A stretch of DNA of 64,000 bases, from the NCBI RefSeq assembly GCF_026151205.1, contig NC_087072.1:10020169-10084168 (forward strand). The letters are read 5' to 3'. The notes under the pieces were generated by a model. That model ran no database searches. It saw nothing but the letters and a program-made list of their open reading frames with translations, and was not told the origin of the DNA. The translations under genes were made by a program, and so were the position numbers. The DNA comes from Bolinopsis microptera. Lineage: Eukaryota > Ctenophora > Tentaculata > Lobata > Bolinopsidae. Of the stretch, positions 1-64,000 are shown in pieces (the stretch's first letter is position 1; each line of letters begins with the position of its first letter).

Positions 1-2040
1 AGAAGTAAACCCAAAGAACCCTAACGATAAAAAACGGATTTATGTCGAGTTACTCAGCCGTAGATTTTTATCATGGCCCTAGAATATCATTCCAAATTTG
101 ATTTCTAAAAAGATTTGTTTTTTTACTAGTAGTGCAATTGATCCTCAAAATCGACTATTCAACCCGGCCAACTTCTCACAACAGGGCATAGATTACATTT
201 AGAGCTAGAAATAATGAGCTAACGTCCCCGATAAGAAAACCAATAGAATAATGAAACAGTCTCAGTGCGCAGTTCACTGTTGCAAGTAGTTCTGCTAATC
301 GAAGTAACTCTAATTATTGATATAATAAAATACTCGCTCAATGTTTTAAACATTTTATTCGAATAAAATTAATATCTTAATGGATAAACTTCACGTGATA
401 TACAAACTTATCATCTAGCTAGAACAGGACATAACGGATTTTTCACCGGGAAACTAATTAAGACTAATTAATAAAGTATACAAAATATTTATCTGATTTT
501 CAGCACGTCAAATGATGGTTTATTAAAACTACGGAACTATAATTTCATCTCAGCCCGATAGTTTTACTGCCTGTTAATATGTGAAGATGAATCAAGAATC
601 CCATTCATGAAGCTCCGCTGTGGAAGGGATTTATCTTATGCTCCCACCCTTCCATCGCATTGCGTCCTAATATATATATTGCCATTAATATTATGTATTT
701 AAATAAGTATTAAATAAGTAGGGTAAATAACCATAAACATATAAGTATTTTCAGATACTGTTTCAAAAAGGGATCAAAGTTCAGAGACAACACTAACCCA
801 GCTGGCAATGATATAAACCCTTAAATAGTACCCTCATAGCGCTGCGTATGCAGGTAGCAGTAGGTCCCAAAATATTCATTGAGAAAGCTCGAAGATAACG
901 GAGATTGGATCACGTACTAACCAGATAATATCCCGAAATTCACTGGAAATATCAGACTAAAATTTCATTGTAATGCCGAAAGAGGCCATGCCTGTTTGCT
1001 CATGGGTCAAGCAACTGCGTTCTCGGTATGTGCGTGGATCAGGTAACTTGGCCGGTAACCCCGTTCACCATCTGTGCCTGGATTAAACAACTCAGCCCAG
1101 CTCATGAGCTCATCGTAAGTGAGCCATGCTAAAATTTGTATTATATAATATAATTTATATAGTTCCTCTCCATCAGTTTGGAATGGACTTTTGTTGTCAC
1201 TAATTTATTGATAATCGTTCTTCTTAATACATTACATTTGATTTCCGAGAAAAAACGTCTCCTCTACTATATCTCAATGAGTGAGGAAGCTACGTTCACC
1301 TTTAAGGCTTACGCCTAGTGGAGCTCCCGTAGATGCATCTAGTGATTACTCTTTCATTTCATCTTTATGTCAGACTCTACTAATCAACTTGGAGGCTGGA
1401 GTTATGTTCTTATATGAAATGTTTTGGGGCTCTATACAGTTCTGTGAAGATCCCCATATCGACAGACAGGGTGGGAGAGAGAAAGTGGTGCATCTTTCAT
1501 CTTGTCAAAAGTGCTTATGATATTGACTGCTAATTAGTTTCTTAGGCTGCTGCCTCTTTTAATCTTAGCATTTCCTTAAATTTTACAGGATCACTTAAGA
1601 CAATAAAGAGGAAAGGTTCTGAACTAATATGGTGATGTATTATTAAAATCCAAGACTAGCAAACTGGGAGTTTGTAGAGTAGTGTATAGCGTACAATAAT
1701 GAACGACATAAGTACTGGATGACTGATTTTTCCTCAGCCATCGTAACTTCGTCCCAAGGCACAATAATCTTTGTGCGACGTTGGAACCGTCCAAACTATT
1801 TAATTTCTTATTTATTATCACTTAAAGAAACTCCAACAACCCAACCTCTGAGAGTTACTTTCACTTCAACCTCAAGAACAGTGAGAGGAAGGGGACGAGG
1901 AAGAAATACACCCCAACCCAAATTAGGAATTCATCTTTTATTATCATATTATAACACTGGTTAAATAAGGTTTTAAGAATATGATAAAGTGTAAGTAAAA
2001 ACAAGTAAATTGTTATTTATAAAAAGATCTTTGCTCTGAC
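1..2040. other. No recognisable gene; flank or long intron downstream of NOP56
   Basis: I read both strands and found no convincing exon. Open frames here are short and show no family resemblance. NOP56, transcribed leftward, should continue into this stretch after its exon ending at 2041, but nothing resembling the conserved VGARL-type continuation of the Nop domain is visible. The segment is therefore either the start of an unusually long NOP56 intron or sequence not belonging to that gene. Confidence 0.5.
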
Positions 2041-3999
2041 CTGGTTGCCGATGAGGGCAGTAAGATTTGGAGCACATTGATTCATTTTCTCTCCGAGGTA
2101 AGTACTTAGTTTGGACCTGTACTCGTTAAGAGCTATGATACGAGTCGTGAAACTCTGGATGTTGATCAAATCTATTGGTGAGATGTCCATTCCTGAGATA
2201 TTTCAATGTTAGGACAAAATTTTATGTCAGACATCAAATTAGATTAGTTACGTAATGCAACGACCTGATCAGTTAAAATAGTAATTCCACGAACCCATGC
2301 TGATTTTGGCACTCTCTACTACGGCCCTTGCTTTAGCACTGTCCATAATAATATCCTCCAACTTTACCACACTCTCTTCCGACAATTCCTGGGTATCGCT
2401 AGCGTTAGAACATCAAACGTTACGTAACAAAAAGTCTTAGTTTAAATTACTTGTCACGATCACAGCTACGGGCGGTAATAAACATTTGTTCTAAAAAGTA
2501 TCGTTCTACACATTCAAAGCTCTCCAAAAGCGAACTTTCGACTGAAGAGAGGTTTCAATTGCTGAGTGCTTACCTTGCGGGACTTGATGAGACTGACTAC
2601 TTTAGCGTACATGACGTTATCAGGAACTATCTTTATGAGTTCTGGATAATGGTAGGAATACCATTCTCTGAAGTATGTTAATTATGTTAATTATGTTATT
2701 TATACAGTTAAGTGTACAGTCTAGTGGTCATGTTGTTGGATCAAGATTTGAATTGCTTAACATGAAATTTATTGAAATTGCTAAGAATCCTTAAATTGGA
2801 TAGATTTAAGGAAATTCTCTTCACATTCAAAGCGCAGCTCCAAAAAATCGTTTGAGTTAGAGCACACAATTTTATGGATATGCTCTCGTATGTTGTAACC
2901 TAATTCCAGATTAGTATATTATGAGAAGAAACCAACCTAAGCCTCATGCTGAATGTATTGATGTCCTTGTCGATCTGGTCCAGTAGAGCAATACTCTGGA
3001 TGATCATGTTGTCTACTCTGTGTACGTTAAACTTGACCTTGCACCGACTGTAACTGTGACCGAGACCAAGCTGTGCTTTCTCACAGTTCTTGGCGGATAG
3101 ACCCTCCACAAACTTTGCGAAATGGAATCTGAAGACGGGGTTGTAAAAATTGAGATTTAAAAACATGGATGATTTTATTTGAAATTAGTCAGCAGCTAAA
3201 ACAGGACTTGAATAATAAATTATAGCACATTATTAGGGAACGACATTTTCATAGTTACTTATAGGTCAGAAAAATTGTATCGTATTTTGATCTTTAAAAG
3301 AGACTAAGTTTGTTGAACTAAATTAATACAACCCATCATGTAGGTGTACCTGATTCCACGCATGATTTCAGCTGTGACGCCCCCGAAGTCGCATTCAATA
3401 TCTAGGTCCTCAGTAATTGAACCTGCGATCCTGCTGTCGGTTACACCCAGCTTACCCGCCTTCTTGGGCAACATCGTCTCCAGAAAGTTCTTTAGGTCGT
3501 CGTGTACAACTCCTTAAGTTTTTAGAAGTTTCAGGTTTGTACTTAATTTGGATTGCGAAACAAAAGTTACATCAATTTGTCTTTTTGGTGGACATAGAAT
3601 ATCGAGACACCACAAATTCATCCAAAGTGACGTTAAATTAATTGAGTTTATACCTTCAGAAATGGAGTTGATATTTTCCAGGGCGTTTGCTCCAGATTTG
3701 AAAGGTAGGAAAGACTCTAGTTTTACTACTTTACCAAACTTTGCCAAATCCAATACTGCTGCTTGAACCTGAAAATTGAAAATAATAAAACTTACTGCGT
3801 TTCCTTATAACTTTTATCAACATTACGATATAAAGTGTGATCATTTATCATGATACTTCAACCAACCAGTCCTAGCGTACTTTTAAAGAAAGCTGCTGTA
3901 ATCTCAAACCTGGTCTAGTTGAGATCCAATGTCCTCCATGGCGATGTTTTTGAACAGTGCATATCCAGCTGCATGTTCGTAAAGAATGTATGCCGACAT
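2041..3999 (-). CDS. NOP56: NOP56, box C/D snoRNP core protein (5' 300 codons, 7 exons)
   Basis: NOP56 is a core subunit of box C/D snoRNPs, which guide 2'-O-methylation of rRNA in the nucleolus. Seven exons chain in phase: 3999-3910, 3768-3654, 3512-3350, 3128-2937, 2667-2574, 2388-2295 and 2192-2041. The start [16 protein letters not shown] matches the NOP56 N terminus. Diagnostic stretches are [25 protein letters not shown] and [10 protein letters not shown], followed by [10 protein letters not shown] and [10 protein letters not shown]. The junction SEG/VVHDDL and the [12 protein letters not shown] segment favour NOP56 over its paralogue NOP58. Translation stops being traceable at IGNQ (about residue 300), where the RNA-binding half of the Nop domain and the basic tail should follow. 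Introns seen are 95-270 bp. It lies 185 bp downstream of RPS12 on the same strand. Identity is secure; the 3' end is missing from view. Confidence 0.92.
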
Positions 4000-4068
4000 C
4001 CTACACTATGTTTTAGATTAATAGGAACACTTATTGTACAATTTTTCTATTAAGATTGATAGTAACAG

Positions 4069-4074
4069 TTTATT
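4069..4074 (-). terminator. Candidate AATAAA polyadenylation signal of RPS12
   Basis: On the minus strand AATAAA occurs about 110 nt after the RPS12 stop codon and about 70 nt before the NOP56 start. A cleavage site downstream of it would leave almost no room for a NOP56 promoter, which is why the spacing is noteworthy. The hexamer is common in AT-rich DNA, so the call rests on position only. Confidence 0.35.
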
Positions 4075-4184
4075 CGAATAACGGAGGCTGTAAACGGTAC
4101 AAATTAGGAATTAACTTGACAATCAGTAAAACACGGTCGTTAAATAAGATTAAAAAGTCTGAAGTTCAATGTGATCGGATCAAA

Positions 4185-4595
4185 TTAAGCCTCTGGGACG
4201 ACGGTACGCTTGAAGTGGTCGTTGATGATGTCAAGTGCTTGACTTTCTGTTCCAAAAGCGTGGATAACAGCACAACTGCATCGTACCACCTTCCTTGCCT
4301 GACCCTCCTTATCAATCTTACACAAACCAGTCCACTCTCCCAGTTTCTTGGCGTCATCTATTTTGATGAGGTTAATGCCATGTTCTCGGCAGAGGGCTTC
4401 CACCAATTTCAGGATATTCTTCTCATCGGTACTCTCAGCCAGAACACACAGGAGAGCTTCGCGTTTGTCGAGCCTCTTGACACTTTCTCGGAGACCTCTG
4501 GTTACACCGTCAACGATGATAGCGTTCTTAAGCGTCTCTCTGAGAGCTTCCATCAGACTCATAGGCCCATCTCCAACAGCAGGTACTGCAGCCAT
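4185..4595 (-). CDS. RPS12: 40S ribosomal protein S12 (eS12)
   Basis: This 136-residue protein is a small-subunit ribosomal protein of the eL8/eS12 family, close to the usual ~132 residues. Characteristic stretches are [40 protein letters not shown] and [16 protein letters not shown], with the conserved RKVV-CSC segment after them. The coding sequence is an uninterrupted exon; the start [10 protein letters not shown] is the only in-frame methionine giving the expected N-terminal length. A 5' untranslated exon may exist, since an AG follows a pyrimidine-poor tract upstream, but I cannot fix it. NOP56 follows 185 bp downstream on the same strand. The opposite-strand open frames across this region are shadows. 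Confidence 0.95.
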
Positions 4596-4639
4596 TTCTC
4601 TACTGTTTTCCTTAATGGGACCTATGGGTGATGATTTTT

Positions 4640-7600
4640 AGGTCAACATCTATTATAACTACTAACCAGCATAACCGTGTTAGGCACAGCTATCAATGTT
4701 AAGAATAATATTCAACAAAGATTAAATCAAATAGAGATAAGTCAGATGTATTCATTCAATGATTGAATGTGCCAAACTAGTCAACAAACAAGAACATCCA
4801 ACACACACATAATGTGCTGTGATTAACAGCCGCGAAGTGCAAACAATCAGATGATCTATCAAACTTTCTGAAAAGTCGTGCACGGACGCTCGATTCTAGA
4901 TTCGCCTGTGACCATAACACATAGCGTACGTATGCATGTGCGCGGCGTCTTGGATCTTATCAATAATTTTTCAGGACTGCGAATACAAATTTTGATTTTA
5001 AATTATCTTAACGATGAAAAGAATATAACAACTATACTTAATTTCATATCATAAATAAAATTGACAAGCAATTTTTGATTGTAGGCAATATTATATTGTT
5101 TATTGTTCACTAAATGTTGATTAGATAAAGTTAAGAATGTAAACTTAACTTGACGAACGTTTTGTGTCCCTTTCTTTACATACACTAAACACTTTGATTG
5201 CCAATAATTTTAGACTGAGTAGTTTTAAGCACGTATTATTCATTACAAAATCATTCATTTGAAAGATCAATGCCAAACACTTGAATTTAAAATGTGCCGC
5301 GCACGCACACAACTTACTGGAATTCAATCACGATGAATAAAATTCTTAAAATCGAGCGTCGCGACGAATTCTAGCTAGTCTTCTAGAGCGATTCTCCGTG
5401 AGTCATCTGGAGCGATTCTCCGTAAGTCATCGTCTAATCTTTTAAAATAAACTGAATGCTCACATTTTACATTTCCGTAGTTTTTATATCACTCTGACAA
5501 ACAGCAGTACCTTGGGTGATCCAAAACCCATAGGCCATGTCTTCCTGAAGGAAACTAATTACCAGTGTGACTTATTTTTGTAAATTTTCATAGTTCTGGG
5601 GTTTAATTGGTTAATAGCTGATAGGTAAATTTTGGTCACGTGTCTAAATAAGTATGCCACCAGAATCCATATCCATTCACCCCTATGTAAAACTTTGTTA
5701 CATAGTTCCTAAGTGTTCGTATAGGGTTCAAAAGTGGCTCCGCTTCATTGAGGCCGTTGGTGTGGCCTGTGGGGTGTTATTGGAGGGCTTTATCATGTCA
5801 AGTTTTGCTACTGCATACATCTGATTCCAAATATCGGTAATTTTGAACAAGCATGTTAGTTATTATCGTGCTTTAAGATTGCTGTTGAGCACATAGATGC
5901 CACTGTTTGCCGTTTGGTAAGTCTCACTCCCTTTCTATTTGAGCTGTTTAGTTCACAGAAAAGCAGATATGGACTGCTTTAAAACTTTTATTTTGGAAAA
6001 AGTTTGTTTCAGTAACCATTGAGAACCAGTGGCCTTTTGTAACTGCATCTTCAACCTCAGTTTCATTTTGAAACGTCTAAGAGACTGGTATAGTAAATTA
6101 TTTTGTTACGTAAACATTTTTATTAATATTTTGAAGGGTAGTAATTGTTTAGATCTTAAATTTATACGAAACTATTAATGCTTTTAATAGCTTGTTGGCA
6201 GGGTAGAATTTGTTAGGTGTGTTTCTGAAAAAAAAATGTCTGTTGGAAATTAAAGTTTTTGATGATCTCTACTATTCATTGTTATTAAAATGCTCATTGT
6301 AGCCAGTTATTTTAAAAGATTTTCATCATCATCATGCCTTTTGCTATTCTGGCATCCTCAGGTCACATGACCAAACCATCTGAGTCTACCTGCTCGTACT
6401 TAAATATCAACAGGGGAGATATTGGCCTGTTTGAGTTTACCAGTGTAGATACATGATAGTTTCATTTAATTTTCTGGTAAAGAAAATATGGTCATTTGTT
6501 CGTACTCATTTACAAAATAACGAATGTAGAATAAATAAACTGTGGAGTTAACATACTCCATTCATTTCTAAATTTATTATTTCATAATGTATTATCATTA
6601 TCATCTTAATAAATGTTACTGGTTATGTTGGAATAGGATGTGTACTCAGCTCTGTAGTCTTTTAATTCCTTCAGAATACAATCTTTACTGATTTTATTGC
6701 TCCCATCTTTCTACCATAATTTTCAATAACATAACATGAACAGGTGTTTTGCCTTGTTAAAGAAAGTGGTTTAGTACCCAGTATCATGTTTTTCATCAAC
6801 AATAAGATGATTGGTCAGTTTGACAGTATGTCCACGAATCTCATGCTGACAGAACCGGTAGCGAGCCTGTTATATTATAATACGGTTTCTGTGATCATTT
6901 CCTATTGTATTTTTATATACGTGATACACTGACTAACAGTATGTTCCCCCAGGCCATGTTTCCTTTATGATGCTCTGTCATGGTTCAGCGCAGTGAATCA
7001 ACCTCTCTTTCCAACAGTATAAAGACAGTTTACAGTGTTGTAAGTAAAATAAATTCACAATTTATGTCCTTCAAATTGAGCACTCACCAGCCAAGAGCTG
7101 AATAGCTTTTCATTAAATATACAATATTTGTGCTACATTGGTTGTCCAGACAGTAGTATTTTCTCCCTATTAACAATTCTACTGTCTGTGGTAGAGTTCG
7201 TTTTTATAGATTCGGGAGAAAATTACCACAGATCTGTTGCCTCGTTTAGAAGTAAGGTGGGCGGCGGCTCACTAGGTCCACTGGGCACTGGGCCAATCGG
7301 TGAAAAAGGGTTCAGAAAAGTCAATATTGGCACTCGAGTCCTAGATCTTGTCGACAGTGCACTGGGTCTTTTGAGCTGCCGCCTGCCATCCTTCAGCTTC
7401 TGTCGAATAAAATTATCATAAATCCAAATTGAGGCAATCAGCCGACGTGCAGCTTTTATGGTTATCTATGATATTATGTATAACCTGTAATAAATATCAA
7501 AATTTAAATTTGTATTCCTTAAAATTTGTATTCCTTATACGGAATACTCCTTGGGCGTTTGGACATGTAATGTCTGTAAAGTGAAGTCATGTAATCAGTG

Positions 7601-7846
7601 CTCAAGCTCAGGCCATAGGGTTAGTGACTAAGTTACGGCCATATTAGCATAAAGATACTTAGGTCTAGAAAATTGCGTACTATAATGTATAATGCAAACC
7701 AAGGTCCAATCCTAATCCTTGCCATACTCTAAAAGTTTGTAAAACTGTCGGCCTAAGCATTGATTATATAATGATATTATTAAAAGGGAATTAGTTGAAC
7801 ATAAAATGGATCTTTTATTTGATATTTCATGATATTTTCCTTTCAG
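4640..7846. other. Intergenic/intronic stretch between RPS12 and DEAF1 exon
   Basis: No exon could be supported. It probably contains the RPS12 promoter near its left end and the N-terminal exons or long introns of DEAF1 near its right end, because the SAND-domain exon at 7847 begins at a splice acceptor and lacks the protein's N terminus. A roughly 24-bp unit containing GAGCGATTCTCCGT is present twice in tandem at about 5382-5430. A CpG-containing segment with GCGTACGTATGCATGTGCGC lies at about 4925-4945. Confidence 0.4.
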
Positions 7847-9142
7847 AGTTGTGGTAACAAATCGGGCACGTTGCATCCTGATCGATTGGGAAGTGGAAGT
7901 AAAGGAAAGTGTATTCACTGTGACAGCTCTATCACAAAATGGTTCACTCCTAAAGAATTTGAGAAATTCGGTGGCCGTGAAACCTCAAAGGACTGGAAAA
8001 GAAGTGTAAAACTCGATGGAAAACCATTTTACTTTTTTCTGAATAGTGGCGAACTGAAAATTCATGCTTTCAACTGTTACTGTCAGATTTGTAGCGGACA
8101 AGATGGTGGGGAAAGTAGTGAAGGAACACCTGGACCTATCAAGTTTTTCTGTCCACCTAACAGGAAGAGACGGGCTGAGGATGAGCTTGCCATGCCATCA
8201 ATGGTATCTCGCAGTCAGTCTGCAAGTGCCACATGTTCAGGATATGAGACGGATCCCAATGATATGAGCCAGTTGTTGACTCTCATTAGCCAGTCTATTG
8301 ATAACGCTAACAAAAACGATGAAATCAAGAATAGTGATGAAGACGGTGAAATTCCGGAATGTTCAGGACTGGCGGTTGCTCCACAGCCGCAGATTTCACC
8401 AGAGATGGAAAATCCAGGAATCATGCTAAGTCCTAGTTCATCTGTTCCTAGTAACGCACATATTCACAAAGGCATCAAAATGACTATCGATCAGATTTCC
8501 CGGAAGACTAAAATTATAGAGGAAGGAATCTCAAGTTTAGCTGGTTTATTATCGGGCATGAAGTCTGAAATATCGTCTCTGAAACATTTGATGAATCAGT
8601 ATGAGAAAAGCACTGTTAGTCCAAGTCGTGCCTTTTCCAGCAACTTCAAAAGTGCAATAACAGACACTTTGGCTCAAGTCCTGAGCCAATCTGAACTTAA
8701 TAAATCAAGAAAACGTGAAGACACGGGTCACTGTGCAAACTGCAACAGACCAGCTCCTTTCAAGTGCGGGCGTTGCAACCTCGTCCGGTACTGTTCAGAG
8801 TTCTGTCAGCAGAGGGACTGGCCGATACACAACAAAATCTGTGGAGCAAAAATACCTGCCACTCCGGAGAGGATGAACCAGGATTCTTCTAGTGCTGATG
8901 AAGTCAAGGACCGCTCCTCTACTAATCAGGTTTTTATTCTGGAGGAGGAATGCATTGAGGAGATGGCAGAGACGCCGGCTACCAGTGCAAGTGATGATAG
9001 TGTGGCATCTAATGGTGTCAGCTCAAATGGACTAGACGTAAATCACGTAGAATCTAATCCTGTTGATTGTGAAACTGAAGTGGTCGAGATAAAAGTTGAA
9101 AATAATGACGAAGCATGTGATGACACAGTTGACAATGGATAA
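7847..9142 (+). CDS. DEAF1: DEAF1-like transcription factor, SAND and MYND domains (3' exon)
   Basis: This 3' terminal exon begins right after a TTTCAG acceptor, in phase 0, and runs 431 codons to TAA. It opens inside a SAND domain: SCGNKSGTLHPDRLGSGSKG, then WFTPKEFEKFGG and the DNA-contacting SKDWKRSVKLDGKP with the KDWK motif, ending near SGQDGG. A basic NRKRR nuclear-localisation-like stretch follows. The middle is acidic and Ser-rich with a short helical segment. A MYND zinc finger starts at CANCNRP and continues through CGRCNLVRYCSEFC to the His/Cys pair HNKICG, with the full set of ligands. SAND followed by C-terminal MYND is the DEAF1 architecture; MYND normally recruits corepressors. 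The roughly 200 residues before the SAND core were not located upstream. The acidic tail after MYND is longer than in vertebrate DEAF1. Confidence 0.88.
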   Translation, partial: SCGNKSGTLHPDRLGSGSKGKCIHCDSSITKWFTPKEFEKFGGRETSKDWKRSVKLDGKPFYFFLNSGELKIHAFNCYCQICSGQDGGESSEGTPGPIKFFCPPNRKRRAEDELAMPSMVSRSQSASATCSGYETDPNDMSQLLTLISQSIDNANKNDEIKNSDEDGEIPECSGLAVAPQPQISPEMENPGIMLSPSSSVPSNAHIHKGIKMTIDQISRKTKIIEEGISSLAGLLSGMKSEISSLKHLMNQYEKSTVSPSRAFSSNFKSAITDTLAQVLSQSELNKSRKREDTGHCANCNRPAPFKCGRCNLVRYCSEFCQQRDWPIHNKICGAKIPATPERMNQDSSSADEVKDRSSTNQVFILEEECIEEMAETPATSASDDSVASNGVSSNGLDVNHVESNPVDCETEVVEIKVENNDEACDDTVDNG

Positions 9143-11083
9143 CTCCAGTGTATTAGTGTTGAGTTTGTTTCGTGCTTCATATGAAGGCCCTGGCAAGGGC
9201 CCAACATTTCATCTTAAATTTGGCTTCCAGGCACCAGGTGAGCAATGATGTAGCCGGAAAAGGTTACACTCTATTCATTCCGAGTTAACGGTTACTCATA
9301 ACTCAAATTCATTTCAATTCTTGCTACATATCCTGAAATCAGTAATCCGTACTAAGAAAATTAAGCAGTATCCTGATAAATATTTCTGTTTTACCTTGAT
9401 ATCTTCATGCCTAGTAGAGGGGTCAAGAAACCTACGGGGTTTCTGTCAAATGTGGGGCTTTCTGTCAAGTGTCATCCGGCTACTTTGTTAGAATAGGCTC
9501 TTTCAGGTCTAAAAATCATAACGAAAATTTGAAGACACTTCTATTTGAAGACACTTCTAGCCAACTGAATATATCTTCAATTTTGTGTCTTAACAGAAAG
9601 TCTTGCTTAAAGGAAGAAGTGGGTGGTGGGGAGGGGGGGGGGGGAAGGGAGAAGAGAAATGTGAGGGAGGGGTTCTGCCCTCTAGAAAGGGACAGAACCG
9701 ATAACATTATGCAAATGATTGATGATCGTTTGAACCGAAACTTGCTATGATAAGTAAGTTCGCAGTTTGAGATCTATTATGAAATTTTATCACTATTTTG
9801 TCATTATTATATCGGCATATGTTATATATAATTGCAATTTATTAATGATTTTTGCTTATTTAATCAGGAGTTATCTAGTTATGATAATCAAAGTATTATT
9901 TATATTTTTATGTAAATTTTTGCTGATTTGTTGAACTTTTAAAATTCACCATGATTCATATATTTTTGGAAAGCCCAACTGTTGATTCCAGTATGATCTC
10001 TTCATGTTTTGGTTTATGTTCAAATGTTTGAGCACGAAATTTGACGTTATCTCGCATTGAAATAATTGAATTTAGCAGTCCTATGAGTTTAATCTCCTAT
10101 AATAGTTCACATAAAAATAAAGATTAAACATAAAATTATGATTTTTGAAGGTTAATTATCAAACTGCAAATCCGGCTCTTTTCCTCCGTTACAATACTCG
10201 TATTTTGGAGTAATTTAAAAAAACCAAGTTTGGGTGAAATGTCTAGATCAGCGTCAAACTCTGGAGCTGATTATGCTACTTACTTCTAGTTGTTATTTTT
10301 TTTTGAGCTGCAAAGTTTTATGGTTTATAATTATTATAAACTGTTTATCATCGAAAATTCACACGATATTTTATATACATTTTCATTGTGTAAGTAAGAG
10401 TTGAGACGTTGAAATTATACTCGGCCAATAAAATTAATATATGGTTTGATACACTCAGATTTCATTCCATTACTGATTCTATTGGGCTTTTTGGCAGAAT
10501 GGAACAATTTAGACATAAGGATTTGGATCCAGGATAAGATCGCAAAGATCAGTACAAGGACCAATACCTTGCAGGTCCCAATTGTTCGATTGTGCCGAAT
10601 ATCGGTTCTGTAAAAACTATAGATCATGAACTTTTCAAGACACTGGAAAGTCTTTCTGACATACGTCAAGCATTTCATTGTTTGATCATATAAATGGTGT
10701 GAGTGGTACCTTTGAGAAGATTTTGCATGGTTTTATTTGTGATCAGTAAAATTTGTGTGGAAATGATGTCGATGTATTATTAGTTATAATGTCGAACTGT
10801 TCTGACGTGTGATGTGTCTTGTTTGCACTATAAACGTTCGTGAATCTTTTGACTCAGTCGTGACTGTTACATGCAGAGATATTTATTATTGATTTATGCT
10901 TCAAATTTGTTTTTAATTGCTTCTACTGTGACCCAGTCACTTTGAATTTAAGCTATGATGCAAAACAATTATAAGCGTTTGGATAAATCGGATGAAAAGA
11001 ACCCTGAAACGATTGAAATTCTTTAAATACTTTACGAACTAACAATATACACCCAGTTTAATATTGACTCGTCTTGTTACCAG
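9143..11083. other. DEAF1 3' flank and region before the KH-like gene
   Basis: AT-rich sequence with no exon I can assign. It should hold the DEAF1 3' UTR and, if the KH-like gene starts upstream of its 11084 acceptor, that gene's first exon. A guanine-rich run (two G tracts of 6 to 12 nt separated by short spacers) sits at about 9622-9650 and could form a G-quadruplex on the plus strand. Confidence 0.4.
10415..10678 (-). CDS. Small open frame with one membrane segment (uncertain)
   Basis: This 87-codon minus-strand frame carries one strongly hydrophobic stretch, VLVLVLIFAILSWIQIL at about residues 38-54, preceded by basic residues and an N-glycosylation sequon (HNRT). The pattern resembles a signal-anchor exon of a type II membrane protein, but I recognise no family and see no convincing second exon. 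The region is otherwise AT-rich and noncoding in character. It may be a chance frame. Confidence 0.18.
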   Translation of the reverse strand: MKCLTYVRKTFQCLEKFMIYSFYRTDIRHNRTIGTCKVLVLVLIFAILSWIQILMSKLFHSAKKPNRISNGMKSECIKPYINFIGRV

Positions 11084-12761
11084 GGAAACCCTCCATTGAC
11101 CCTGACAGATATTATGGCAGGCTACAGCCCTTACCAAGAAGATCGAGTGTTGGTGCATCGTGCCTTGTTGAACTGTCTTCGGAGGTCAAACTCTCCGGAG
11201 GACAGGAGAAGTTACCTTTGTATCATGGAGAACATTGTCGCTCAGAAAACTGGGGTGCCGGTTTTTACACCTTTTTTTAACCTGCTACAATCGTCTGCGG
11301 ACGAGATAACCAGAAATTTATCATACGAAATACAACAAATCAAGATGGAAGACCAGGTCGAGTTGTTGGTGTTGGAAAATACTCCCCCAGACGAGGAAGG
11401 TGCGATGGGAAATATGATCCGTGATGAAGAACCGATTAATATAGTCGTCCAGAACGGCCGATCAAGCAGTGAATCTTCTGGCGAAGACGATGACTTCATT
11501 GATCTCAGTGAACTTATAATGAACGATTCTATTAACATTGTCAATCCGAAAAATGTGCCCGAAGCAGGTTTGACTGGATTCGGTGTTACTACCCCAACAG
11601 ATATAAGTTCTACAAAACAACCGTTGGAAATATTTCAGACTGGAATCCCCGCAGTACCACCACCCAGTGCTGATATATTGAGTCCCATGATGACTTTATC
11701 CTTCAACAGTAATAACAATATTAACACAAATCCTCCACTTGATCATATACCAGCTCCAATCCCTGCTGTAAGCAGGCCCACTAATATCCCAAGCCCCATG
11801 GCTGTGTCCCGACCACCTATGGCGGTTATAATACCAGACAATGTTATGATTAATAACACGCTCCCTCTTATTGAGAATATCCCAATTGTAATCCCTGCAC
11901 TCAGCAGATTGCCTAGCAGCACTATGCCAGTATCCCGGCCACCAATGGCGGCTCCTGATGATGTCTTTGTTGACTCTCCTATCATTTCACCCGCTACAAG
12001 AGTTCCTGGTGAAGCCAACATGGATATTTGTAACAGTGTTCCTCAAATACCTATCACGATGGTGCGACCAAAAGGATTCCTACCCTTTTCTACCACTTCC
12101 ATTCCCGACACGGAACTTCCTTCAATCCCTAATACATCAGATTATGAGACAGTTGCCTTGCGCAATACCCAGTCCACTAGTTCGGAGCGGAGGCTTCCTC
12201 GTCACGAAAGTTCGGAGCCTAGGCTTAACCGTCATGACAGTTTGGATCCTAGGCTTTTCCGTCACGATAGTTCGGATTCTAGGTCTTCTCGTCACGATAG
12301 CTCAGAGCCCAAACTTTCCCGTCACAATAGTTCGGACCCAAGGCTTTCTCTTCACGATAGTTCGGACCCAAGGCTTTCTCGTCACAATAGTTCTGAACCG
12401 TTCCTGTCTCGTCAGAGCACTGTAAGTTCCTCCGTGTTTTCTCGTCAAAACTCGGACTACGTAACAAAACCATTACCACGTGCCGGGGCCATCAGTTCTG
12501 ACTACTCTAGTGGTGCTTCTCGTCAAAATTCTACTGAACAAGTGCGAGAAAGCAGCAGATCTTCAAGCAGCGAAGGTGCCACCATTACTCAGCCTGAGAC
12601 TCACAAGGGATCCACGGTGTATCGATCTAAGCGCATCACTCATTTACAGTTGATGGCATTCCTAGAGAATACCACCTTGAAAGCTGAACTGAAAGAGCTT
12701 GGAGCGTTTTACATGATTTCCGCGTGCGAGGAACCCAAGTACTACAATATTAGCCTCTCAG
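11084..12761 (+). CDS. Shared exon of a Mextli-like translation-regulator candidate
   Basis: The exon begins in phase 0 after a TTGTTACCAG acceptor and ends with TCAG followed by a GTAATT donor, leaving one nucleotide of a glycine codon. The first 80 residues form a helical block (VLVHRALLNCLRRS, then SYLCIMENIVAQKTG and FTPFFNLLQSSADEI), possibly the end of a MIF4G-like domain. A disordered Ser/Pro/Asn-rich linker follows, then eight 10-residue repeats of the type SSDPRLSRHD. It closes with a structured piece (THLQLMAFLENTTLKAELK) that leads into the KH-like module encoded by the next exon. ATG at 11114 is in frame and could be the true start if no upstream exon exists. Two downstream exons accept this donor in the same phase. 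Drosophila Mextli combines MIF4G, KH and a C-terminal eIF4E-binding motif; the resemblance is architectural and unproven. Confidence 0.6.
12178..12417 (+). repeat. In-frame 30-bp tandem repeat encoding SSDPRLSRHD-type decapeptides
   Basis: Eight consecutive 30-nt units encode ten-residue repeats with consensus S-S-(D/E)-P-(R/K)-L-(S/N)-R-H-(D/N). The period is an exact multiple of three, so copy-number change keeps the frame. Each unit presents an Arg-His-Asx-Ser-Ser junction, an R-x-x-S context typical of basophilic kinases and 14-3-3 sites. Unit divergence is mostly in codon third positions and in the L and R neighbours, suggesting retention of the peptide. Confidence 0.8.
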
Positions 12762-13244
12762 GTAATTATCTTTAGATATTCATTTTACGCATGTTTTTTT
12801 ACATGTCGTTTTACATTAGATATATTTCATTTCAAGCTTCTCCAAAGAGTGGTACTTTGGAGATCTTACTTATAAATATATATAAATATTAAATATGCTA
12901 ATTTTCTTAACCTAGTCCACAGAGAACAGGAAACAATATGGGCCATAAATTTTCGTCCTACCTATACTCTATATTTCATAGTACTATGTCAGGAATTTTC
13001 CTGGTCAAGCCTTACACAAATTGGACTGTACAGTTTACACAAGCACACAGACCCTCGGCTTATTGTCGTGGTTATGCGTACTCCGGCACTCTGTGTGAAA
13101 CATTTAGGGCTTCTTTTTTAACATTTTTGTTAAGACCCGAAATAAATCTCGCTTGACATAACACAGGCGACTATTTATTAGCTATTTCATGAATGTAGCC
13201 ACTACTTCATGACAAAGTTCAAGCTGCAGCCCGGTAATTTTCAG

Positions 13245-13756
13245 GTCCACCTCACAACATTAACCAAATAAGGCGCATGTTCGACACGGTGGCCGACCCT
13301 GACGCCACCTCCATCATCACCCACGAGATTCTGAGCGACGCAGAGGAACCAGGAAGCATTGCTCTAGCCCTAGGAACCGGCCGCTACATCTACCGTGTCT
13401 TGGAGCACTTGTTTCCTGACGTTGATATACATACGAAAGGGGACAAGTTTGTTTTGAAGGGTATGAAGGCACATGTGTATCAGGCTGCCCGGTGTATAGA
13501 ATACTTTCTTGAGTCTCCCCGGAAACGCGTTGGAACGTTGTTCCACATTCCTGAGGAGGAGATTCATGATATTGGTGAAATTAGAGCAGATGTTGGTAGA
13601 ACTACTCGTTTTGCCAAAGGGAAAATTGCCGAAATGACGGATGTGAAGACCCTAAAAACGTACATCTTTTGTTTGGGATTACCACAGTATGAGAATCAGT
13701 ACCGAGTTAACACTTATCTTAATGACAAGTTCTATAATGCAAAGAAAAAGGAATAG
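13245..13756 (+). CDS. Candidate alternative 3' exon A: KH-like module without eIF4E motif
   Basis: The exon follows an ATTTTCAG acceptor and joins the shared exon in frame as SLSG/PPHNINQIRRMFDTV. It encodes about 170 residues. A KH-like pattern is visible: LGTGRYIYRVLEHLFPDVDI (a degenerate GxxG followed by a helix), strand KFVLKGM and helix HVYQAARCIEYFLE. A second element, GLPQYENQYRVNTYLNDKF, matches GLCGTENQYKLQKHLN in exon B, so A and B are paralogous. It ends KFYNAKKKE with TAG. No Y-x4-(L/M)-hydrophobic motif is present. I see no phase-1 donor before the stop that would splice on to exon B, so I read A and B as alternative last exons. Confidence 0.6.
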
Positions 13757-14367
13757 ATCGTGCGCTGATGCAATGTAATGTAAGCTTCAGCACAACTCTT
13801 GTTGATAATGTTACCAAACTGACTATGGCTGTTCATGCTATTGCTGAGTGTGTTCAAATCACTGATATTTCTTAATCGTACTGTCACATTTTTAGTTTTT
13901 GTTTCTGTTTGATAATGATTATAATGGTTTGTTTTGTTTTCTACTCATCATGTTTTGTAGCTTAATTGTTTACAGGAGTTTTTACCTTTTGCTATGTCAT
14001 TTGTAATGTATGCTTTCCACATTTGTTCAAAAATTTGTATTGATCGCGCGTTTTTAACTTTTCCTATATCGCAAATAGGTGCATTTGAAAAATTATCTCG
14101 AATGGAGATATATAAAATATTGATTGAATGAGTTTCCTGAATCAAATTAAAATTGAGTTTATGTGTAACCCACGATAACTAAGATAACGTATTAAATGAT
14201 TGCAAACAATCTAAATTACTTCAATTAATGAGGCAGTCAAAAATATCTGCCAGCGAATTTTATCTCCTCAGATTACATATTTTCACTTAACCTGATTTAA
14301 TCCTAATTCTGCTATGATTGTATATGTCGCTAGAGCACAATTAAGTATCCTTCTTTTAACGTTTCAG

Positions 14368-15062
14368 GTGACCGGGCAACCACCTCTAAAGCCGTGGAAA
14401 TGTTCGCTTCATCCCTTCTTCCGGACAACTCGGAATACATAACGGAGGAAGTACCTATACCAGTATACCAGGAGTTGAAGGAGTCCGGTTACCTGCTCCA
14501 GCTACTCCGGCAATTGTACCCGGGTATTGATATCAAGGTTGAGCGGCCAGACAGTGAGCAGTTAACATACCACCTCAGTGGGAACAATAATCACGTGTTT
14601 GAGGTTGTTTCGCTGATTAAGTTCATGACGTCATTGCCTGATAAAAAGTTCGGCATGCTCCTAAAACTGCACAACCGGTTAACAAACAGCCCTGAGCTGA
14701 TTGACCGCCTGATAAACAGTGCTCAAAACATTACTAAAACGCCCGTTATGTGTCTGGATTGTACTAAGACGGAGGCCTGCAAATTCCTGTTCGTGCCTGG
14801 TTTGTGTGGAACTGAAAACCAGTACAAACTTCAGAAACATCTGAATGTTTTGGTGGAGAAGTTTGAGCAGGCTGAGAACAATGAAATGCCCACTCCCTCG
14901 CCCATGATAGAACTTGATGAAGACCCTTTGGGTAAAACGCTGGTGAAATACACCTTCGAGGAAATGCTAATAATCCGAGATAAGTGCACTGAGCCACACA
15001 TTGGCTTACTTGAACAAAAGTCTCTTCCCATCAAACTTATTACTAAGATTGACAATACTTGA
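14368..15062 (+). CDS. Candidate alternative 3' exon B: KH-like module plus eIF4E/4EHP-binding motif
   Basis: The exon starts after a CGTTTCAG acceptor, again in phase 1, joining the shared exon as SLSG/DRATTSKAVEMF. It encodes about 231 residues. The KH-like part has ESGYLLQLLRQLYPGIDI, strand TYHLSGN and helix HVFEVVSLIKFM, aligning with exon A over most of its length, including FVPGLCGTENQYKLQKHLN. The C terminus adds about 60 residues absent from A, with VKYTFEEMLIIRDKC, a fit to Y-x4-(L/M)-hydrophobic. Y-x4-M-L is the form known from 4EHP-binding GIGYF, and Y-x4-L-hydrophobic is that of 4E-BP, eIF4G, 4E-T and Mextli. The end is DNT with TGA. The alternative reading, that A and B are tandem domains of one mRNA, is disfavoured by the stop in A. 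Confidence 0.62.
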
Positions 15063-16832
15063 TATGATTTTATAATTCTCTGGGTGGTTTGTAGTCAGTT
15101 AAAATAATGTTACAATTACAATTTTTCAGCCTGCGAGCTGCACTGTATGGTTTTTTTGTTTTTCGACTTTGTTGTTTTTATTCTTAATTTAAAACCAATC
15201 TCCATAATAATATAACAGTTACAAAGTTTTTAATGTTTGGGTTATTAATTATATGTTAGAGCGAAGTGATGACTTCTTTTATTGTCTCCTTTTTTTTCTA
15301 ACGATCTTTGTTTAAATTATAATTCTCATTCAATTTGTATGAAAAAGGATAGAACTGTTTTATTGCACACCAATCCTAACTTCTCCCTTGACCCGACCGC
15401 CAACTCTACGAACCTACACTTAAGCCATATGCACCTTGCATAAATATGCAACTATAATTTATAACGGTATAGTCGGTAAGTTGAAAGGGTCGCTGCCGCT
15501 CACGGATGTACACACAGATGCATGCCCATTACGACGAAGCTTAGTACCGGCACGGAGCCTAGTACCTATAGGAAGCCTTATAACCTATACTGCACTTCCA
15601 CTCATTTGAATCAAACGTGAGAGCACCAACTGGGGTCAGAGTAGCTAGTTCTAAACATCTGAATATAGTTTCAATACACCCGAGGAAACCGGAAACATAT
15701 TCAGATATAAGCCCCCTCCAGCAGGGTGCATGATGCGTAACATATTAAGACTCCTGTTCAAGTAGGAATGCTAAGTGCTACCACGTGAAAGTCTCCAGTT
15801 TCGCATGTTACCTAGAAAGGCACGCCGCCCCTGGCCCTGACACAATAAGGCTGCCACAGCAGTGTGATCCTAATCTACACGCTCTCGCGTGTACTCTCCA
15901 TTTAATATGCCGTTACCCTCCCCTTGTGGTGCCCGTAATTGATGTGCTGGTGCAGAGGCGAAGGCCCACGGGACGGAAAGGCCAGGCTGCCACTTTTCTG
16001 TAACGCGCGGTGGGTTCTGCCGGATAAAATTGGTAAGGCATTTATCGCTCTGGCGATCTGATCACGCGAGTTTACCTGCAAGTTTCGGACACCTGTCTTG
16101 CACCTTGGCTGTCACCAGCTATCAGCCAACATATTCGCATATATAACATTTACACTGGCTCTCTGGTTATGAGAAGCTGCATCTGCTCGAAATAACATTC
16201 GAATGTTCCAGTATCACGCGTTTCCATTTTCATGATTATATAATAGCTTTTATTTTAGTGAAATTATAATCCCGGCCATTCATGGTTCGAATCTTTATAA
16301 CAGTGCAATGTACCCGAAAAATTACACTCCATGTGTTCTAGAATTTCTCTACCGCACAACTGGATCATTAGTATGAAGTACATTGCTCTAAATAAAGATT
16401 AAATGGGTATGGGATAAATTAATATATTACATTCGCATCGATCCGACGACGCAGCCCGCAGGCCTTTAATCTGGGGACCTCCGGCTCAGTGTTTAAATCT
16501 TAAGTGAGAGCAGCGGCCATGAATTATAACTATATGCCATGTGGACACGTCCATTTTAAGTTTAGGTTATTAGTGCACGTTTTTAAGATGGCATAATTTT
16601 CAAATAACACATCAAAATGATATTAATAAAACTGAGGGAACAGGAGTTCTGAAATGCAACAATAACACTAAAAACTAGTAAGATATTCTTGTTAAAATAT
16701 TTAAACAATTTAATAGATAGATAATATCACAGTGACCCTATATACAAGTAAAAACCCTTAAGAACATTTATTTTTTAAAACCCCCTAAAAACTGAGGAGC
16801 ATTTATAAAAAACCTGTACAGTAAAAGTAGCC
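15063..16832. other. Intergenic stretch after the KH-like gene
   Basis: No gene is supported. The first few hundred bases are AT-rich 3' UTR-like sequence. From about 15400 the base composition becomes more mixed and short open frames appear, without family resemblance. An isolated GGTTCGAATC resembling a tRNA B box occurs at about 16282, but no cloverleaf surrounds it. Confidence 0.4.
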
Positions 16833-17130
16833 AAATTACAATAAATGCACTGGCTGTAAATTTATATCTAAATCTGCTTTTTTAACTGCACTACCACTTT
16901 TCATCCCTCTTTCTCCTCTAAGAGCAATAATTGTTGTTCTCAATAAGTCAAATCTTATTCTTTCCCTGATAAATGTCATCGCCTCACTATTTTCTAGATA
17001 GTTTATCACTATCAGTTAACTTCTTAAAGAAAGTATTAGCTTCTCTTCCCATTGATCCACCTATTGTTGATAGGACTATTGGTGTAAATGTTCCATGATC
17101 CTTTTGTTGTGTGTACTTTTCTTCTGTCTC
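16833..17130 (-). pseudogene. Degenerate C-terminal remnant of a retrotransposon polyprotein
   Basis: On the minus strand the translation gives HGTFTPIVLSTIGGSMGREA, then, after two stops and a frameshift near 16981, MTFIRERIRFDLLRTTIIAL followed by RGERG. This series (H-G-x-F-T-P-x-V, S-T-x-G-G-M-G, then a basic helix and L-R-G-x-R) is the C-terminal tail that follows the reverse transcriptase in a widespread class of invertebrate elements. In-frame stops and the shift show it is dead. The upstream RT is not present. Confidence 0.6.
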
Positions 17131-18419
17131 TCATGGCTTATAGTGTACATACTACATACTCGTTGGAGGTCCGATAGCCTAATATTGGAAGGAGCTTGAG
17201 CATGAAATCTATGGCATAATTTTGACATTAAATCCAGAATTTCTGAAAAATTAGTATGTAGTCACGTGAGCCGTGACCCATACTTCCATATGGACTGCCA
17301 AAATAGCAAATCCATTGTTGTTGGGCACCATAATACCTATAAACAATACCTCTTAACTACTGATAGGTGTCCTGAAAGCTTGCGTTTTTTCTGTGAATCA
17401 GTTGATTAAAAAAACCCCGGTAAATAATATGAAGATAAATTAGTCATATGCACCTATCCTATCAACTGTAAATTCGAAAAAGTTCATCTTAACTCTGTCA
17501 CATGTTCGTAGTGTGAAAAAGTTAACTTTTAAGTACAGTGCCAGCCGAATTTAGGCGATATGGATATCGTATTTTTGAGATACCGTTATGTGGCAAAGTT
17601 TGCCTAGAAGATGAAACGATTATCCTAACCAGAAATAGTTTGTTTTCTCATATTGTGACAACCAACTACACTGTGCCTTTTAATACAATAGGGAAACCAA
17701 TATCCTCAACTTCAAATGAACATGTCCAATTAAAATATATACCATTTTTAACGTCAATGGTCACGTATTATGAATAATGTAACATTGTGACCTCTAAATA
17801 GATAAAATTTATCGAACTAGCTCATCTCTACAAACTAAATTAAGTCGTAATTGTGATGCATAAAAATACGCTCTATAGCATACAAATTACAAATACTATA
17901 TAAGAAAGTGAACGACCTTTGATGAAAATAACTAGTGCCTAGTAATGATTCGTCATTTTATGGGATCCGGAGGCGGTGGACATTTAACTTCCCCTGTGAT
18001 TTAGATTCCCGCTCGATGTATGCATTTGAATTAAATGATCTTAATTTAAAATAGGATGATGATGATCAATTCGATATTGGACGCGCATGGGGCGTACCTT
18101 CGTGCGCGCGCGCGTACATACACGTCGTGAGCAATAGCTTGCTCATAATACTTTTGTTTTCGCGCCGTACGTACTCAGTATTCGGCAGTTTGTTTTTCCC
18201 GCGAATAAGGAGAGTAGACTTTTACAACAACACTAACAGTTAAGTAATTCCATTAATTCTTATGAAGCAATGATATCAGTTAAACTACAATAGATAGTGA
18301 CCAACTTTAAACAATGTGCTATGAATTAAAACGCCTCATCTCATAATATCAAATTTAAATATTCCATCAACATTTATACAATAAATTACAACCTGTGCCC
18401 TCTGAGTAACTGATCAAAT
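17131..18419. other. Region 3' of rotatin, no gene recognised
   Basis: An 80-codon open frame at 17538-17777 has no recognisable features. A CpG-rich alternating purine-pyrimidine run (GTGCGCGCGCGCGTAC) lies at about 18101-18116, in a patch with several CGTAC and CGCG words. It could be a promoter-like or Z-DNA-prone patch. The final 100 bases are presumably rotatin 3' UTR. Confidence 0.35.
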
Positions 18420-21400
18420 TTACATATAAACCAACAAAAGTTCCTCTAGATCTGCCAACATATCTTGATTGGGATTATTCTTTAACTGGAGCTCTAACTT
18501 TCCCAAAACTTGACCAGCACCTTTATTTTGAAATATCGATTTGGCTTTAGAGGATAACTTTATGAAATATAAAATCACCTGAAGAGCTAGAACAGTTTGT
18601 TTTGGCTTGTCAATTGAAATGCACGACAACACAAAGTCTATCAAAGAGCTGTGCGTCAAAAGTTTCGGATGCGATTTGACGTTGAAGACAAGATTTCTGA
18701 TGAGGATCAACACATTGTACTTATGTGGTGACTCCAGGAGAATGTCAAGTATGTTAGGAATGGTGAGCACCATCTTTTGACCGAAAGCTGTGTACGTGCC
18801 GTGGGTAATCAATTTCAACCACAATCCCACTTTTTCAGGCTCTGATTTTTGTTTTTCCAGCTTCGGAAAATTCGACATGAACCCAGATTTCCAGATCTGA
18901 CAAACAGCATCACCACTTGAAGATATAACACAGAGGAAATCAAAGAGAACATCTTTCAGAGGTGTGATGGGATGCTTTGAGAAGCGGACACTCTTCAAGG
19001 CGGCATCTAGAATGTGAGACAGCAGGCTTTTGTTGTTTATCATGACTTTCACAGAAGCTGGCATTGCCTTAGCCATCAAACTGAGAAGTTTAACCACATA
19101 GTTCAGAACAACAATATTGTTGCAATAGTGAACCCACATTTGATCAAGTGTAGCGATTACATCTAGATCAGCTAATCGTCTAGCTGCGGTAATATTACCG
19201 TCAATACAGCAAGAAAGACAGAACATCACACAACTCAGTGATTTGAGCAGGTTTTTGTCCTCCATGTCGACTACCTTGCCGGCTTTTGTTTTCGTAACCC
19301 TGGTGTTTCCTCCACGATTTTCTTTACCCGAAGCCACAGCCAGAGCACCCATGTGCTGTTTCAACAACAACATGTAATCGTAACATATCTCCACTATACC
19401 ATGAGTTACTGCTTTGTTCCTGCAACATTCCACCTGTTGACATAACATTCCAGTGACGCTGAATACGAGCATGTCGTACTGCTCGAGCGAGGTTATCTTA
19501 AACTTCGAGAAAATGTCGAATATAACCTCGCAAAGACTGTTTGAAAGTTCTGGGTTTTTCTGTAGAAGAGATGCAAATTCAGCTTTGTTTTTGTGAGTTA
19601 GCGTACAACTGAGAATTTGTAGACATTCTTGTTGCAGGGGTTGGTATGCAAGGAATTTAGCGATGGAGGGAAGAAGTTTATTCCAGTGATCATCCAAAGC
19701 TCCTTCATTTATCAGCTGTTTTATAAAATGCAGGCAGTGAGACTTCAAGTAAATAATAAGTTCTATCTCAATGTCCAACTCCAAAACCCGGATTACATCG
19801 AGAAGAAAATCAATGTCACATAGAGTGGAATCAGATAGAATCAGCAGCTTGCAAAAACAAGAAACATATACTTCAAGTGAGGTGACGTCGAACATCAGGA
19901 TACATTTCAGCGTATCAACGTTGAACATCGGATACAGTGGTCCCAGAAGTTCCGCATTGTTTTTTACAGCCACCACTGCACACTTTCCCAAGGTCAGATT
20001 CACTTGCAAAACTCCATCTAGGATACTAAACAAACCCACGTAGGTAGATTTCCAGGGTTTCTCCTTCTCAGAGAATTCTTCAAAATAGGACGTTATCATT
20101 TGTGACTGCGTGATGTCAATTTCCTCATACTTGTACAGGACTAGCTGGTTAAGCTCCTTCACAAATGCAGTGCAGCTGTCGTAAAGTGCCATGCGCTTGA
20201 GTGCTAACACGCACAGCGCCATGGTTTGTTCGTCAGAGTTAGCTGACACAGCACTTATTATACGGTGAATGAAAGAGAGAGCTTGGTGACGAACTGAGTA
20301 CACTTCAGAGTTATCATTAAAAGCACTTATTGCGAGAACTACACCAGATTCAGTTGTGAGAGGTGAGTCTGGTTTCTGGAAATCTAGAGAGAATGCCACG
20401 CTTCTTATCTGAAATAAAGGTTTTTAATAGTTTTAACTAGAGTCAGAACTCAGCAAATCTAAATTTTATAAGTTCGACTGATTTACAGTTAGAACGTGGG
20501 AGTTTTGCACTATAAATAAAGTGTCATCTTACCACAGGGTCTTTGTCAGTGATCCAGGGAATAATCCACCGTATCTTAACATTGGTACTTTCAGGTGTAT
20601 TCACGTTTATCAGGCAGCTGAAATAGGAGATATTAAGATAGAATACGTAAACTTTTACCAATTAACACTATATCCACAGTTCAGATGTATTCATTGGAGC
20701 GTGCTGCGTGACATTAGTGAATGATGTAAGTCTTAACCTCATTTGAGCAGTCTCAGTTCATAGCCTCTAGCTCAGACAGCTAATACTTGGTTTTAATCGC
20801 TTTAATATCTTCTTAAATAAGTCACGCGCCAGGTGTGTGCTGACACTTCCTTCACTAACCTTGGACCTCCCATATTTCGTTCTTAACATTTTCTAGGTTG
20901 TGGTCTTAGAGTTGCTCAGCTGTTTTGGCTGATCTTTCTCATTAGTTTTACGTCATGATTTCCGGAGAAGTTGAGCCCCGTATGATGGTGTTATATTTGC
21001 CACTTTAACCCATATAGTGAACATTGGAGGAATTAATATCCCATCAATCATCTCAAACGACACCCATTCATACATTTATTTTCTTAATCATTCGATGAAA
21101 TTGTACGAAATCGGATTTCTGCGAACAATCAAAACTGTTAGATTTTACATGGTCGTTAGACGCTAAACCTGTACCAGGTGTGACGGAGCTATCCTGCAAC
21201 TTGTAAATTCCTGATTGAGAGTAGACCCGTCTTACAACCCGGCAAAGTGAGAGACCGTGTCAGAAAGTTAGTTTCGGGCAATTTCTGGGAAATCGTGTAC
21301 ATAGATAGCAACCTGTTGACCGTCCATATGGCTACCTAAAATCTCTCACTATTACGGTATCAGATGGCCCCATCGCCTCAGCTAATTCGACAACACGACA

Positions 21401-24400
21401 CTAACTGTTTACTGTGGGTACGACTGGTACGTGTCCTTGTTATATAGTCGCTTCTCTTCTTTTAACTAAGATTTTACATACCGTAGTAGTACAAGTTAGT
21501 AGTACTAGCGGTATGCCCGTCCTACGGACTTGCTTTGAAAACAAGTCCGTAAGTTATTATCAATTATCGCCGAGGACAACTAGAGTAGAGAGTGGGGCAG
21601 CTGCCCCTGAAATTAAGAGACTGCAGCTGAATTTAATGTTTAACAAACTTTAATAAGATAACGGGACGAAATCTATTCCCTCTTTGAGTCTTTGACCTCC
21701 ACGTGTTGGATAATATGTGATTAAGTGCAATGAGCTATTATAACGGTCGGAGAAAGGATATTGGATCTATAAGATTTGTAAATTTTAAAATTTTTACGTG
21801 GCAATAATTTTCTCGGTAGCAATAATTTCTCTGTAGCAATAATTTTCTCTTCAGTTGAAATATGAATTGAAAATGAATACTTTATATTATAACTACAAAA
21901 AATAATGAACACATCAGTAGGAACAGTGCAGAATGTCTCCCACAATGGAAAGCTCCCTACTACTCGGCACAGCACAAGTAGTCCCCCTCGCAATCTACAA
22001 CACCCTGGTAACTCTACTCGGACTCGCCGGCAACACTATCGTAATCTACTCATCCCTCCGGTACAACGCCATAAAACTAGACAAAGTTTCCCTGATGTTC
22101 GTACAGAACCTAGCTGTAGCTGACCTTCTCTACATCTTCTGCAACATTCTCCCCAGCACTGTCACCTTCATTGCTGGAAGATATGTTCTGGGGGAGGTTT
22201 ACTGTTTTGTTAGCGCACAGATTTCCTTTGTTCCCGGATCTGTGAACACTTTAACTTTGCTAGCTCTGACCGCGTACAGACTCCGTATGGTGTACTGTCC
22301 TCTTAGCATTTCTCTTTCTACTCGAACGGTGAAAATCATTATTTTCTTCATCTGGGTGCTTGGTTCGATGGTTCTAGATGTAAGTCTCGGTTTTGGGTCC
22401 AAGTCGGTCTTTGTCCGGACATCAGCCAAATGTTTCTCAACCATATACCAGAATGCTGCCGCATCCACCATATTTACTTTCTCTATATTCGGGGTCGTCT
22501 TCGTTCCGCTAATTGGCATAACTATCATCAACACAGTCCTTTGTGTAATCGCGTACAGACTTTCCAAAAGAGAAGCTACAGCCACAGCTAGCCCAGGAAC
22601 CAAGGCTCTGACCACTGTTTGTCTTCTATCTGGTCTCTTTATCATGAGCTGGGCTCCCTACATCGCCTATGTTGTGTGGAAGTCTAAAGATCCGGATCAT
22701 GTTCCTGTTGCTATGGAATTGTTGGCATTCCAAGCAATCCAACTCAACTCGTTTGGAAACCCGATACTCTACACTTTCACCAACAAAAGGTTTGGAATGT
22801 ATGTTGTGAGCGTCATTAGAGACTTGACCGGTAGGAAACCTTTAATCACGTCTCGATTAGCGTCTGGAAGCAATATTTAAAATGTTGTGATAACAAGAAT
22901 TCATAGTTCACAGGCTTGGACAAACGTTTGTCTCAGGATTGTACGTTCTTCATGCTAAAGATGACCAATAACTGAAATACCAAACTGTAGCTTATCTTTG
23001 AAATTAACCACTGTTAATTGTTCAGAGGAGAAAATGTTTTGCTGTGATCAACTCTAGAGCGCGTACGAATCATACGAGTTGTTTGGCGCACACATCTTTA
23101 TTGTTAATCTTAATTACATATCTTTCTGTGTAGCGTATTTTACTTGATACACTTTGCATTTTTTGAACATTTAAAAAAATGTGAGCTCCCATCATGTACT
23201 TACCAAAACAAGTATCTGAGAATGTGAGCTCCCATATACGAGTCACAGTCGCCTCTACCGTGCGATAGAGCGTCTATCTGTTTTGTCAGCGTCTTCATGA
23301 CATCTTTTCGTTCCTTCAATGACACCTCTAACCTGTCAAAATATTGGTTATGTTAATAATGTTATATATAATAGGTGCAGTTGCACTGTGTATAAACTTA
23401 AACTGTCCGTTAAGTGGTTAAAATTACCGAAATTGGGTCATTGGAGTACAATATTATATATTTTTTGTGTACGTTTGAATAGATTATTTTGTGCTTAGTT
23501 CTTTTCTTCTTTCCGTGTTATTCAACTGGTATTTGAGGTGCATGCGGTGCTTGTTGGGTATAACAACATCTCTAAATAAAAGGTAACCACGGCCAGTCTT
23601 ATTCGTTACAGCCTAATATATAATATATACTATACCTGCGTGAAGCAATGGGCAGACATTTAGCAATGAATTGAGAAAGAGCCATCTTGTCTTGCACTGA
23701 TTTAAAGAGTCTGAGTAGAGGTCCAAACAGTCTCCCAGCACACTGCTCCTGTAGAGGTCTGTGTTCACAGTACAGCTCCACTAGCTGTCGTGTCGTCTGC
23801 AATGAGTCTGCTGCTTCCGTCGTCTCTTCCAGTTTACTGGATATAAAATATTTTAGTGAAGTTTCTTTTTTCACGTTATCCTCGCGGTCTTTATTGATTG
23901 ATAATATTCAGGCACCCTCAATAATAATATAATTCCTTGATTTACCTTAAAAAGTATCCTGTGATATTAGCGGGTAGAGAGGACTTGTAAAACTTGAGGA
24001 GTGGGAGAACGTCAGGAGTATCATGACATCTCTTCCTGATCTCATCCTGTACCAGCCCTGACAAGATATCATCCCCAGACAGGGAACACAGGGCAGATAC
24101 TATCTCCAGATACGAGTGGGAGGAGTCCGGGAGTTGGGCGGGAATGTATGCTACCTGTTGGAGAGTGGTGATGTGAAGATACGTTTCGCTCACATCACTG
24201 ATTAAAATTTAGAGATTCGACTACAATACCAAATCATATGGTGTTGGTCACTTTAAATCATTGCTCATAAAACCGTGTTTCTTTCCTATTTTTAATCTTT
24301 CCTATTTTTAATCTAACACTTATTTTACTTCGGACATTCCAACAGCCATTTTTGAGTAATGCAGATGGTCACGTACCTTGAGAACACTCCGCACTCCCTC

Positions 24401-27400
24401 AACCCCAGGAATCTCAGACTGTCTCTCCAGAAACCTGCTAACACCCCCTATACAGGACACGTGATAGTGAGCCTGTAACCAGGGTAACCAGACTGTGGGT
24501 ACCACAGGAGGTGGAAGGGGTCGTACTGGGGAGAGGGTGGTGAGGTGGGTGGGAAGGTGGAGAGATAGTGGCACGCTCTCGGGTAGGATCACGTTGTATA
24601 GATCGTAGTAGCTTCTGTTACTCCTGAGCAAATGGTCTACATATGATTTGGGCGAAGTTTTAAATGTACAATATAGTGCAGTTGAAGCAGGTACCGGTTA
24701 ACAGGACAACAGACAAGAACATTTATTTATTTAGTGATTTTTATACCACTTTGGGGTCAAAATTTCGGGAACTATAATTCTTATTTCTTGGCAAATTTGT
24801 AATTATTTCTTCATAATCATACTGGTCATAAAAGCATTCGACCCACTCAACAAAGTTTGAATGGTATATCTCTCACGGTTTTCGCGGGAAGTCGCGTTAA
24901 AGTTGATGACGTGGTGTCAACTGTCAGTAAAATTGCAACAGATATACCTTTATATATATTATACATCGTCTCGCTTTATAAATAGTGAAATAGCTAGGAT
25001 TATATACAGGATCACGTACTGCAGTCTGTCTGCAGCGCGTGCCGTCTAGATGTATAAAAATACCCCATCTCGTATCCCACTACGTGAAACGGTCTGAGAT
25101 GCTAGCTAGACGGTACGCACTGCAGACAGACCGCAGTACGAGATGGCTGATGGAGTCTTAGGTCCTAGGTAAACGGCACGTAACACACCTCGTAATCGAT
25201 TACGTGACTCGTTACGTGCCGTCTAGCTGGGGTCTAAGATATAAATATGTGGGGGTTGTCACTTAAATGGGCTTACCAGAAGTGAGGAGAGGAGAACTGG
25301 TGAGTGACTAGCAAAAGTAGAATAGTTCCAACCTCCGCTGTAACCTCCCTCTCTGGCTCATAGCCTGACTCTACTGCCTCGCGTAAACCTGAAATCAGCC
25401 AATCAGCCCACAATTAAAGAGTTTTAAAGGAAGCATGACCAATAATAAATAAATACATTTATAATCAATAGTGAATATTCTTAGGGGGAATCAGTTGTCT
25501 GCTGACAGTGCTCTTCACTGAAGAGATTATGTTTTGTTCTGGCATGACCAAAATAAGTGTTTGAGTTATTTAAGTTTAATGTTTAAACTTTTTGTGTAAT
25601 CACTAATAAATTTGAAACATATGATATGTATTTATAATATAATTTCTTTACAAATGGCTTAAATCTATGTTACCATTTTGAAATACTCGATTGTTTAAAC
25701 CTTTAGTGTAATCAACAATAATTTGAAATAAAAATTTGAAATACTCGATTGTTCATTAGTTGTTATTTTTAGCCCACCTACCTATGATCCTGAGTAAGGA
25801 AGCGTAGAGTTCAGTATTAGCAGCTAGAGTCTCACGTGTAGCCGGGTTGTGGTGAACAAGGTGTCGTAAACATCGTACTATCGGTAACACCATCCCATTC
25901 TTTACATTTATTTCTGGGGTGGAATAGGTTTTTTGGGGTGGTTAAAAAAACCCAAAGTTGCTCAAATATTTCTGAACCAAAGCTTAAAAGTAGGTGCCTA
26001 AGGTAAAAAACAATCTTGAAATTCTTTTGCGTCAACTCCGTCGGGATCTAGATTCTATAGTAACATCACTCATGGGCCACACCTTTATTTGATAAATAAG
26101 TGTCAGGTTACTAACAACTCACCACACAGCATCCCAATAAGAGTGGCAGGTAAAGTCGCGAAACTGCCGTGCACTGAAGCATCTGATAGCAACACTGCAA
26201 GCTGAAATGACAGCAACATTTAGACAACGAAATAAATTACGATCATATTTCTTGGATGAAAGTTACTCCTATAAATTACTGATAGCATTCCAAATATTGT
26301 TAACAACCGCTTGAGGATGCACACTGTAGAAGTACAACCAAACCACAAACATATATTTACACCGTTTTAAACTAGGACAATTCGACCGTCCAATTTCAGA
26401 CCATAACTAAATACAGCAACACAATAAACAAATCAATTCTTAATCAGGTAGTTTTATAAAAAGTGTATAATTTACATTATATAAAAACCTGTTGTAAAGC
26501 CGAAACTCTCAGATCTTCAGATAGCGTTGTGTTAAATGATATTAGCTTTAGTTTCTCAATCGAATCTACGTCCAAATTTCCAGCAGTCATTGATACCGAC
26601 AAAACAGTTTTGTTGCTCTCTGATACAACCAGACATGACTCACTCAGCTTTAATCCCTGGTGAATGAAAAAGATATTCGTCTGAATTCATTTTGCAAGAG
26701 TATGAAGTATGAGCATCATAAGTAATACCATCAAGAACATGACAGCAGTCACCAGAATAATAACAGAAAAAATAAATCATGCTTTTTACAAACGAATCAC
26801 CTATCTCAATAAATCATGTTTAAATATAATACAATAATCATAAGTTTAAACTATTTTTTACTTACAACACCCTGAGAAGCGGCCCACTTAGCAAGGTTTA
26901 CCACCGGCCACTTCCGAACCAGTTCACATCTACTGAACAACATGGCAACCCAGATCTTAACCGTCTCCACCTCAGTCATAAACCGCGCGTTATCACTCAA
27001 GTAACTGTGCACTGTTTCGCGCATCTCGGGCACGTGCACTAGCACTGATATGACGAAGATGAGAGAGTTTTGGAGTGCACGGTAGAACTTGTGCTGGGTA
27101 GTGGGAGCTTCGTTTGTGACCATGGTGAGGAGGTTGGTAAGGAGGCGAGTTGCGGGCATTTGGACGTCGGGGGAGGAAGTGAGGCCGTGTACTGATAGTT
27201 CCCACAACACATCTGAAAGTTTTACTTTTGATTATTTTTATCAGATTTTTAAATGAATATGTTATTCAAATCAGACACGGCCTGGAATCTAAATTTTGGC
27301 AGCTTGAGTTTCGGAAAATTGTCAACGAAATGTGCCATAAAAGCTTGTTATCGTTCGTACAAAACTGTTCAGATTTCAGTCGGTGTAACTTTTATACATT

Positions 27401-30400
27401 TAAGAATAAACATCACTCATTTTCACCTGAATGCAAGAAGATAAATCTTTTTCGAGTGCAATCGCTTAGAAAGGTGTAAACAGTTTTATTAACAGTTTTA
27501 TTGCTCATAAGCCACACCAGACTGTTAGTGCAAGTCTCCAGTTCCATTGCCATGTTGTCCAACAAACATTGTACCTGAACAGAAAGTTTCATACTACACA
27601 GTAGACCGCTCTTCTTTCAGCAGTTTTCAGCACTTTCGGCAGTTTTCAGTTTTTAGCCACGGATACTAGCTTTTATAATGGTCACGTTTTTTATTGATAA
27701 TAATTTATAGCTGACATTAATTAACAAAATCGTTCATGTGAAATTGTCGATCGTAGGAAGAGCAAAGTTCCATACCACTTGTTGTATGAGATTGTCATCT
27801 TTGAAGTGAACACATCCCTCTAAACCGTCATATAGCTGTTGTATTTGTTGTGGAGCTGCGATAGGGGTCCTTCCCGTGGCTACACTTATCATTTCAAGCA
27901 TCATGTTTACTCTGTTTCTCTGTTCCACCAACTCTGGCATAGTAACTTCCAATATTTTCTCTATCTGTTGGTATGGCGCTCTGAAAATGTTTGGGTATTA
28001 AAGGGTTTCTGAAAAATAAACATCGTCCGAATAATCCACATAAGAAGTAGTGTATATTTTAAAATGCGATGTTACTAAAAGATTACACAGTATCAGTGAA
28101 AAAGAATTAAAACAGAAACAAAACTAAATGTTTATTGTACATATATCCAGAAACTAAATGTTTATTGTTTAATGTATATCCAGAAATAAAAAGTAAAAAG
28201 TGAATAATGTTACGACTTACTGATGACACAAACAGAAAGTTTGGTTTAAGTAAAGATCCCTAAAAACATCAAGCAGCGTCGTCGGCAAGAAATCTGAAAA
28301 AAATCCCTGTTTTAACAGTTGAATAGATCGAATAAACATTCACCTAGCTAAGCAATATCTACGTTCAAAATGTTCTATTATTTTTAACGGCCAGCTTACT
28401 ACATAGTGTATTTGTCATCGTCGCTTGGGTTGCCACTACCAAATAATCATACCGCATGCCAGGTTATACATCGAACTGATAAATCGATCGGTAATATTTT
28501 CAAGAACTTTTGCTAATAATGATATTTGAAGAAATAAAACTCCTTAATTTAGATAATCCACGAACCTGAGTATTTTTCTGCGGGTATGAAATGGTCGAAG
28601 AATGAAAGAGCGAAGGAAATCAATGAAGCTAAGAGGGTTGGAGAAAGGGTCGAGATAACTGAGGTTTTACTCCACTTCCTGTACACTGATCTGACACTCT
28701 CCCCAAGAAGACCTGGGGAAGATGTACCTTTATTGTTTCAGTCTATTTGTGAAATTTTAAATAAATCATTTGGAATCTAGGGCAGCCACCTTAGTAATGG
28801 ATAAAAAATCACGTTACATTTTTGTAATTGTGTGATTAATTCTAACATGAAATGTTCTCGAAGGAAGTTGAGCAGAACCCTACCGAAAGTGTGCTGTAGT
28901 TGACTCGTGTTGACATTGAACGTAAAGGGTGCTGTGTTGAGGGTGCTAAGAAATTTAGAGATTTTCATCAACAGAGCTGTGAGAAGCTTAACTGACAGTT
29001 CGTCGTCACATCTTTTATAGACTGGCAAAACACACTTCAACGAGATAAAGAGTAACCTGAAACAAAATGGTACAGTACTTGTTTAGTGAGCTGTGTGCTT
29101 ATTAGGCTTACTTAAGAAGCAACTCAAAACAGAGGAGTATACATAATTACATGCCGGATTACACTACAATTAATTTAGGCATTAAGATAAGGATTAAGAT
29201 AAGGATTAAGATCAGGATTAAGATAAGGATTAAGATAAGGATTAAGATAAGGATTAAGATAAGGATTAAGATAAGGATTAAGATAAGGATTAAGATAAGG
29301 ATTAAGATAAGGATTAAGATAAGGATTAAGATAAGGATTAAGATAAGGATTAAGATAAGGATTAAGATAAGGATTAAGATAAGGATTAAGATAAGGATTA
29401 AGATAAGGATTAAGATAAGGATTAAGATAAGGATTAAGATAAGGATTAAGATAAGGATTACGATAAGGTTGTACTTGGGTAAAGATAGGACGGGCTTGTC
29501 GATGGGATGAGGTGCTGCGTTCAGTTCGGTTTCTGATTTGCTCCACTTTGGAATGCTGATCCAACATTGGGTTAAGAGAGATATCCTTACCTCCAAACAC
29601 TCAAACATTCTGAAGATTGTTCATTATCTATTATTTTAGTGAGAGATGATCCGAATTATTTTCTTTGCTAAATCGACGTTGTTTCATTTAAAGGACAATA
29701 ATTGAATCCCTAGAATAAGAATCCCTAATGTGTCTTGGCAACGGTAAAAAAACACATCAGTAACATCTCAAAATGTTCACTTAGTAACTCATAACAAGCT
29801 TTGCACGCTAATGAGTCCATTTAAATCCATCAAATATTGTTTGATTCCTTGAACGGCGAAATGCATTAACTTATGATTCAATGCTCCTCAGAGCACAATG
29901 CTTCTGAAGATATCGCCTAAATTAAAGTTAACTTAATTTGAAGTAACGTGGATGGTACCTAATGGGAGCTGAAAGGTTACCACTCCTATAAAACAAAAAT
30001 AAAATCACCTATTTAAGGAGTCAGTCCACAGTTCGATTTCATTATTTTTAGAGCTTGCGACTTTAAAGTTATCGAGCCCTTTATTGATGTTATGATTGTT
30101 CTCTTGGCAGTTGTCACAGTTTTCTTTGCCAATGGTAGCAGTGCCCAACGTGGTAGAGGTCCTCCAGTTGATGCCATCGATGAAAGATGCACGGAGTTGT
30201 GCAAAAAAGAGCTACAGAATAGTGGTGTTGCGGACAGGAATGGTGAAGCTCAATGTAAAAGAATGTGTACTGAAAGATTAATAGAATGGCAAAAGATTTA
30301 CACCAAAGGTAAACCTTGTATGGAAAATTGTGAATCTGGATGTCATACCAAGAACTGCAGAAAAGAGTGTAAAAATAAGTGCTTTACTGAATTAGATCTT

Positions 30401-32279
30401 ACAAAGATAAGCGAGGGAAGGAAGAAGGGAATAAGGAGGGCAAAGGAAGGACAGAAGCCTATAAGAAAAAGGGAAGAAGGAGGAGGAAAAAGGCAATAAA
30501 CGAACGAACAACAAAGGAGCAGAAGATGAGTAAATTTGAAGACATAAATATTCCGAATGTTATTGCTCCACTGATATTATTGCATTTTAAATTTTGGAAT
30601 TTAATTGTTTTCCTGGCGATGAAATTCAGAATTTAAATATACATCTTAAAGTTTATGGTTTTTTTAATAGCCTTGCACCCTCAAGAGGGGCAAGTGTTTT
30701 CGAAAACTGATTTCCCCAAGGAATGTGATTTTGATAACCTCAAATAATACGGAAGAAATATCACAAGATTCAAAATAAATAGTCATAGACTCGAAATGCA
30801 ACTCAGAAGCACAAGCAAACTCATTGAAAAATAAGCAGTCATCCTAACATTTTCTGGCCCGAACGTTTCCTCTTGGCCTCTTGGGTCTAGAAACTTTGGT
30901 CAGCCTAAAATGTTCAATATTTTCTAACCTAAAACTACGAGTCTAAAGTAAAATTGCGACTCAAGTTCTATTTATCTTCATTAAGTAAATTTTAGGAAAA
31001 TAAATGTTAGTCCAATTAAGGAAAATTAATAGCAAATTGTAAACTTGTACAATGTACATATCTAACCGTGTAAGAGCAGCAACAGCGTGTTGTTCTTTAG
31101 TCAGAGAGGGACACAGGGTGTTTGAGTCCCGGAGCTGTTTTAGTATGCTCAACACTATTCCTGTGTTCTGAAGAAATGTCTCTGTAGGGTAGTCGTGGAG
31201 GAGGACATCTTTGAAGAAATCACAAGATTGGATAAAAAGTGAGTCATCCAGCAACCGGTCTTCAATATTCTGTAAATGAGTACAAGACTTAATGTTTTGT
31301 TTTTACCATTTTATTCAAAGGAATGTGTGATAAAATGATATTTTCATCATGTTTTCGGGTAGTTTCTAACTCAGACCTAATAGCTAGCTTTATTAACTGA
31401 AATACTAAACCTAATTGTGCTATAACATTACAAATACTACCTTAAGGATATGAGAGTCGTTTTCATTGAGTTTGACAACAGGAAAAACAATGTTATCAGA
31501 CGAAGCTTTGGTCACATCATGGTTACCAGTAACCTCAAGAGTACTGGCACAAGTATCATTTTCAGTAGTATCATTGCAGGATTCGTCTTGCACAGAACTT
31601 ATGGTTGTTAAGGTTGTTCTTGGTGAAGAAGTTTCACTTCCTCTATCTTCAATCTCCTGAGCATATTGTGAGCTGTGATCATTATTCAAAATGAAAGATT
31701 GATATAATTTGTTACCTCTTCTGACAAATCCATGACTCCTACCAGATATAAAACAGAATACAAAATTACAAGATTTATTTATTTATTACCTCAACAGGGT
31801 GTGACAAGATTTTATCAATTATCTTATCAGCAAGGTCACTCGGTTCGCTAGTGCTGGTCTTGTAACTGTTGAGTGAACTTATACCACCCAAACTACCAAG
31901 AGCTGCTGTACCCTGCTTTTCATTTGATAGGACGTCCAAAATGTGCAGAACCTGAGAAAAAGTAGAAAGTAAATCTAAGGTTATTAAAGCAGTTACCAGT
32001 CAAGAAACTGTGTAAAATAGAAAAGCAGGTAAAACAACAAACAACTTTTAATGTGTAGTTGGTTCAGTCGACATTTAAGTGACAAACCTGATGAACTGAA
32101 GTACCACCAAAGTCAAGTGACTTTAAAAGTGCTCTAAAAAGTTGATCTTCATTCACCAATGATGCAGGATCGACAAGTTTCTGGTCCAATTTATAAAGCA
32201 AGCTGTTAACTGTACGGCATCTGATCTCTTCTACCGGGTGACATATCTTGTTTTGAATTAACCTTAGGTCCACTTCCAT
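18420..32279 (-). CDS. RTTN: Rotatin, centriole/basal-body armadillo-type protein (19 coding exons)
   Basis: Rotatin (Drosophila Ana3) is a large helical-repeat centriolar protein needed for centriole assembly and ciliogenesis. The start MEVDLRLIQNKICHPVEEIR aligns with the human N terminus, and DFFKDVLLHDYPTETFLQ with the human LLKDVIMQDFPAEIFLQ. Exons, 5' to 3': 32279-32088, 31951-31790, 31656-31441, 31269-31067, 29056-28884, 28293-28221, 27980-27776, 27574-27427, 27212-26866, 26656-26489, 26201-26123, 25913-25782, 25388-25277, 24623-24377, 24154-23946, 23836-23636, 23332-23204, 20617-20533 and 20408-18420. Every junction keeps the frame, giving about 1,690 residues; human rotatin is about 2,226, so the protein is shorter or I missed exons, most likely in intron 4. 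Exons 8 and 15 have the least certain borders. The last exon alone encodes 662 residues of helical repeats. Introns 4 and 17 host opposite-strand genes. Confidence 0.9.
21523..21551. repeat. Perfect 10-bp inverted repeat (TACGGACTTG hairpin)
   Basis: TACGGACTTG and CAAGTCCGTA are exact reverse complements separated by nine bases. They lie in rotatin intron 17, about 380 bp upstream of the GPCR start on the plus strand. This could be a small hairpin in either transcript or a degenerate mobile-element end; nothing decides between them. Confidence 0.6.
21933..22880 (+). CDS. Rhodopsin-class (family A) G-protein-coupled receptor, single exon
   Basis: This 315-residue intronless frame has seven hydrophobic segments. 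TM1 carries GLAGNTIVIYSS (GN motif). TM2 has NLAVADLLYIF (N-L-A-x-x-D). A TM3 cysteine sits in EVYCFVSA, and TM3 ends in AYRLRMVYCPL where the usual D-R-Y reads A-Y-R-L. TM6 has MSWAPYIAYVVW with the CWxP tryptophan context changed to SWAP. TM7 ends NSFGNPILYTFTNKRF, an intact NPxxY followed by helix 8. The N terminus is very short (about 17 residues), which suits a small-molecule or peptide receptor, but the ligand cannot be inferred. It is nested in rotatin intron 17 on the opposite strand. A second ATG four codons downstream could also be used. The single-exon structure suggests origin by retroposition or an intronless family expansion. Confidence 0.88.
   Translation: MSPTMESSLLLGTAQVVPLAIYNTLVTLLGLAGNTIVIYSSLRYNAIKLDKVSLMFVQNLAVADLLYIFCNILPSTVTFIAGRYVLGEVYCFVSAQISFVPGSVNTLTLLALTAYRLRMVYCPLSISLSTRTVKIIIFFIWVLGSMVLDVSLGFGSKSVFVRTSAKCFSTIYQNAAASTIFTFSIFGVVFVPLIGITIINTVLCVIAYRLSKREATATASPGTKALTTVCLLSGLFIMSWAPYIAYVVWKSKDPDHVPVAMELLAFQAIQLNSFGNPILYTFTNKRFGMYVVSVIRDLTGRKPLITSRLASGSNI
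25015..25222. repeat. Nested inverted repeats, MITE-like or cruciform (rotatin intron 13)
   Basis: Two 35-bp arms, 25015-25049 and 25106-25140, are inverted copies with about four mismatches; both contain TCTGTCTGCAG or its complement and end in CTAG next to ACGG. Immediately after, ACGGCACGTAAC (25173-25184) and GTTACGTGCCGT (25211-25222) form a perfect 12-bp inverted pair enclosing the palindrome CGTAATCGATTACG. The two structures share the ACGG-CACG/CTAG theme, suggesting derivation from one palindromic element. No target duplication was identified. Confidence 0.7.
29178..29472. repeat. 12-bp minisatellite, ATTAAGATAAGG, about 24 copies
   Basis: The unit ATTAAGATAAGG repeats almost without error for nearly 300 bp in rotatin intron 4; one early unit has ATCAGG in place of ATAAGG and the last has ATTACG. 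Because the unit is a multiple of three and lacks stops in three frames, it produces artefactual open frames (Ile-Arg-Ile-Lys on the plus strand; Leu-Ile and Asn-Pro-Tyr-Leu on the minus strand). It is not a canonical animal telomere repeat. Confidence 0.95.
30010..30017 (+). promoter_or_regulatory. Possible TATA-like box for the cysteine-rich gene
   Basis: TATTTAAG lies 82 bp upstream of the ATG at 30092, a plausible distance for a TATA element with a 50-nt leader. AT-rich surroundings make such words frequent, so the support is positional only. Confidence 0.3.
30092..30499 (+). CDS. Small secreted cysteine-rich protein with basic tail, nested in rotatin intron 4
   Basis: This single-exon frame encodes 135 residues. 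The N terminus MIVLLAVVTVFFANGSSAQ is a clear signal peptide with likely cleavage after the Ala of SSA. The mature part carries ten cysteines in about 67 residues, in pairs spaced CxxxC (CTELC, CKRMC, CMENC, then ESGC, KNC, KEC and NKC). It ends in a highly basic Lys/Arg/Gly tail of about 30 residues with several dibasic sites. Paired CxxxC spacing suggests disulphide-stapled helices. I do not recognise the family and assign no function; secretion is the only property supported. It is transcribed opposite to the host gene rotatin. Base composition resembles the surrounding DNA, and the region between the signal peptide and the first cysteine (RGRGPPVDAIDE) looks like a short propeptide. Confidence 0.65.
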   Translation: MIVLLAVVTVFFANGSSAQRGRGPPVDAIDERCTELCKKELQNSGVADRNGEAQCKRMCTERLIEWQKIYTKGKPCMENCESGCHTKNCRKECKNKCFTELDLTKISEGRKKGIRRAKEGQKPIRKREEGGGKRQ

Positions 32280-32897
32280 TAATTTCTGCAAAAATGAAAA
32301 TGGTATGACGTACTTTTCGGGGGAGAATGTTATTATCATAATGTTTTATTAGTAGTATGGTTTATTATTTAACTATAACCATTCACTATTACTTGACTTT
32401 GTAAGTTAAAGTTTAACTATATCATTTCTGCAGATAGGATAAAAGGATAAAAAAGTGGTAATCATTTTATTGAATACACAATTGTACTAATCCTGAAACG
32501 ATTTAAGTTAATAACAATCCCAATTATTTGCAAATACATAGAAATAAACAAATATATGTAGGAAAATGACTACTCTCGTTTCCAGTTTCATTGATAACTT
32601 CAATGTTTAAGGTTATATGAATGGGTACTATACTATTCCCTATCAACAGTCTACAATGCAGCAAAGGCTTCATTTTCATTACAATAACTGTGGTATCTTT
32701 ATTGACTACAAGCACTTCATACACCATATAATAATACACTTTATTGTTACGCAATATAATAATGAATTTTATTGTTAAAAGATGTAAATTTAACTTTAAA
32801 AATAAAAGACGAAAATAGGTACAAAAATCGATCAGATGATTTATCATGATATTAATTATTTGTAATTATTTGGATGGTCACTCACTTTGAATTAATC
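32280..32897. other. 5' flank of rotatin
   Basis: AT-rich sequence upstream of the rotatin start codon. A splice acceptor (TTTTTGCAG) lies just before the start codon on the minus strand at about 32286, so the first exon is probably untranslated and lies within or beyond this stretch. No other gene is visible. Confidence 0.4.
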
Positions 32898-34074
32898 ACT
32901 CTACATTCGACAATCACGTGACTTCAAAACCCTGACCGTCTACTCTGACCCAAACAACAACACATATCCTATAACCCTAACCGTAACGAAAAATTATACC
33001 AACTTCCTTACATGGTCATGTCATGTGATCAAAACAGTTTTTTCACCAACATCTCGACGGGGAGGCATTTGAAAGAAAAATCAACTTTTCTCACAAATTC
33101 ATTTCTATCACAAAATTTCATTTCTAGATAAACTTTTCTTTTGAACGGGAAAACTCCAAAATTTAAAATATTGAATTTATATTCTGTTATAATAGATTTG
33201 GAATATGCTGCTTAAAACAACTGCAAGAAGGCCTTGAGTGATAAACCGTAAACTACCTCTAAATAAACGTACACTTATTGTATAATCAATAATACTGTAC
33301 ATTACTTAGTCTGTCATTCCACCATATTTTCAATGTTTATGAATATAAAGCCTGGGGTCCCCAAGTAACCGTGGTGTCTGCACATGCTGCTGCTGTGCAG
33401 CATGTGATTTAGTTGTATAAGTTGTAAGATAGTTGTAAGATATTAGTTGCAAATAAATAAAGACCATCGACGAGTCCATCTCGGCCACTCTACATTCGAC
33501 AATCACGTGACTTCAAAACCCTGACCGTCTACTCTGACCCAAACAACAACACATATCCTATAACCCTAACCGTAACGAAAAATTATACCAACTTCCTTAC
33601 ATGGTCATGTCATGTGATCAAAACAGTTTTTTCACCAACATCTCGACGGGGAGGCATTTGAAAGAAAAATCAACTTTTCTCACAAATTCATTTCTATCAC
33701 AAAATTTCATTTCTAGATAAACTTTTCTTTTGAACGGGAAAACTCCAAAATTTAAAATATTGAATTTATATTCTGTTATAATAGATTTGGAATATGCTGC
33801 TTAAAACAACTGCAAGAAGGCCTTGAGTGATAAACCGTAAACTACCTCTAAATAAACGTACACTTATTGTATAATCAATAATACTGTACATTACTTAGTC
33901 TGTCATTCCACCATATTTTCAATGTTTATGAATATAAAGCCTGGGGTCCCCAAGTAACCGTGGTGTCTGCACATGCTGCTGCTGTGCAGCATGTGATTTA
34001 GTTGTATAAGTTGTAAGATAGTTGTAAGATATTAGTTGCAAATAAATAAAGACCATCGACGAGTCCATCTCGGC
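32898..34074. repeat. Tandem 589-bp duplication, apparently identical copies, LTR-like 3' end
   Basis: The segment beginning ACTCTACATTCGAC at 32898 recurs at 33487 (period 589 bp), and the copies looked identical in a line-by-line reading. Each contains an inverted repeat (CACATGCTGC/GCAGCATGTG) and ends with AATAAATAAAGACC and GAGTCCATCTCGGC, which resembles the poly(A)-signal and U5 region of a long terminal repeat. TG/CA ends are not obvious, and the two copies abut with one extra C. Part of the unit (CTGTCATTCC through CCTGGGGTCCCCAAGTAA) also occurs, diverged, in the element at 59.4-59.6 kb. Confidence 0.85.
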
Positions 34075-34357
34075 ATGCGTTTTGGCACTTGGTAGATTAT
34101 AAACGTAAAATCTTATTTACAACTCATCCTGCTTTAGTATTATTATTATTAAATCTAAAATAGCTAATAATTTAATAAATTATTAACAGGCCCCTTAACG
34201 TGGGCAATAATATACGCTTTATAAATTATATAAACAAATTGAAGTCTATTTTTCCAATGTTGTTAAGTGTCTCTTTAGATCTGTTTTGGTCTTTCGTGGG
34301 AGTTCCCACATTTGTTGGTTGAGAATACTCAACATAACATACATGATGCTTGACTGC
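34075..34357. other. LINE 3'-UTR-like segment left of the GTCCG element
   Basis: Read on the minus strand, the bases adjoining the element (CAATAAAGCAGTCAAGC) continue the LINE 3' end that resumes at 39435. The nested element therefore split a LINE tail. The remainder shows no gene. Confidence 0.45.
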
Positions 34358-34445
34358 TTTATTGGGGGGGGGGGTGTCATGTCCGTCTATGTCCGCCTAT
34401 GTCCTGTCCTTTTTGGATTCTATGAGACACGGACGTGTTTTTTGG

Positions 34446-34618
34446 GACATTGGCGGACACGGACGGACATTGGCGGACTCGGACGGACATTGGCGGACTC
34501 GGACGGACATTGGCGGACCCGGACGGACATTGGCGGACTCGGACGGACATTGGCGGACCCGGACGGACATTGGCGGACTTGGATGGACATTGGTGGACAT
34601 TAGCGGACATTGGTGGAC
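34446..34618 (+). repeat. 20-bp minisatellite, ACATTGGCGGACTCGGACGG
   Basis: Eight to nine units of a 20-bp repeat, alternating between CTC and CCC at one position. The same array, reverse-complemented, lies near the right end of the second element copy (48616-48783). Its position next to one terminus is therefore a conserved part of the family. Confidence 0.85.
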
Positions 34619-35067
34619 ATTAGGGGGGGGGGGGGCTCATGTTATTTTTTGTCCGTTTTTGTCCGTTCAATTTTGTCCGTTTTCAGAAATAGGGTACCGA
34701 ACGGACAAAAACGGACAAAAACGGACAAAAATTGTAACTTTTGATTTAAATTTTCTCCACAATTTGTAACAGGCTATTTGCAGAAATGGGTAGCCCGGTT
34801 AATGACCATGGTCCTTTCTCAAACTTTTAATACTCAATTAGGTACTAAGAATAACATAAAAAGGGATGAAAAGGGAATTTTTTTATGAAATATGTCATGT
34901 AACAACTTTTCCATATTATTATTACTGGAGAGTGAAACTCTGTTAAGCCAAAAGATTCTTGAGCACATTTTGAGTCAGACTCAAATACGCTTAAAAACAT
35001 TTTAGTATAACAATAAATTGTGTAAACAATAACACCAACAATAATTATAAATTGAACAAATTATTGA

Positions 35068-37915
35068 GGGATGAAAGTGAGGAAGAGGAGGAGGGGGACT
35101 GAGGAGGGGGGACTGAGGAGGAGGAGGGGGCTGAGGAGGAGAAAGAGGACTGATGAGGAGGAGGAGTCAGGAGGAGGAGGAGAAGAAGAAGGACTCGGGG
35201 GAAAAGGCTCGGGCCTGAGGGGGAGGGGGGAGGGGGGACTGAGGAGGTGGGGGGGATAGGAGGGGGGAGGGAGGTGGGGGCAGGAGGAGGGGAGAGGAGG
35301 GGGAGGATGAGGGGAGGAGGGGACTGAAATAACTAAAAAAAATGAGGAAACCAATCGACTGAATAGGAATAAGGGGAAAAAAAAAAAAAGAGAAAAAGGG
35401 GAAGGGGGAAACAAAAAAAAAGGGGAAGAAAAGTAAAACTGAGGGTTTAAGGAGGGTACTGGAAGGACTAGGAGGGGACAAGAACAGGAGGGAGGGAGGC
35501 GGAGGGCTGAGAGGTGACTGATGAGTAAGATGAGGAGAAGGAGGTGATGAGAAGGATGAGGAGGACTAAGGAGAAGGAGGAGAAGAAGGAGGGACTGGTG
35601 AAGAGGATGATGAGGAGGAGGAGGAAGGACTAATGAGGAGGAGGAGGAGGACTGAGCAGTAGGAGTAGGAGGAGGACTGAGGAGGGGAGGAGATAGAGGA
35701 CTGAGGAGGATCTGAGGATCAGATGTACCCAGGAGGAGGAGGAGGAATGACCCTGGAGGAGGATATAGGGGGAGGAGGAGGACTGAGGAGGAGGGACTGA
35801 GGAGAAGGAGGAGGAGGGACTGAGGAGGAGGACTGAAGAGGGGGGACTTGAGGAAGAGGAGGGGAGGCGGAGGAGGATTGAGGAGGATGACTGATAACTG
35901 GTGAGCAATGACGAGGAGGGGAATGAGGTGATGAGGAGGATGAGGAGGACTAAGGAGGAGGAGGAGAAGAAGACGACTGGTGAAGAGGATTGATGAGGAG
36001 GAGGACTGATGAGGAGGAGGAGGAGGACTGAGGAGGAGGAGGACTGAGGAGTAGTAGTAGGAGAATGACTGAGGAGGGGAGGAGGAAGAGGACTGAGGAG
36101 AATCAGGATGACCCAGGAGGAGGACCCAGGAGGAGGAGGAGGCGGAGGACTGAGGAGGATGACTGAGGAGGAGGAGGACTGAGGAGGAGGAGGAGGAGGA
36201 CTGAGAAGGAGGAGGAGGAGGACTGAGAAGGAGGAGGACTGATGAGAACTGAGGAGTTGGAGTTGGAGGACTAAATAGGAGGAGGAGAGGGATTGGGGGA
36301 GGACTGAGGAGGACTGAGGAGGAGGAGAACTAAGGAGAAATATGAGGAGGATGAGGACTGAGGAGGAGGAGGACTGAGGATGACTGAGGAGGATGGCTGA
36401 GGAGGATGACTGAGAGGGAGGAGGAGGAGTAAAACTAAGGAGGACTGAGGAAAGGAGGATGAGACTGAGGAGGACTGAAGAGGGGACTGAGGAGGAGGAG
36501 GGGAGGCGGAGGAGGACGACTGATGAGGAATGATGAGGAGGGAAGGAGGTGGATGAGGAGGATGAGGAGGACTAGGGGAAGGAGGAGGAGAAGGAGAAGG
36601 AGGACTGGTGAAGAGGATTGATGAGGAGGAGGAGGAATGATGTGGAGGAGGAGGAACTGAGGAGGAGAAGACTGAGGAGTAGGAGTAGGAGGAGTAACTA
36701 AGGAGGGGAGGAGGAAGAAGAGGAGGAAGAAGAGGGGAAGGAGGTGGATGAGGAGGATGAGGAGGACTAAGGAGGAGGAGGAGAAGAAGGACCTGTGAAG
36801 AGGATTGATGAGGAGGAGAACTGATAAGGAGAGAGGAGGACTGAGGAGGGGGAGGACTGAGAAGTAGTATAGGAGGATGACTGAGGAGGGAGGAGGAAGA
36901 GGACTGAGGAGAATCAGGATGACCCAGGAGGAGGACCCAGGAAGAGGAGGAGGCGGAGGACTGAGGAGGATGACTGAGGAGGAGGAGGAGGAGGAGGACT
37001 GAGGAGGAGGAGGACTGAGGAGTAGTAGTAGGAGAATGACTGAGGAGGAGGACTGAAGAGGGGGACTGAGGAGGAGGAGGGGTGGTGGAGGAGGACGACT
37101 GATGAGGAATGATGAGGAGGGGAAGGACTGTGGAGGAGGAGGACTGTGGAGGAGGAGGACTGTGTAGAGGAGGAGGACTGAGGAGTAGGAGTAGGAGGAG
37201 GACTGAGGAGGGGAGGAGGAAGAAGACTGAGGAGGATCAGGATGACCCAGGAGGAGGACCCAGGAGGAGGAGGATCAGGACTGAGGAGGACTAAGGAGAA
37301 GGAGGAGGAGAAGGAGAAAGAGGACTGGTGAATAGGATTGATGAGGAGGAGGAGGACTGTGGAGGAGGAGGACTGTGGAGGAGGAGGACTGTGTAGGAGG
37401 AGGACTGAGGAGTAGGAGTAGGAGGAGGACTGAGGAGGGGAGGAGGAGACGACTGAGGAGATCAGGATGACCCCAGGAGGAGGACCCAGGAGGAGGAGGA
37501 TCAGGACTGAGGAGGACTGAGAAGGAGGAGGACTGAGGAGAACTGAGGAGGAGGAGGAGGATGATCAGGAGGAGGAGGGGGACTGGGGAAAGGACTGAGG
37601 AAGAGGAGCTGAGAAGGATGAGGAGGAGGACTGAGGAGGAGGAGGACTAAGGGGAAGGATGAGGAGGAGGGACTGAGGACTGAAAAAGAAGAAGAGGATG
37701 ATGAAAAGGAGGGGACTGGGAGGAGGACTGGGGAGGATGGAGGAGGGCGGGGAGGAGGACTGGGGAGGGGGACGAGGGAGGGGGAGAAGGAAGACGAGGA
37801 GGAAAGGACAAAAAGGGGAAAAGGAGGGGAGGCCCCAGGAGGGGGCCCCAGAAAGGGGATGGGGGGAGAAAAGGGGAGGGGAGGGGAGAAAGGAGGTGGA
37901 GAGGGAGGAGGAACA
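35068..37915. repeat. 2.85-kb polypurine tract (GGA/GAG/ACTGAGGAGG-based)
   Basis: Nearly every base on the plus strand is A or G, with scattered ACTGAGGAGG-type words giving irregular higher-order repetition. It contains no credible coding sequence; the long Ser/Pro/Leu or Gly/Glu/Arg open frames across it are by-products of composition. Long homopurine-homopyrimidine mirror repeats can adopt triplex (H-DNA) structure and are hard to sequence and assemble, so the stated length may be inaccurate. Confidence 0.9.
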
Positions 37916-39397
37916 TCTAAATGTTCTTCCATTTTGATTTTTTGTCCGTTTTGTCCGTTTTTGTCCGCTCTATTTTTGTCCGTTTTTGAAAATATAGGGT
38001 ACGAAAGGGACAAAAAACATGAGCCCCCCCCCCCCCCCCACTTTACGGACAAACTTTTGAGGACGAAGAACTGAAAGGGTACTAAAGAGACTGAGGGGAT
38101 GGCTGAAAGGGATGGTGAGGGGAGGGGGGAGATGAGAAACTGAGGGGGATGACGGGGGGGGGAAAAATCGGGGAAGACCCAGGGGGGGAGGAAGGAGGGA
38201 CCCTTTAAAGGGGGCCAGGGGAGGGGAGGAACAGAGGAACTGGGGAGGAGGGGGACTCAGAAGGGGGGACTAGGGGGAGACTGAAAAGAAGGACTGGGGG
38301 GAGGTGAGGGGATGGCTGAGGGGGAGACTGAGGGGAGGAAGGAGGGGGAAGAGGAGGAAATGCTCAGGAGGGGGGACCAAAGGAAGAGGGGGAGGACTCG
38401 GGGAGGACCAAAGGGGGGAAAATTTAGGAAATAAAGGGGGTTGGAGAGAAATGGGGAGGAAAGGGAGGGACTGAATAGGGAGGAGAAGGGGGGGGACTGG
38501 GAGAGGACTGGGGGGGAGGAACTGTGAAAGGATGGGAAGGGGGACCCAGGAGGGGAGGACTAAACCCGAGGAGGAAAGGAGGGGACGATGAAAGGGTGAA
38601 GGGGGACCCGGGGAGGGGGAGATGAGGCCCGGGGAAAGGGGGGAGGAAAAAGAGGAGGGGGACCCGGGAGGAGGAGGACCCAGGGGAGGGGGACTGAGAG
38701 ACTGAGGAGGAGAGGAGGACTGAGGAGGATGGTTGGGGAGGATCGGGAGGGAAGGAGGGGAGGAGGAGGACGAGGGGGGACTGAAAGGAGGGGGAGGGGG
38801 AGGAGGACTGATAGGAGGAGGAGGGGGGGAATTTTAGGGGGGCCTGAGGAGGAAAAGAGGGGGGATGGGGAAAGATGAGGAGGAGGATGGGACCTGGGGA
38901 GAAAGGGGAGGCCCAAGGGGACCCAGAGGGGGCCTCGGGAGGAGGGGAGGAGGGGGAGGGGGAACTGTTAAACTGTGAGGGGGCTGAGCGGGGGAAGGGG
39001 GAAAGAGGGGGGAAAGGAGGAGGGGAGGGGAGACTGAAAGCGGGAAGACAGAAGACCCCGGGGAGGGGGGAGGAAAGTGGGGGGAAAGCATCTAAATGTT
39101 ATTTTCCATTTTGTCCGTTTTTGTCCATTTTGTCCCGTTTTTGTCCGCTCTATTTTTTGTCCTTTTGAAAATATAGGGTACCGAACGACAAAAAACATGA
39201 TCCCCCTATAAACAGCATAAATTGAACATTTATTTTAGCAATTTAGGGTGTCCATTAATGTCCGCCTAGTCCGCCTATGTCCGCCTATGTCCGTCTATTT
39301 CCGCCTATGTCCGCCTAGTCCGTCTATGTCCGCCTATGTCTGCCTATGTCCTGTCCTTTTGGATTCTATGAGACAAGCGGACATAGACGGACGTGAC

Positions 39398-39434
<37 letters not shown>

Positions 39435-39711
39435 TTTATTGACCCGGAAAGGCACCAGGGGCAGACATCCCAACACCAGTGCGTTGAGACATAGTGTTGG
39501 TCTGCTTCAGGACGTGTTAGATCCTAGAGAAGCCGCCATCCCCTCTACTGCTTTAGCTCAGCGGCAGCATGAGCCCTGGTTTCCTGCCACATTGGCACCT
39601 CTGAAAGTACAGAAAAGTGGTGGATTTCGGGGTCCAGGATACTCCCTCTTTGTTCTTTATGGTGGTAATATTTCTCTGAGATGTTTGCAGAGTCTTTATT
39701 TCATGATCTTT

Positions 39712-39968
39712 CTAGTCGGATAAATCCTGGAGAGCATCATTTTGTCCCCAAAGAAATTCGACTCTCCTAATGAATGCTTTTTGTGTGCTGCTTTTTGTTA
39801 ACACTCCATCTAGATAGGAATGTGAGTCTGCCCCACCCAGCTCTTCTTTCAGTTGCAGGTAACTGGTGTCTTGCACCTCCAGACACAAAAGGAGCTGGTG
39901 TACGGGAGAATCAATGGAGCTGTTACAGAAACGACAGGCCTCACCACTGCCTTTAGTAAGGCCTCACC
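39712..39968 (-). pseudogene. C-terminal remnant of a non-LTR retrotransposon ORF (CCHC finger)
   Basis: The minus-strand frame reads ACRFCNSSIDSPVHQLLLCL, a C-x2-C-x8-H-x4-C zinc knuckle of the kind found at the C terminus of many LINE polyproteins. It continues as QLKEELGGADSHSYLDGV and FIRRVEFLWGQNDALQDLSD before TAG at 39712. Sequence from there to the CAATAAA at 39435 looks like the LINE 3' UTR. The 5' part, including the reverse transcriptase, is absent, typical of 5'-truncated insertion. The GTCCG element copy 1 inserted into its 3' end. Confidence 0.6.
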
Positions 39969-39976
39969 ACTGCCTT

Positions 39977-39977
39977 T

Positions 39978-40019
<42 letters not shown>
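39977..40019. repeat. (AGTA)n microsatellite, about 10 copies
   Basis: Pure tetranucleotide run beginning inside a 23-bp direct duplication (GCCTCACCACTGCCTTTAG occurs twice just before it). It borders the truncated LINE. Confidence 0.9.
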
Positions 40020-40990
40020 GATTATGACATAACATCATCACAAGTGTCTACAAAATATCATTGCACTTCATTCAAATCATTTAAATAAATATATTTTTCC
40101 ATCAACATTAATGATTTATCAAATTCAATTTTATTAATTAATAAAGTCTAATACATTATTTATAAATAATTCATTAATACTTCCCAGTGGAATAAAGATT
40201 TACAAAACGCTTCTTTGCCACAAAACGATAAAACCAAAGATATTCATTATGTCTCTCCTTATTCCTTAAATAACTGGGTCCTTCAATTTTCCCTAAAACT
40301 TCATTTCTATTCGAAACATTCCAAAAATAAAAATCATGTACACTGTTTTTTAAAATCATTTCTTTCTTAAATCCTTCCAATCTAACTTTAAAGCTTAAAA
40401 CTTTGATTCACGATGTCAATCCTTCGCAGCTCGGTGAGGCACAGTGGTGCATCTCGCCGATCTACCGAAGTGGTTGCGAGAAGCATTATTTGATGCGCGC
40501 GCGACCCAGTAGTGCATCGCGCTACAACTTAAAACTTTGCTTCAAAAGCTTAAAGCTTTGCTTTCGTGTATATCACATAAGTGGATAGAAACGAGCAAAT
40601 TAGGACTAGCTAGGTAAATAAGTTCCATATTGATAAATTTTTTAAAAAATAACAAATAATCAATAATTCAAAAAACAATTGAAATTTAATTTCTAATTAT
40701 TGAGCTGCACTGGCATAGTCAATTCGTTACCTGGCACGTCACTCCCTGTACTAAGTGCTTTTTAGCTGTCCAAGCTTCCTAAACAGTGAAAGAAGTGAAA
40801 AATAAACTTGTCCATTGTTAATGGACTAGCCCAGCACTTGACCATTGTTAATGGTTTGGCCCGGCGCGCGCTACTTTGTACCTCGTAGCACTTGCCGTCG
40901 GGCCACATTTCGAGAAGAAATCAGCGCGCTACCTCGAAGAAATTTAGACGAGTAATATCCATCAAGCCCAGCACGTTGCTCTAACCAGAG
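40020..40990. other. AT-rich spacer with an unassigned open frame
   Basis: A minus-strand frame at 40174-40412 reads FWNVSNRNEVLGKIEGPSYL and ends RFVAKKRFVNLYSTGKY. Its ending resembles a plus-strand frame at about 42695-42860 (VSNRNSYVSYI, then PLVAKRKKVNIKG), so both may be remnants of the same unidentified mobile ORF. A short imperfect duplication around CCATTGTTAATGG occurs at 40812-40866. Nothing else is supported. Confidence 0.3.
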
Positions 40991-41289
40991 TTGTATCACA
41001 ATGCGACCCGCAAGGTCGTTTCACTATGGGGAGCCGCGCACTTCGTGCGCGGCGGGTCATACAACGTATGACAAAACCAGAGCACTCTCGCTTGTAGTAG
41101 CGCGTGACTTGTGAAACAAACGCGCCACGCAGTACGCGTATACACATGGCTATGTGAACCCAGCACGCGCAATTTCGTAGTACTTGCATTTGTATCACGT
41201 TGCGACCCTTACGGTCGTTTCACTTTATTGTCCTGACGATACAGGGGGAGCCGCGCACTCCGTGCGCGGCGGGTCATACAACGTATGAC
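40991..41289. repeat. Duplicated unit with three consecutive hairpins
   Basis: Two copies (40991-41073 and about 41190-41290) share TGTATCAC then three inverted repeats. Hairpin 1 is CGACC/GGTCG (41004-41018; 41203-41217) with loops CGCAA and CTTAC. Hairpin 2 is CCGCGCAC/GTGCGCGG (41034-41052; 41251-41269) with loops TTC and TCC. Hairpin 3 is GTCATAC/GTATGAC (41056-41072; 41273-41289), identical in both. Copy 2 has about 20 extra bases between hairpins 1 and 2. Stems are perfectly kept while two loops differ. The flanking region is GC-rich compared with the neighbourhood. Confidence 0.8.
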
Positions 41290-41344
41290 AAACTTGCATC
41301 GGGCCACATTTCAAGAAGAAAGCGGCGCGCGCTATTTCGCAGAA

Positions 41345-41735
41345 ATGGTTTTACGTGAGGATAAGTTTGAGCTCCTAGTTCACCGGGGGAATTTTAATGA
41401 AAGTCTGTATGAGCTGCCTTTTGTACGTCAAACACAATAATACAAGGTGTCAGGCGGTAATATGCTCTATCCTACAGACCAAGTTAAGAATCTTGGATTT
41501 ATAGTGTGTTTTGATATGTTGTGGTCACATCATGTCAGTTCTATTGGCATCTCGAGCTGGAAAAGTTGCAGCCAGGGTGATCAGTGCGTTCAAGTGCATA
41601 AATAGAATTGTAGGTTTACAACCTACCAGGATGCGCGCCGAGTTGGACTCGTCGACGGTCCAATATATGGAACAGATATTTTACGAGTATCACCCGTTAA
41701 AGAATTTATTGTATAACTTTAGTACCTATTAATTT
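41345..41735 (+). pseudogene. LINE reverse-transcriptase C-terminal fragment, frameshifted
   Basis: The plus-strand translation gives VLREDKFELLVHRGN, YELPFVRQTQ, a stop, then NMLYPTDQVKNLGFIV and DMLWSHHVSSI. After a frameshift near 41550 it continues SRAGKVAARVISAFKCINRI. The order KFELLVH, YELPF, V-x-NLG, and SRAGKVA-x-V-x-SAF is that of the region after the catalytic YxDD in many invertebrate LINE reverse transcriptases. Internal stop and shift show inactivation. Confidence 0.7.
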
Positions 41736-42128
41736 AGAGTTGTTTTTAAGTGAGCATAATGGGTATATTCTTGGACCTAAAGGTTTTAGTATGGCAACTT
41801 TAAAATTGGTTCTTTTAATCATTTATTAAATATCAGTTTAAAAATACATAAATCTGGAATCTGTTCACACTGTGAACCAGTCCTATAAAAATTTTAAAAA
41901 TCCTCTTAAATTAAATATTAAAAACGTCTCAATAATGGAAATAGTCATACAATTAATAAATCTACCAAATTCTTAATATCTACCTAAGAGGAAAATACCT
42001 ACCTAAGTCAATGTCTACCTGTAATGCACTAAATATTAGGTTAAATACATAGGTGGTGGAGTCAGCACACATTTACCAAAATCAAAATTTTTTTTAATAG
42101 GAGGAACCTGTGGGCCGAGAACACTGGA

Positions 42129-42549
42129 TTAAATTAGATGAAGGGGATTGTTTTCAAATGATAACTGCATTATGTCATAATCGCTTGAGGTCCATGCTGT
42201 ATCATTATAAGCATGTTGCAGCTTTAAAAGTGCCTTTTTCAGGCGACTTTTAGCAAGGCTAATCTTGTAGGAGTAGTCAAAAAGCTTAAGTTTAGGTGCA
42301 ATTGTGCTCCAAATTTTTGTGGATCTTGATATAAAGTCATTAGATGGAAGTTGTGAAATGAGAGTGGTTTCCTTTCTAGAAGATGGCTGATAATGCTGTT
42401 GCAGTGATACTGGGCACCTTAATTTTAGTATTTTAAAATCTTCCATAAATGTGTGATATGTATATAAATTTTTGAAAGCCAGGATGTTTTGTTGCTTGAA
42501 AAGTGGTTTACAGTGCTCTAGTTGGAAGAATGTATGGTCAAGTGCCTAG
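42129..42549 (-). pseudogene. 5'-truncated LINE ORF, reverse-transcriptase C-terminal tail
   Basis: The minus-strand frame runs ALDHTFFQLEHCKPLFKQQN and ILAFKNLYTYHTFMEDFKIL, then FISRSTKIWSTIAPKLK and ends at a stop at 42129. The CKPLFKxxNIL and RSTKIWxxI segments are typical of the extreme C terminus of CR1/L2-like LINE polyproteins. A stop codon at 42550 and absence of catalytic motifs show truncation. It may be a different family from the fragment at 41.4 kb, as the orientation is opposite. Confidence 0.65.
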
Positions 42550-43257
42550 TATATCAATAATTATACAACAATTAGTTGTCTCTATAAACCTAGTCGTTTT
42601 GATTTTTAAATAAAATGTCCTTTTCTTGTGAAGTATTTATTAACTAATAACTGAAAAATGTCAAACAGTATATATACAATAAATTAAATCAAGTGTATCA
42701 TGGATATCAGGCAAATAAGCTTGGCCACTACTGGGAACTGTCGTATGACATCTTTGATAGGATAGATGTGTCTGTGTCTAATAGGAATAGTTATGTAAGT
42801 TATATTAAAGAGAATCCATTGGTAGCTAAGAGGAAGAAGGTTAATATCAAAGGTATTTAGTTGAATTTTTTAAAAGTTTGTAATTATATGGTTCCAAACG
42901 TAAAGTGTTCATTTTCTATGAATTTATTTTTAAGATGCCCAGAGAGGCATTATTTATAATGTTATGTTAACGTTATGTTAAGTGATGCAATTGGCAGAGC
43001 ACAATCGTAAATCCTGAGCAATACGCCAATAGATTAACTGACAGGGGATAGTTTGAATTCCTTTGATATTGTTTATAACAAAGGAATTCATTCCATTAAT
43101 TTACTAATTGTTGTTTACAGATTTTTACTTCAACCAAGTCCATTTGTGAAGCACTACTTCCCATTTCCAATCATTGGAGTGCTGGAAAAGCAATATAATT
43201 ATATATCTATATTGATGCAATATTACAAACTAACCGATTTTTATTCTAGCAGATGAA
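42550..43257. other. AT-rich flank upstream of CCDC74
   Basis: Apart from the possible mobile-ORF remnant at 42695-42860, no exon is recognisable. A splice acceptor (TTTTTATTCTAGCAG) ends just before the CCDC74 start, so an upstream noncoding exon is likely somewhere here. Confidence 0.4.
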
Positions 43258-44154
43258 ATGCATCACTCCCATGGTGGGTTGTCAGGGATTTATGCAGTCA
43301 CACTTCCACCATTGAGTACATTACCATCTTGGAGCAGAACCTCCTTTCAGCATAAACAAAAATTGTCCCTTCAACCAGATAAACTACGCCCTCTAGCTAG
43401 CTGTGTTGCCAAAAGTTCTCGTAGCAGTGACATTGCATCAAGTAAAAGTAATAGCCCATTAACTTCAGATAAAGAAGAGAATGTGCTTCATGTGCTAGAG
43501 CTATACAAACAGAAAGTTAAGTATCTTACTGGCAACATAGACTTTCTGAAAGATGAGCATCACAAGATTTTAAAGAGCTTACATGAAGAAATTGAACGTA
43601 TGAAATATGAGAACAAGGAGCTCAAGTTTAAATTGATTATTTCGGATGGTAATCCACCTGCTTGGATGCAGGAAAAAGGATGGCATGATAAAAAGGAAAG
43701 TAAAAGTGCAGTTTCAAGTTCACCTTCCAGGAGAAACCATAAGGTTTATGATGAAGAGATCAGTTTGTTGCGGGATAATCTGAGCCATGAAAAGAACAAG
43801 AACAAAGTGCTGCAAGAAGAACTAAACGCCATGAACTCACTTGATCTCGATTGCAATCTAAACGAATCACCTGATGAATTTGATCTTGATGTTCCTAACA
43901 CAATTGAAGAATGCTACACTTTGATCAGCTCTCTGAGGTCTGAGAATGATGCCCAGCAGAAGGAGATAGCATACCTTCAAGGAAAATTAAATGAACAAGA
44001 CAATTCTGCCCATTCTCAAGCCAGTGATCATCGGGTTATGTCATCGCTGCCTGCTTTGAGACCAGCCTTGCAAAGTAAGGTTGTTCATCGGATGAAGAGA
44101 CAACAAATAATGACCAAAGAGAAGAACAGGCATGACATCTTAAAGGAGTTATAA
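43258..44154 (+). CDS. CCDC74: CCDC74-like coiled-coil protein
   Basis: CCDC74A/B are coiled-coil proteins reported at spindle and ciliary structures. This 298-residue frame is a single coding exon after an acceptor. It has LPPLSTLPSW near the N terminus, then the family's first coiled coil with GNIDFLKDEHHKILKSLHEE, IERMKYENKELKFKLI. A linker is followed by a second coiled coil containing TIEECYTLISSLRSENDAQQ (compare human TLRQCEVLIRELWNTN), and the C terminus has LPALRPALQSK and a basic R/K/H-rich helix (MKRQQIMTKEKNRHDI). The order and spacing of these three blocks match human CCDC74. PRC1 begins 836 bp downstream on the same strand. Confidence 0.87.
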   Translation: MHHSHGGLSGIYAVTLPPLSTLPSWSRTSFQHKQKLSLQPDKLRPLASCVAKSSRSSDIASSKSNSPLTSDKEENVLHVLELYKQKVKYLTGNIDFLKDEHHKILKSLHEEIERMKYENKELKFKLIISDGNPPAWMQEKGWHDKKESKSAVSSSPSRRNHKVYDEEISLLRDNLSHEKNKNKVLQEELNAMNSLDLDCNLNESPDEFDLDVPNTIEECYTLISSLRSENDAQQKEIAYLQGKLNEQDNSAHSQASDHRVMSSLPALRPALQSKVVHRMKRQQIMTKEKNRHDILKEL

Positions 44155-44990
44155 TAGAATGCTGATTTCAAATAATCATAAATTTCCTTGGCCAATGCAA
44201 AACCTTCTATTGCATTGACCTCTCCTGCACATATATTTCATGATGATGGAGATGAATGATGTTTATATTTATGTAAATAGATCTGTAGTTATGCATTCAT
44301 AATGACTTTGATTGGTAAGATTGGTAATTTATTAGTATCACATAATAATGTTTGTTAAAATTTGTGAATACAGTATAGCATTTATTAAAATTTTTCATGA
44401 TTTGGTTTGCATCTTTATCCAGATTCTTTTCTTCTGAAAAGTGATTTTAATCACTGTAATAGATTTTAAAATAATTGTTCTTGAATCTCAATGCGCGTAT
44501 CATTATGGAAATAATAAATCATTGTTCTTTTAAACCAGGAACATCTAGATTCTAGATGGAGTAATCAAAATATTATAATCATCTGTTATTATGAAATTCC
44601 TTAAATAATTTTCAGTGGACTGGTTTCCGAAAATAAGGGTCAATATATAAATGCAATGTCGTATGTAGGTTCTGTAGCCATGAATTCCAGGGATAAAAAT
44701 TGTAAATTTCAAATGTATGCCATCTGGCTTGATTTCGAAATTATTTATATACGTGTTTATGTGTTATTTTATCGTCTCAATTGTATCTCTTCACCTCGCA
44801 TGAAAAAACTCTCGGTAAATAACTGATAAATTATTCAAAATTAATCGTATCAAAAAGCAGATCAAACCGTATTAAACCAGTAGGTTAAACTTGAAATTGA
44901 TTAAATTATTTTATACGATTTACTTTATTCGTGATTTACTTCACAACACGAAACATACATGAACTATAACCAGAACTCTAATTGACAGGC
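44155..44990. other. Intergenic between CCDC74 and PRC1
   Basis: AT-rich; should contain the CCDC74 3' UTR and the PRC1 promoter. No further gene or notable structure was seen. Confidence 0.4.
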
Positions 44991-47900
44991 ATGAATAGTT
45001 CAGAGATAGGGGACTTTAAGAGCCTTGAGGGTGCACGTGATACATGTTCAAACCTGCTCACTCAATGGTTAGACGATTTGCAGTTGCTGTGGGGCGAAGT
45101 TGGCATCCCGCCCGAACAGCAGATCACTAGAATAAAAGTGGTAAGTTGGACGTCATGAAAACTTTCTTCATATTGGACTAACCTGATTTTGTAGATAAAA
45201 ATATGTATTATAATATATATATAATACGTTGAAAAACCTGTAGAACATTAATTAACGTTAATTCCTTGAATGATAATATTAATAACGACAATAATATTGA
45301 TATTCATCAGGTATATGAGAATTTGTCTGAACTTTGTAGAGCAATGGTAGATGAGGAAAAGTCCCGTAGAGATGGCTACATAGAGAACATCGCAAAGTGT
45401 AGAGCTGAATGTCAGAGACTAGCGGAGGAGCTGGAGACCTCCTTTGAGGAGCCACCAGAAGATTATACAGTCCTTAGAAAGGAGAAAGTTCTTAGAAATC
45501 AGGTAGATTTGAAAAGTGTTATGTTTGTACAATTTATAGACGACAGTTGGATATTTCTATATTGCCTCTTGATTGCATGTCCTTTCATCAGAAAGTTTCG
45601 TGTGTGCTTTTGATTAAAAATTGATTTTAAGATTATTGTCTAGACCTGCTTTCATCGGAAAAATGTGTTTTCATTGAAAGTGATTATCGTATGCAGAATC
45701 CATAAGAAATGGGACAAGTTGTGGTCGCGTCTAAATAGACAATAGACATTCAAGTTTAACGAATATTACCATTAGTAATATTTAATATTACCGTAAGTAA
45801 TATTTATAGACATGCATAAGTTATACATTTCTTGTTGATGTGCGATATACGAACAGCGATGTCCCAACTAACCACAGATCCTTGCTCAAGTTCCATTATG
45901 ATGAGGGTCCGTTTACATATTACGTATCGTACGTAATCACTAGCGGTTTCGAAAAGATGAATCATGACGCTAACGTATTTTCTACACAATAGCTGTTTAA
46001 AAATAATTACGGAAGGAGAGGGCCGTTGTGTAAGGGAGGGGGTGTCACGTCCGTCAATGTCCGCTTGTCTCATAGAATCCAAAAAGGACAGGACATAGGC
46101 GGACATAGACGGACATAGGCGGACATAGGCGGACATAGACGGACATAGACGGACATAGGCGGACATAGGCGGACATTAATGGACACCTAAATTGCTAAAT
46201 AAAATGTTCAATTTTTGCTGTTATAGGGGGATCATGTTTTTTGTCCGTTCGGTACCCTATATTTTCAAAACGGACAAAAAATAGAGCGGACAAAAACGGA
46301 CAAAAATGGACAAAAATGGACAAAAATGGAAATAACATTTAGATGCTTCCTCCTCCTACTCTTCCTCCTCCTCCCCCTGGGTCTTCCTGATCTTCCTCAG
46401 TCCTCTTCCTCCTCCCCTCCTCAGTCCTCCTCCTACTCCTCCTCTTCGTCCTCAGTCCTCCTCATCAGTCCGCAACAGTCCTCCTCCTCAACAGTCCTCC
46501 TCCTCCTTCTGAGTCCTCCTCCTGGGTCCTCCTCCTGGGTCCTCCTCCTGGGTCCTCCTCCTCCTCTTCATCCTCCTCCTCTTCCTCCTCAGTCCTCAGT
46601 CCTCCTCCTCATCCTTCTCCTCATCCTTCTCCTCAGTCCTCCTCCTCAGTCCTCCTCCTCCTCCTCTTTCCTCTCAGTCATCCTCCTCAGCCATCCTCCT
46701 CAGTCCTCCTCAGTCCTCCTCAGTCCTCCTCCTCAGTCCTCCTCCTCCTGGGTCCTCCTCCTCTTCATCCTCCTCCTCTTCCTCCTCGGTCCTCAGTCCT
46801 CCTCCTCCTGGGTCCTTCTCCTCATCCTTCTCATCAGTCCTCCTCCTCCCCAGTCCTCTCCCAGTCCCCCTCCTTCTCCTCCTCCTATTCAGATTTCAGT
46901 CCTCCTCCTCCTCCTCCTCCTCAGTCCTCCTCAGTCCTCCTTCTCATTTCTCCTAAGTCCTCCTCCTGAGTCCTCCTCCTGAGTCTTCCTCCTCTTCCTT
47001 CTGAGTCCTCCTCCTGAGTCCTCCTCCTCCTCCCTCTCAGTCATCCTCCTCAGTCATCCTCCTCAGCCATCCTCCCCAGCCATTCTCCTCAGCCATCCTC
47101 CTCAGTACTCCTCAGTCCTCCTCCTTCTCAGTCATCGTCAGTCCTCCTCCTCAGTCCTCCTCAGTCATCCTCCTCCTCCTGGGTCCTCCTCCTCCTCCTG
47201 GGTCCTCCTGGGTCTTCCTGATCCTCCCCAGTCCTCTTCCTCCTCCCCTCCTCAGTCCTCCTCCTACTCTTCCTCCTCGTCCTCAGTCCTCCTCCTGAGT
47301 CCTCCTCCTGGGTCCTCCTCCTGGGTCCTCCTCCTGGGTCCTCCTCCTCCTCTTCATCCTCCTCCTCTTCCTCCTCAGTCCTCAGTCCTCCTCCTCATCC
47401 TTCTCCTCATCCTTCTCCTCAGTCCTCCATCCTCCTCCTCAGTCCTCCCCCAGTCCCCCTCCTCCTCCTCCTATTCAGTCCTCCTCCTCCTCAGTCCTCC
47501 TCCTCTTCCCTCTCAGTCATCCTCCTCAGCCATCCTCCTCAGTCCTCCTCAGTCCTCCTCCTCAGTCCTCCTCCTCCTGGGTCCTCCTCCTCCTCTTCAT
47601 CCTCCTCCTCTTCCTCCTCGGTCCTCAGTCCTCCTCCTCCTGGGTCCTCCTCCTCATCCTTCTCATCAGTCCTCCTCCTCCCCAGTCCTCTCCCAGTCCC
47701 CCTCCTTCTCCTCCTCCTATTCAGATTTCAGTCCTCCTCCTCCTCCTCCTCCTCAGTTCTCCTCAGTCCTCCTTCTCATTTCTCCTAAGTCCTCCTCCTG
47801 AGTCTTCCTCCTCTTCCTTCTGAGTCCTCCTCCTGAGTCCTCCTCCTCCTCCCTCTCAGTCATCCTCCTCAGTCATCCTCCTCAGCCATCCTCCCCAGCC

Positions 47901-50900
47901 ATTCTCCTCAGCCATCCTCCTCAGTACTCCTCAGTCCTCCTCCTTCTCAGTCATCGTCAGTCCTCCTCCTCAGTCCTCCTCAGTCCTCCTCAGTCCTCCT
48001 CCTCCTGGGTCCTCCTCCTCCTCCTCCTCCTGGGTCCTCCTGGGTCTTCCTGATCCTCCCCAGTCCTCTTCCTCCTCCCCTCCTCAGTCCTCCTCCTACT
48101 CTTCCTCCTCGTCCTCAGTCCTCCTCATCAGTCCTCAACAGTTCTCCTCCTCCCCAGTCCTCCTCCTCCTCCTGGGGCCTTTTCCTGGGTCCTCCTCCTG
48201 GGTCCTCCTCCTCCTGGGTCCTCCTTCTCCTCCTCAGTCCTTCTCCTCCTCCTCCTCAGTCCTCTTCCTCCTCTTCCTCCTCCTCCTCCCTCTCAGTCAT
48301 CCTCCTCAGCCATCCTCCTCAGCCATCCTCCTGAGTCCTCCTCCTTCTCAGTCCTCCTCCTGAGTCCTCCTCCTGAGTCATCCTCCTCAGTTCTCCTCCT
48401 CCTCCTCCTAGGTCCTCCTTCTGGGTCCTCCTCCTCCTAGGTCCTCCTTCTGGGTCCTCCTCCTCCTCCTCCTCCTGGGTCTTCCTGATCCTTCTCCTCC
48501 CTCTCAGTCATCCTCCTCAGTCATCCTCCTCAGTCATCCTCCTCAGCCATCCTCCTCAGCCATCCTTCTCAGCCATCCTCCTCAGTACTCTTCAGTACTC
48601 TTCAGTCCTCAAAATGTTTGTCCGCTAATGTCCACTAATGTCCGCTAATGTCCACCAATGTCCATCCAAGTCCGCCAATGTCCGTCCGGGTCCGCCAATG
48701 TCCGTCCGAGTCCGCCAATGTCCGTCTGAGTCCGCCAATGTCCGTCCGAGTCCGCCAATGTCCGTCCGTGTCCGCCAATGTCCCAAAAAACACGTCCGTT
48801 GTCTCATAGAATCCAAAAAGGACAGGACATAGGCGGACATAGACGGACATGACACCCCCCCCCCTGTAAGATGGCCAAATAGTGATTATATAACATAATA
48901 TTTTAATATGTACGATTTCAGGTGAAACAGTTGATAAAAGAGCGTCAATTGAGGCTGCGTGAAGCAATATCTCTGCGAACACAAGAGGGGGAGTTATGTG
49001 CACGATTGGGGAGGATTCCTGAGTACATTCAATCAGACACAGTACTGACCAAGGAGCAAGTCAAGGAGGCTAACACTCGCATCGGGTAAATAAACGGGTT
49101 CTTTCTTTTTTATTTCATCTCTATGGGAAGTGGATATTTTTAAGGGATTTTGTACCATGTTGTCGTTGCTTTGTGATAACATTGTATAGTATTCAGGACC
49201 GTAGCACAGTTACACACAATTAGGGAATTTGGTGAGTTTATTTGTCGTAAACTTACTAATAATGGTAATTGGAATGTAGTAATTTGAGATATAAAACAAT
49301 TCTCTACAATCAATGTACCCACTAAATACACAGTCTTGCAATTGTAAATATTTACTGATTTACAGGTTGGTAACTTTATGTTACCAACCTGGGAAATAGT
49401 CCGATTTGTGACTGATAAATTCTAATTAACTTCCGTGTATCAGTTCTTTCTAGAGGAATCTCTTGAAAAATACATGAATTCCCTAGAGAGTATACTTCAA
49501 CACACGACACATAGGTTTACAATGTTCTATTGCCAACTCAACGTGTTATAAATCGCAATGAGAAATAAAAATATTCGTATATAAGTATAACTATCTCATA
49601 TGGCCATACATTAAGGTGGCATGGCAACAGATTGGGTTAAATTTCTTAACGACAGGTTGTGAAATATGAGTGGCTTGAGTGCGTGTGATCTAGTTGATGT
49701 GTAAATTAATGTAATCCTTTGATCCAGTGTTCACAATTAACTCTGAGTGTGACTAAACATGGCCATAGACGTTTATTTGGTAATTCTTATTGTGATGGAT
49801 TAAAAATAAAAAGACATCTTTGCTAGCATTTTATGTCCATTCTAAAATCTAACTGTACGTCGTACGCGTAGGTCTGTTAAATGATAATGTCTGCAGGTTT
49901 CTGACAGCAGAGAAGAACAAGAGAGATATCAAACTAGCGATAGCAGCTAAGGATATCCTAGAGTTGTGGACTGAGCTGAATATCAGAGCACGTAACGACA
50001 GGGAGGAACACATTGAGTCTGGTAACTTGGACTCATTCCAGCTTTCTAACGAGAACATGCAGTGGTTAGAACAGATGAAACAGAGCTTATCGGTTAGTTT
50101 TATCTTACTTTATATTTCCTGTTCTTTTCCGGTTTTTCACATATTCCCCGCCATCACTTATAATATTAGTATAGTATAGCAAATTTTATATATTTCTCAA
50201 ATCACAAGCTAAACCGTCTTTGATCTGTTGAGTGTTTGAGGTTTGTTCGTGGTTACTTTGACTGGTTACCAGATGACTACAGTTAAAATAATTCAGCTTA
50301 TTAAACCTGATGATATCATCTGTTATCAATAAGCAATGCTTATAGTCTATCGACCTTGTGATTATTTTAACATCATTTCTTACGCACAACGTCAACCATC
50401 ACATGATGATAATAGCTATTAACTGACGTTAGTCCATGTTATCAGATGACCCTGGATGATAACAAGAGATTACAGAAGAGTCTCATGACCAAGGTGCAGA
50501 GTTTGTGGACCAGGATGGAACTACCAGAGGAGGATCAGAAAAAGTTTTTAGAGCAACACACTGGATATTCTGATGCACTTATTGTCAAGCTTAAAGAGGA
50601 GGTCAATAAATTTACTGATTCTGATCACATTTCTTTGAAGTGGTCAATTTTCGTAATTCTTGAACAATAAAAGCTTTATTTGATTACATTTACCATTTAC
50701 GATCGAATCGAATAAAGAAAATTCAAAATTACCTGTTCCTAATTGCAGGTCCGACGGCTAGAAGAGCTGAAATTACAAAACTTGGAAAGATTCATCAAGC
50801 TGACACGAGACGAAATAGAGAAGTACTGGGAGCTTATGTTTTACAGTGAAGAAGACAAGCGACTATTTACACCTTACTTCAGTGAGACTGTCGGGGAGAA

Positions 50901-53900
50901 CTTACTGCAAGAACATGAGAAGAAGTTGGAGTGTTTGGTTCAAGAGTACAACAGCTACGAGAACCTTTACATGTTAGTTAATAGAATCACCTACCCTCCA
51001 GTCATCATGTTTTGAATTGCAGTGTTTTGTATATTATGTGGAGAATTTGAAAAATTGATTTTTGTCTCTTAGCCCGCACTTTTTCAATAATATTGTCATC
51101 ACTTATGTATTTAGATTTTAGTGCCTTAATCGTCCTTCATCATGCAGGACAATCAAATCGAGGAATAAAATGTGGGAGAGATACGAACAAATGGAGTGCA
51201 AGGAAAGTGACCCGAATAGGTTTGATAACAGAGGAGGAAAACTACTGAAAGAAGAGAAAGAAAGGAAGAAGATTCTCAGGGATCTTCCCAAGTGCGAAGA
51301 CTCGATAATTCGTGAGATTTCAACGTGGGAAAGCGAATCTGGCAGGATATTTACTGTTTTCGGTCACAAATTCTCTGATTATCTCAACAACCAAAAAGAA
51401 GAGGTTTGTAATACAAGTACTAACTACTATCAAATTTGTATAATTCCGAAATTTTGGTACCTAACCTGAATTTAGATAATAATTCAGCGTCTGCTCAATA
51501 ACTTGTTTTGTTGTTTGGCAAATAACTAACGCCAGCATCAACAGCTTCAGAATCGAAAAGATCAGATGAAAGAAAACAAGCTGAAAGCCAAGGAGGAGGC
51601 AATGCAGAATGAACTAACGTATGGAAGTACTCCCGCTAAAACGCCTAAACGTAGGATTGCCGGTACCACCATCCTTACCCCTGCTAACAAACGAACCAAG
51701 GTATAGTTTATATCATACTATGTATAAGTAATAAGTATTTACTTTTCAAAATTATATCATTTCTAGATGACTTCCCAAATGATTACGGATCTGGTGCAAG
51801 TTTTGAGTAGAATTTAAAGAATCTGTACCGCGCGGGTCCCGCCTAAAACAGGATGGCATGTTTGAGAAAAAGAATGTGTTTTGTTATGAGTTCAATTGTG
51901 TGGTTCTTAGCGATCTGTATAAGATCGAGTTACAGCACACTCAAACCAATTATCCAGGACTATATTAAGGTTATCAAAGCACTGTAATCTAATTACCGGA
52001 CCCTGTCCTACTTAATGTAATGTACACTCTATACATTGTCATGTACGGGACAACTACAGGATGTGAGATCTGTGATGGAACCTCCCGGGTGTTATTTTCT
52101 ACACGCTGTACATTCCATACATTGCATATTGCATGTTGAAATAATTTTGACAAGTTCACCCCTTCCGGCACCTGCCCTTTGTGACCTTGTGTCGACCCTG
52201 GCGGCTGGTTCTTGTGCCAAACATTACAATTCAATGTGCACAAACTTAGTCACCACTCACCTCCTTGCGATTCAAATTATAGCGCGGGAACAAATTCCAG
52301 TCTTTGAAATTGAAATCTCAGTTAATTTTTTGAAACGAAAAACGAGATAAAAACTGATGAGATTTTACTTGATATTCTATTATGTTAACGATTATATTAA
52401 CTTCAGACGGGTCACACGCCCAACACAACGCCCACAAGAGCAGCCAGGACACCCAGAACCAGATTTGTACACAGCAGTCTGGTAGCCAAGTCTCCAATAA
52501 GAACACCCGTCCGTGAGAAGAACTTTCCCAGGTCAGTGTCACATCATAGTCGAATGTTACGTACTATCAATAGTCACGTGATAATAAATAGTCACGTGAT
52601 AATGAATAGTCACTTGATAATAAATAGTCACGTGATAATAAATAGTCACGTGATGTTTATTTTTATTTTTTACTCGTTCACCTCACGCCCTCACGGCTTA
52701 CCACTTCTGGAGCAATTTCGAGCTATTAGGACTGTAGATCGAATTCTGAAATGAAACTGAACTCAAACATTTGATAGGGTGGTAGTAAAAGTACCTGGTC
52801 AGAAGCGACCGGACACGCCCACCAAAAAAGCGGCACCCATAGTCGAGGAATTTGTCCCAGAAGTGCGAGCACCCGCCATACAGGCCCCTAGTACCAGTAA
52901 AGAGTCCAGTATGGACAGTGGCTGTGTCAGTGTCAGCAATTTAGATTTAGATAACCAAGTCGCTGATTACGCAGATTTCGAAAACGAGGTAACTTTGTGT
53001 ATGTGTTATGTGTGTTGAATCTTCCCAAATCTTGATTCTTATCTTGCATGTCCGCATCTTCTTACTCTTGTTCAACTGTGATTTATGACCTTTTGATTAT
53101 TTTCTTTTCTGTAAGATAATTGATTGGTTTACCATTGTAAGTTACAATACAAATACAATGTTAAACGATCTGTTGAGAAAAATCATGAGAAAGGTTGCAA
53201 AAGTTACTGTTGGACAAGGAATGGATTATATTCTTCCTATCTAGTCTGGATCTTTTTTGTACTCAAGAAAAAAAATCACTATTCCCGCCATGTCACTTTT
53301 ACCTACTGAAGATATTGTCATCTCTTTGACGTATCTATTAAATTGTAGCGACTTCTCGCATATCAGTTAGCACGCAACTTACACTGACTCCACAGATTGT
53401 ATTAGAACTCCCAGCTTCTAAATATCATGTGCTACGAGCATGCATGTTATGTGTTGTGTATATCGTTAGCTACAGTGGCCCTCGCAGATTAATATATCCT
53501 CCCAACATCATGCATGATCTTAATCTTATTGATTCTCGTAAACACTGCATGTTTCTCTATTTTCAGAAACTACACCAAGTTCTACAGAAATTTTGTTATA
53601 AATGTGCCTTTTTAAAGATCTCGTGATTTCTCATGTGATAGTTAGATCGTTGATAGTAAGATCACTGTAACAACATGTATGTGATTGAAAACAATCTTGC
53701 TCTTTAAGAAACATGTGCTTATGGTTCGGTTTTATTCCTAGGCGTCGATTTGGGCTTCAAAGCAAGCATTAATGGGCCCTCAACCGAGCTTAAATCCATC
53801 TTTGTGGTCAATTAAAGAATAAAGCAATCAGTTTTGAACAAGTGAGTTGGCATAAATCCACCATGCACGCATGTATAATGCAAATGTATTATATCAATCG

Positions 53901-54226
53901 GGACTGGGAGATTGAATAGATTAGACCAAACCTTTAGAATTCTTTCGTATCTTCAAATACTGATTGGATGTGTAACCGCAAAATGGATTTAATCTCATGA
54001 AAACAAGGACAAATTTAAGAGAGATAAGCCTACGAATATAACTCTAATCTCTATGTTAGAAAACTAATACTTAAATTAAACTTAAAACTATTAAATAACT
54101 TAACTTCTATTCCAGGTCAACCACCCCACCAGAGAACTGATGAGAAGTAGTTCAGTACACATGACAGCAAGCCCAGAAAACAATCCCAGAAAATCGCTTC
54201 TATTTACCATCCAAGAGTCAGATTGA
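44991..54226 (+). CDS. PRC1: PRC1/Ase1/MAP65 microtubule bundler, 11 exons
   Basis: PRC1 cross-links antiparallel microtubules at the spindle midzone and is required for cytokinesis. Coding exons: 44991-45140, 45311-45502, 48922-49085, 49897-50092, 50446-50601, 50749-50972, 51148-51403, 51545-51700, 52407-52531, 52778-52988 and 54116-54226. All junctions are GT-AG and in frame, giving 646 residues (human 620). The N-terminal dimerisation coil includes [16 protein letters not shown]. The spectrin-like microtubule-binding domain contains the family signature [17 protein letters not shown] with WERYEQ before it and LPKCEDSI after it. The C-terminal part is basic, Pro/Thr-rich and disordered, with several TP/SP sites ([32 protein letters not shown]) suitable for CDK control. 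Intron 2 is enlarged to 3.4 kb by GTCCG element copy 2; intron 9 carries a CACGTG array. The gene looks intact. Confidence 0.95.
46035..48864 (-). mobile_element. GTCCG-type TIR element, copy 2 (2.83 kb), in PRC1 intron 2
   Basis: The left end reads GGAGGGGGTGTCACGTCCGT and then CATAGAATCCAAAAAGGACA, the reverse complement of copy 1's right end. The right end has GGACATAGACGGACATGACA then C's. TGTAAG flanks both sides (46029-46034; 48865-48870), matching a 6-bp duplication as in copy 1. Contents mirror copy 1 in reverse: a GTCCG array (46050-46180), the inverted GTCCG/CGGAC module (46224-46345), a polypyrimidine block, and the 20-bp array at the far end. Copy 2 lacks the second purine block and is shorter. 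It adds about 2.8 kb to the intron without disturbing flanking PRC1 splice sites. Confidence 0.75.
46347..48612. repeat. 2.27-kb polypyrimidine tract (TCCTCC/CAGTCCTCC-based)
   Basis: The plus strand is almost all C and T with CAGTCCTCCTCC-type words. It contains a visible internal duplication: the stretch from about 46400 closely resembles that from about 47240, and GGGTCTTCCTGATC recurs at about 46380, 47210, 48045 and 48478. The Ser/Pro-rich frame across 46326-46982 is compositional, not a gene. Confidence 0.9.
49363..49391. repeat. Perfect 12-bp hairpin in PRC1 intron 3
   Basis: CAGGTTGGTAAC and GTTACCAACCTG are exact inverted copies with a five-base loop (TTTAT). It would fold strongly in the nascent PRC1 transcript. 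It could be a processed small-RNA stem fragment or remnant TIR; the arm is too short to be a typical microRNA precursor by itself. Confidence 0.7.
52570..52652. repeat. 18-bp tandem array with four CACGTG E-boxes (PRC1 intron 9)
   Basis: Five units of about AATAGTCACGTGATAATA; in the third unit CACGTG is changed to CACTTG. CACGTG is the canonical site of bHLH-ZIP factors such as Myc/Max and USF. Regular 18-bp spacing puts successive sites roughly on alternating faces of the helix. Whether it acts as an enhancer is unknown; it may be an ordinary minisatellite. Confidence 0.85.
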
Positions 54227-55220
54227 ACAACAATCACGTGATATTACAGAACACAGACTGTTGCTTTGTTGGGTTACAGTTGAAGATGACAGAATGCTAC
54301 AACCCGTGTGCATGCGTTATAAATCAGAATTTTACCAGCGAAGTGACTTGAAAAAAAAACGCAGATGTGCATTGGCTTATACATGTTCTATTCAATGCGA
54401 TATAATATTATATTCTATATTATACGTTTAGTTATTTTATTTGTTACGTTTCAAACTGTATCTAGTGGGCGTGTTAGTTGATTAACCTATCATTTTTCCC
54501 ATTCTGTGCTTTAATTTCAATCCTGCTTTTTTCTTCCAGACCAATACGTTTTTGTCAGAATTTAATATCACACCAGGTTTTTGGGTTTTTAACTTTCAAT
54601 CAAAGTTTGACGAAAATGTTCTATTTGATAGGCAAAGTTTTGATACCACATTTTTTGCGAGAACGTTGGAATATTGATTTTGACAACAAAAGTTACAAGA
54701 TATATTTCTTGTTGCATGCTGGGAGAATCTTAAACTATTATTGATGTTTATTCAGCAATCCATCTTATTATGTAGGTTTGACTGACTGAATTGAATTGCG
54801 ATTCATTTCGTTACATTTATTGAATTTTTGTTTATCTTCACTGCTGATTAAAAGCATGTTTATTTGACGACGAAAGAGTTCATAATTTACAATAAGGAAT
54901 GTTCACGAACTTAAAGATATCTAAGACTTAATCTGACTTATCTAGTTATCTATCGGTCTATTTCAAAATCAGAATTGTTCAGTTGAAAATATTAGCAAAT
55001 TGTTGTTTTGTAGAATTAACAAATTTTTATCCACTGCGTCTCATTATTTCAAAAGGCTTTGCAATACACCTGAAATGAAAAGGTCATCACTATTCTGCGA
55101 TTGTATGAATAAAATTGGTATAATATATTCGGGCTTTAAAGCACCTGCTGGCATAGCTGCATAGTACACATTCGTGCCTTTTATTATAATGTAACTAATG
55201 ACGCCCAATTTTTAGGTAAA
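54227..55220. other. Intergenic between PRC1 and LEKR1
   Basis: AT-rich with no gene recognised; the 88-codon frame at 54478-54744 has no family resemblance. The LEKR1 start is preceded by TTTTTAG three codons upstream, so a 5' untranslated exon may exist here. Confidence 0.4.
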
Positions 55221-57137
55221 ATGGCGGCTCCACAAGTCGAGCTTGAAAAGTTCGAACGCTACAACCCAGTCAATCCTCTGCCAGAAGAAATCAGATCCCT
55301 TTCCAACGACGAAACTGTTTGCAAGTTCTGCGGAGTGTCCTACCTCATCCACAACGAGATAAAAAAGTTAGAATTAGAACTCGAAAATGTTAAGTCACAA
55401 CTCGTAGGGTATGAAGACATGAAAGCGAACTTTACTAGCCTGGAGAAAGATAACAAAGATATGAAGGATAAAATTGGGTGGTTTGAGCTGCGATGTTCAG
55501 AACAAGAGCGGATGATCAAAGATTTGAGTGACAGTTTGAGTGCAAAGTCTGGGCAGTGTAGCGCTCTAAAGGAGGAATATTCGAGTTTGAGTGAACGTTT
55601 GGAGGAACAAGCTGTTTTGTACAAGGAGCAGACTGCCAAGTTATCTAAATTCCAGAAATATGCTAAATTCTACCCTCCTTTATTGAAACAACTTAGTCTT
55701 GTGAAGGAACAGGAATCTAAACTAAAGCAGGAGATAGTGGAGTATAAACATACGTTCGATGCTGATATAAAAATCGTCACTTCTTATCTCAGTGTCATGT
55801 CAAATAAATGCCAAGAAACTGAATCTAAATTACAAGATAGTCTTAACGAAACTGCTTCACTTAAAGATAAAGTTGTTACGATTACCAAAACAAACTCTGG
55901 TTTGTGTGAACAGCTTGCCAAAGCACGAGATAAAGTGGCTATGCTGGAACGATCTTCAGCTTCTCTCAACCACGCGCAACAGCAAAACGTGCAACTCTCC
56001 CAGATGGCTTCAGAAACACAGCGTGAAGTCGAAGAGTGTAAACGAGATCTTGCGGAGTCAACAGAGGAGAAAGAAAACCTGCAACGTACTCTGTCTGGAA
56101 AGAACCAAGAGAACACAGAGCTAAAACAGAGAATTAATGAATTAACGAAGAGACACACTGCTCAGATCGAGGATTTAAACAAGAAGTATCAGTCTTCTTT
56201 AGAAATGCAATCCTCTCTTAAGACCAAGATTAACTCTCATGTTGAGAATATGACTAAGGATAAGGAGCACATTTCGTCTCAGACTACTCGATTGCAGGTA
56301 GAAAATGGTGAGCTGAAAAATGAATTGGGTCGGCTGACTAAAGGTCTCCAAACTATCGAAGAAAGAACTCGGCATATTTCAGAATCTCACAGAATCCAGC
56401 TTTCAGAGCTCCACGCAAGTTACCAGGATCAACTTGAATCAGCTCTGGCTAATTCAAATATGTACAAAAGTGAGGTTGAAAAATTGGTAGCCATGCAGAG
56501 CAAACGTGATTCTGAACTGAAAAGTGCTCTGAAGCAGCTTCATGACAAGCATGAAGGTCAGATAAAAGTTATAGAGAACACTTACAAGCAGTCACAGATC
56601 GATCTTGAAAAACAAATCGATAATCTCTCGACGCAGTATAGCAAAGATCTACGCACGAAAGAGCAAGCTATTAAAGATATTGAGAAGTCGTTTTCTCTCC
56701 AGTTTGATACACTGAGGGGCGATAAAACATCCCTCCAAAACAGCGTCAATCAGTTGAACAAGCAAATAGCAGAGTATGAGACAACTATAAAGCAGTTGGA
56801 ATGTAAACCTGCATCTCCCGCCGACGAATCAGATAAACTCAAATCACTTAAACTCCGGAATAGTCAGCTGGAAAAAGAGGTTTTAACGTTGCAAAGGATA
56901 GTGCAAAAGGAATGCGAAGAAAGATTAGAACTCACCGAAAGGTTGGATCAGTTTAAAGCTGAAGTCTGCGATAGAAAAGTTCGAGAAAATTCTGACGTGA
57001 CCTCTCGGAATTCTGTAAGTTCTGTTTCTTCACTTCCTAAGGTTGGAACAGGATTGAGTCACAATAAAAAGAATTTAAAGAAGAAAATGCCTAATAGTAA
57101 TAAGGGTAATAAGTATTCGAGTTGGTTACAGAAATAG
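55221..57137 (+). CDS. LEKR1: LEKR1-like coiled-coil protein with CxxC N-terminal motif
   Basis: This 638-residue single coding exon begins MAAPQVELEKFERYNPVNPL and carries LPEEIRSLSNDETVCKFCGV followed by SYLIHNEIKKLE, matching the conserved LPEEI plus VCKYCGVSYLI N terminus of vertebrate LEKR1 (leucine-, glutamate- and lysine-rich 1). The CKFC pair may bind a metal or form a redox pair. Residues 40-590 are almost continuous coiled coil rich in K, E, L, Q and S. The C terminus is disordered and basic (GLSHNKKNLKKKMPNSNKGN). The function of LEKR1 is poorly known; length is near that of the human protein. The coding exon is intact and in the same orientation as PRC1 upstream. A small three-exon gene follows 582 bp downstream. 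Confidence 0.85.
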   Translation: MAAPQVELEKFERYNPVNPLPEEIRSLSNDETVCKFCGVSYLIHNEIKKLELELENVKSQLVGYEDMKANFTSLEKDNKDMKDKIGWFELRCSEQERMIKDLSDSLSAKSGQCSALKEEYSSLSERLEEQAVLYKEQTAKLSKFQKYAKFYPPLLKQLSLVKEQESKLKQEIVEYKHTFDADIKIVTSYLSVMSNKCQETESKLQDSLNETASLKDKVVTITKTNSGLCEQLAKARDKVAMLERSSASLNHAQQQNVQLSQMASETQREVEECKRDLAESTEEKENLQRTLSGKNQENTELKQRINELTKRHTAQIEDLNKKYQSSLEMQSSLKTKINSHVENMTKDKEHISSQTTRLQVENGELKNELGRLTKGLQTIEERTRHISESHRIQLSELHASYQDQLESALANSNMYKSEVEKLVAMQSKRDSELKSALKQLHDKHEGQIKVIENTYKQSQIDLEKQIDNLSTQYSKDLRTKEQAIKDIEKSFSLQFDTLRGDKTSLQNSVNQLNKQIAEYETTIKQLECKPASPADESDKLKSLKLRNSQLEKEVLTLQRIVQKECEERLELTERLDQFKAEVCDRKVRENSDVTSRNSVSSVSSLPKVGTGLSHNKKNLKKKMPNSNKGNKYSSWLQK

Positions 57138-57718
57138 GATTTTATCAGTCTAGCTTCGGCTCATCATGTGCCAAGTTATAGTATTTAATTTGAAAGATTA
57201 TTTTTTACATTTACAAAGACGTTTTTGATACTTCAGATGAAATAAATTGTATAGCGATGTAAATAGCGATGTATATGTGACCATAATATGATTTAATGAT
57301 ATTAATTTATGAGAGAAATTTCGTCCAGTACCTTAAGTGTCTGATGTATCTCTATGTTATAGTATCACACAGTTACAGCCTGTAATCATGACGGATTGGC
57401 GGTTGTGATATCGATACCTATTTGACGAGGGCAAAATGGGCGGATGTTTTGAATTTCAAAATCCAGTAAACGCGCGTGAATATACGCGCAGAAGTCTATT
57501 TATCTATGTACAAAGCACGTTTTCAAGCTTAAGCGCGGCTCAAATCTCCTTGGTGATGGTATATTACGTCGGAAGGATCTAAATTCGGCCCAGTTGCCAG
57601 TAAACAAAACTGGAAATAACTGCTGGAGGGCACTTATAGATTTCCATCGGACGACTATACTTTATTTTGCGGTCTATATTGTGTATTATTCATAGAATCA
57701 CTACCTATAGCTGCAAGG
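57138..57718. other. LEKR1 3' flank and presumptive promoter of the next gene
   Basis: The first 200 bases are AT-rich 3' UTR-like sequence with an ATAAA cluster near 57240. Around 57470-57500 are two GCGCG words (AACGCGCGTGAATATACGCG) and then mixed sequence up to the next start codon, a reasonable promoter location. Confidence 0.35.
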
Positions 57719-58471
57719 ATGTCTAATGTTGAATCGTGGTGCACTGTCGAACTGACATCAGACCAGAGCCACAACAGAAAGCAACGTAAACATCATCCTG
57801 AACAGTTTAACAGTACTGTATTCCAGGTAAAAATACTCTAAATGTCCCATAATTAGGTTATGGTTGGGAATCATCATATTTTAATTTCGCAGCACAATTT
57901 TATCCTTATTTTATTAGAAGCTTACAACCTGATCTAATTTTCAGGCTGGAGCTCAGACAAGTACAGGACAATCCGGACGATTAACTAGTTTTAATACCTC
58001 TCAACCAAAGCTTGCTCAGAAGAAACATTTTCCTGCCAAACGTGAGTCAAAGAACGGTTTAATATCTTTTCATTTTTGGCACTCCATGTCCCATGATCCA
58101 TCCCTCCACCAGTAACTTACACAATTTCCCCTAGGATGATGACTAAGTATAATATTTAATGGCATCAAAGTAACTTTTCATCAATCTGAAAACTTCCATC
58201 AATCTAAAATATAACTGCAGGCACTAATTACTAATGAGCAGTTTCACCATGGTTCACATGGCCACACAGCTTTCCAATCCATAAAGCTAACATGTAGATT
58301 GCCTAATCCCAAACCTGATAAAACCCATTTAAGTCCCGAATTATTTGATCTCCAACATAATCCAAGCAATTTAAATGTATTTGCCTTGAGGTTAATCTAA
58401 GTTTCATTTCATGAAATTTCACAAAACTTTAACTTCTTTTTATTTCAGATGATCACACGTTCCAAATCTAA
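57719..58471 (+). CDS. Small three-exon gene, about 75 residues, family unknown
   Basis: Exon 1 is 57719-57826 (MSNVESWCTVELTSDQSHNR through STVFQ), exon 2 is 57945-58041 and exon 3 is 58449-58471. All donors (GTAAAA, GTGAGT) and acceptors (TTTTCAG, TTTCAG) are standard, and phases match (0, then 1). The product is hydrophilic and basic, with KQRKHHPEQF and QPKLAQKKHFPAK, and ends HDHTFQI. There is no signal peptide, membrane segment or recognisable domain. I do not recognise the protein. Splice-phase agreement over three exons is the main argument that it is real. An alternative reading of exon 3 in another frame (MITRSKSKLGATFKNPGG) is also open and could reflect a different transcript. Confidence 0.45.
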
Positions 58472-59347
58472 GTTGGGAGCAACATTTAAAAACCCTGGAG
58501 GTACACCTCATAGCCTGGTGATATGAGAATCAGAGATTATACTGGCAGATACTATGATAGGACTTTTAAAGTTGAACTTTTCTTACGTCCACTATCAAAG
58601 TGATAGGCTCTCCATAGTAATTTCACAGAAGAACACTCCTTTAATTTGAATGCAGTTCCTTCGTGTCACCTTCATACTTTTTCTATATTCATTTCTAGGT
58701 GAAATATATTAACAATTATCGTATTTTACAATCGAAGATATTTATAAATAAACGAGACTTTGAGATCTAATATTATTAGGAAATAGGGGTGATGTATAAA
58801 AATTTGTGTATATAACAAGATAAGATATTTTAAATGCAAATGTTTCTGTAAAAATTGTGTGTATATTTATTAATATATACCGATGCTAGATTTTATTGAA
58901 TAGCTATTTTTTGTTTCTTTCTATCAGTGTGTACAGTTCTTTAATATAGAGTATGGTATATTTATTTTTTTGATAATGTCAGATGTTCTTCGTATAATTT
59001 ATTTTGCAGCTTTTAATTAAACTTCATCTTGTTATATTGTCTACTTTTACTGACCAGGGCAGAATAACCACATGTATCTTAAATATTAGATCATTTTAAG
59101 GGCTTTGTGGTATTAGCCATTCCAATTCTTGAATTAGGGACACTAGATCAGACCATTCGGGCTACATGTGATTCTTGGCTCTGTGGTAATTTTTCGATCA
59201 GGCAGATAAGTTTTTCTTTTTCAAACGAAGAACTTTTAACTCATTGGTATGGAGAGAAATTCGAAATATCCGAAGTAGGTTTAATGCAACTTAGCGTAAA
59301 TAACTATAACCATGCACTAAATGGATTCTTAAAGATGCCCATAAGAA
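58472..59347. other. 3' flank of the small gene; AT-rich
   Basis: AT-rich with several ATAAA words. The 83-codon frame at 59107-59358 runs into the neighbouring mobile element and has no family resemblance, so I do not call it. Confidence 0.4.
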
Positions 59348-59785
59348 CAGTGGCGTAACGAAGGACCCCGCTGTGCGGGGGGGGGGGGGTCAAAATCGTC
59401 GTTTGAATGTGGGACAATTTTGAAAAACTTATCTGAGGTTACTGGGCCTTACTGGGCCGCGCTCAGCCTGTCATTCCGCCAAATCTTTATTCGTATGTTA
59501 ATGAACATAATAGCCTGGGGTCCTCAGGTAAACTGGGCCGCGCTCAGCCTGTCATTCCGCCTAATCTCTATTCGTATGTTTATGAACATGATAGCCTGAG
59601 GTCCCCAGGTAAAACTGAGGTACTAGCTAAACTGCACGTTTTGCTCTAGAAACACACTTTTTTAGAGATTTTACCGGCGTATTCTCTAAGATCGCCTAAT
59701 TTGTTCAATTTTAGGGAGGGGCGCCAATACAACAGGGGGGCACATTTTCGGCGGGGGGGCGCCAACAGCTAACGTTACGCCACTG
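59348..59785. mobile_element. 438-bp MITE with 13-bp TIR (CAGTGGCGTAACG)
   Basis: Perfect 13-bp terminal inverted repeats: CAGTGGCGTAACG at 59348 and CGTTACGCCACTG ending at 59785. CAGTGGCG-type ends are typical of hAT-related nonautonomous elements. The 8-bp flanks (CATAAGAA and CCCGGAAA) do not match, so the target duplication is lost or the ends are misjudged. The interior holds a G run of about 14, an 81-bp unit twice in tandem (starting 59451 and 59532), and GGCGCCAA words near the right end. The 81-bp unit is related to part of the 589-bp repeat near rotatin. Confidence 0.7.
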
Positions 59786-62700
59786 CCCGGAAAACCTAAG
59801 AAGTAACCCTACTCTAGTGGACTATTAGAATTAAATAAAACTACTATTTAACCCTAAGACCTAAGTAAATACTTGACCCTACAAATTGCCTCTAGTCTTA
59901 CCTCATACTAAACGGCGACGGGCGATATTTTTCGGTTCATTTAGGTTTACAGCATGGGGACATTTCTACTTAATTTTGTCGTTTTTCTGTTCAAATCCAT
60001 AATCAATTATTATATTATTAATTATTATATTATCTGCTGGATAGGATTTTGTATTTGGATGGCAAGCTTGCGCGCCACAACAATTCGGTCGAATTAACAC
60101 GTATCTCATATGCGCGCACACAAGCCAGGTGTGCGCGCGTTATACTAACTTGTAACAATTAGGGACTTTTTATACAGGTGGAGCATTAAAAAGACACGGT
60201 CAGCAGCTTGCTGAGCCGCGCACTATTCGATTCGAGCCAAGTCAGAGTTGAATCATCAGTAGTACAGAAGCCAGTCTGAATATTATGCAATGGCATACGG
60301 AGGTGGAATGCGAGAAGATTAATCCACTTTTAAAGAGTAGGAACAAGTTAAACTCTGGAATGACTAATAAACTATCGATAGGTCATGGTTATTCTTCTCG
60401 TAAATACAGTGGTCAAAAGGTTAAAAAACACGTGAACTTTCTAGGTCAAGTTTCAATAATTCAATTTCTGATCAAAAAGACAAACTTGTATGTGTATAAT
60501 TGTTGTAAACGATACCCCCAACGTAAAATAGTAATAATACAAAAGATTTGTCCGATCAATTAAATTGTCTTCAGGAATGCAATGAAAGTATTAATAATTC
60601 AGCACACGCAATCTTCTTGTAAAGCGGTAAAATGCATCTTTGATGAGATGAAATCACTGCAGTCAATGCATTTCTGGTCAATCAGAGGAATTCCACGAAT
60701 TGTACCCTGAAATCGATTAGATAAATAATTCGACATAAATTCTGAGTGTAAAGCAATAAAATGGTACATGAAACAAAAATTTCATCGCTTCTGGTGAGAC
60801 TTTTCAATTGCTCAGGACATAAGTGAATCCAGTATGCAGTGAGATGCCAGCAGCGCTCCCAACACCACTTCTTGCTAATTTGTCATTATATTTTCATAAT
60901 TATGACAAATGTAACGCGTTTAACCGCCAGATTAGTGTCAGTACTGTTCGCAATTATCCCTCAGTATTCCAGCCTTACTTGCAGATATAAAGGCAAGTTC
61001 AAATCTAATAAATAAACGGCCCGATTATTGTATAATCATCCGCTCTGATCATCGGATATACATGAATATCAAACGAGCTATTTTGTAATGTACAAAGCTA
61101 AATTATTTATACAAGGGTGGATGTAACGGTCTCTCTTTCTCAATATTCATGACACTGGTTGCTGTACCAATGTAACTCAGGTCTCGTACACCTGTGTCAA
61201 AGTGAGGCCCTCACACAATAAGATTCTGGTTACACATGTAAAACAGGACAAAGGGAGGAGAAGGGCACCCCCAACCACCCACTCTCCAATGTAGAGGAGA
61301 GTCCGTTAGCAGGGCTCGTTACCGTTTCACTAATGAGTGGCTACCCTTTAGGCTGAAATTACCGCTCTTTGTTCCCCTCATGGAAGTGTGTGTAATTTTT
61401 AGTCAAAACCTAGTGAAAAGGGCTACAGGTTTTAATGATGTAGTTCACAGCGGTGGGGAGGTGGTGTCTCCTCAACATGGTATAAATGAGTCTGTGGACT
61501 CTCTTCTGACGTGATATATGTGGTCTATTAAGACTTATTAGGGGGAAGACTGGGCAGCACTTAGTAGAATGTGTTGCTACGTAATGGAGAGAAATGTTCA
61601 CACTTTACATGTTGCAATAAATTGTAGTTTGCCTGGTTTCAGAGTGATAGCACCACGTTTTGAGATGATAAACATTAAATATTTGATTTTAATGTTTATG
61701 CTTTATATCAGGTGGTTCTTATAATTGCATTAACTACTTCCTAAGGTGCAGAATTAATGGATTTTAATCATGTCGGCACAAATGTGATAACCGAATTTTA
61801 ATAAAAGACTTGCGAATTTTATTGAACAAAGCTCTAAATAGCTCCCTTTTTGATAGGGAACTCGTGCAATAGGGTCAATATATTGACGCAAAAATAATGG
61901 GTTTTGTGGGACAAAAACATTACGTTCAACGGCGCCAGACGAATGCTGACTGCTGAACACAATGCATTTCGCAATGTCTTAAACCGAGCCGCATTTATCG
62001 TCGGAAAAGTGCGAGATAACCATATATGGAATAATTGAGCTGATTAGTAGCGACTGTATTACCACATGCTCCATGATGGATGATCTGATTGGCCGGGCGT
62101 GGAACCCCCGACCAGCGAGATGCTAATAAGTTAACTACAGAGCAGGCGGCTTGCGAAATATGGCATATCCACAGCGTTATTATTATTATAGGGTATAGGG
62201 TATAGGGTTATCGAGCCTCTCTGCTCCACGATCTAGAAGATTGGGATTACTTCACCACGGCGACTAAGAAGGTGTTGCACGGTCAACCCCACCTTTAGCT
62301 AGCTAGCACCCCACCTTAAGCTCTTCGTTTCTCTCAATAGGGTTAGTGGCAAGTTCAGTCATGATACTACTCACTTGAAACTGAGGTCTTACTTTGGGGG
62401 GAAAGTTAGCTTATTGTTAAAGAGGGGTACACTGCACAGTAGGGGCTAATTTGGGATTTCAGTCACGTGATTGACAGCTGTGATGATTGCATATTATGAC
62501 ATTATTATTCCAAAATTAGAAAGTGTTCTGTCCTAAAATAAGATGGGGTAGGGCTGCTAAATTTAGAATACTATTCGATCATAGCAGAATGAATGGTTGG
62601 GTTAATAACCGGTATATGAAGTCTACAAAGCAACTCCCAAGTTTAGTATGTTGCAATGATTGAAATATTATCTCCAGAAATATTATCAGTAAACATTGCA

Positions 62701-64000
62701 CCGCTAGGCGCTAGCTAATAGCTGGCTTTAAGTTGTCATTCTGTCTCGACTCTCAGTCCCTCAATACTCCGCAGCTCAATACTGATGGATCATTTCATTC
62801 TAAATATCTCATTATAGATCTTTACTCCACAGCAGCAAGTAAAAAGAGTTATAATGAGTTCCGAAAGTTTAAAAGCCCCCAGAATATTTCCTCAACCGGT
62901 CCGAATGACGTAGTAATAGTTTGTTTGACGTCACACGTGGGACGCGCGCCAGCGTCATAGTAAATGGAGGGGCTGTGTTTTGTTGTTGCACAATATCATA
63001 ATATGTTTAAAAGGTTGGTTTATTCCACCCTTTTAATGGCTCTAATTTCAACTCAACTTTATACACATTAACTGTGTGTTTCTGGCTATTCTGGGACAAT
63101 TGTCTCATTGTATACCTCACTTTCTGATCTACACACACAATAGCCGTCTCTAACTCAATGTGAAAGGCCCTGCACAGTTTAAACAACTGTATTAGAGCAC
63201 ACAAGTTTACTCTAATATACGGGCTCTATAGTCCCCCAAAGTAGTATAATGTATGATAGGTCGAGATAGAGGATAGAGTGCCGGGAGGCACTGGACTGCA
63301 GCATACACCGGGCAGCGAGGTTAATTATCAGCGTCCAGGTGCTACGATAATTAGAATGTCATGTGACCCGCAGGCCCAGCCCTATTGGCCTGTCCCGAGC
63401 TGCCCGCACGGTAAATGGTAAAACTATTGTAGCCCGAGGCAACAATTTGACCATACTTGACAAGGGTAATAAAGATAAATACCCTGGAGGGAAGACACGC
63501 GCCCCGCAGATCCCCCGCTAACAGGTGCACGACCTATAATTGGGCATTAAAGGGGTCACCTGACAGACCAGGAGGCAGCCTCATTGGTTACAAATCCGTC
63601 ACGTGGTGGAGAACAGATCACTGATTGGCCAAATAGTTATACAGTAATTATGTAGGTGTGGTAACGATAGTCAGTAGTGCAAGGTCGACAACGTTCTCCT
63701 CGATGGTCGGTAAAATATATTGCACCACGTTTTATATTGTCAGAGAGATGAGACGACAGACGAGATCGAGCCGACCAGTCAGAGGGCTGATATAACTATC
63801 TACCAATGAGGAGGAGGAAGAGTTCTCTGTGCCTGATTTCAACGCATGTAATCATGTGGTCCCCAGTCACTAATGACCCAGAAATATTAAATATTCTACA
63901 AGCACAGACATTTAAATCTCGATTCGAACAATCCACCCACAAATACTGGCCTACATTATATACGACCATCAAATCAGGCTTAAATCTGAATATTTTCAAT
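59786..64000. other. 4.2 kb without a supported gene
   Basis: I see no exon with family resemblance. CpG-rich alternating words (GCGCGCACACAAGCC and GTGTGCGCGCG) at about 60110-60140 precede a plus-strand frame at 60285-60563, MQWHTEVECEKINPLLKSRN, which has a possible donor (CAAAAGGTTAAA) after about 45 codons and could be a first exon of an unseen gene. A short inverted repeat TCAGCA/TGCTGA lies at 60201-60215. TATAGGG is repeated two and a half times at about 62190. From 63340 the sequence is less AT-rich with CACGTG, CAAT-like and GGCC words and may be the promoter of a gene beyond the right edge. Confidence 0.35.

Follow-up and report, generated by a model that had tools for sequence, protein, structure and literature searches.

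A probable family of nonautonomous DNA transposons with G-run ends and a purine-rich satellite core in Bolinopsis microptera

At one locus in Bolinopsis microptera, kilobases of purine-rich DNA lie between inverted G-run ends, which raises the question of whether the whole is a mobile unit and, if so, how the satellite came to be inside it. We consider it very probable that the locus belongs to a recently active nonautonomous transposon family (family 1), moved in trans, with the satellite as a passenger.

Layout of the two copies in the window

The window, a 64,000-nucleotide stretch of the B. microptera assembly, contains two family-1 elements, W1 and W2. A first-pass annotation had noted inverted G-run ends with the same TTTATT hexamer outside both, and we confirmed these in W1, where the left end consists of G11 at 34364-34374 followed by TGTCATGTCCGTCTATGTCC, and the right end of GGACATAGACGGACGTGACA followed by C36 at 39399-39434. 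The ordered interior was borne out in that a 20-bp array, a GTCCG array and (GGA)-rich blocks lie within the element, while the purine blocks proved to be about 80% purine and not homopurine. The features are as follows.

34358..34363, no strand: TTTATT, left target site duplication (TSD) of W1, read in the sequence
34364..39434, + strand (purine-rich strand): W1, family-1 element, 5071 bp
34364..34444, + strand: A end of W1, terminal inverted repeat region, G11 then TGTCATGTCCGTCTATGTCCGCCTATGTCCTGTCC...
34445..34618, + strand: 20-bp array of W1, unit GGACATTGGCGGACTCGGAC, 8.7 copies
34623..38039, + strand: probable nested family-2 element, G13 CTCATGTT...TTTGTCCG / GGACAAAAAACATGAG C16, from a reading of the sequence, with similar termini elsewhere
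35052..37910, + strand: purine-rich satellite block 1, 16-bp GGAGGAGGAGGACTGA and GAG periods
38045..39089, + strand: purine-rich block 2, W1's own (outer element)
39090..39207, + strand: GTCCG/CGGAC module of W1, resembling a family-2 terminus (...GGTACCGAACGACAAAAAACATGATCCCCC)
39258..39351, + strand: 10-bp GTCCG array of W1, unit ATGTCCGCCT, 9.6 copies
39352..39434, - strand: B end of W1, inverted terminus, final GGACGTGACA then C36
39435..39440, no strand: TTTATT, right TSD of W1, read in the sequence
46029..46034, no strand: TGTAAG, left TSD of W2
46035..48864, - strand: W2, reversed family-1 element, 2.8 kb, with ends, arrays and purine core as in W1
48865..48870, no strand: TGTAAG, right TSD of W2

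Copies, duplications and empty sites

The first-pass annotation had proposed a nonautonomous transposon that captured or expanded a GGA satellite, and the copies, duplications and empty sites described here, together with interiors bounded by these termini, support that proposal. Searching the genome with the terminal 25-mer, with up to 2 mismatches allowed, gave 400 + 412 = 812 matches, against 0 for the reversed pattern that served as control; from these ends we infer roughly 400 family-1 copies. Among the 100 ends listed, 84 formed 42 facing pairs 1.2-6.5 kb apart, and for C1 there were 32 facing pairs among the ends listed where 0.66 were expected. We examined 22 copies (20 fetched, all from C1, together with W1 and W2), every sequence coming from one assembly. 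Both family-1 ends were matched in all 22, and element length ranged from 1804 to 6030 bp.

Exact 6-bp duplications, distinct from copy to copy, flanked 20 of the 22 (18 of the 20 fetched and both window copies); L066 had no duplication, and that of L053 contained one mismatch. In just 1 of 462 comparisons was a left hexamer identical to the right one from a different copy. Targets were varied and AT-rich, and 16 of the 20 duplications had the form NNTANN, the remaining four being without the central TA, which is expected at a frequency of 0.167 for AT-matched hexamers (binomial p ~9e-10). For six copies (W1, L047, L051, L054, L057 and L065) we located empty sites. In the case of W1, the joined flanks with a single TTTATT matched 39 uninterrupted genomic places at 97-98% identity; L047, L057 and L065 each matched one place and L054 matched 38.

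These observations bear on whether the copies were dispersed by segmental duplication, gene conversion or satellite spread instead of by transposition. The satellite does occur beyond paired ends: of the 20 satellite clusters in C1, among 100 places listed, nine fell at family-1 pairs, two at family-5 pairs and nine at neither, so that the purine satellite is not exclusive to family-1 termini. Against such dispersal, copies have their own 6-bp duplications and the hexamer is single at empty sites, and we therefore regard it as very improbable. Family 1 also spread recently, given that its ends are about 99% identical (mean pairwise identity 98.7-98.8% in 22 copies); the inner module averaged 97.6% (21 copies).

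The base accuracy of W1 itself looks poor, and the copy little polished. Its right module (~0.3 kb) differed from those of 20 other copies by a mean of 10.2 one-base gaps, compared with means of 0.9-2.5 for those other 20, and its core shared a mean of 4% of 21-mers with other cores, compared with 26-58% for the latter; the letters and block lengths of W1 are for these reasons doubtful. Collapsed or misjoined GA-rich reads might on this evidence have produced the block structure, but the other 21 copies agree in plan and ends, and clean duplications and empty sites also speak against it. An assembly artefact may thus account for details of W1 and not for the family, and as an explanation of the whole we give it hardly any credence.

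All frames of at least 110 aa in W1 and W2 were judged by eye to be repeat-derived, nor did any autonomous copy bearing family-1 ends come to light. L042/L072 was considered as a coding copy and set aside, its long frames being mostly satellite read through.

Purine core, nested element and exchanged cargo

Purine content of the core, oriented by end type, was 71-84% in all 22 copies. The longest pure-purine tract in W1 was 45 nt, and such tracts reached 45 nt at most in the five copies measured, so the terms "homopurine" and "H-DNA-prone" used at first pass were overstated. Family-1 cores shared a mean of 41% of their 21-mers, and 0 after block shuffling. L048 contains five internal modules, spaced 0.9-1.3 kb.

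We also weighed whether the core is kept for a benefit, with non-B DNA (triplex or GGA quadruplex) or chromatin aiding excision, replication restart or escape from silencing. Its retention in every copy examined, the 75 quadruplex-like GG motifs in W1 and the presence of the satellite in families 1, 2 and 5 are all consistent with this. Yet the pure tracts are short and element length varies from 1.8 to 6 kb, descent from one purine-bearing ancestor would lead one to expect shared retention without selection, and L072 has family-1 ends and a clean duplication around an unrelated satellite. We consider a beneficial core improbable, and prefer to see the satellite as a passenger.

L072 is an 8-kb copy with family-1 ends and arrays and the duplication ACTAGT, in which a 246/499-bp satellite replaces the purine core; beside the right array it continues past GTTATA, where family 1 has GGGGGATCATG. 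The cargo is exchangeable, since family-1 ends here carry a different satellite. L072 is tied to the locus L073 by a segment of 86% identity and by the 246-bp satellite; L073 contains a hAT-like frame of 411 aa (DUF4371, E 5e-7, which falls short of the Pfam cut-off). L073 was considered as pointing to a hAT partner for family 1 and rejected: the relative orientation of the satellite is opposite, and there is no G-run of at least 7 in the 5-kb L073 stretch. For the same two reasons we take what lies inside L072 to be captured DNA of hAT origin.

Nested within W1 there appears to be another element with G-run ends (34623-38039), flanked by ACATTA and ACTTTA (5/6 match). The purine block seems to have entered family 1 with another G-run element: a satellite-bearing second-family element would have landed beside the right array and brought the satellite with it. 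Thereafter the satellite may have grown and shrunk through unequal exchange, slippage or, by analogy, gap repair, which would explain the size range of 1.8-6 kb.

Related families and a candidate transposase

G-run ends and 6-bp duplications are common to at least three further families. Family 5 has G-run ends, the purine satellite and a multicopy ORF, present in 21 of its 23 end pairs, which is a candidate transposase fragment. Family-5 pairs of ~10 kb lie at C2:18976408-18986310, C9:15599302-15609454 and C10:17176740-17186731, and frames of 521 aa occur as well, for example at C13:6308360. The fragment had no match in Pfam, hAT included, and its pieces had none in PHROGs or NCBIfam; the PDB, searched by sequence, gave just three matches, at E 0.32 or worse, and neither the ORF fragment nor the terminus matched a viral collection. 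L071 was dismissed as a coding family-2 element, its two frames of at least 90 aa both being low complexity.

In the mechanism that we propose, a transposase supplied in trans would cut with a 6-bp stagger at NNTANN targets, and the two different GTCCG/CGGAC tandem arrays beside the ends may, by analogy, be its binding sites. The enzyme would come from the wider set of G-run-ended elements that this genome contains, among which family 5 may retain part of a gene.

Two readings of the wider group follow. Family 1 could be a nonautonomous relative of hAT6 and not a member of an undescribed group. Buster-type hAT elements have targets with TA at the centre, and most targets of family 1 fit this; the G-run termini are unlike the hAT terminal consensus, and the family-5 fragment, as noted, had no hAT match. 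Like family 1, hAT6 is reported to have 6-bp duplications (PMC12730594), and we hold this kinship to be possible, if doubtful. The other reading is an undescribed superfamily with G-run ends, NNTANN 6-bp duplications and a Pfam-unmatched transposase, its members carrying satellites passed between families by nested insertion; this we put forward very tentatively, as rather unlikely.

Discussion

Satellites carried on transposons are already known. With about 400 carriers, purine cores in the 22 copies examined, an alternative satellite between the same ends and a family-2-like module beside the core, satellite capture, growth and spread may be traced stepwise here in one genome, and the copies form a natural set in which to ask whether kilobase GGA-rich repeats slow replication or alter nearby chromatin. 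Should G-run ends and NNTANN targets turn out to mark off a group that has a transposase of its own, this would be a new DNA transposon lineage.

In having inverted repeats, fixed-length duplications and dispersed copies with empty sites, family 1 conforms to the nonautonomous TIR DNA transposons. Polinton/Maverick elements, for their part, carry polymerase and integrase genes. A literature search found no purine-core or G-run-ended transposon among the titles and abstract openings listed. MITEs are usually <500 bp and uniform in size (PMC2872659), whereas family 1 spans 1804-6030 bp (22 copies). Tetris/Galileo-type elements of Drosophila are nonautonomous, with inverted ends and internal tandem repeats that feed satellite growth, the satellite lying within inverted repeats (~220 bp) and extra repeats being proposed as transposase-binding sites (PMC4079207). 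Family 1 resembles them in its internal tandem repeats and differs in that its purine core is distinct from the inverted repeats and sits between GTCCG arrays unlike each other, and in its G-run ends and 6-bp duplications; Foldback (Tetris-type) elements have long TIRs of tandem repeats, and the family-1 arrays stand beside both ends with differing units (20 bp and 10 bp). As in (GTCY)n MITEs and Xstir, tandem repeats ride on a nonautonomous DNA transposon (PMC6947457), but family 1 carries kilobases of purine satellite, and in one copy its ends enclose another satellite instead.

IS3EU and GingerRoot share 6-bp duplications with family 1, but their termini are TA..TA (in GingerRoot occasionally TG..CA), as against GGGGG..CCCCC (PMC10045372; PMC12730594), so that family 1 agrees with IS3EU in duplication length and not in its ends. 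Ginger2 likewise has AT-rich targets around TA (RTATAY) and a TGT adjoining the end; it differs in its TGTNR termini and 4- or 5-bp duplications, compared with 6 bp in family 1, and G-runs are unmentioned in the extract (PMC2836005). Dada elements insert in small-RNA genes, and Dada-U6 and Dada-U1 are without TIRs, whereas family 1 has varied, AT-rich targets and clear TIRs.

Copy number, target duplications and empty sites of family 1

Two elements with G-run ends and a purine-rich satellite core lay in the window (C1:10020169-10084168), whose reading frames also matched the Pfam models for a 7TM receptor, SAND plus MYND, and ribosomal L7Ae/S12e, and which we therefore regard as animal DNA. 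We refer to these elements as family 1:

34364-39434, W1, family-1 element, with a copy of TTTATT on either side
46035-48864, reversed, W2, second family-1 element, with a copy of TGTAAG on either side

The first-pass annotation had read W1 as a nonautonomous TIR transposon that captured or expanded a GGA satellite, and the presence of many other copies was borne out genome-wide (264.65 Mb, 232 contigs): terminus GGGGGTGTCAYGTCCGTCTATGTCC gave 400 forward and 412 reverse matches with at most 2 mismatches, and the reversed control pattern gave 0. Among the 100 ends listed, which came from contig C1 and the beginning of C2, 84 formed 42 facing pairs less than 12 kb apart, spaced by 1209–6531 bp with medians near 2.6 kb; 32 such pairs were observed on C1, versus a mean of 0.66 when the ends listed were placed at random. 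From the end counts and spacing, we infer that the family comprises about 400 elements, which together make up near 1 Mb (0.4% of the genome).

We then compared W1 and W2 with 20 paired copies fetched from C1 (loci designated L0xx). Exact 6-bp duplications, distinct across copies, flanked 18 of the 20 as well as both window copies, the W2 duplication being called by eye one base past the automatic boundary, where the script gave three mismatches. The duplication at L053 contained one mismatched base, and L066 lacked a 6-bp duplication. A central TA was present in 16 of 20 duplicated hexamers (0.167 expected at equal AT content). Empty sites were searched with flanks joined at a single hexamer copy, using 15 flank pairs in the search that included W1 and L057 and 12 in the search that included L054, L065 and L047; counts refer to the 40 scored places per search, all of which were taken up by the two and three flank pairs named here, respectively. 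W1 itself matched at least 39 uninterrupted places (97–98% identity) and L057 at least 1 (98%), while L054 matched at least 38 (99%) and L065 and L047 at least 1 each (99–100%). The L051 target had an uninterrupted copy in a nearby inverted repeat, clean across the junction and with alignment differences elsewhere.

Conserved ends and variable cores

All 22 copies had both ends (A and B) and two arrays, one of 20-bp CGGAC units and one of 10-bp GTCCG units. Between the core and the 10-bp array sat a module built from TTTTTGTCCG and CGGACAAAAA repeats, each of whose two marker strings was detected in 21 of 22 copies. Pairwise identity of the ends was 98.7–98.8%. G-runs measured 7–32 and C-runs up to 36, that of W2 being interrupted. 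A G13 run also lay within another repeat (window 59377-59389), a related L071 sequence being without it, which suggests that growth of G-runs is also possible internally.

Because the cores had on average 41% of their 21-mers in common, we take them to be reshuffled descendants of one ancestral core. Five internal modules, 920–1264 bp apart, lay inside the single element at L048 (991-7030), which shows how such reshuffling would proceed: recent tandem growth within one transposon copy. The W1 core had a mean of 4% of 21-mers in common with the others, and its right module (~0.3 kb) averaged 10.2 one-base gaps in comparisons with 20 other copies, for which the means were 0.9–2.5. Many of the W1 gaps fell in homopolymers by eye, and the W1 letters probably reflect poor base accuracy in GA-rich DNA; the family-1 result is unaffected. 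Core purine content was 71–84%, and among five copies in which tract length was measured (W1, W2, L048, L061, L062) the longest pure-purine tract was 35–45 nt, so the H-DNA-prone tracts proposed as a possibility in the first-pass annotation are a weaker claim than stated there.

The L072 element (108-8109; C1:7609100-7619000), flanked by the duplication ACTAGT, combined family-1 ends and arrays with an interior of 246/499-bp tandem repeats. Conservation extends to the two ends and their arrays; the cargo is exchangeable. Two places related to L072 were found on C5 by search only (10170801 and 10640006). Separately, L073, which also contains the 246-bp satellite, carried a 411-aa hAT-like frame (504-1739, minus strand) with a weak DUF4371 match just under the Pfam cut-off (E 5e-7).

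Comparison with known transposons

Family 1 resembles hAT6 in its 6-bp duplications. IS3EU and Dada also make 6-bp duplications, and were ruled out by the termini and by the target and TIRs, respectively. Nonautonomous transposons carrying tandem repeats are a known kind, including Tetris (PMC4079207) and the (GTCY)n MITEs and Xstir (listed in PMC6947457). Judged against published descriptions, family 1 would be a new variant of this kind, set apart by its purine core, by a satellite that can be exchanged and by G-run ends found in several families.

Family 2 and a proposed origin of the core

A second terminus, GGGGGCTCATGTTTTTTGTCCG (family 2), gave 271 + 282 matches with at most 2 mismatches (control, 1 + 0), the majority of those listed being the GGGGGATCATG version. 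Of 39 family-2-type termini listed on C1, 29 lay within family-1 elements, and a family-2 element seems to be nested within W1 (34623-38039). Five loci were retrieved with the exact terminus: L068, L069 and L070 led into the satellite polypyrimidine strand, and L067 and L071 showed no run into the satellite. At the family-1 junction, ...AATTTTTGCTGTTATA is followed by GGGGGATCATG, versus ...AATTTTTGTTATATTTCGC at the corresponding junction of L072, from which we infer that the core would have been acquired through a family-2 insertion after GTTATA, one side of which was identified. L067 also held a mini-element of ~130 bp (288-418) that had family-2 termini and ended in G18/C23 runs; it lacked a purine core, and no matching flanking duplication was seen.

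The satellite 21-mer GAGGAGGAGGACTGAGGAGGA gave 2157 + 2017 matches (control, 14 + 7). The 100 places listed (first 5.5 Mb of C1) formed 20 clusters: 9 between paired family-1 ends, 2 between paired family-5 ends and 9 outside both kinds of pair. Of these last nine, one (4624544) lay just within a lone family-1 end of L052, and two were close to a family-2-type end at 5469918.

Families 3–5 and a candidate transposase

Three further families have G-run ends and 6-bp duplications in common and differ in subterminal sequence, as judged from one copy each, which was read either in full or at its two termini:

L070, 71-3757, family 3, duplication AATGGA
L053, family 4, duplication ATTATC
C1:4450621-4455528 (L074/L075), family 5, duplication AAGTTT

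Family-5 ends numbered 26 + 27 (at most 3 mismatches; control, 0), 47 of 53 being perfect. In this family (L074-L076), the purine satellite lies next to a multicopy ORF without a Pfam match; searches of Pfam, NCBIfam, PHROGs and PDB gave nothing usable. Its C-terminal part had 82 genome matches and its upstream part 66. Among 47 high-identity matches selected from these (at least 70% identity, short pieces counted), 45 sat within family-5 end pairs and the other two (C6, C8) close to single ends, and 21 of 23 end pairs contained a match. On position only, this ORF is a candidate transposase. It was broken or shortened by satellite at the two loci seen so far, and three pairs of ends spaced by ~10 kb are possible complete copies. 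Distant relatives (38–40%) occurred in 521-aa frames at six places. Elsewhere in the window, a tandem repeat at 29151-29600 gave rise, in several frames, to long reading frames of repeated motifs (IKIRIKIR, LILILI, NPYLNPYL).
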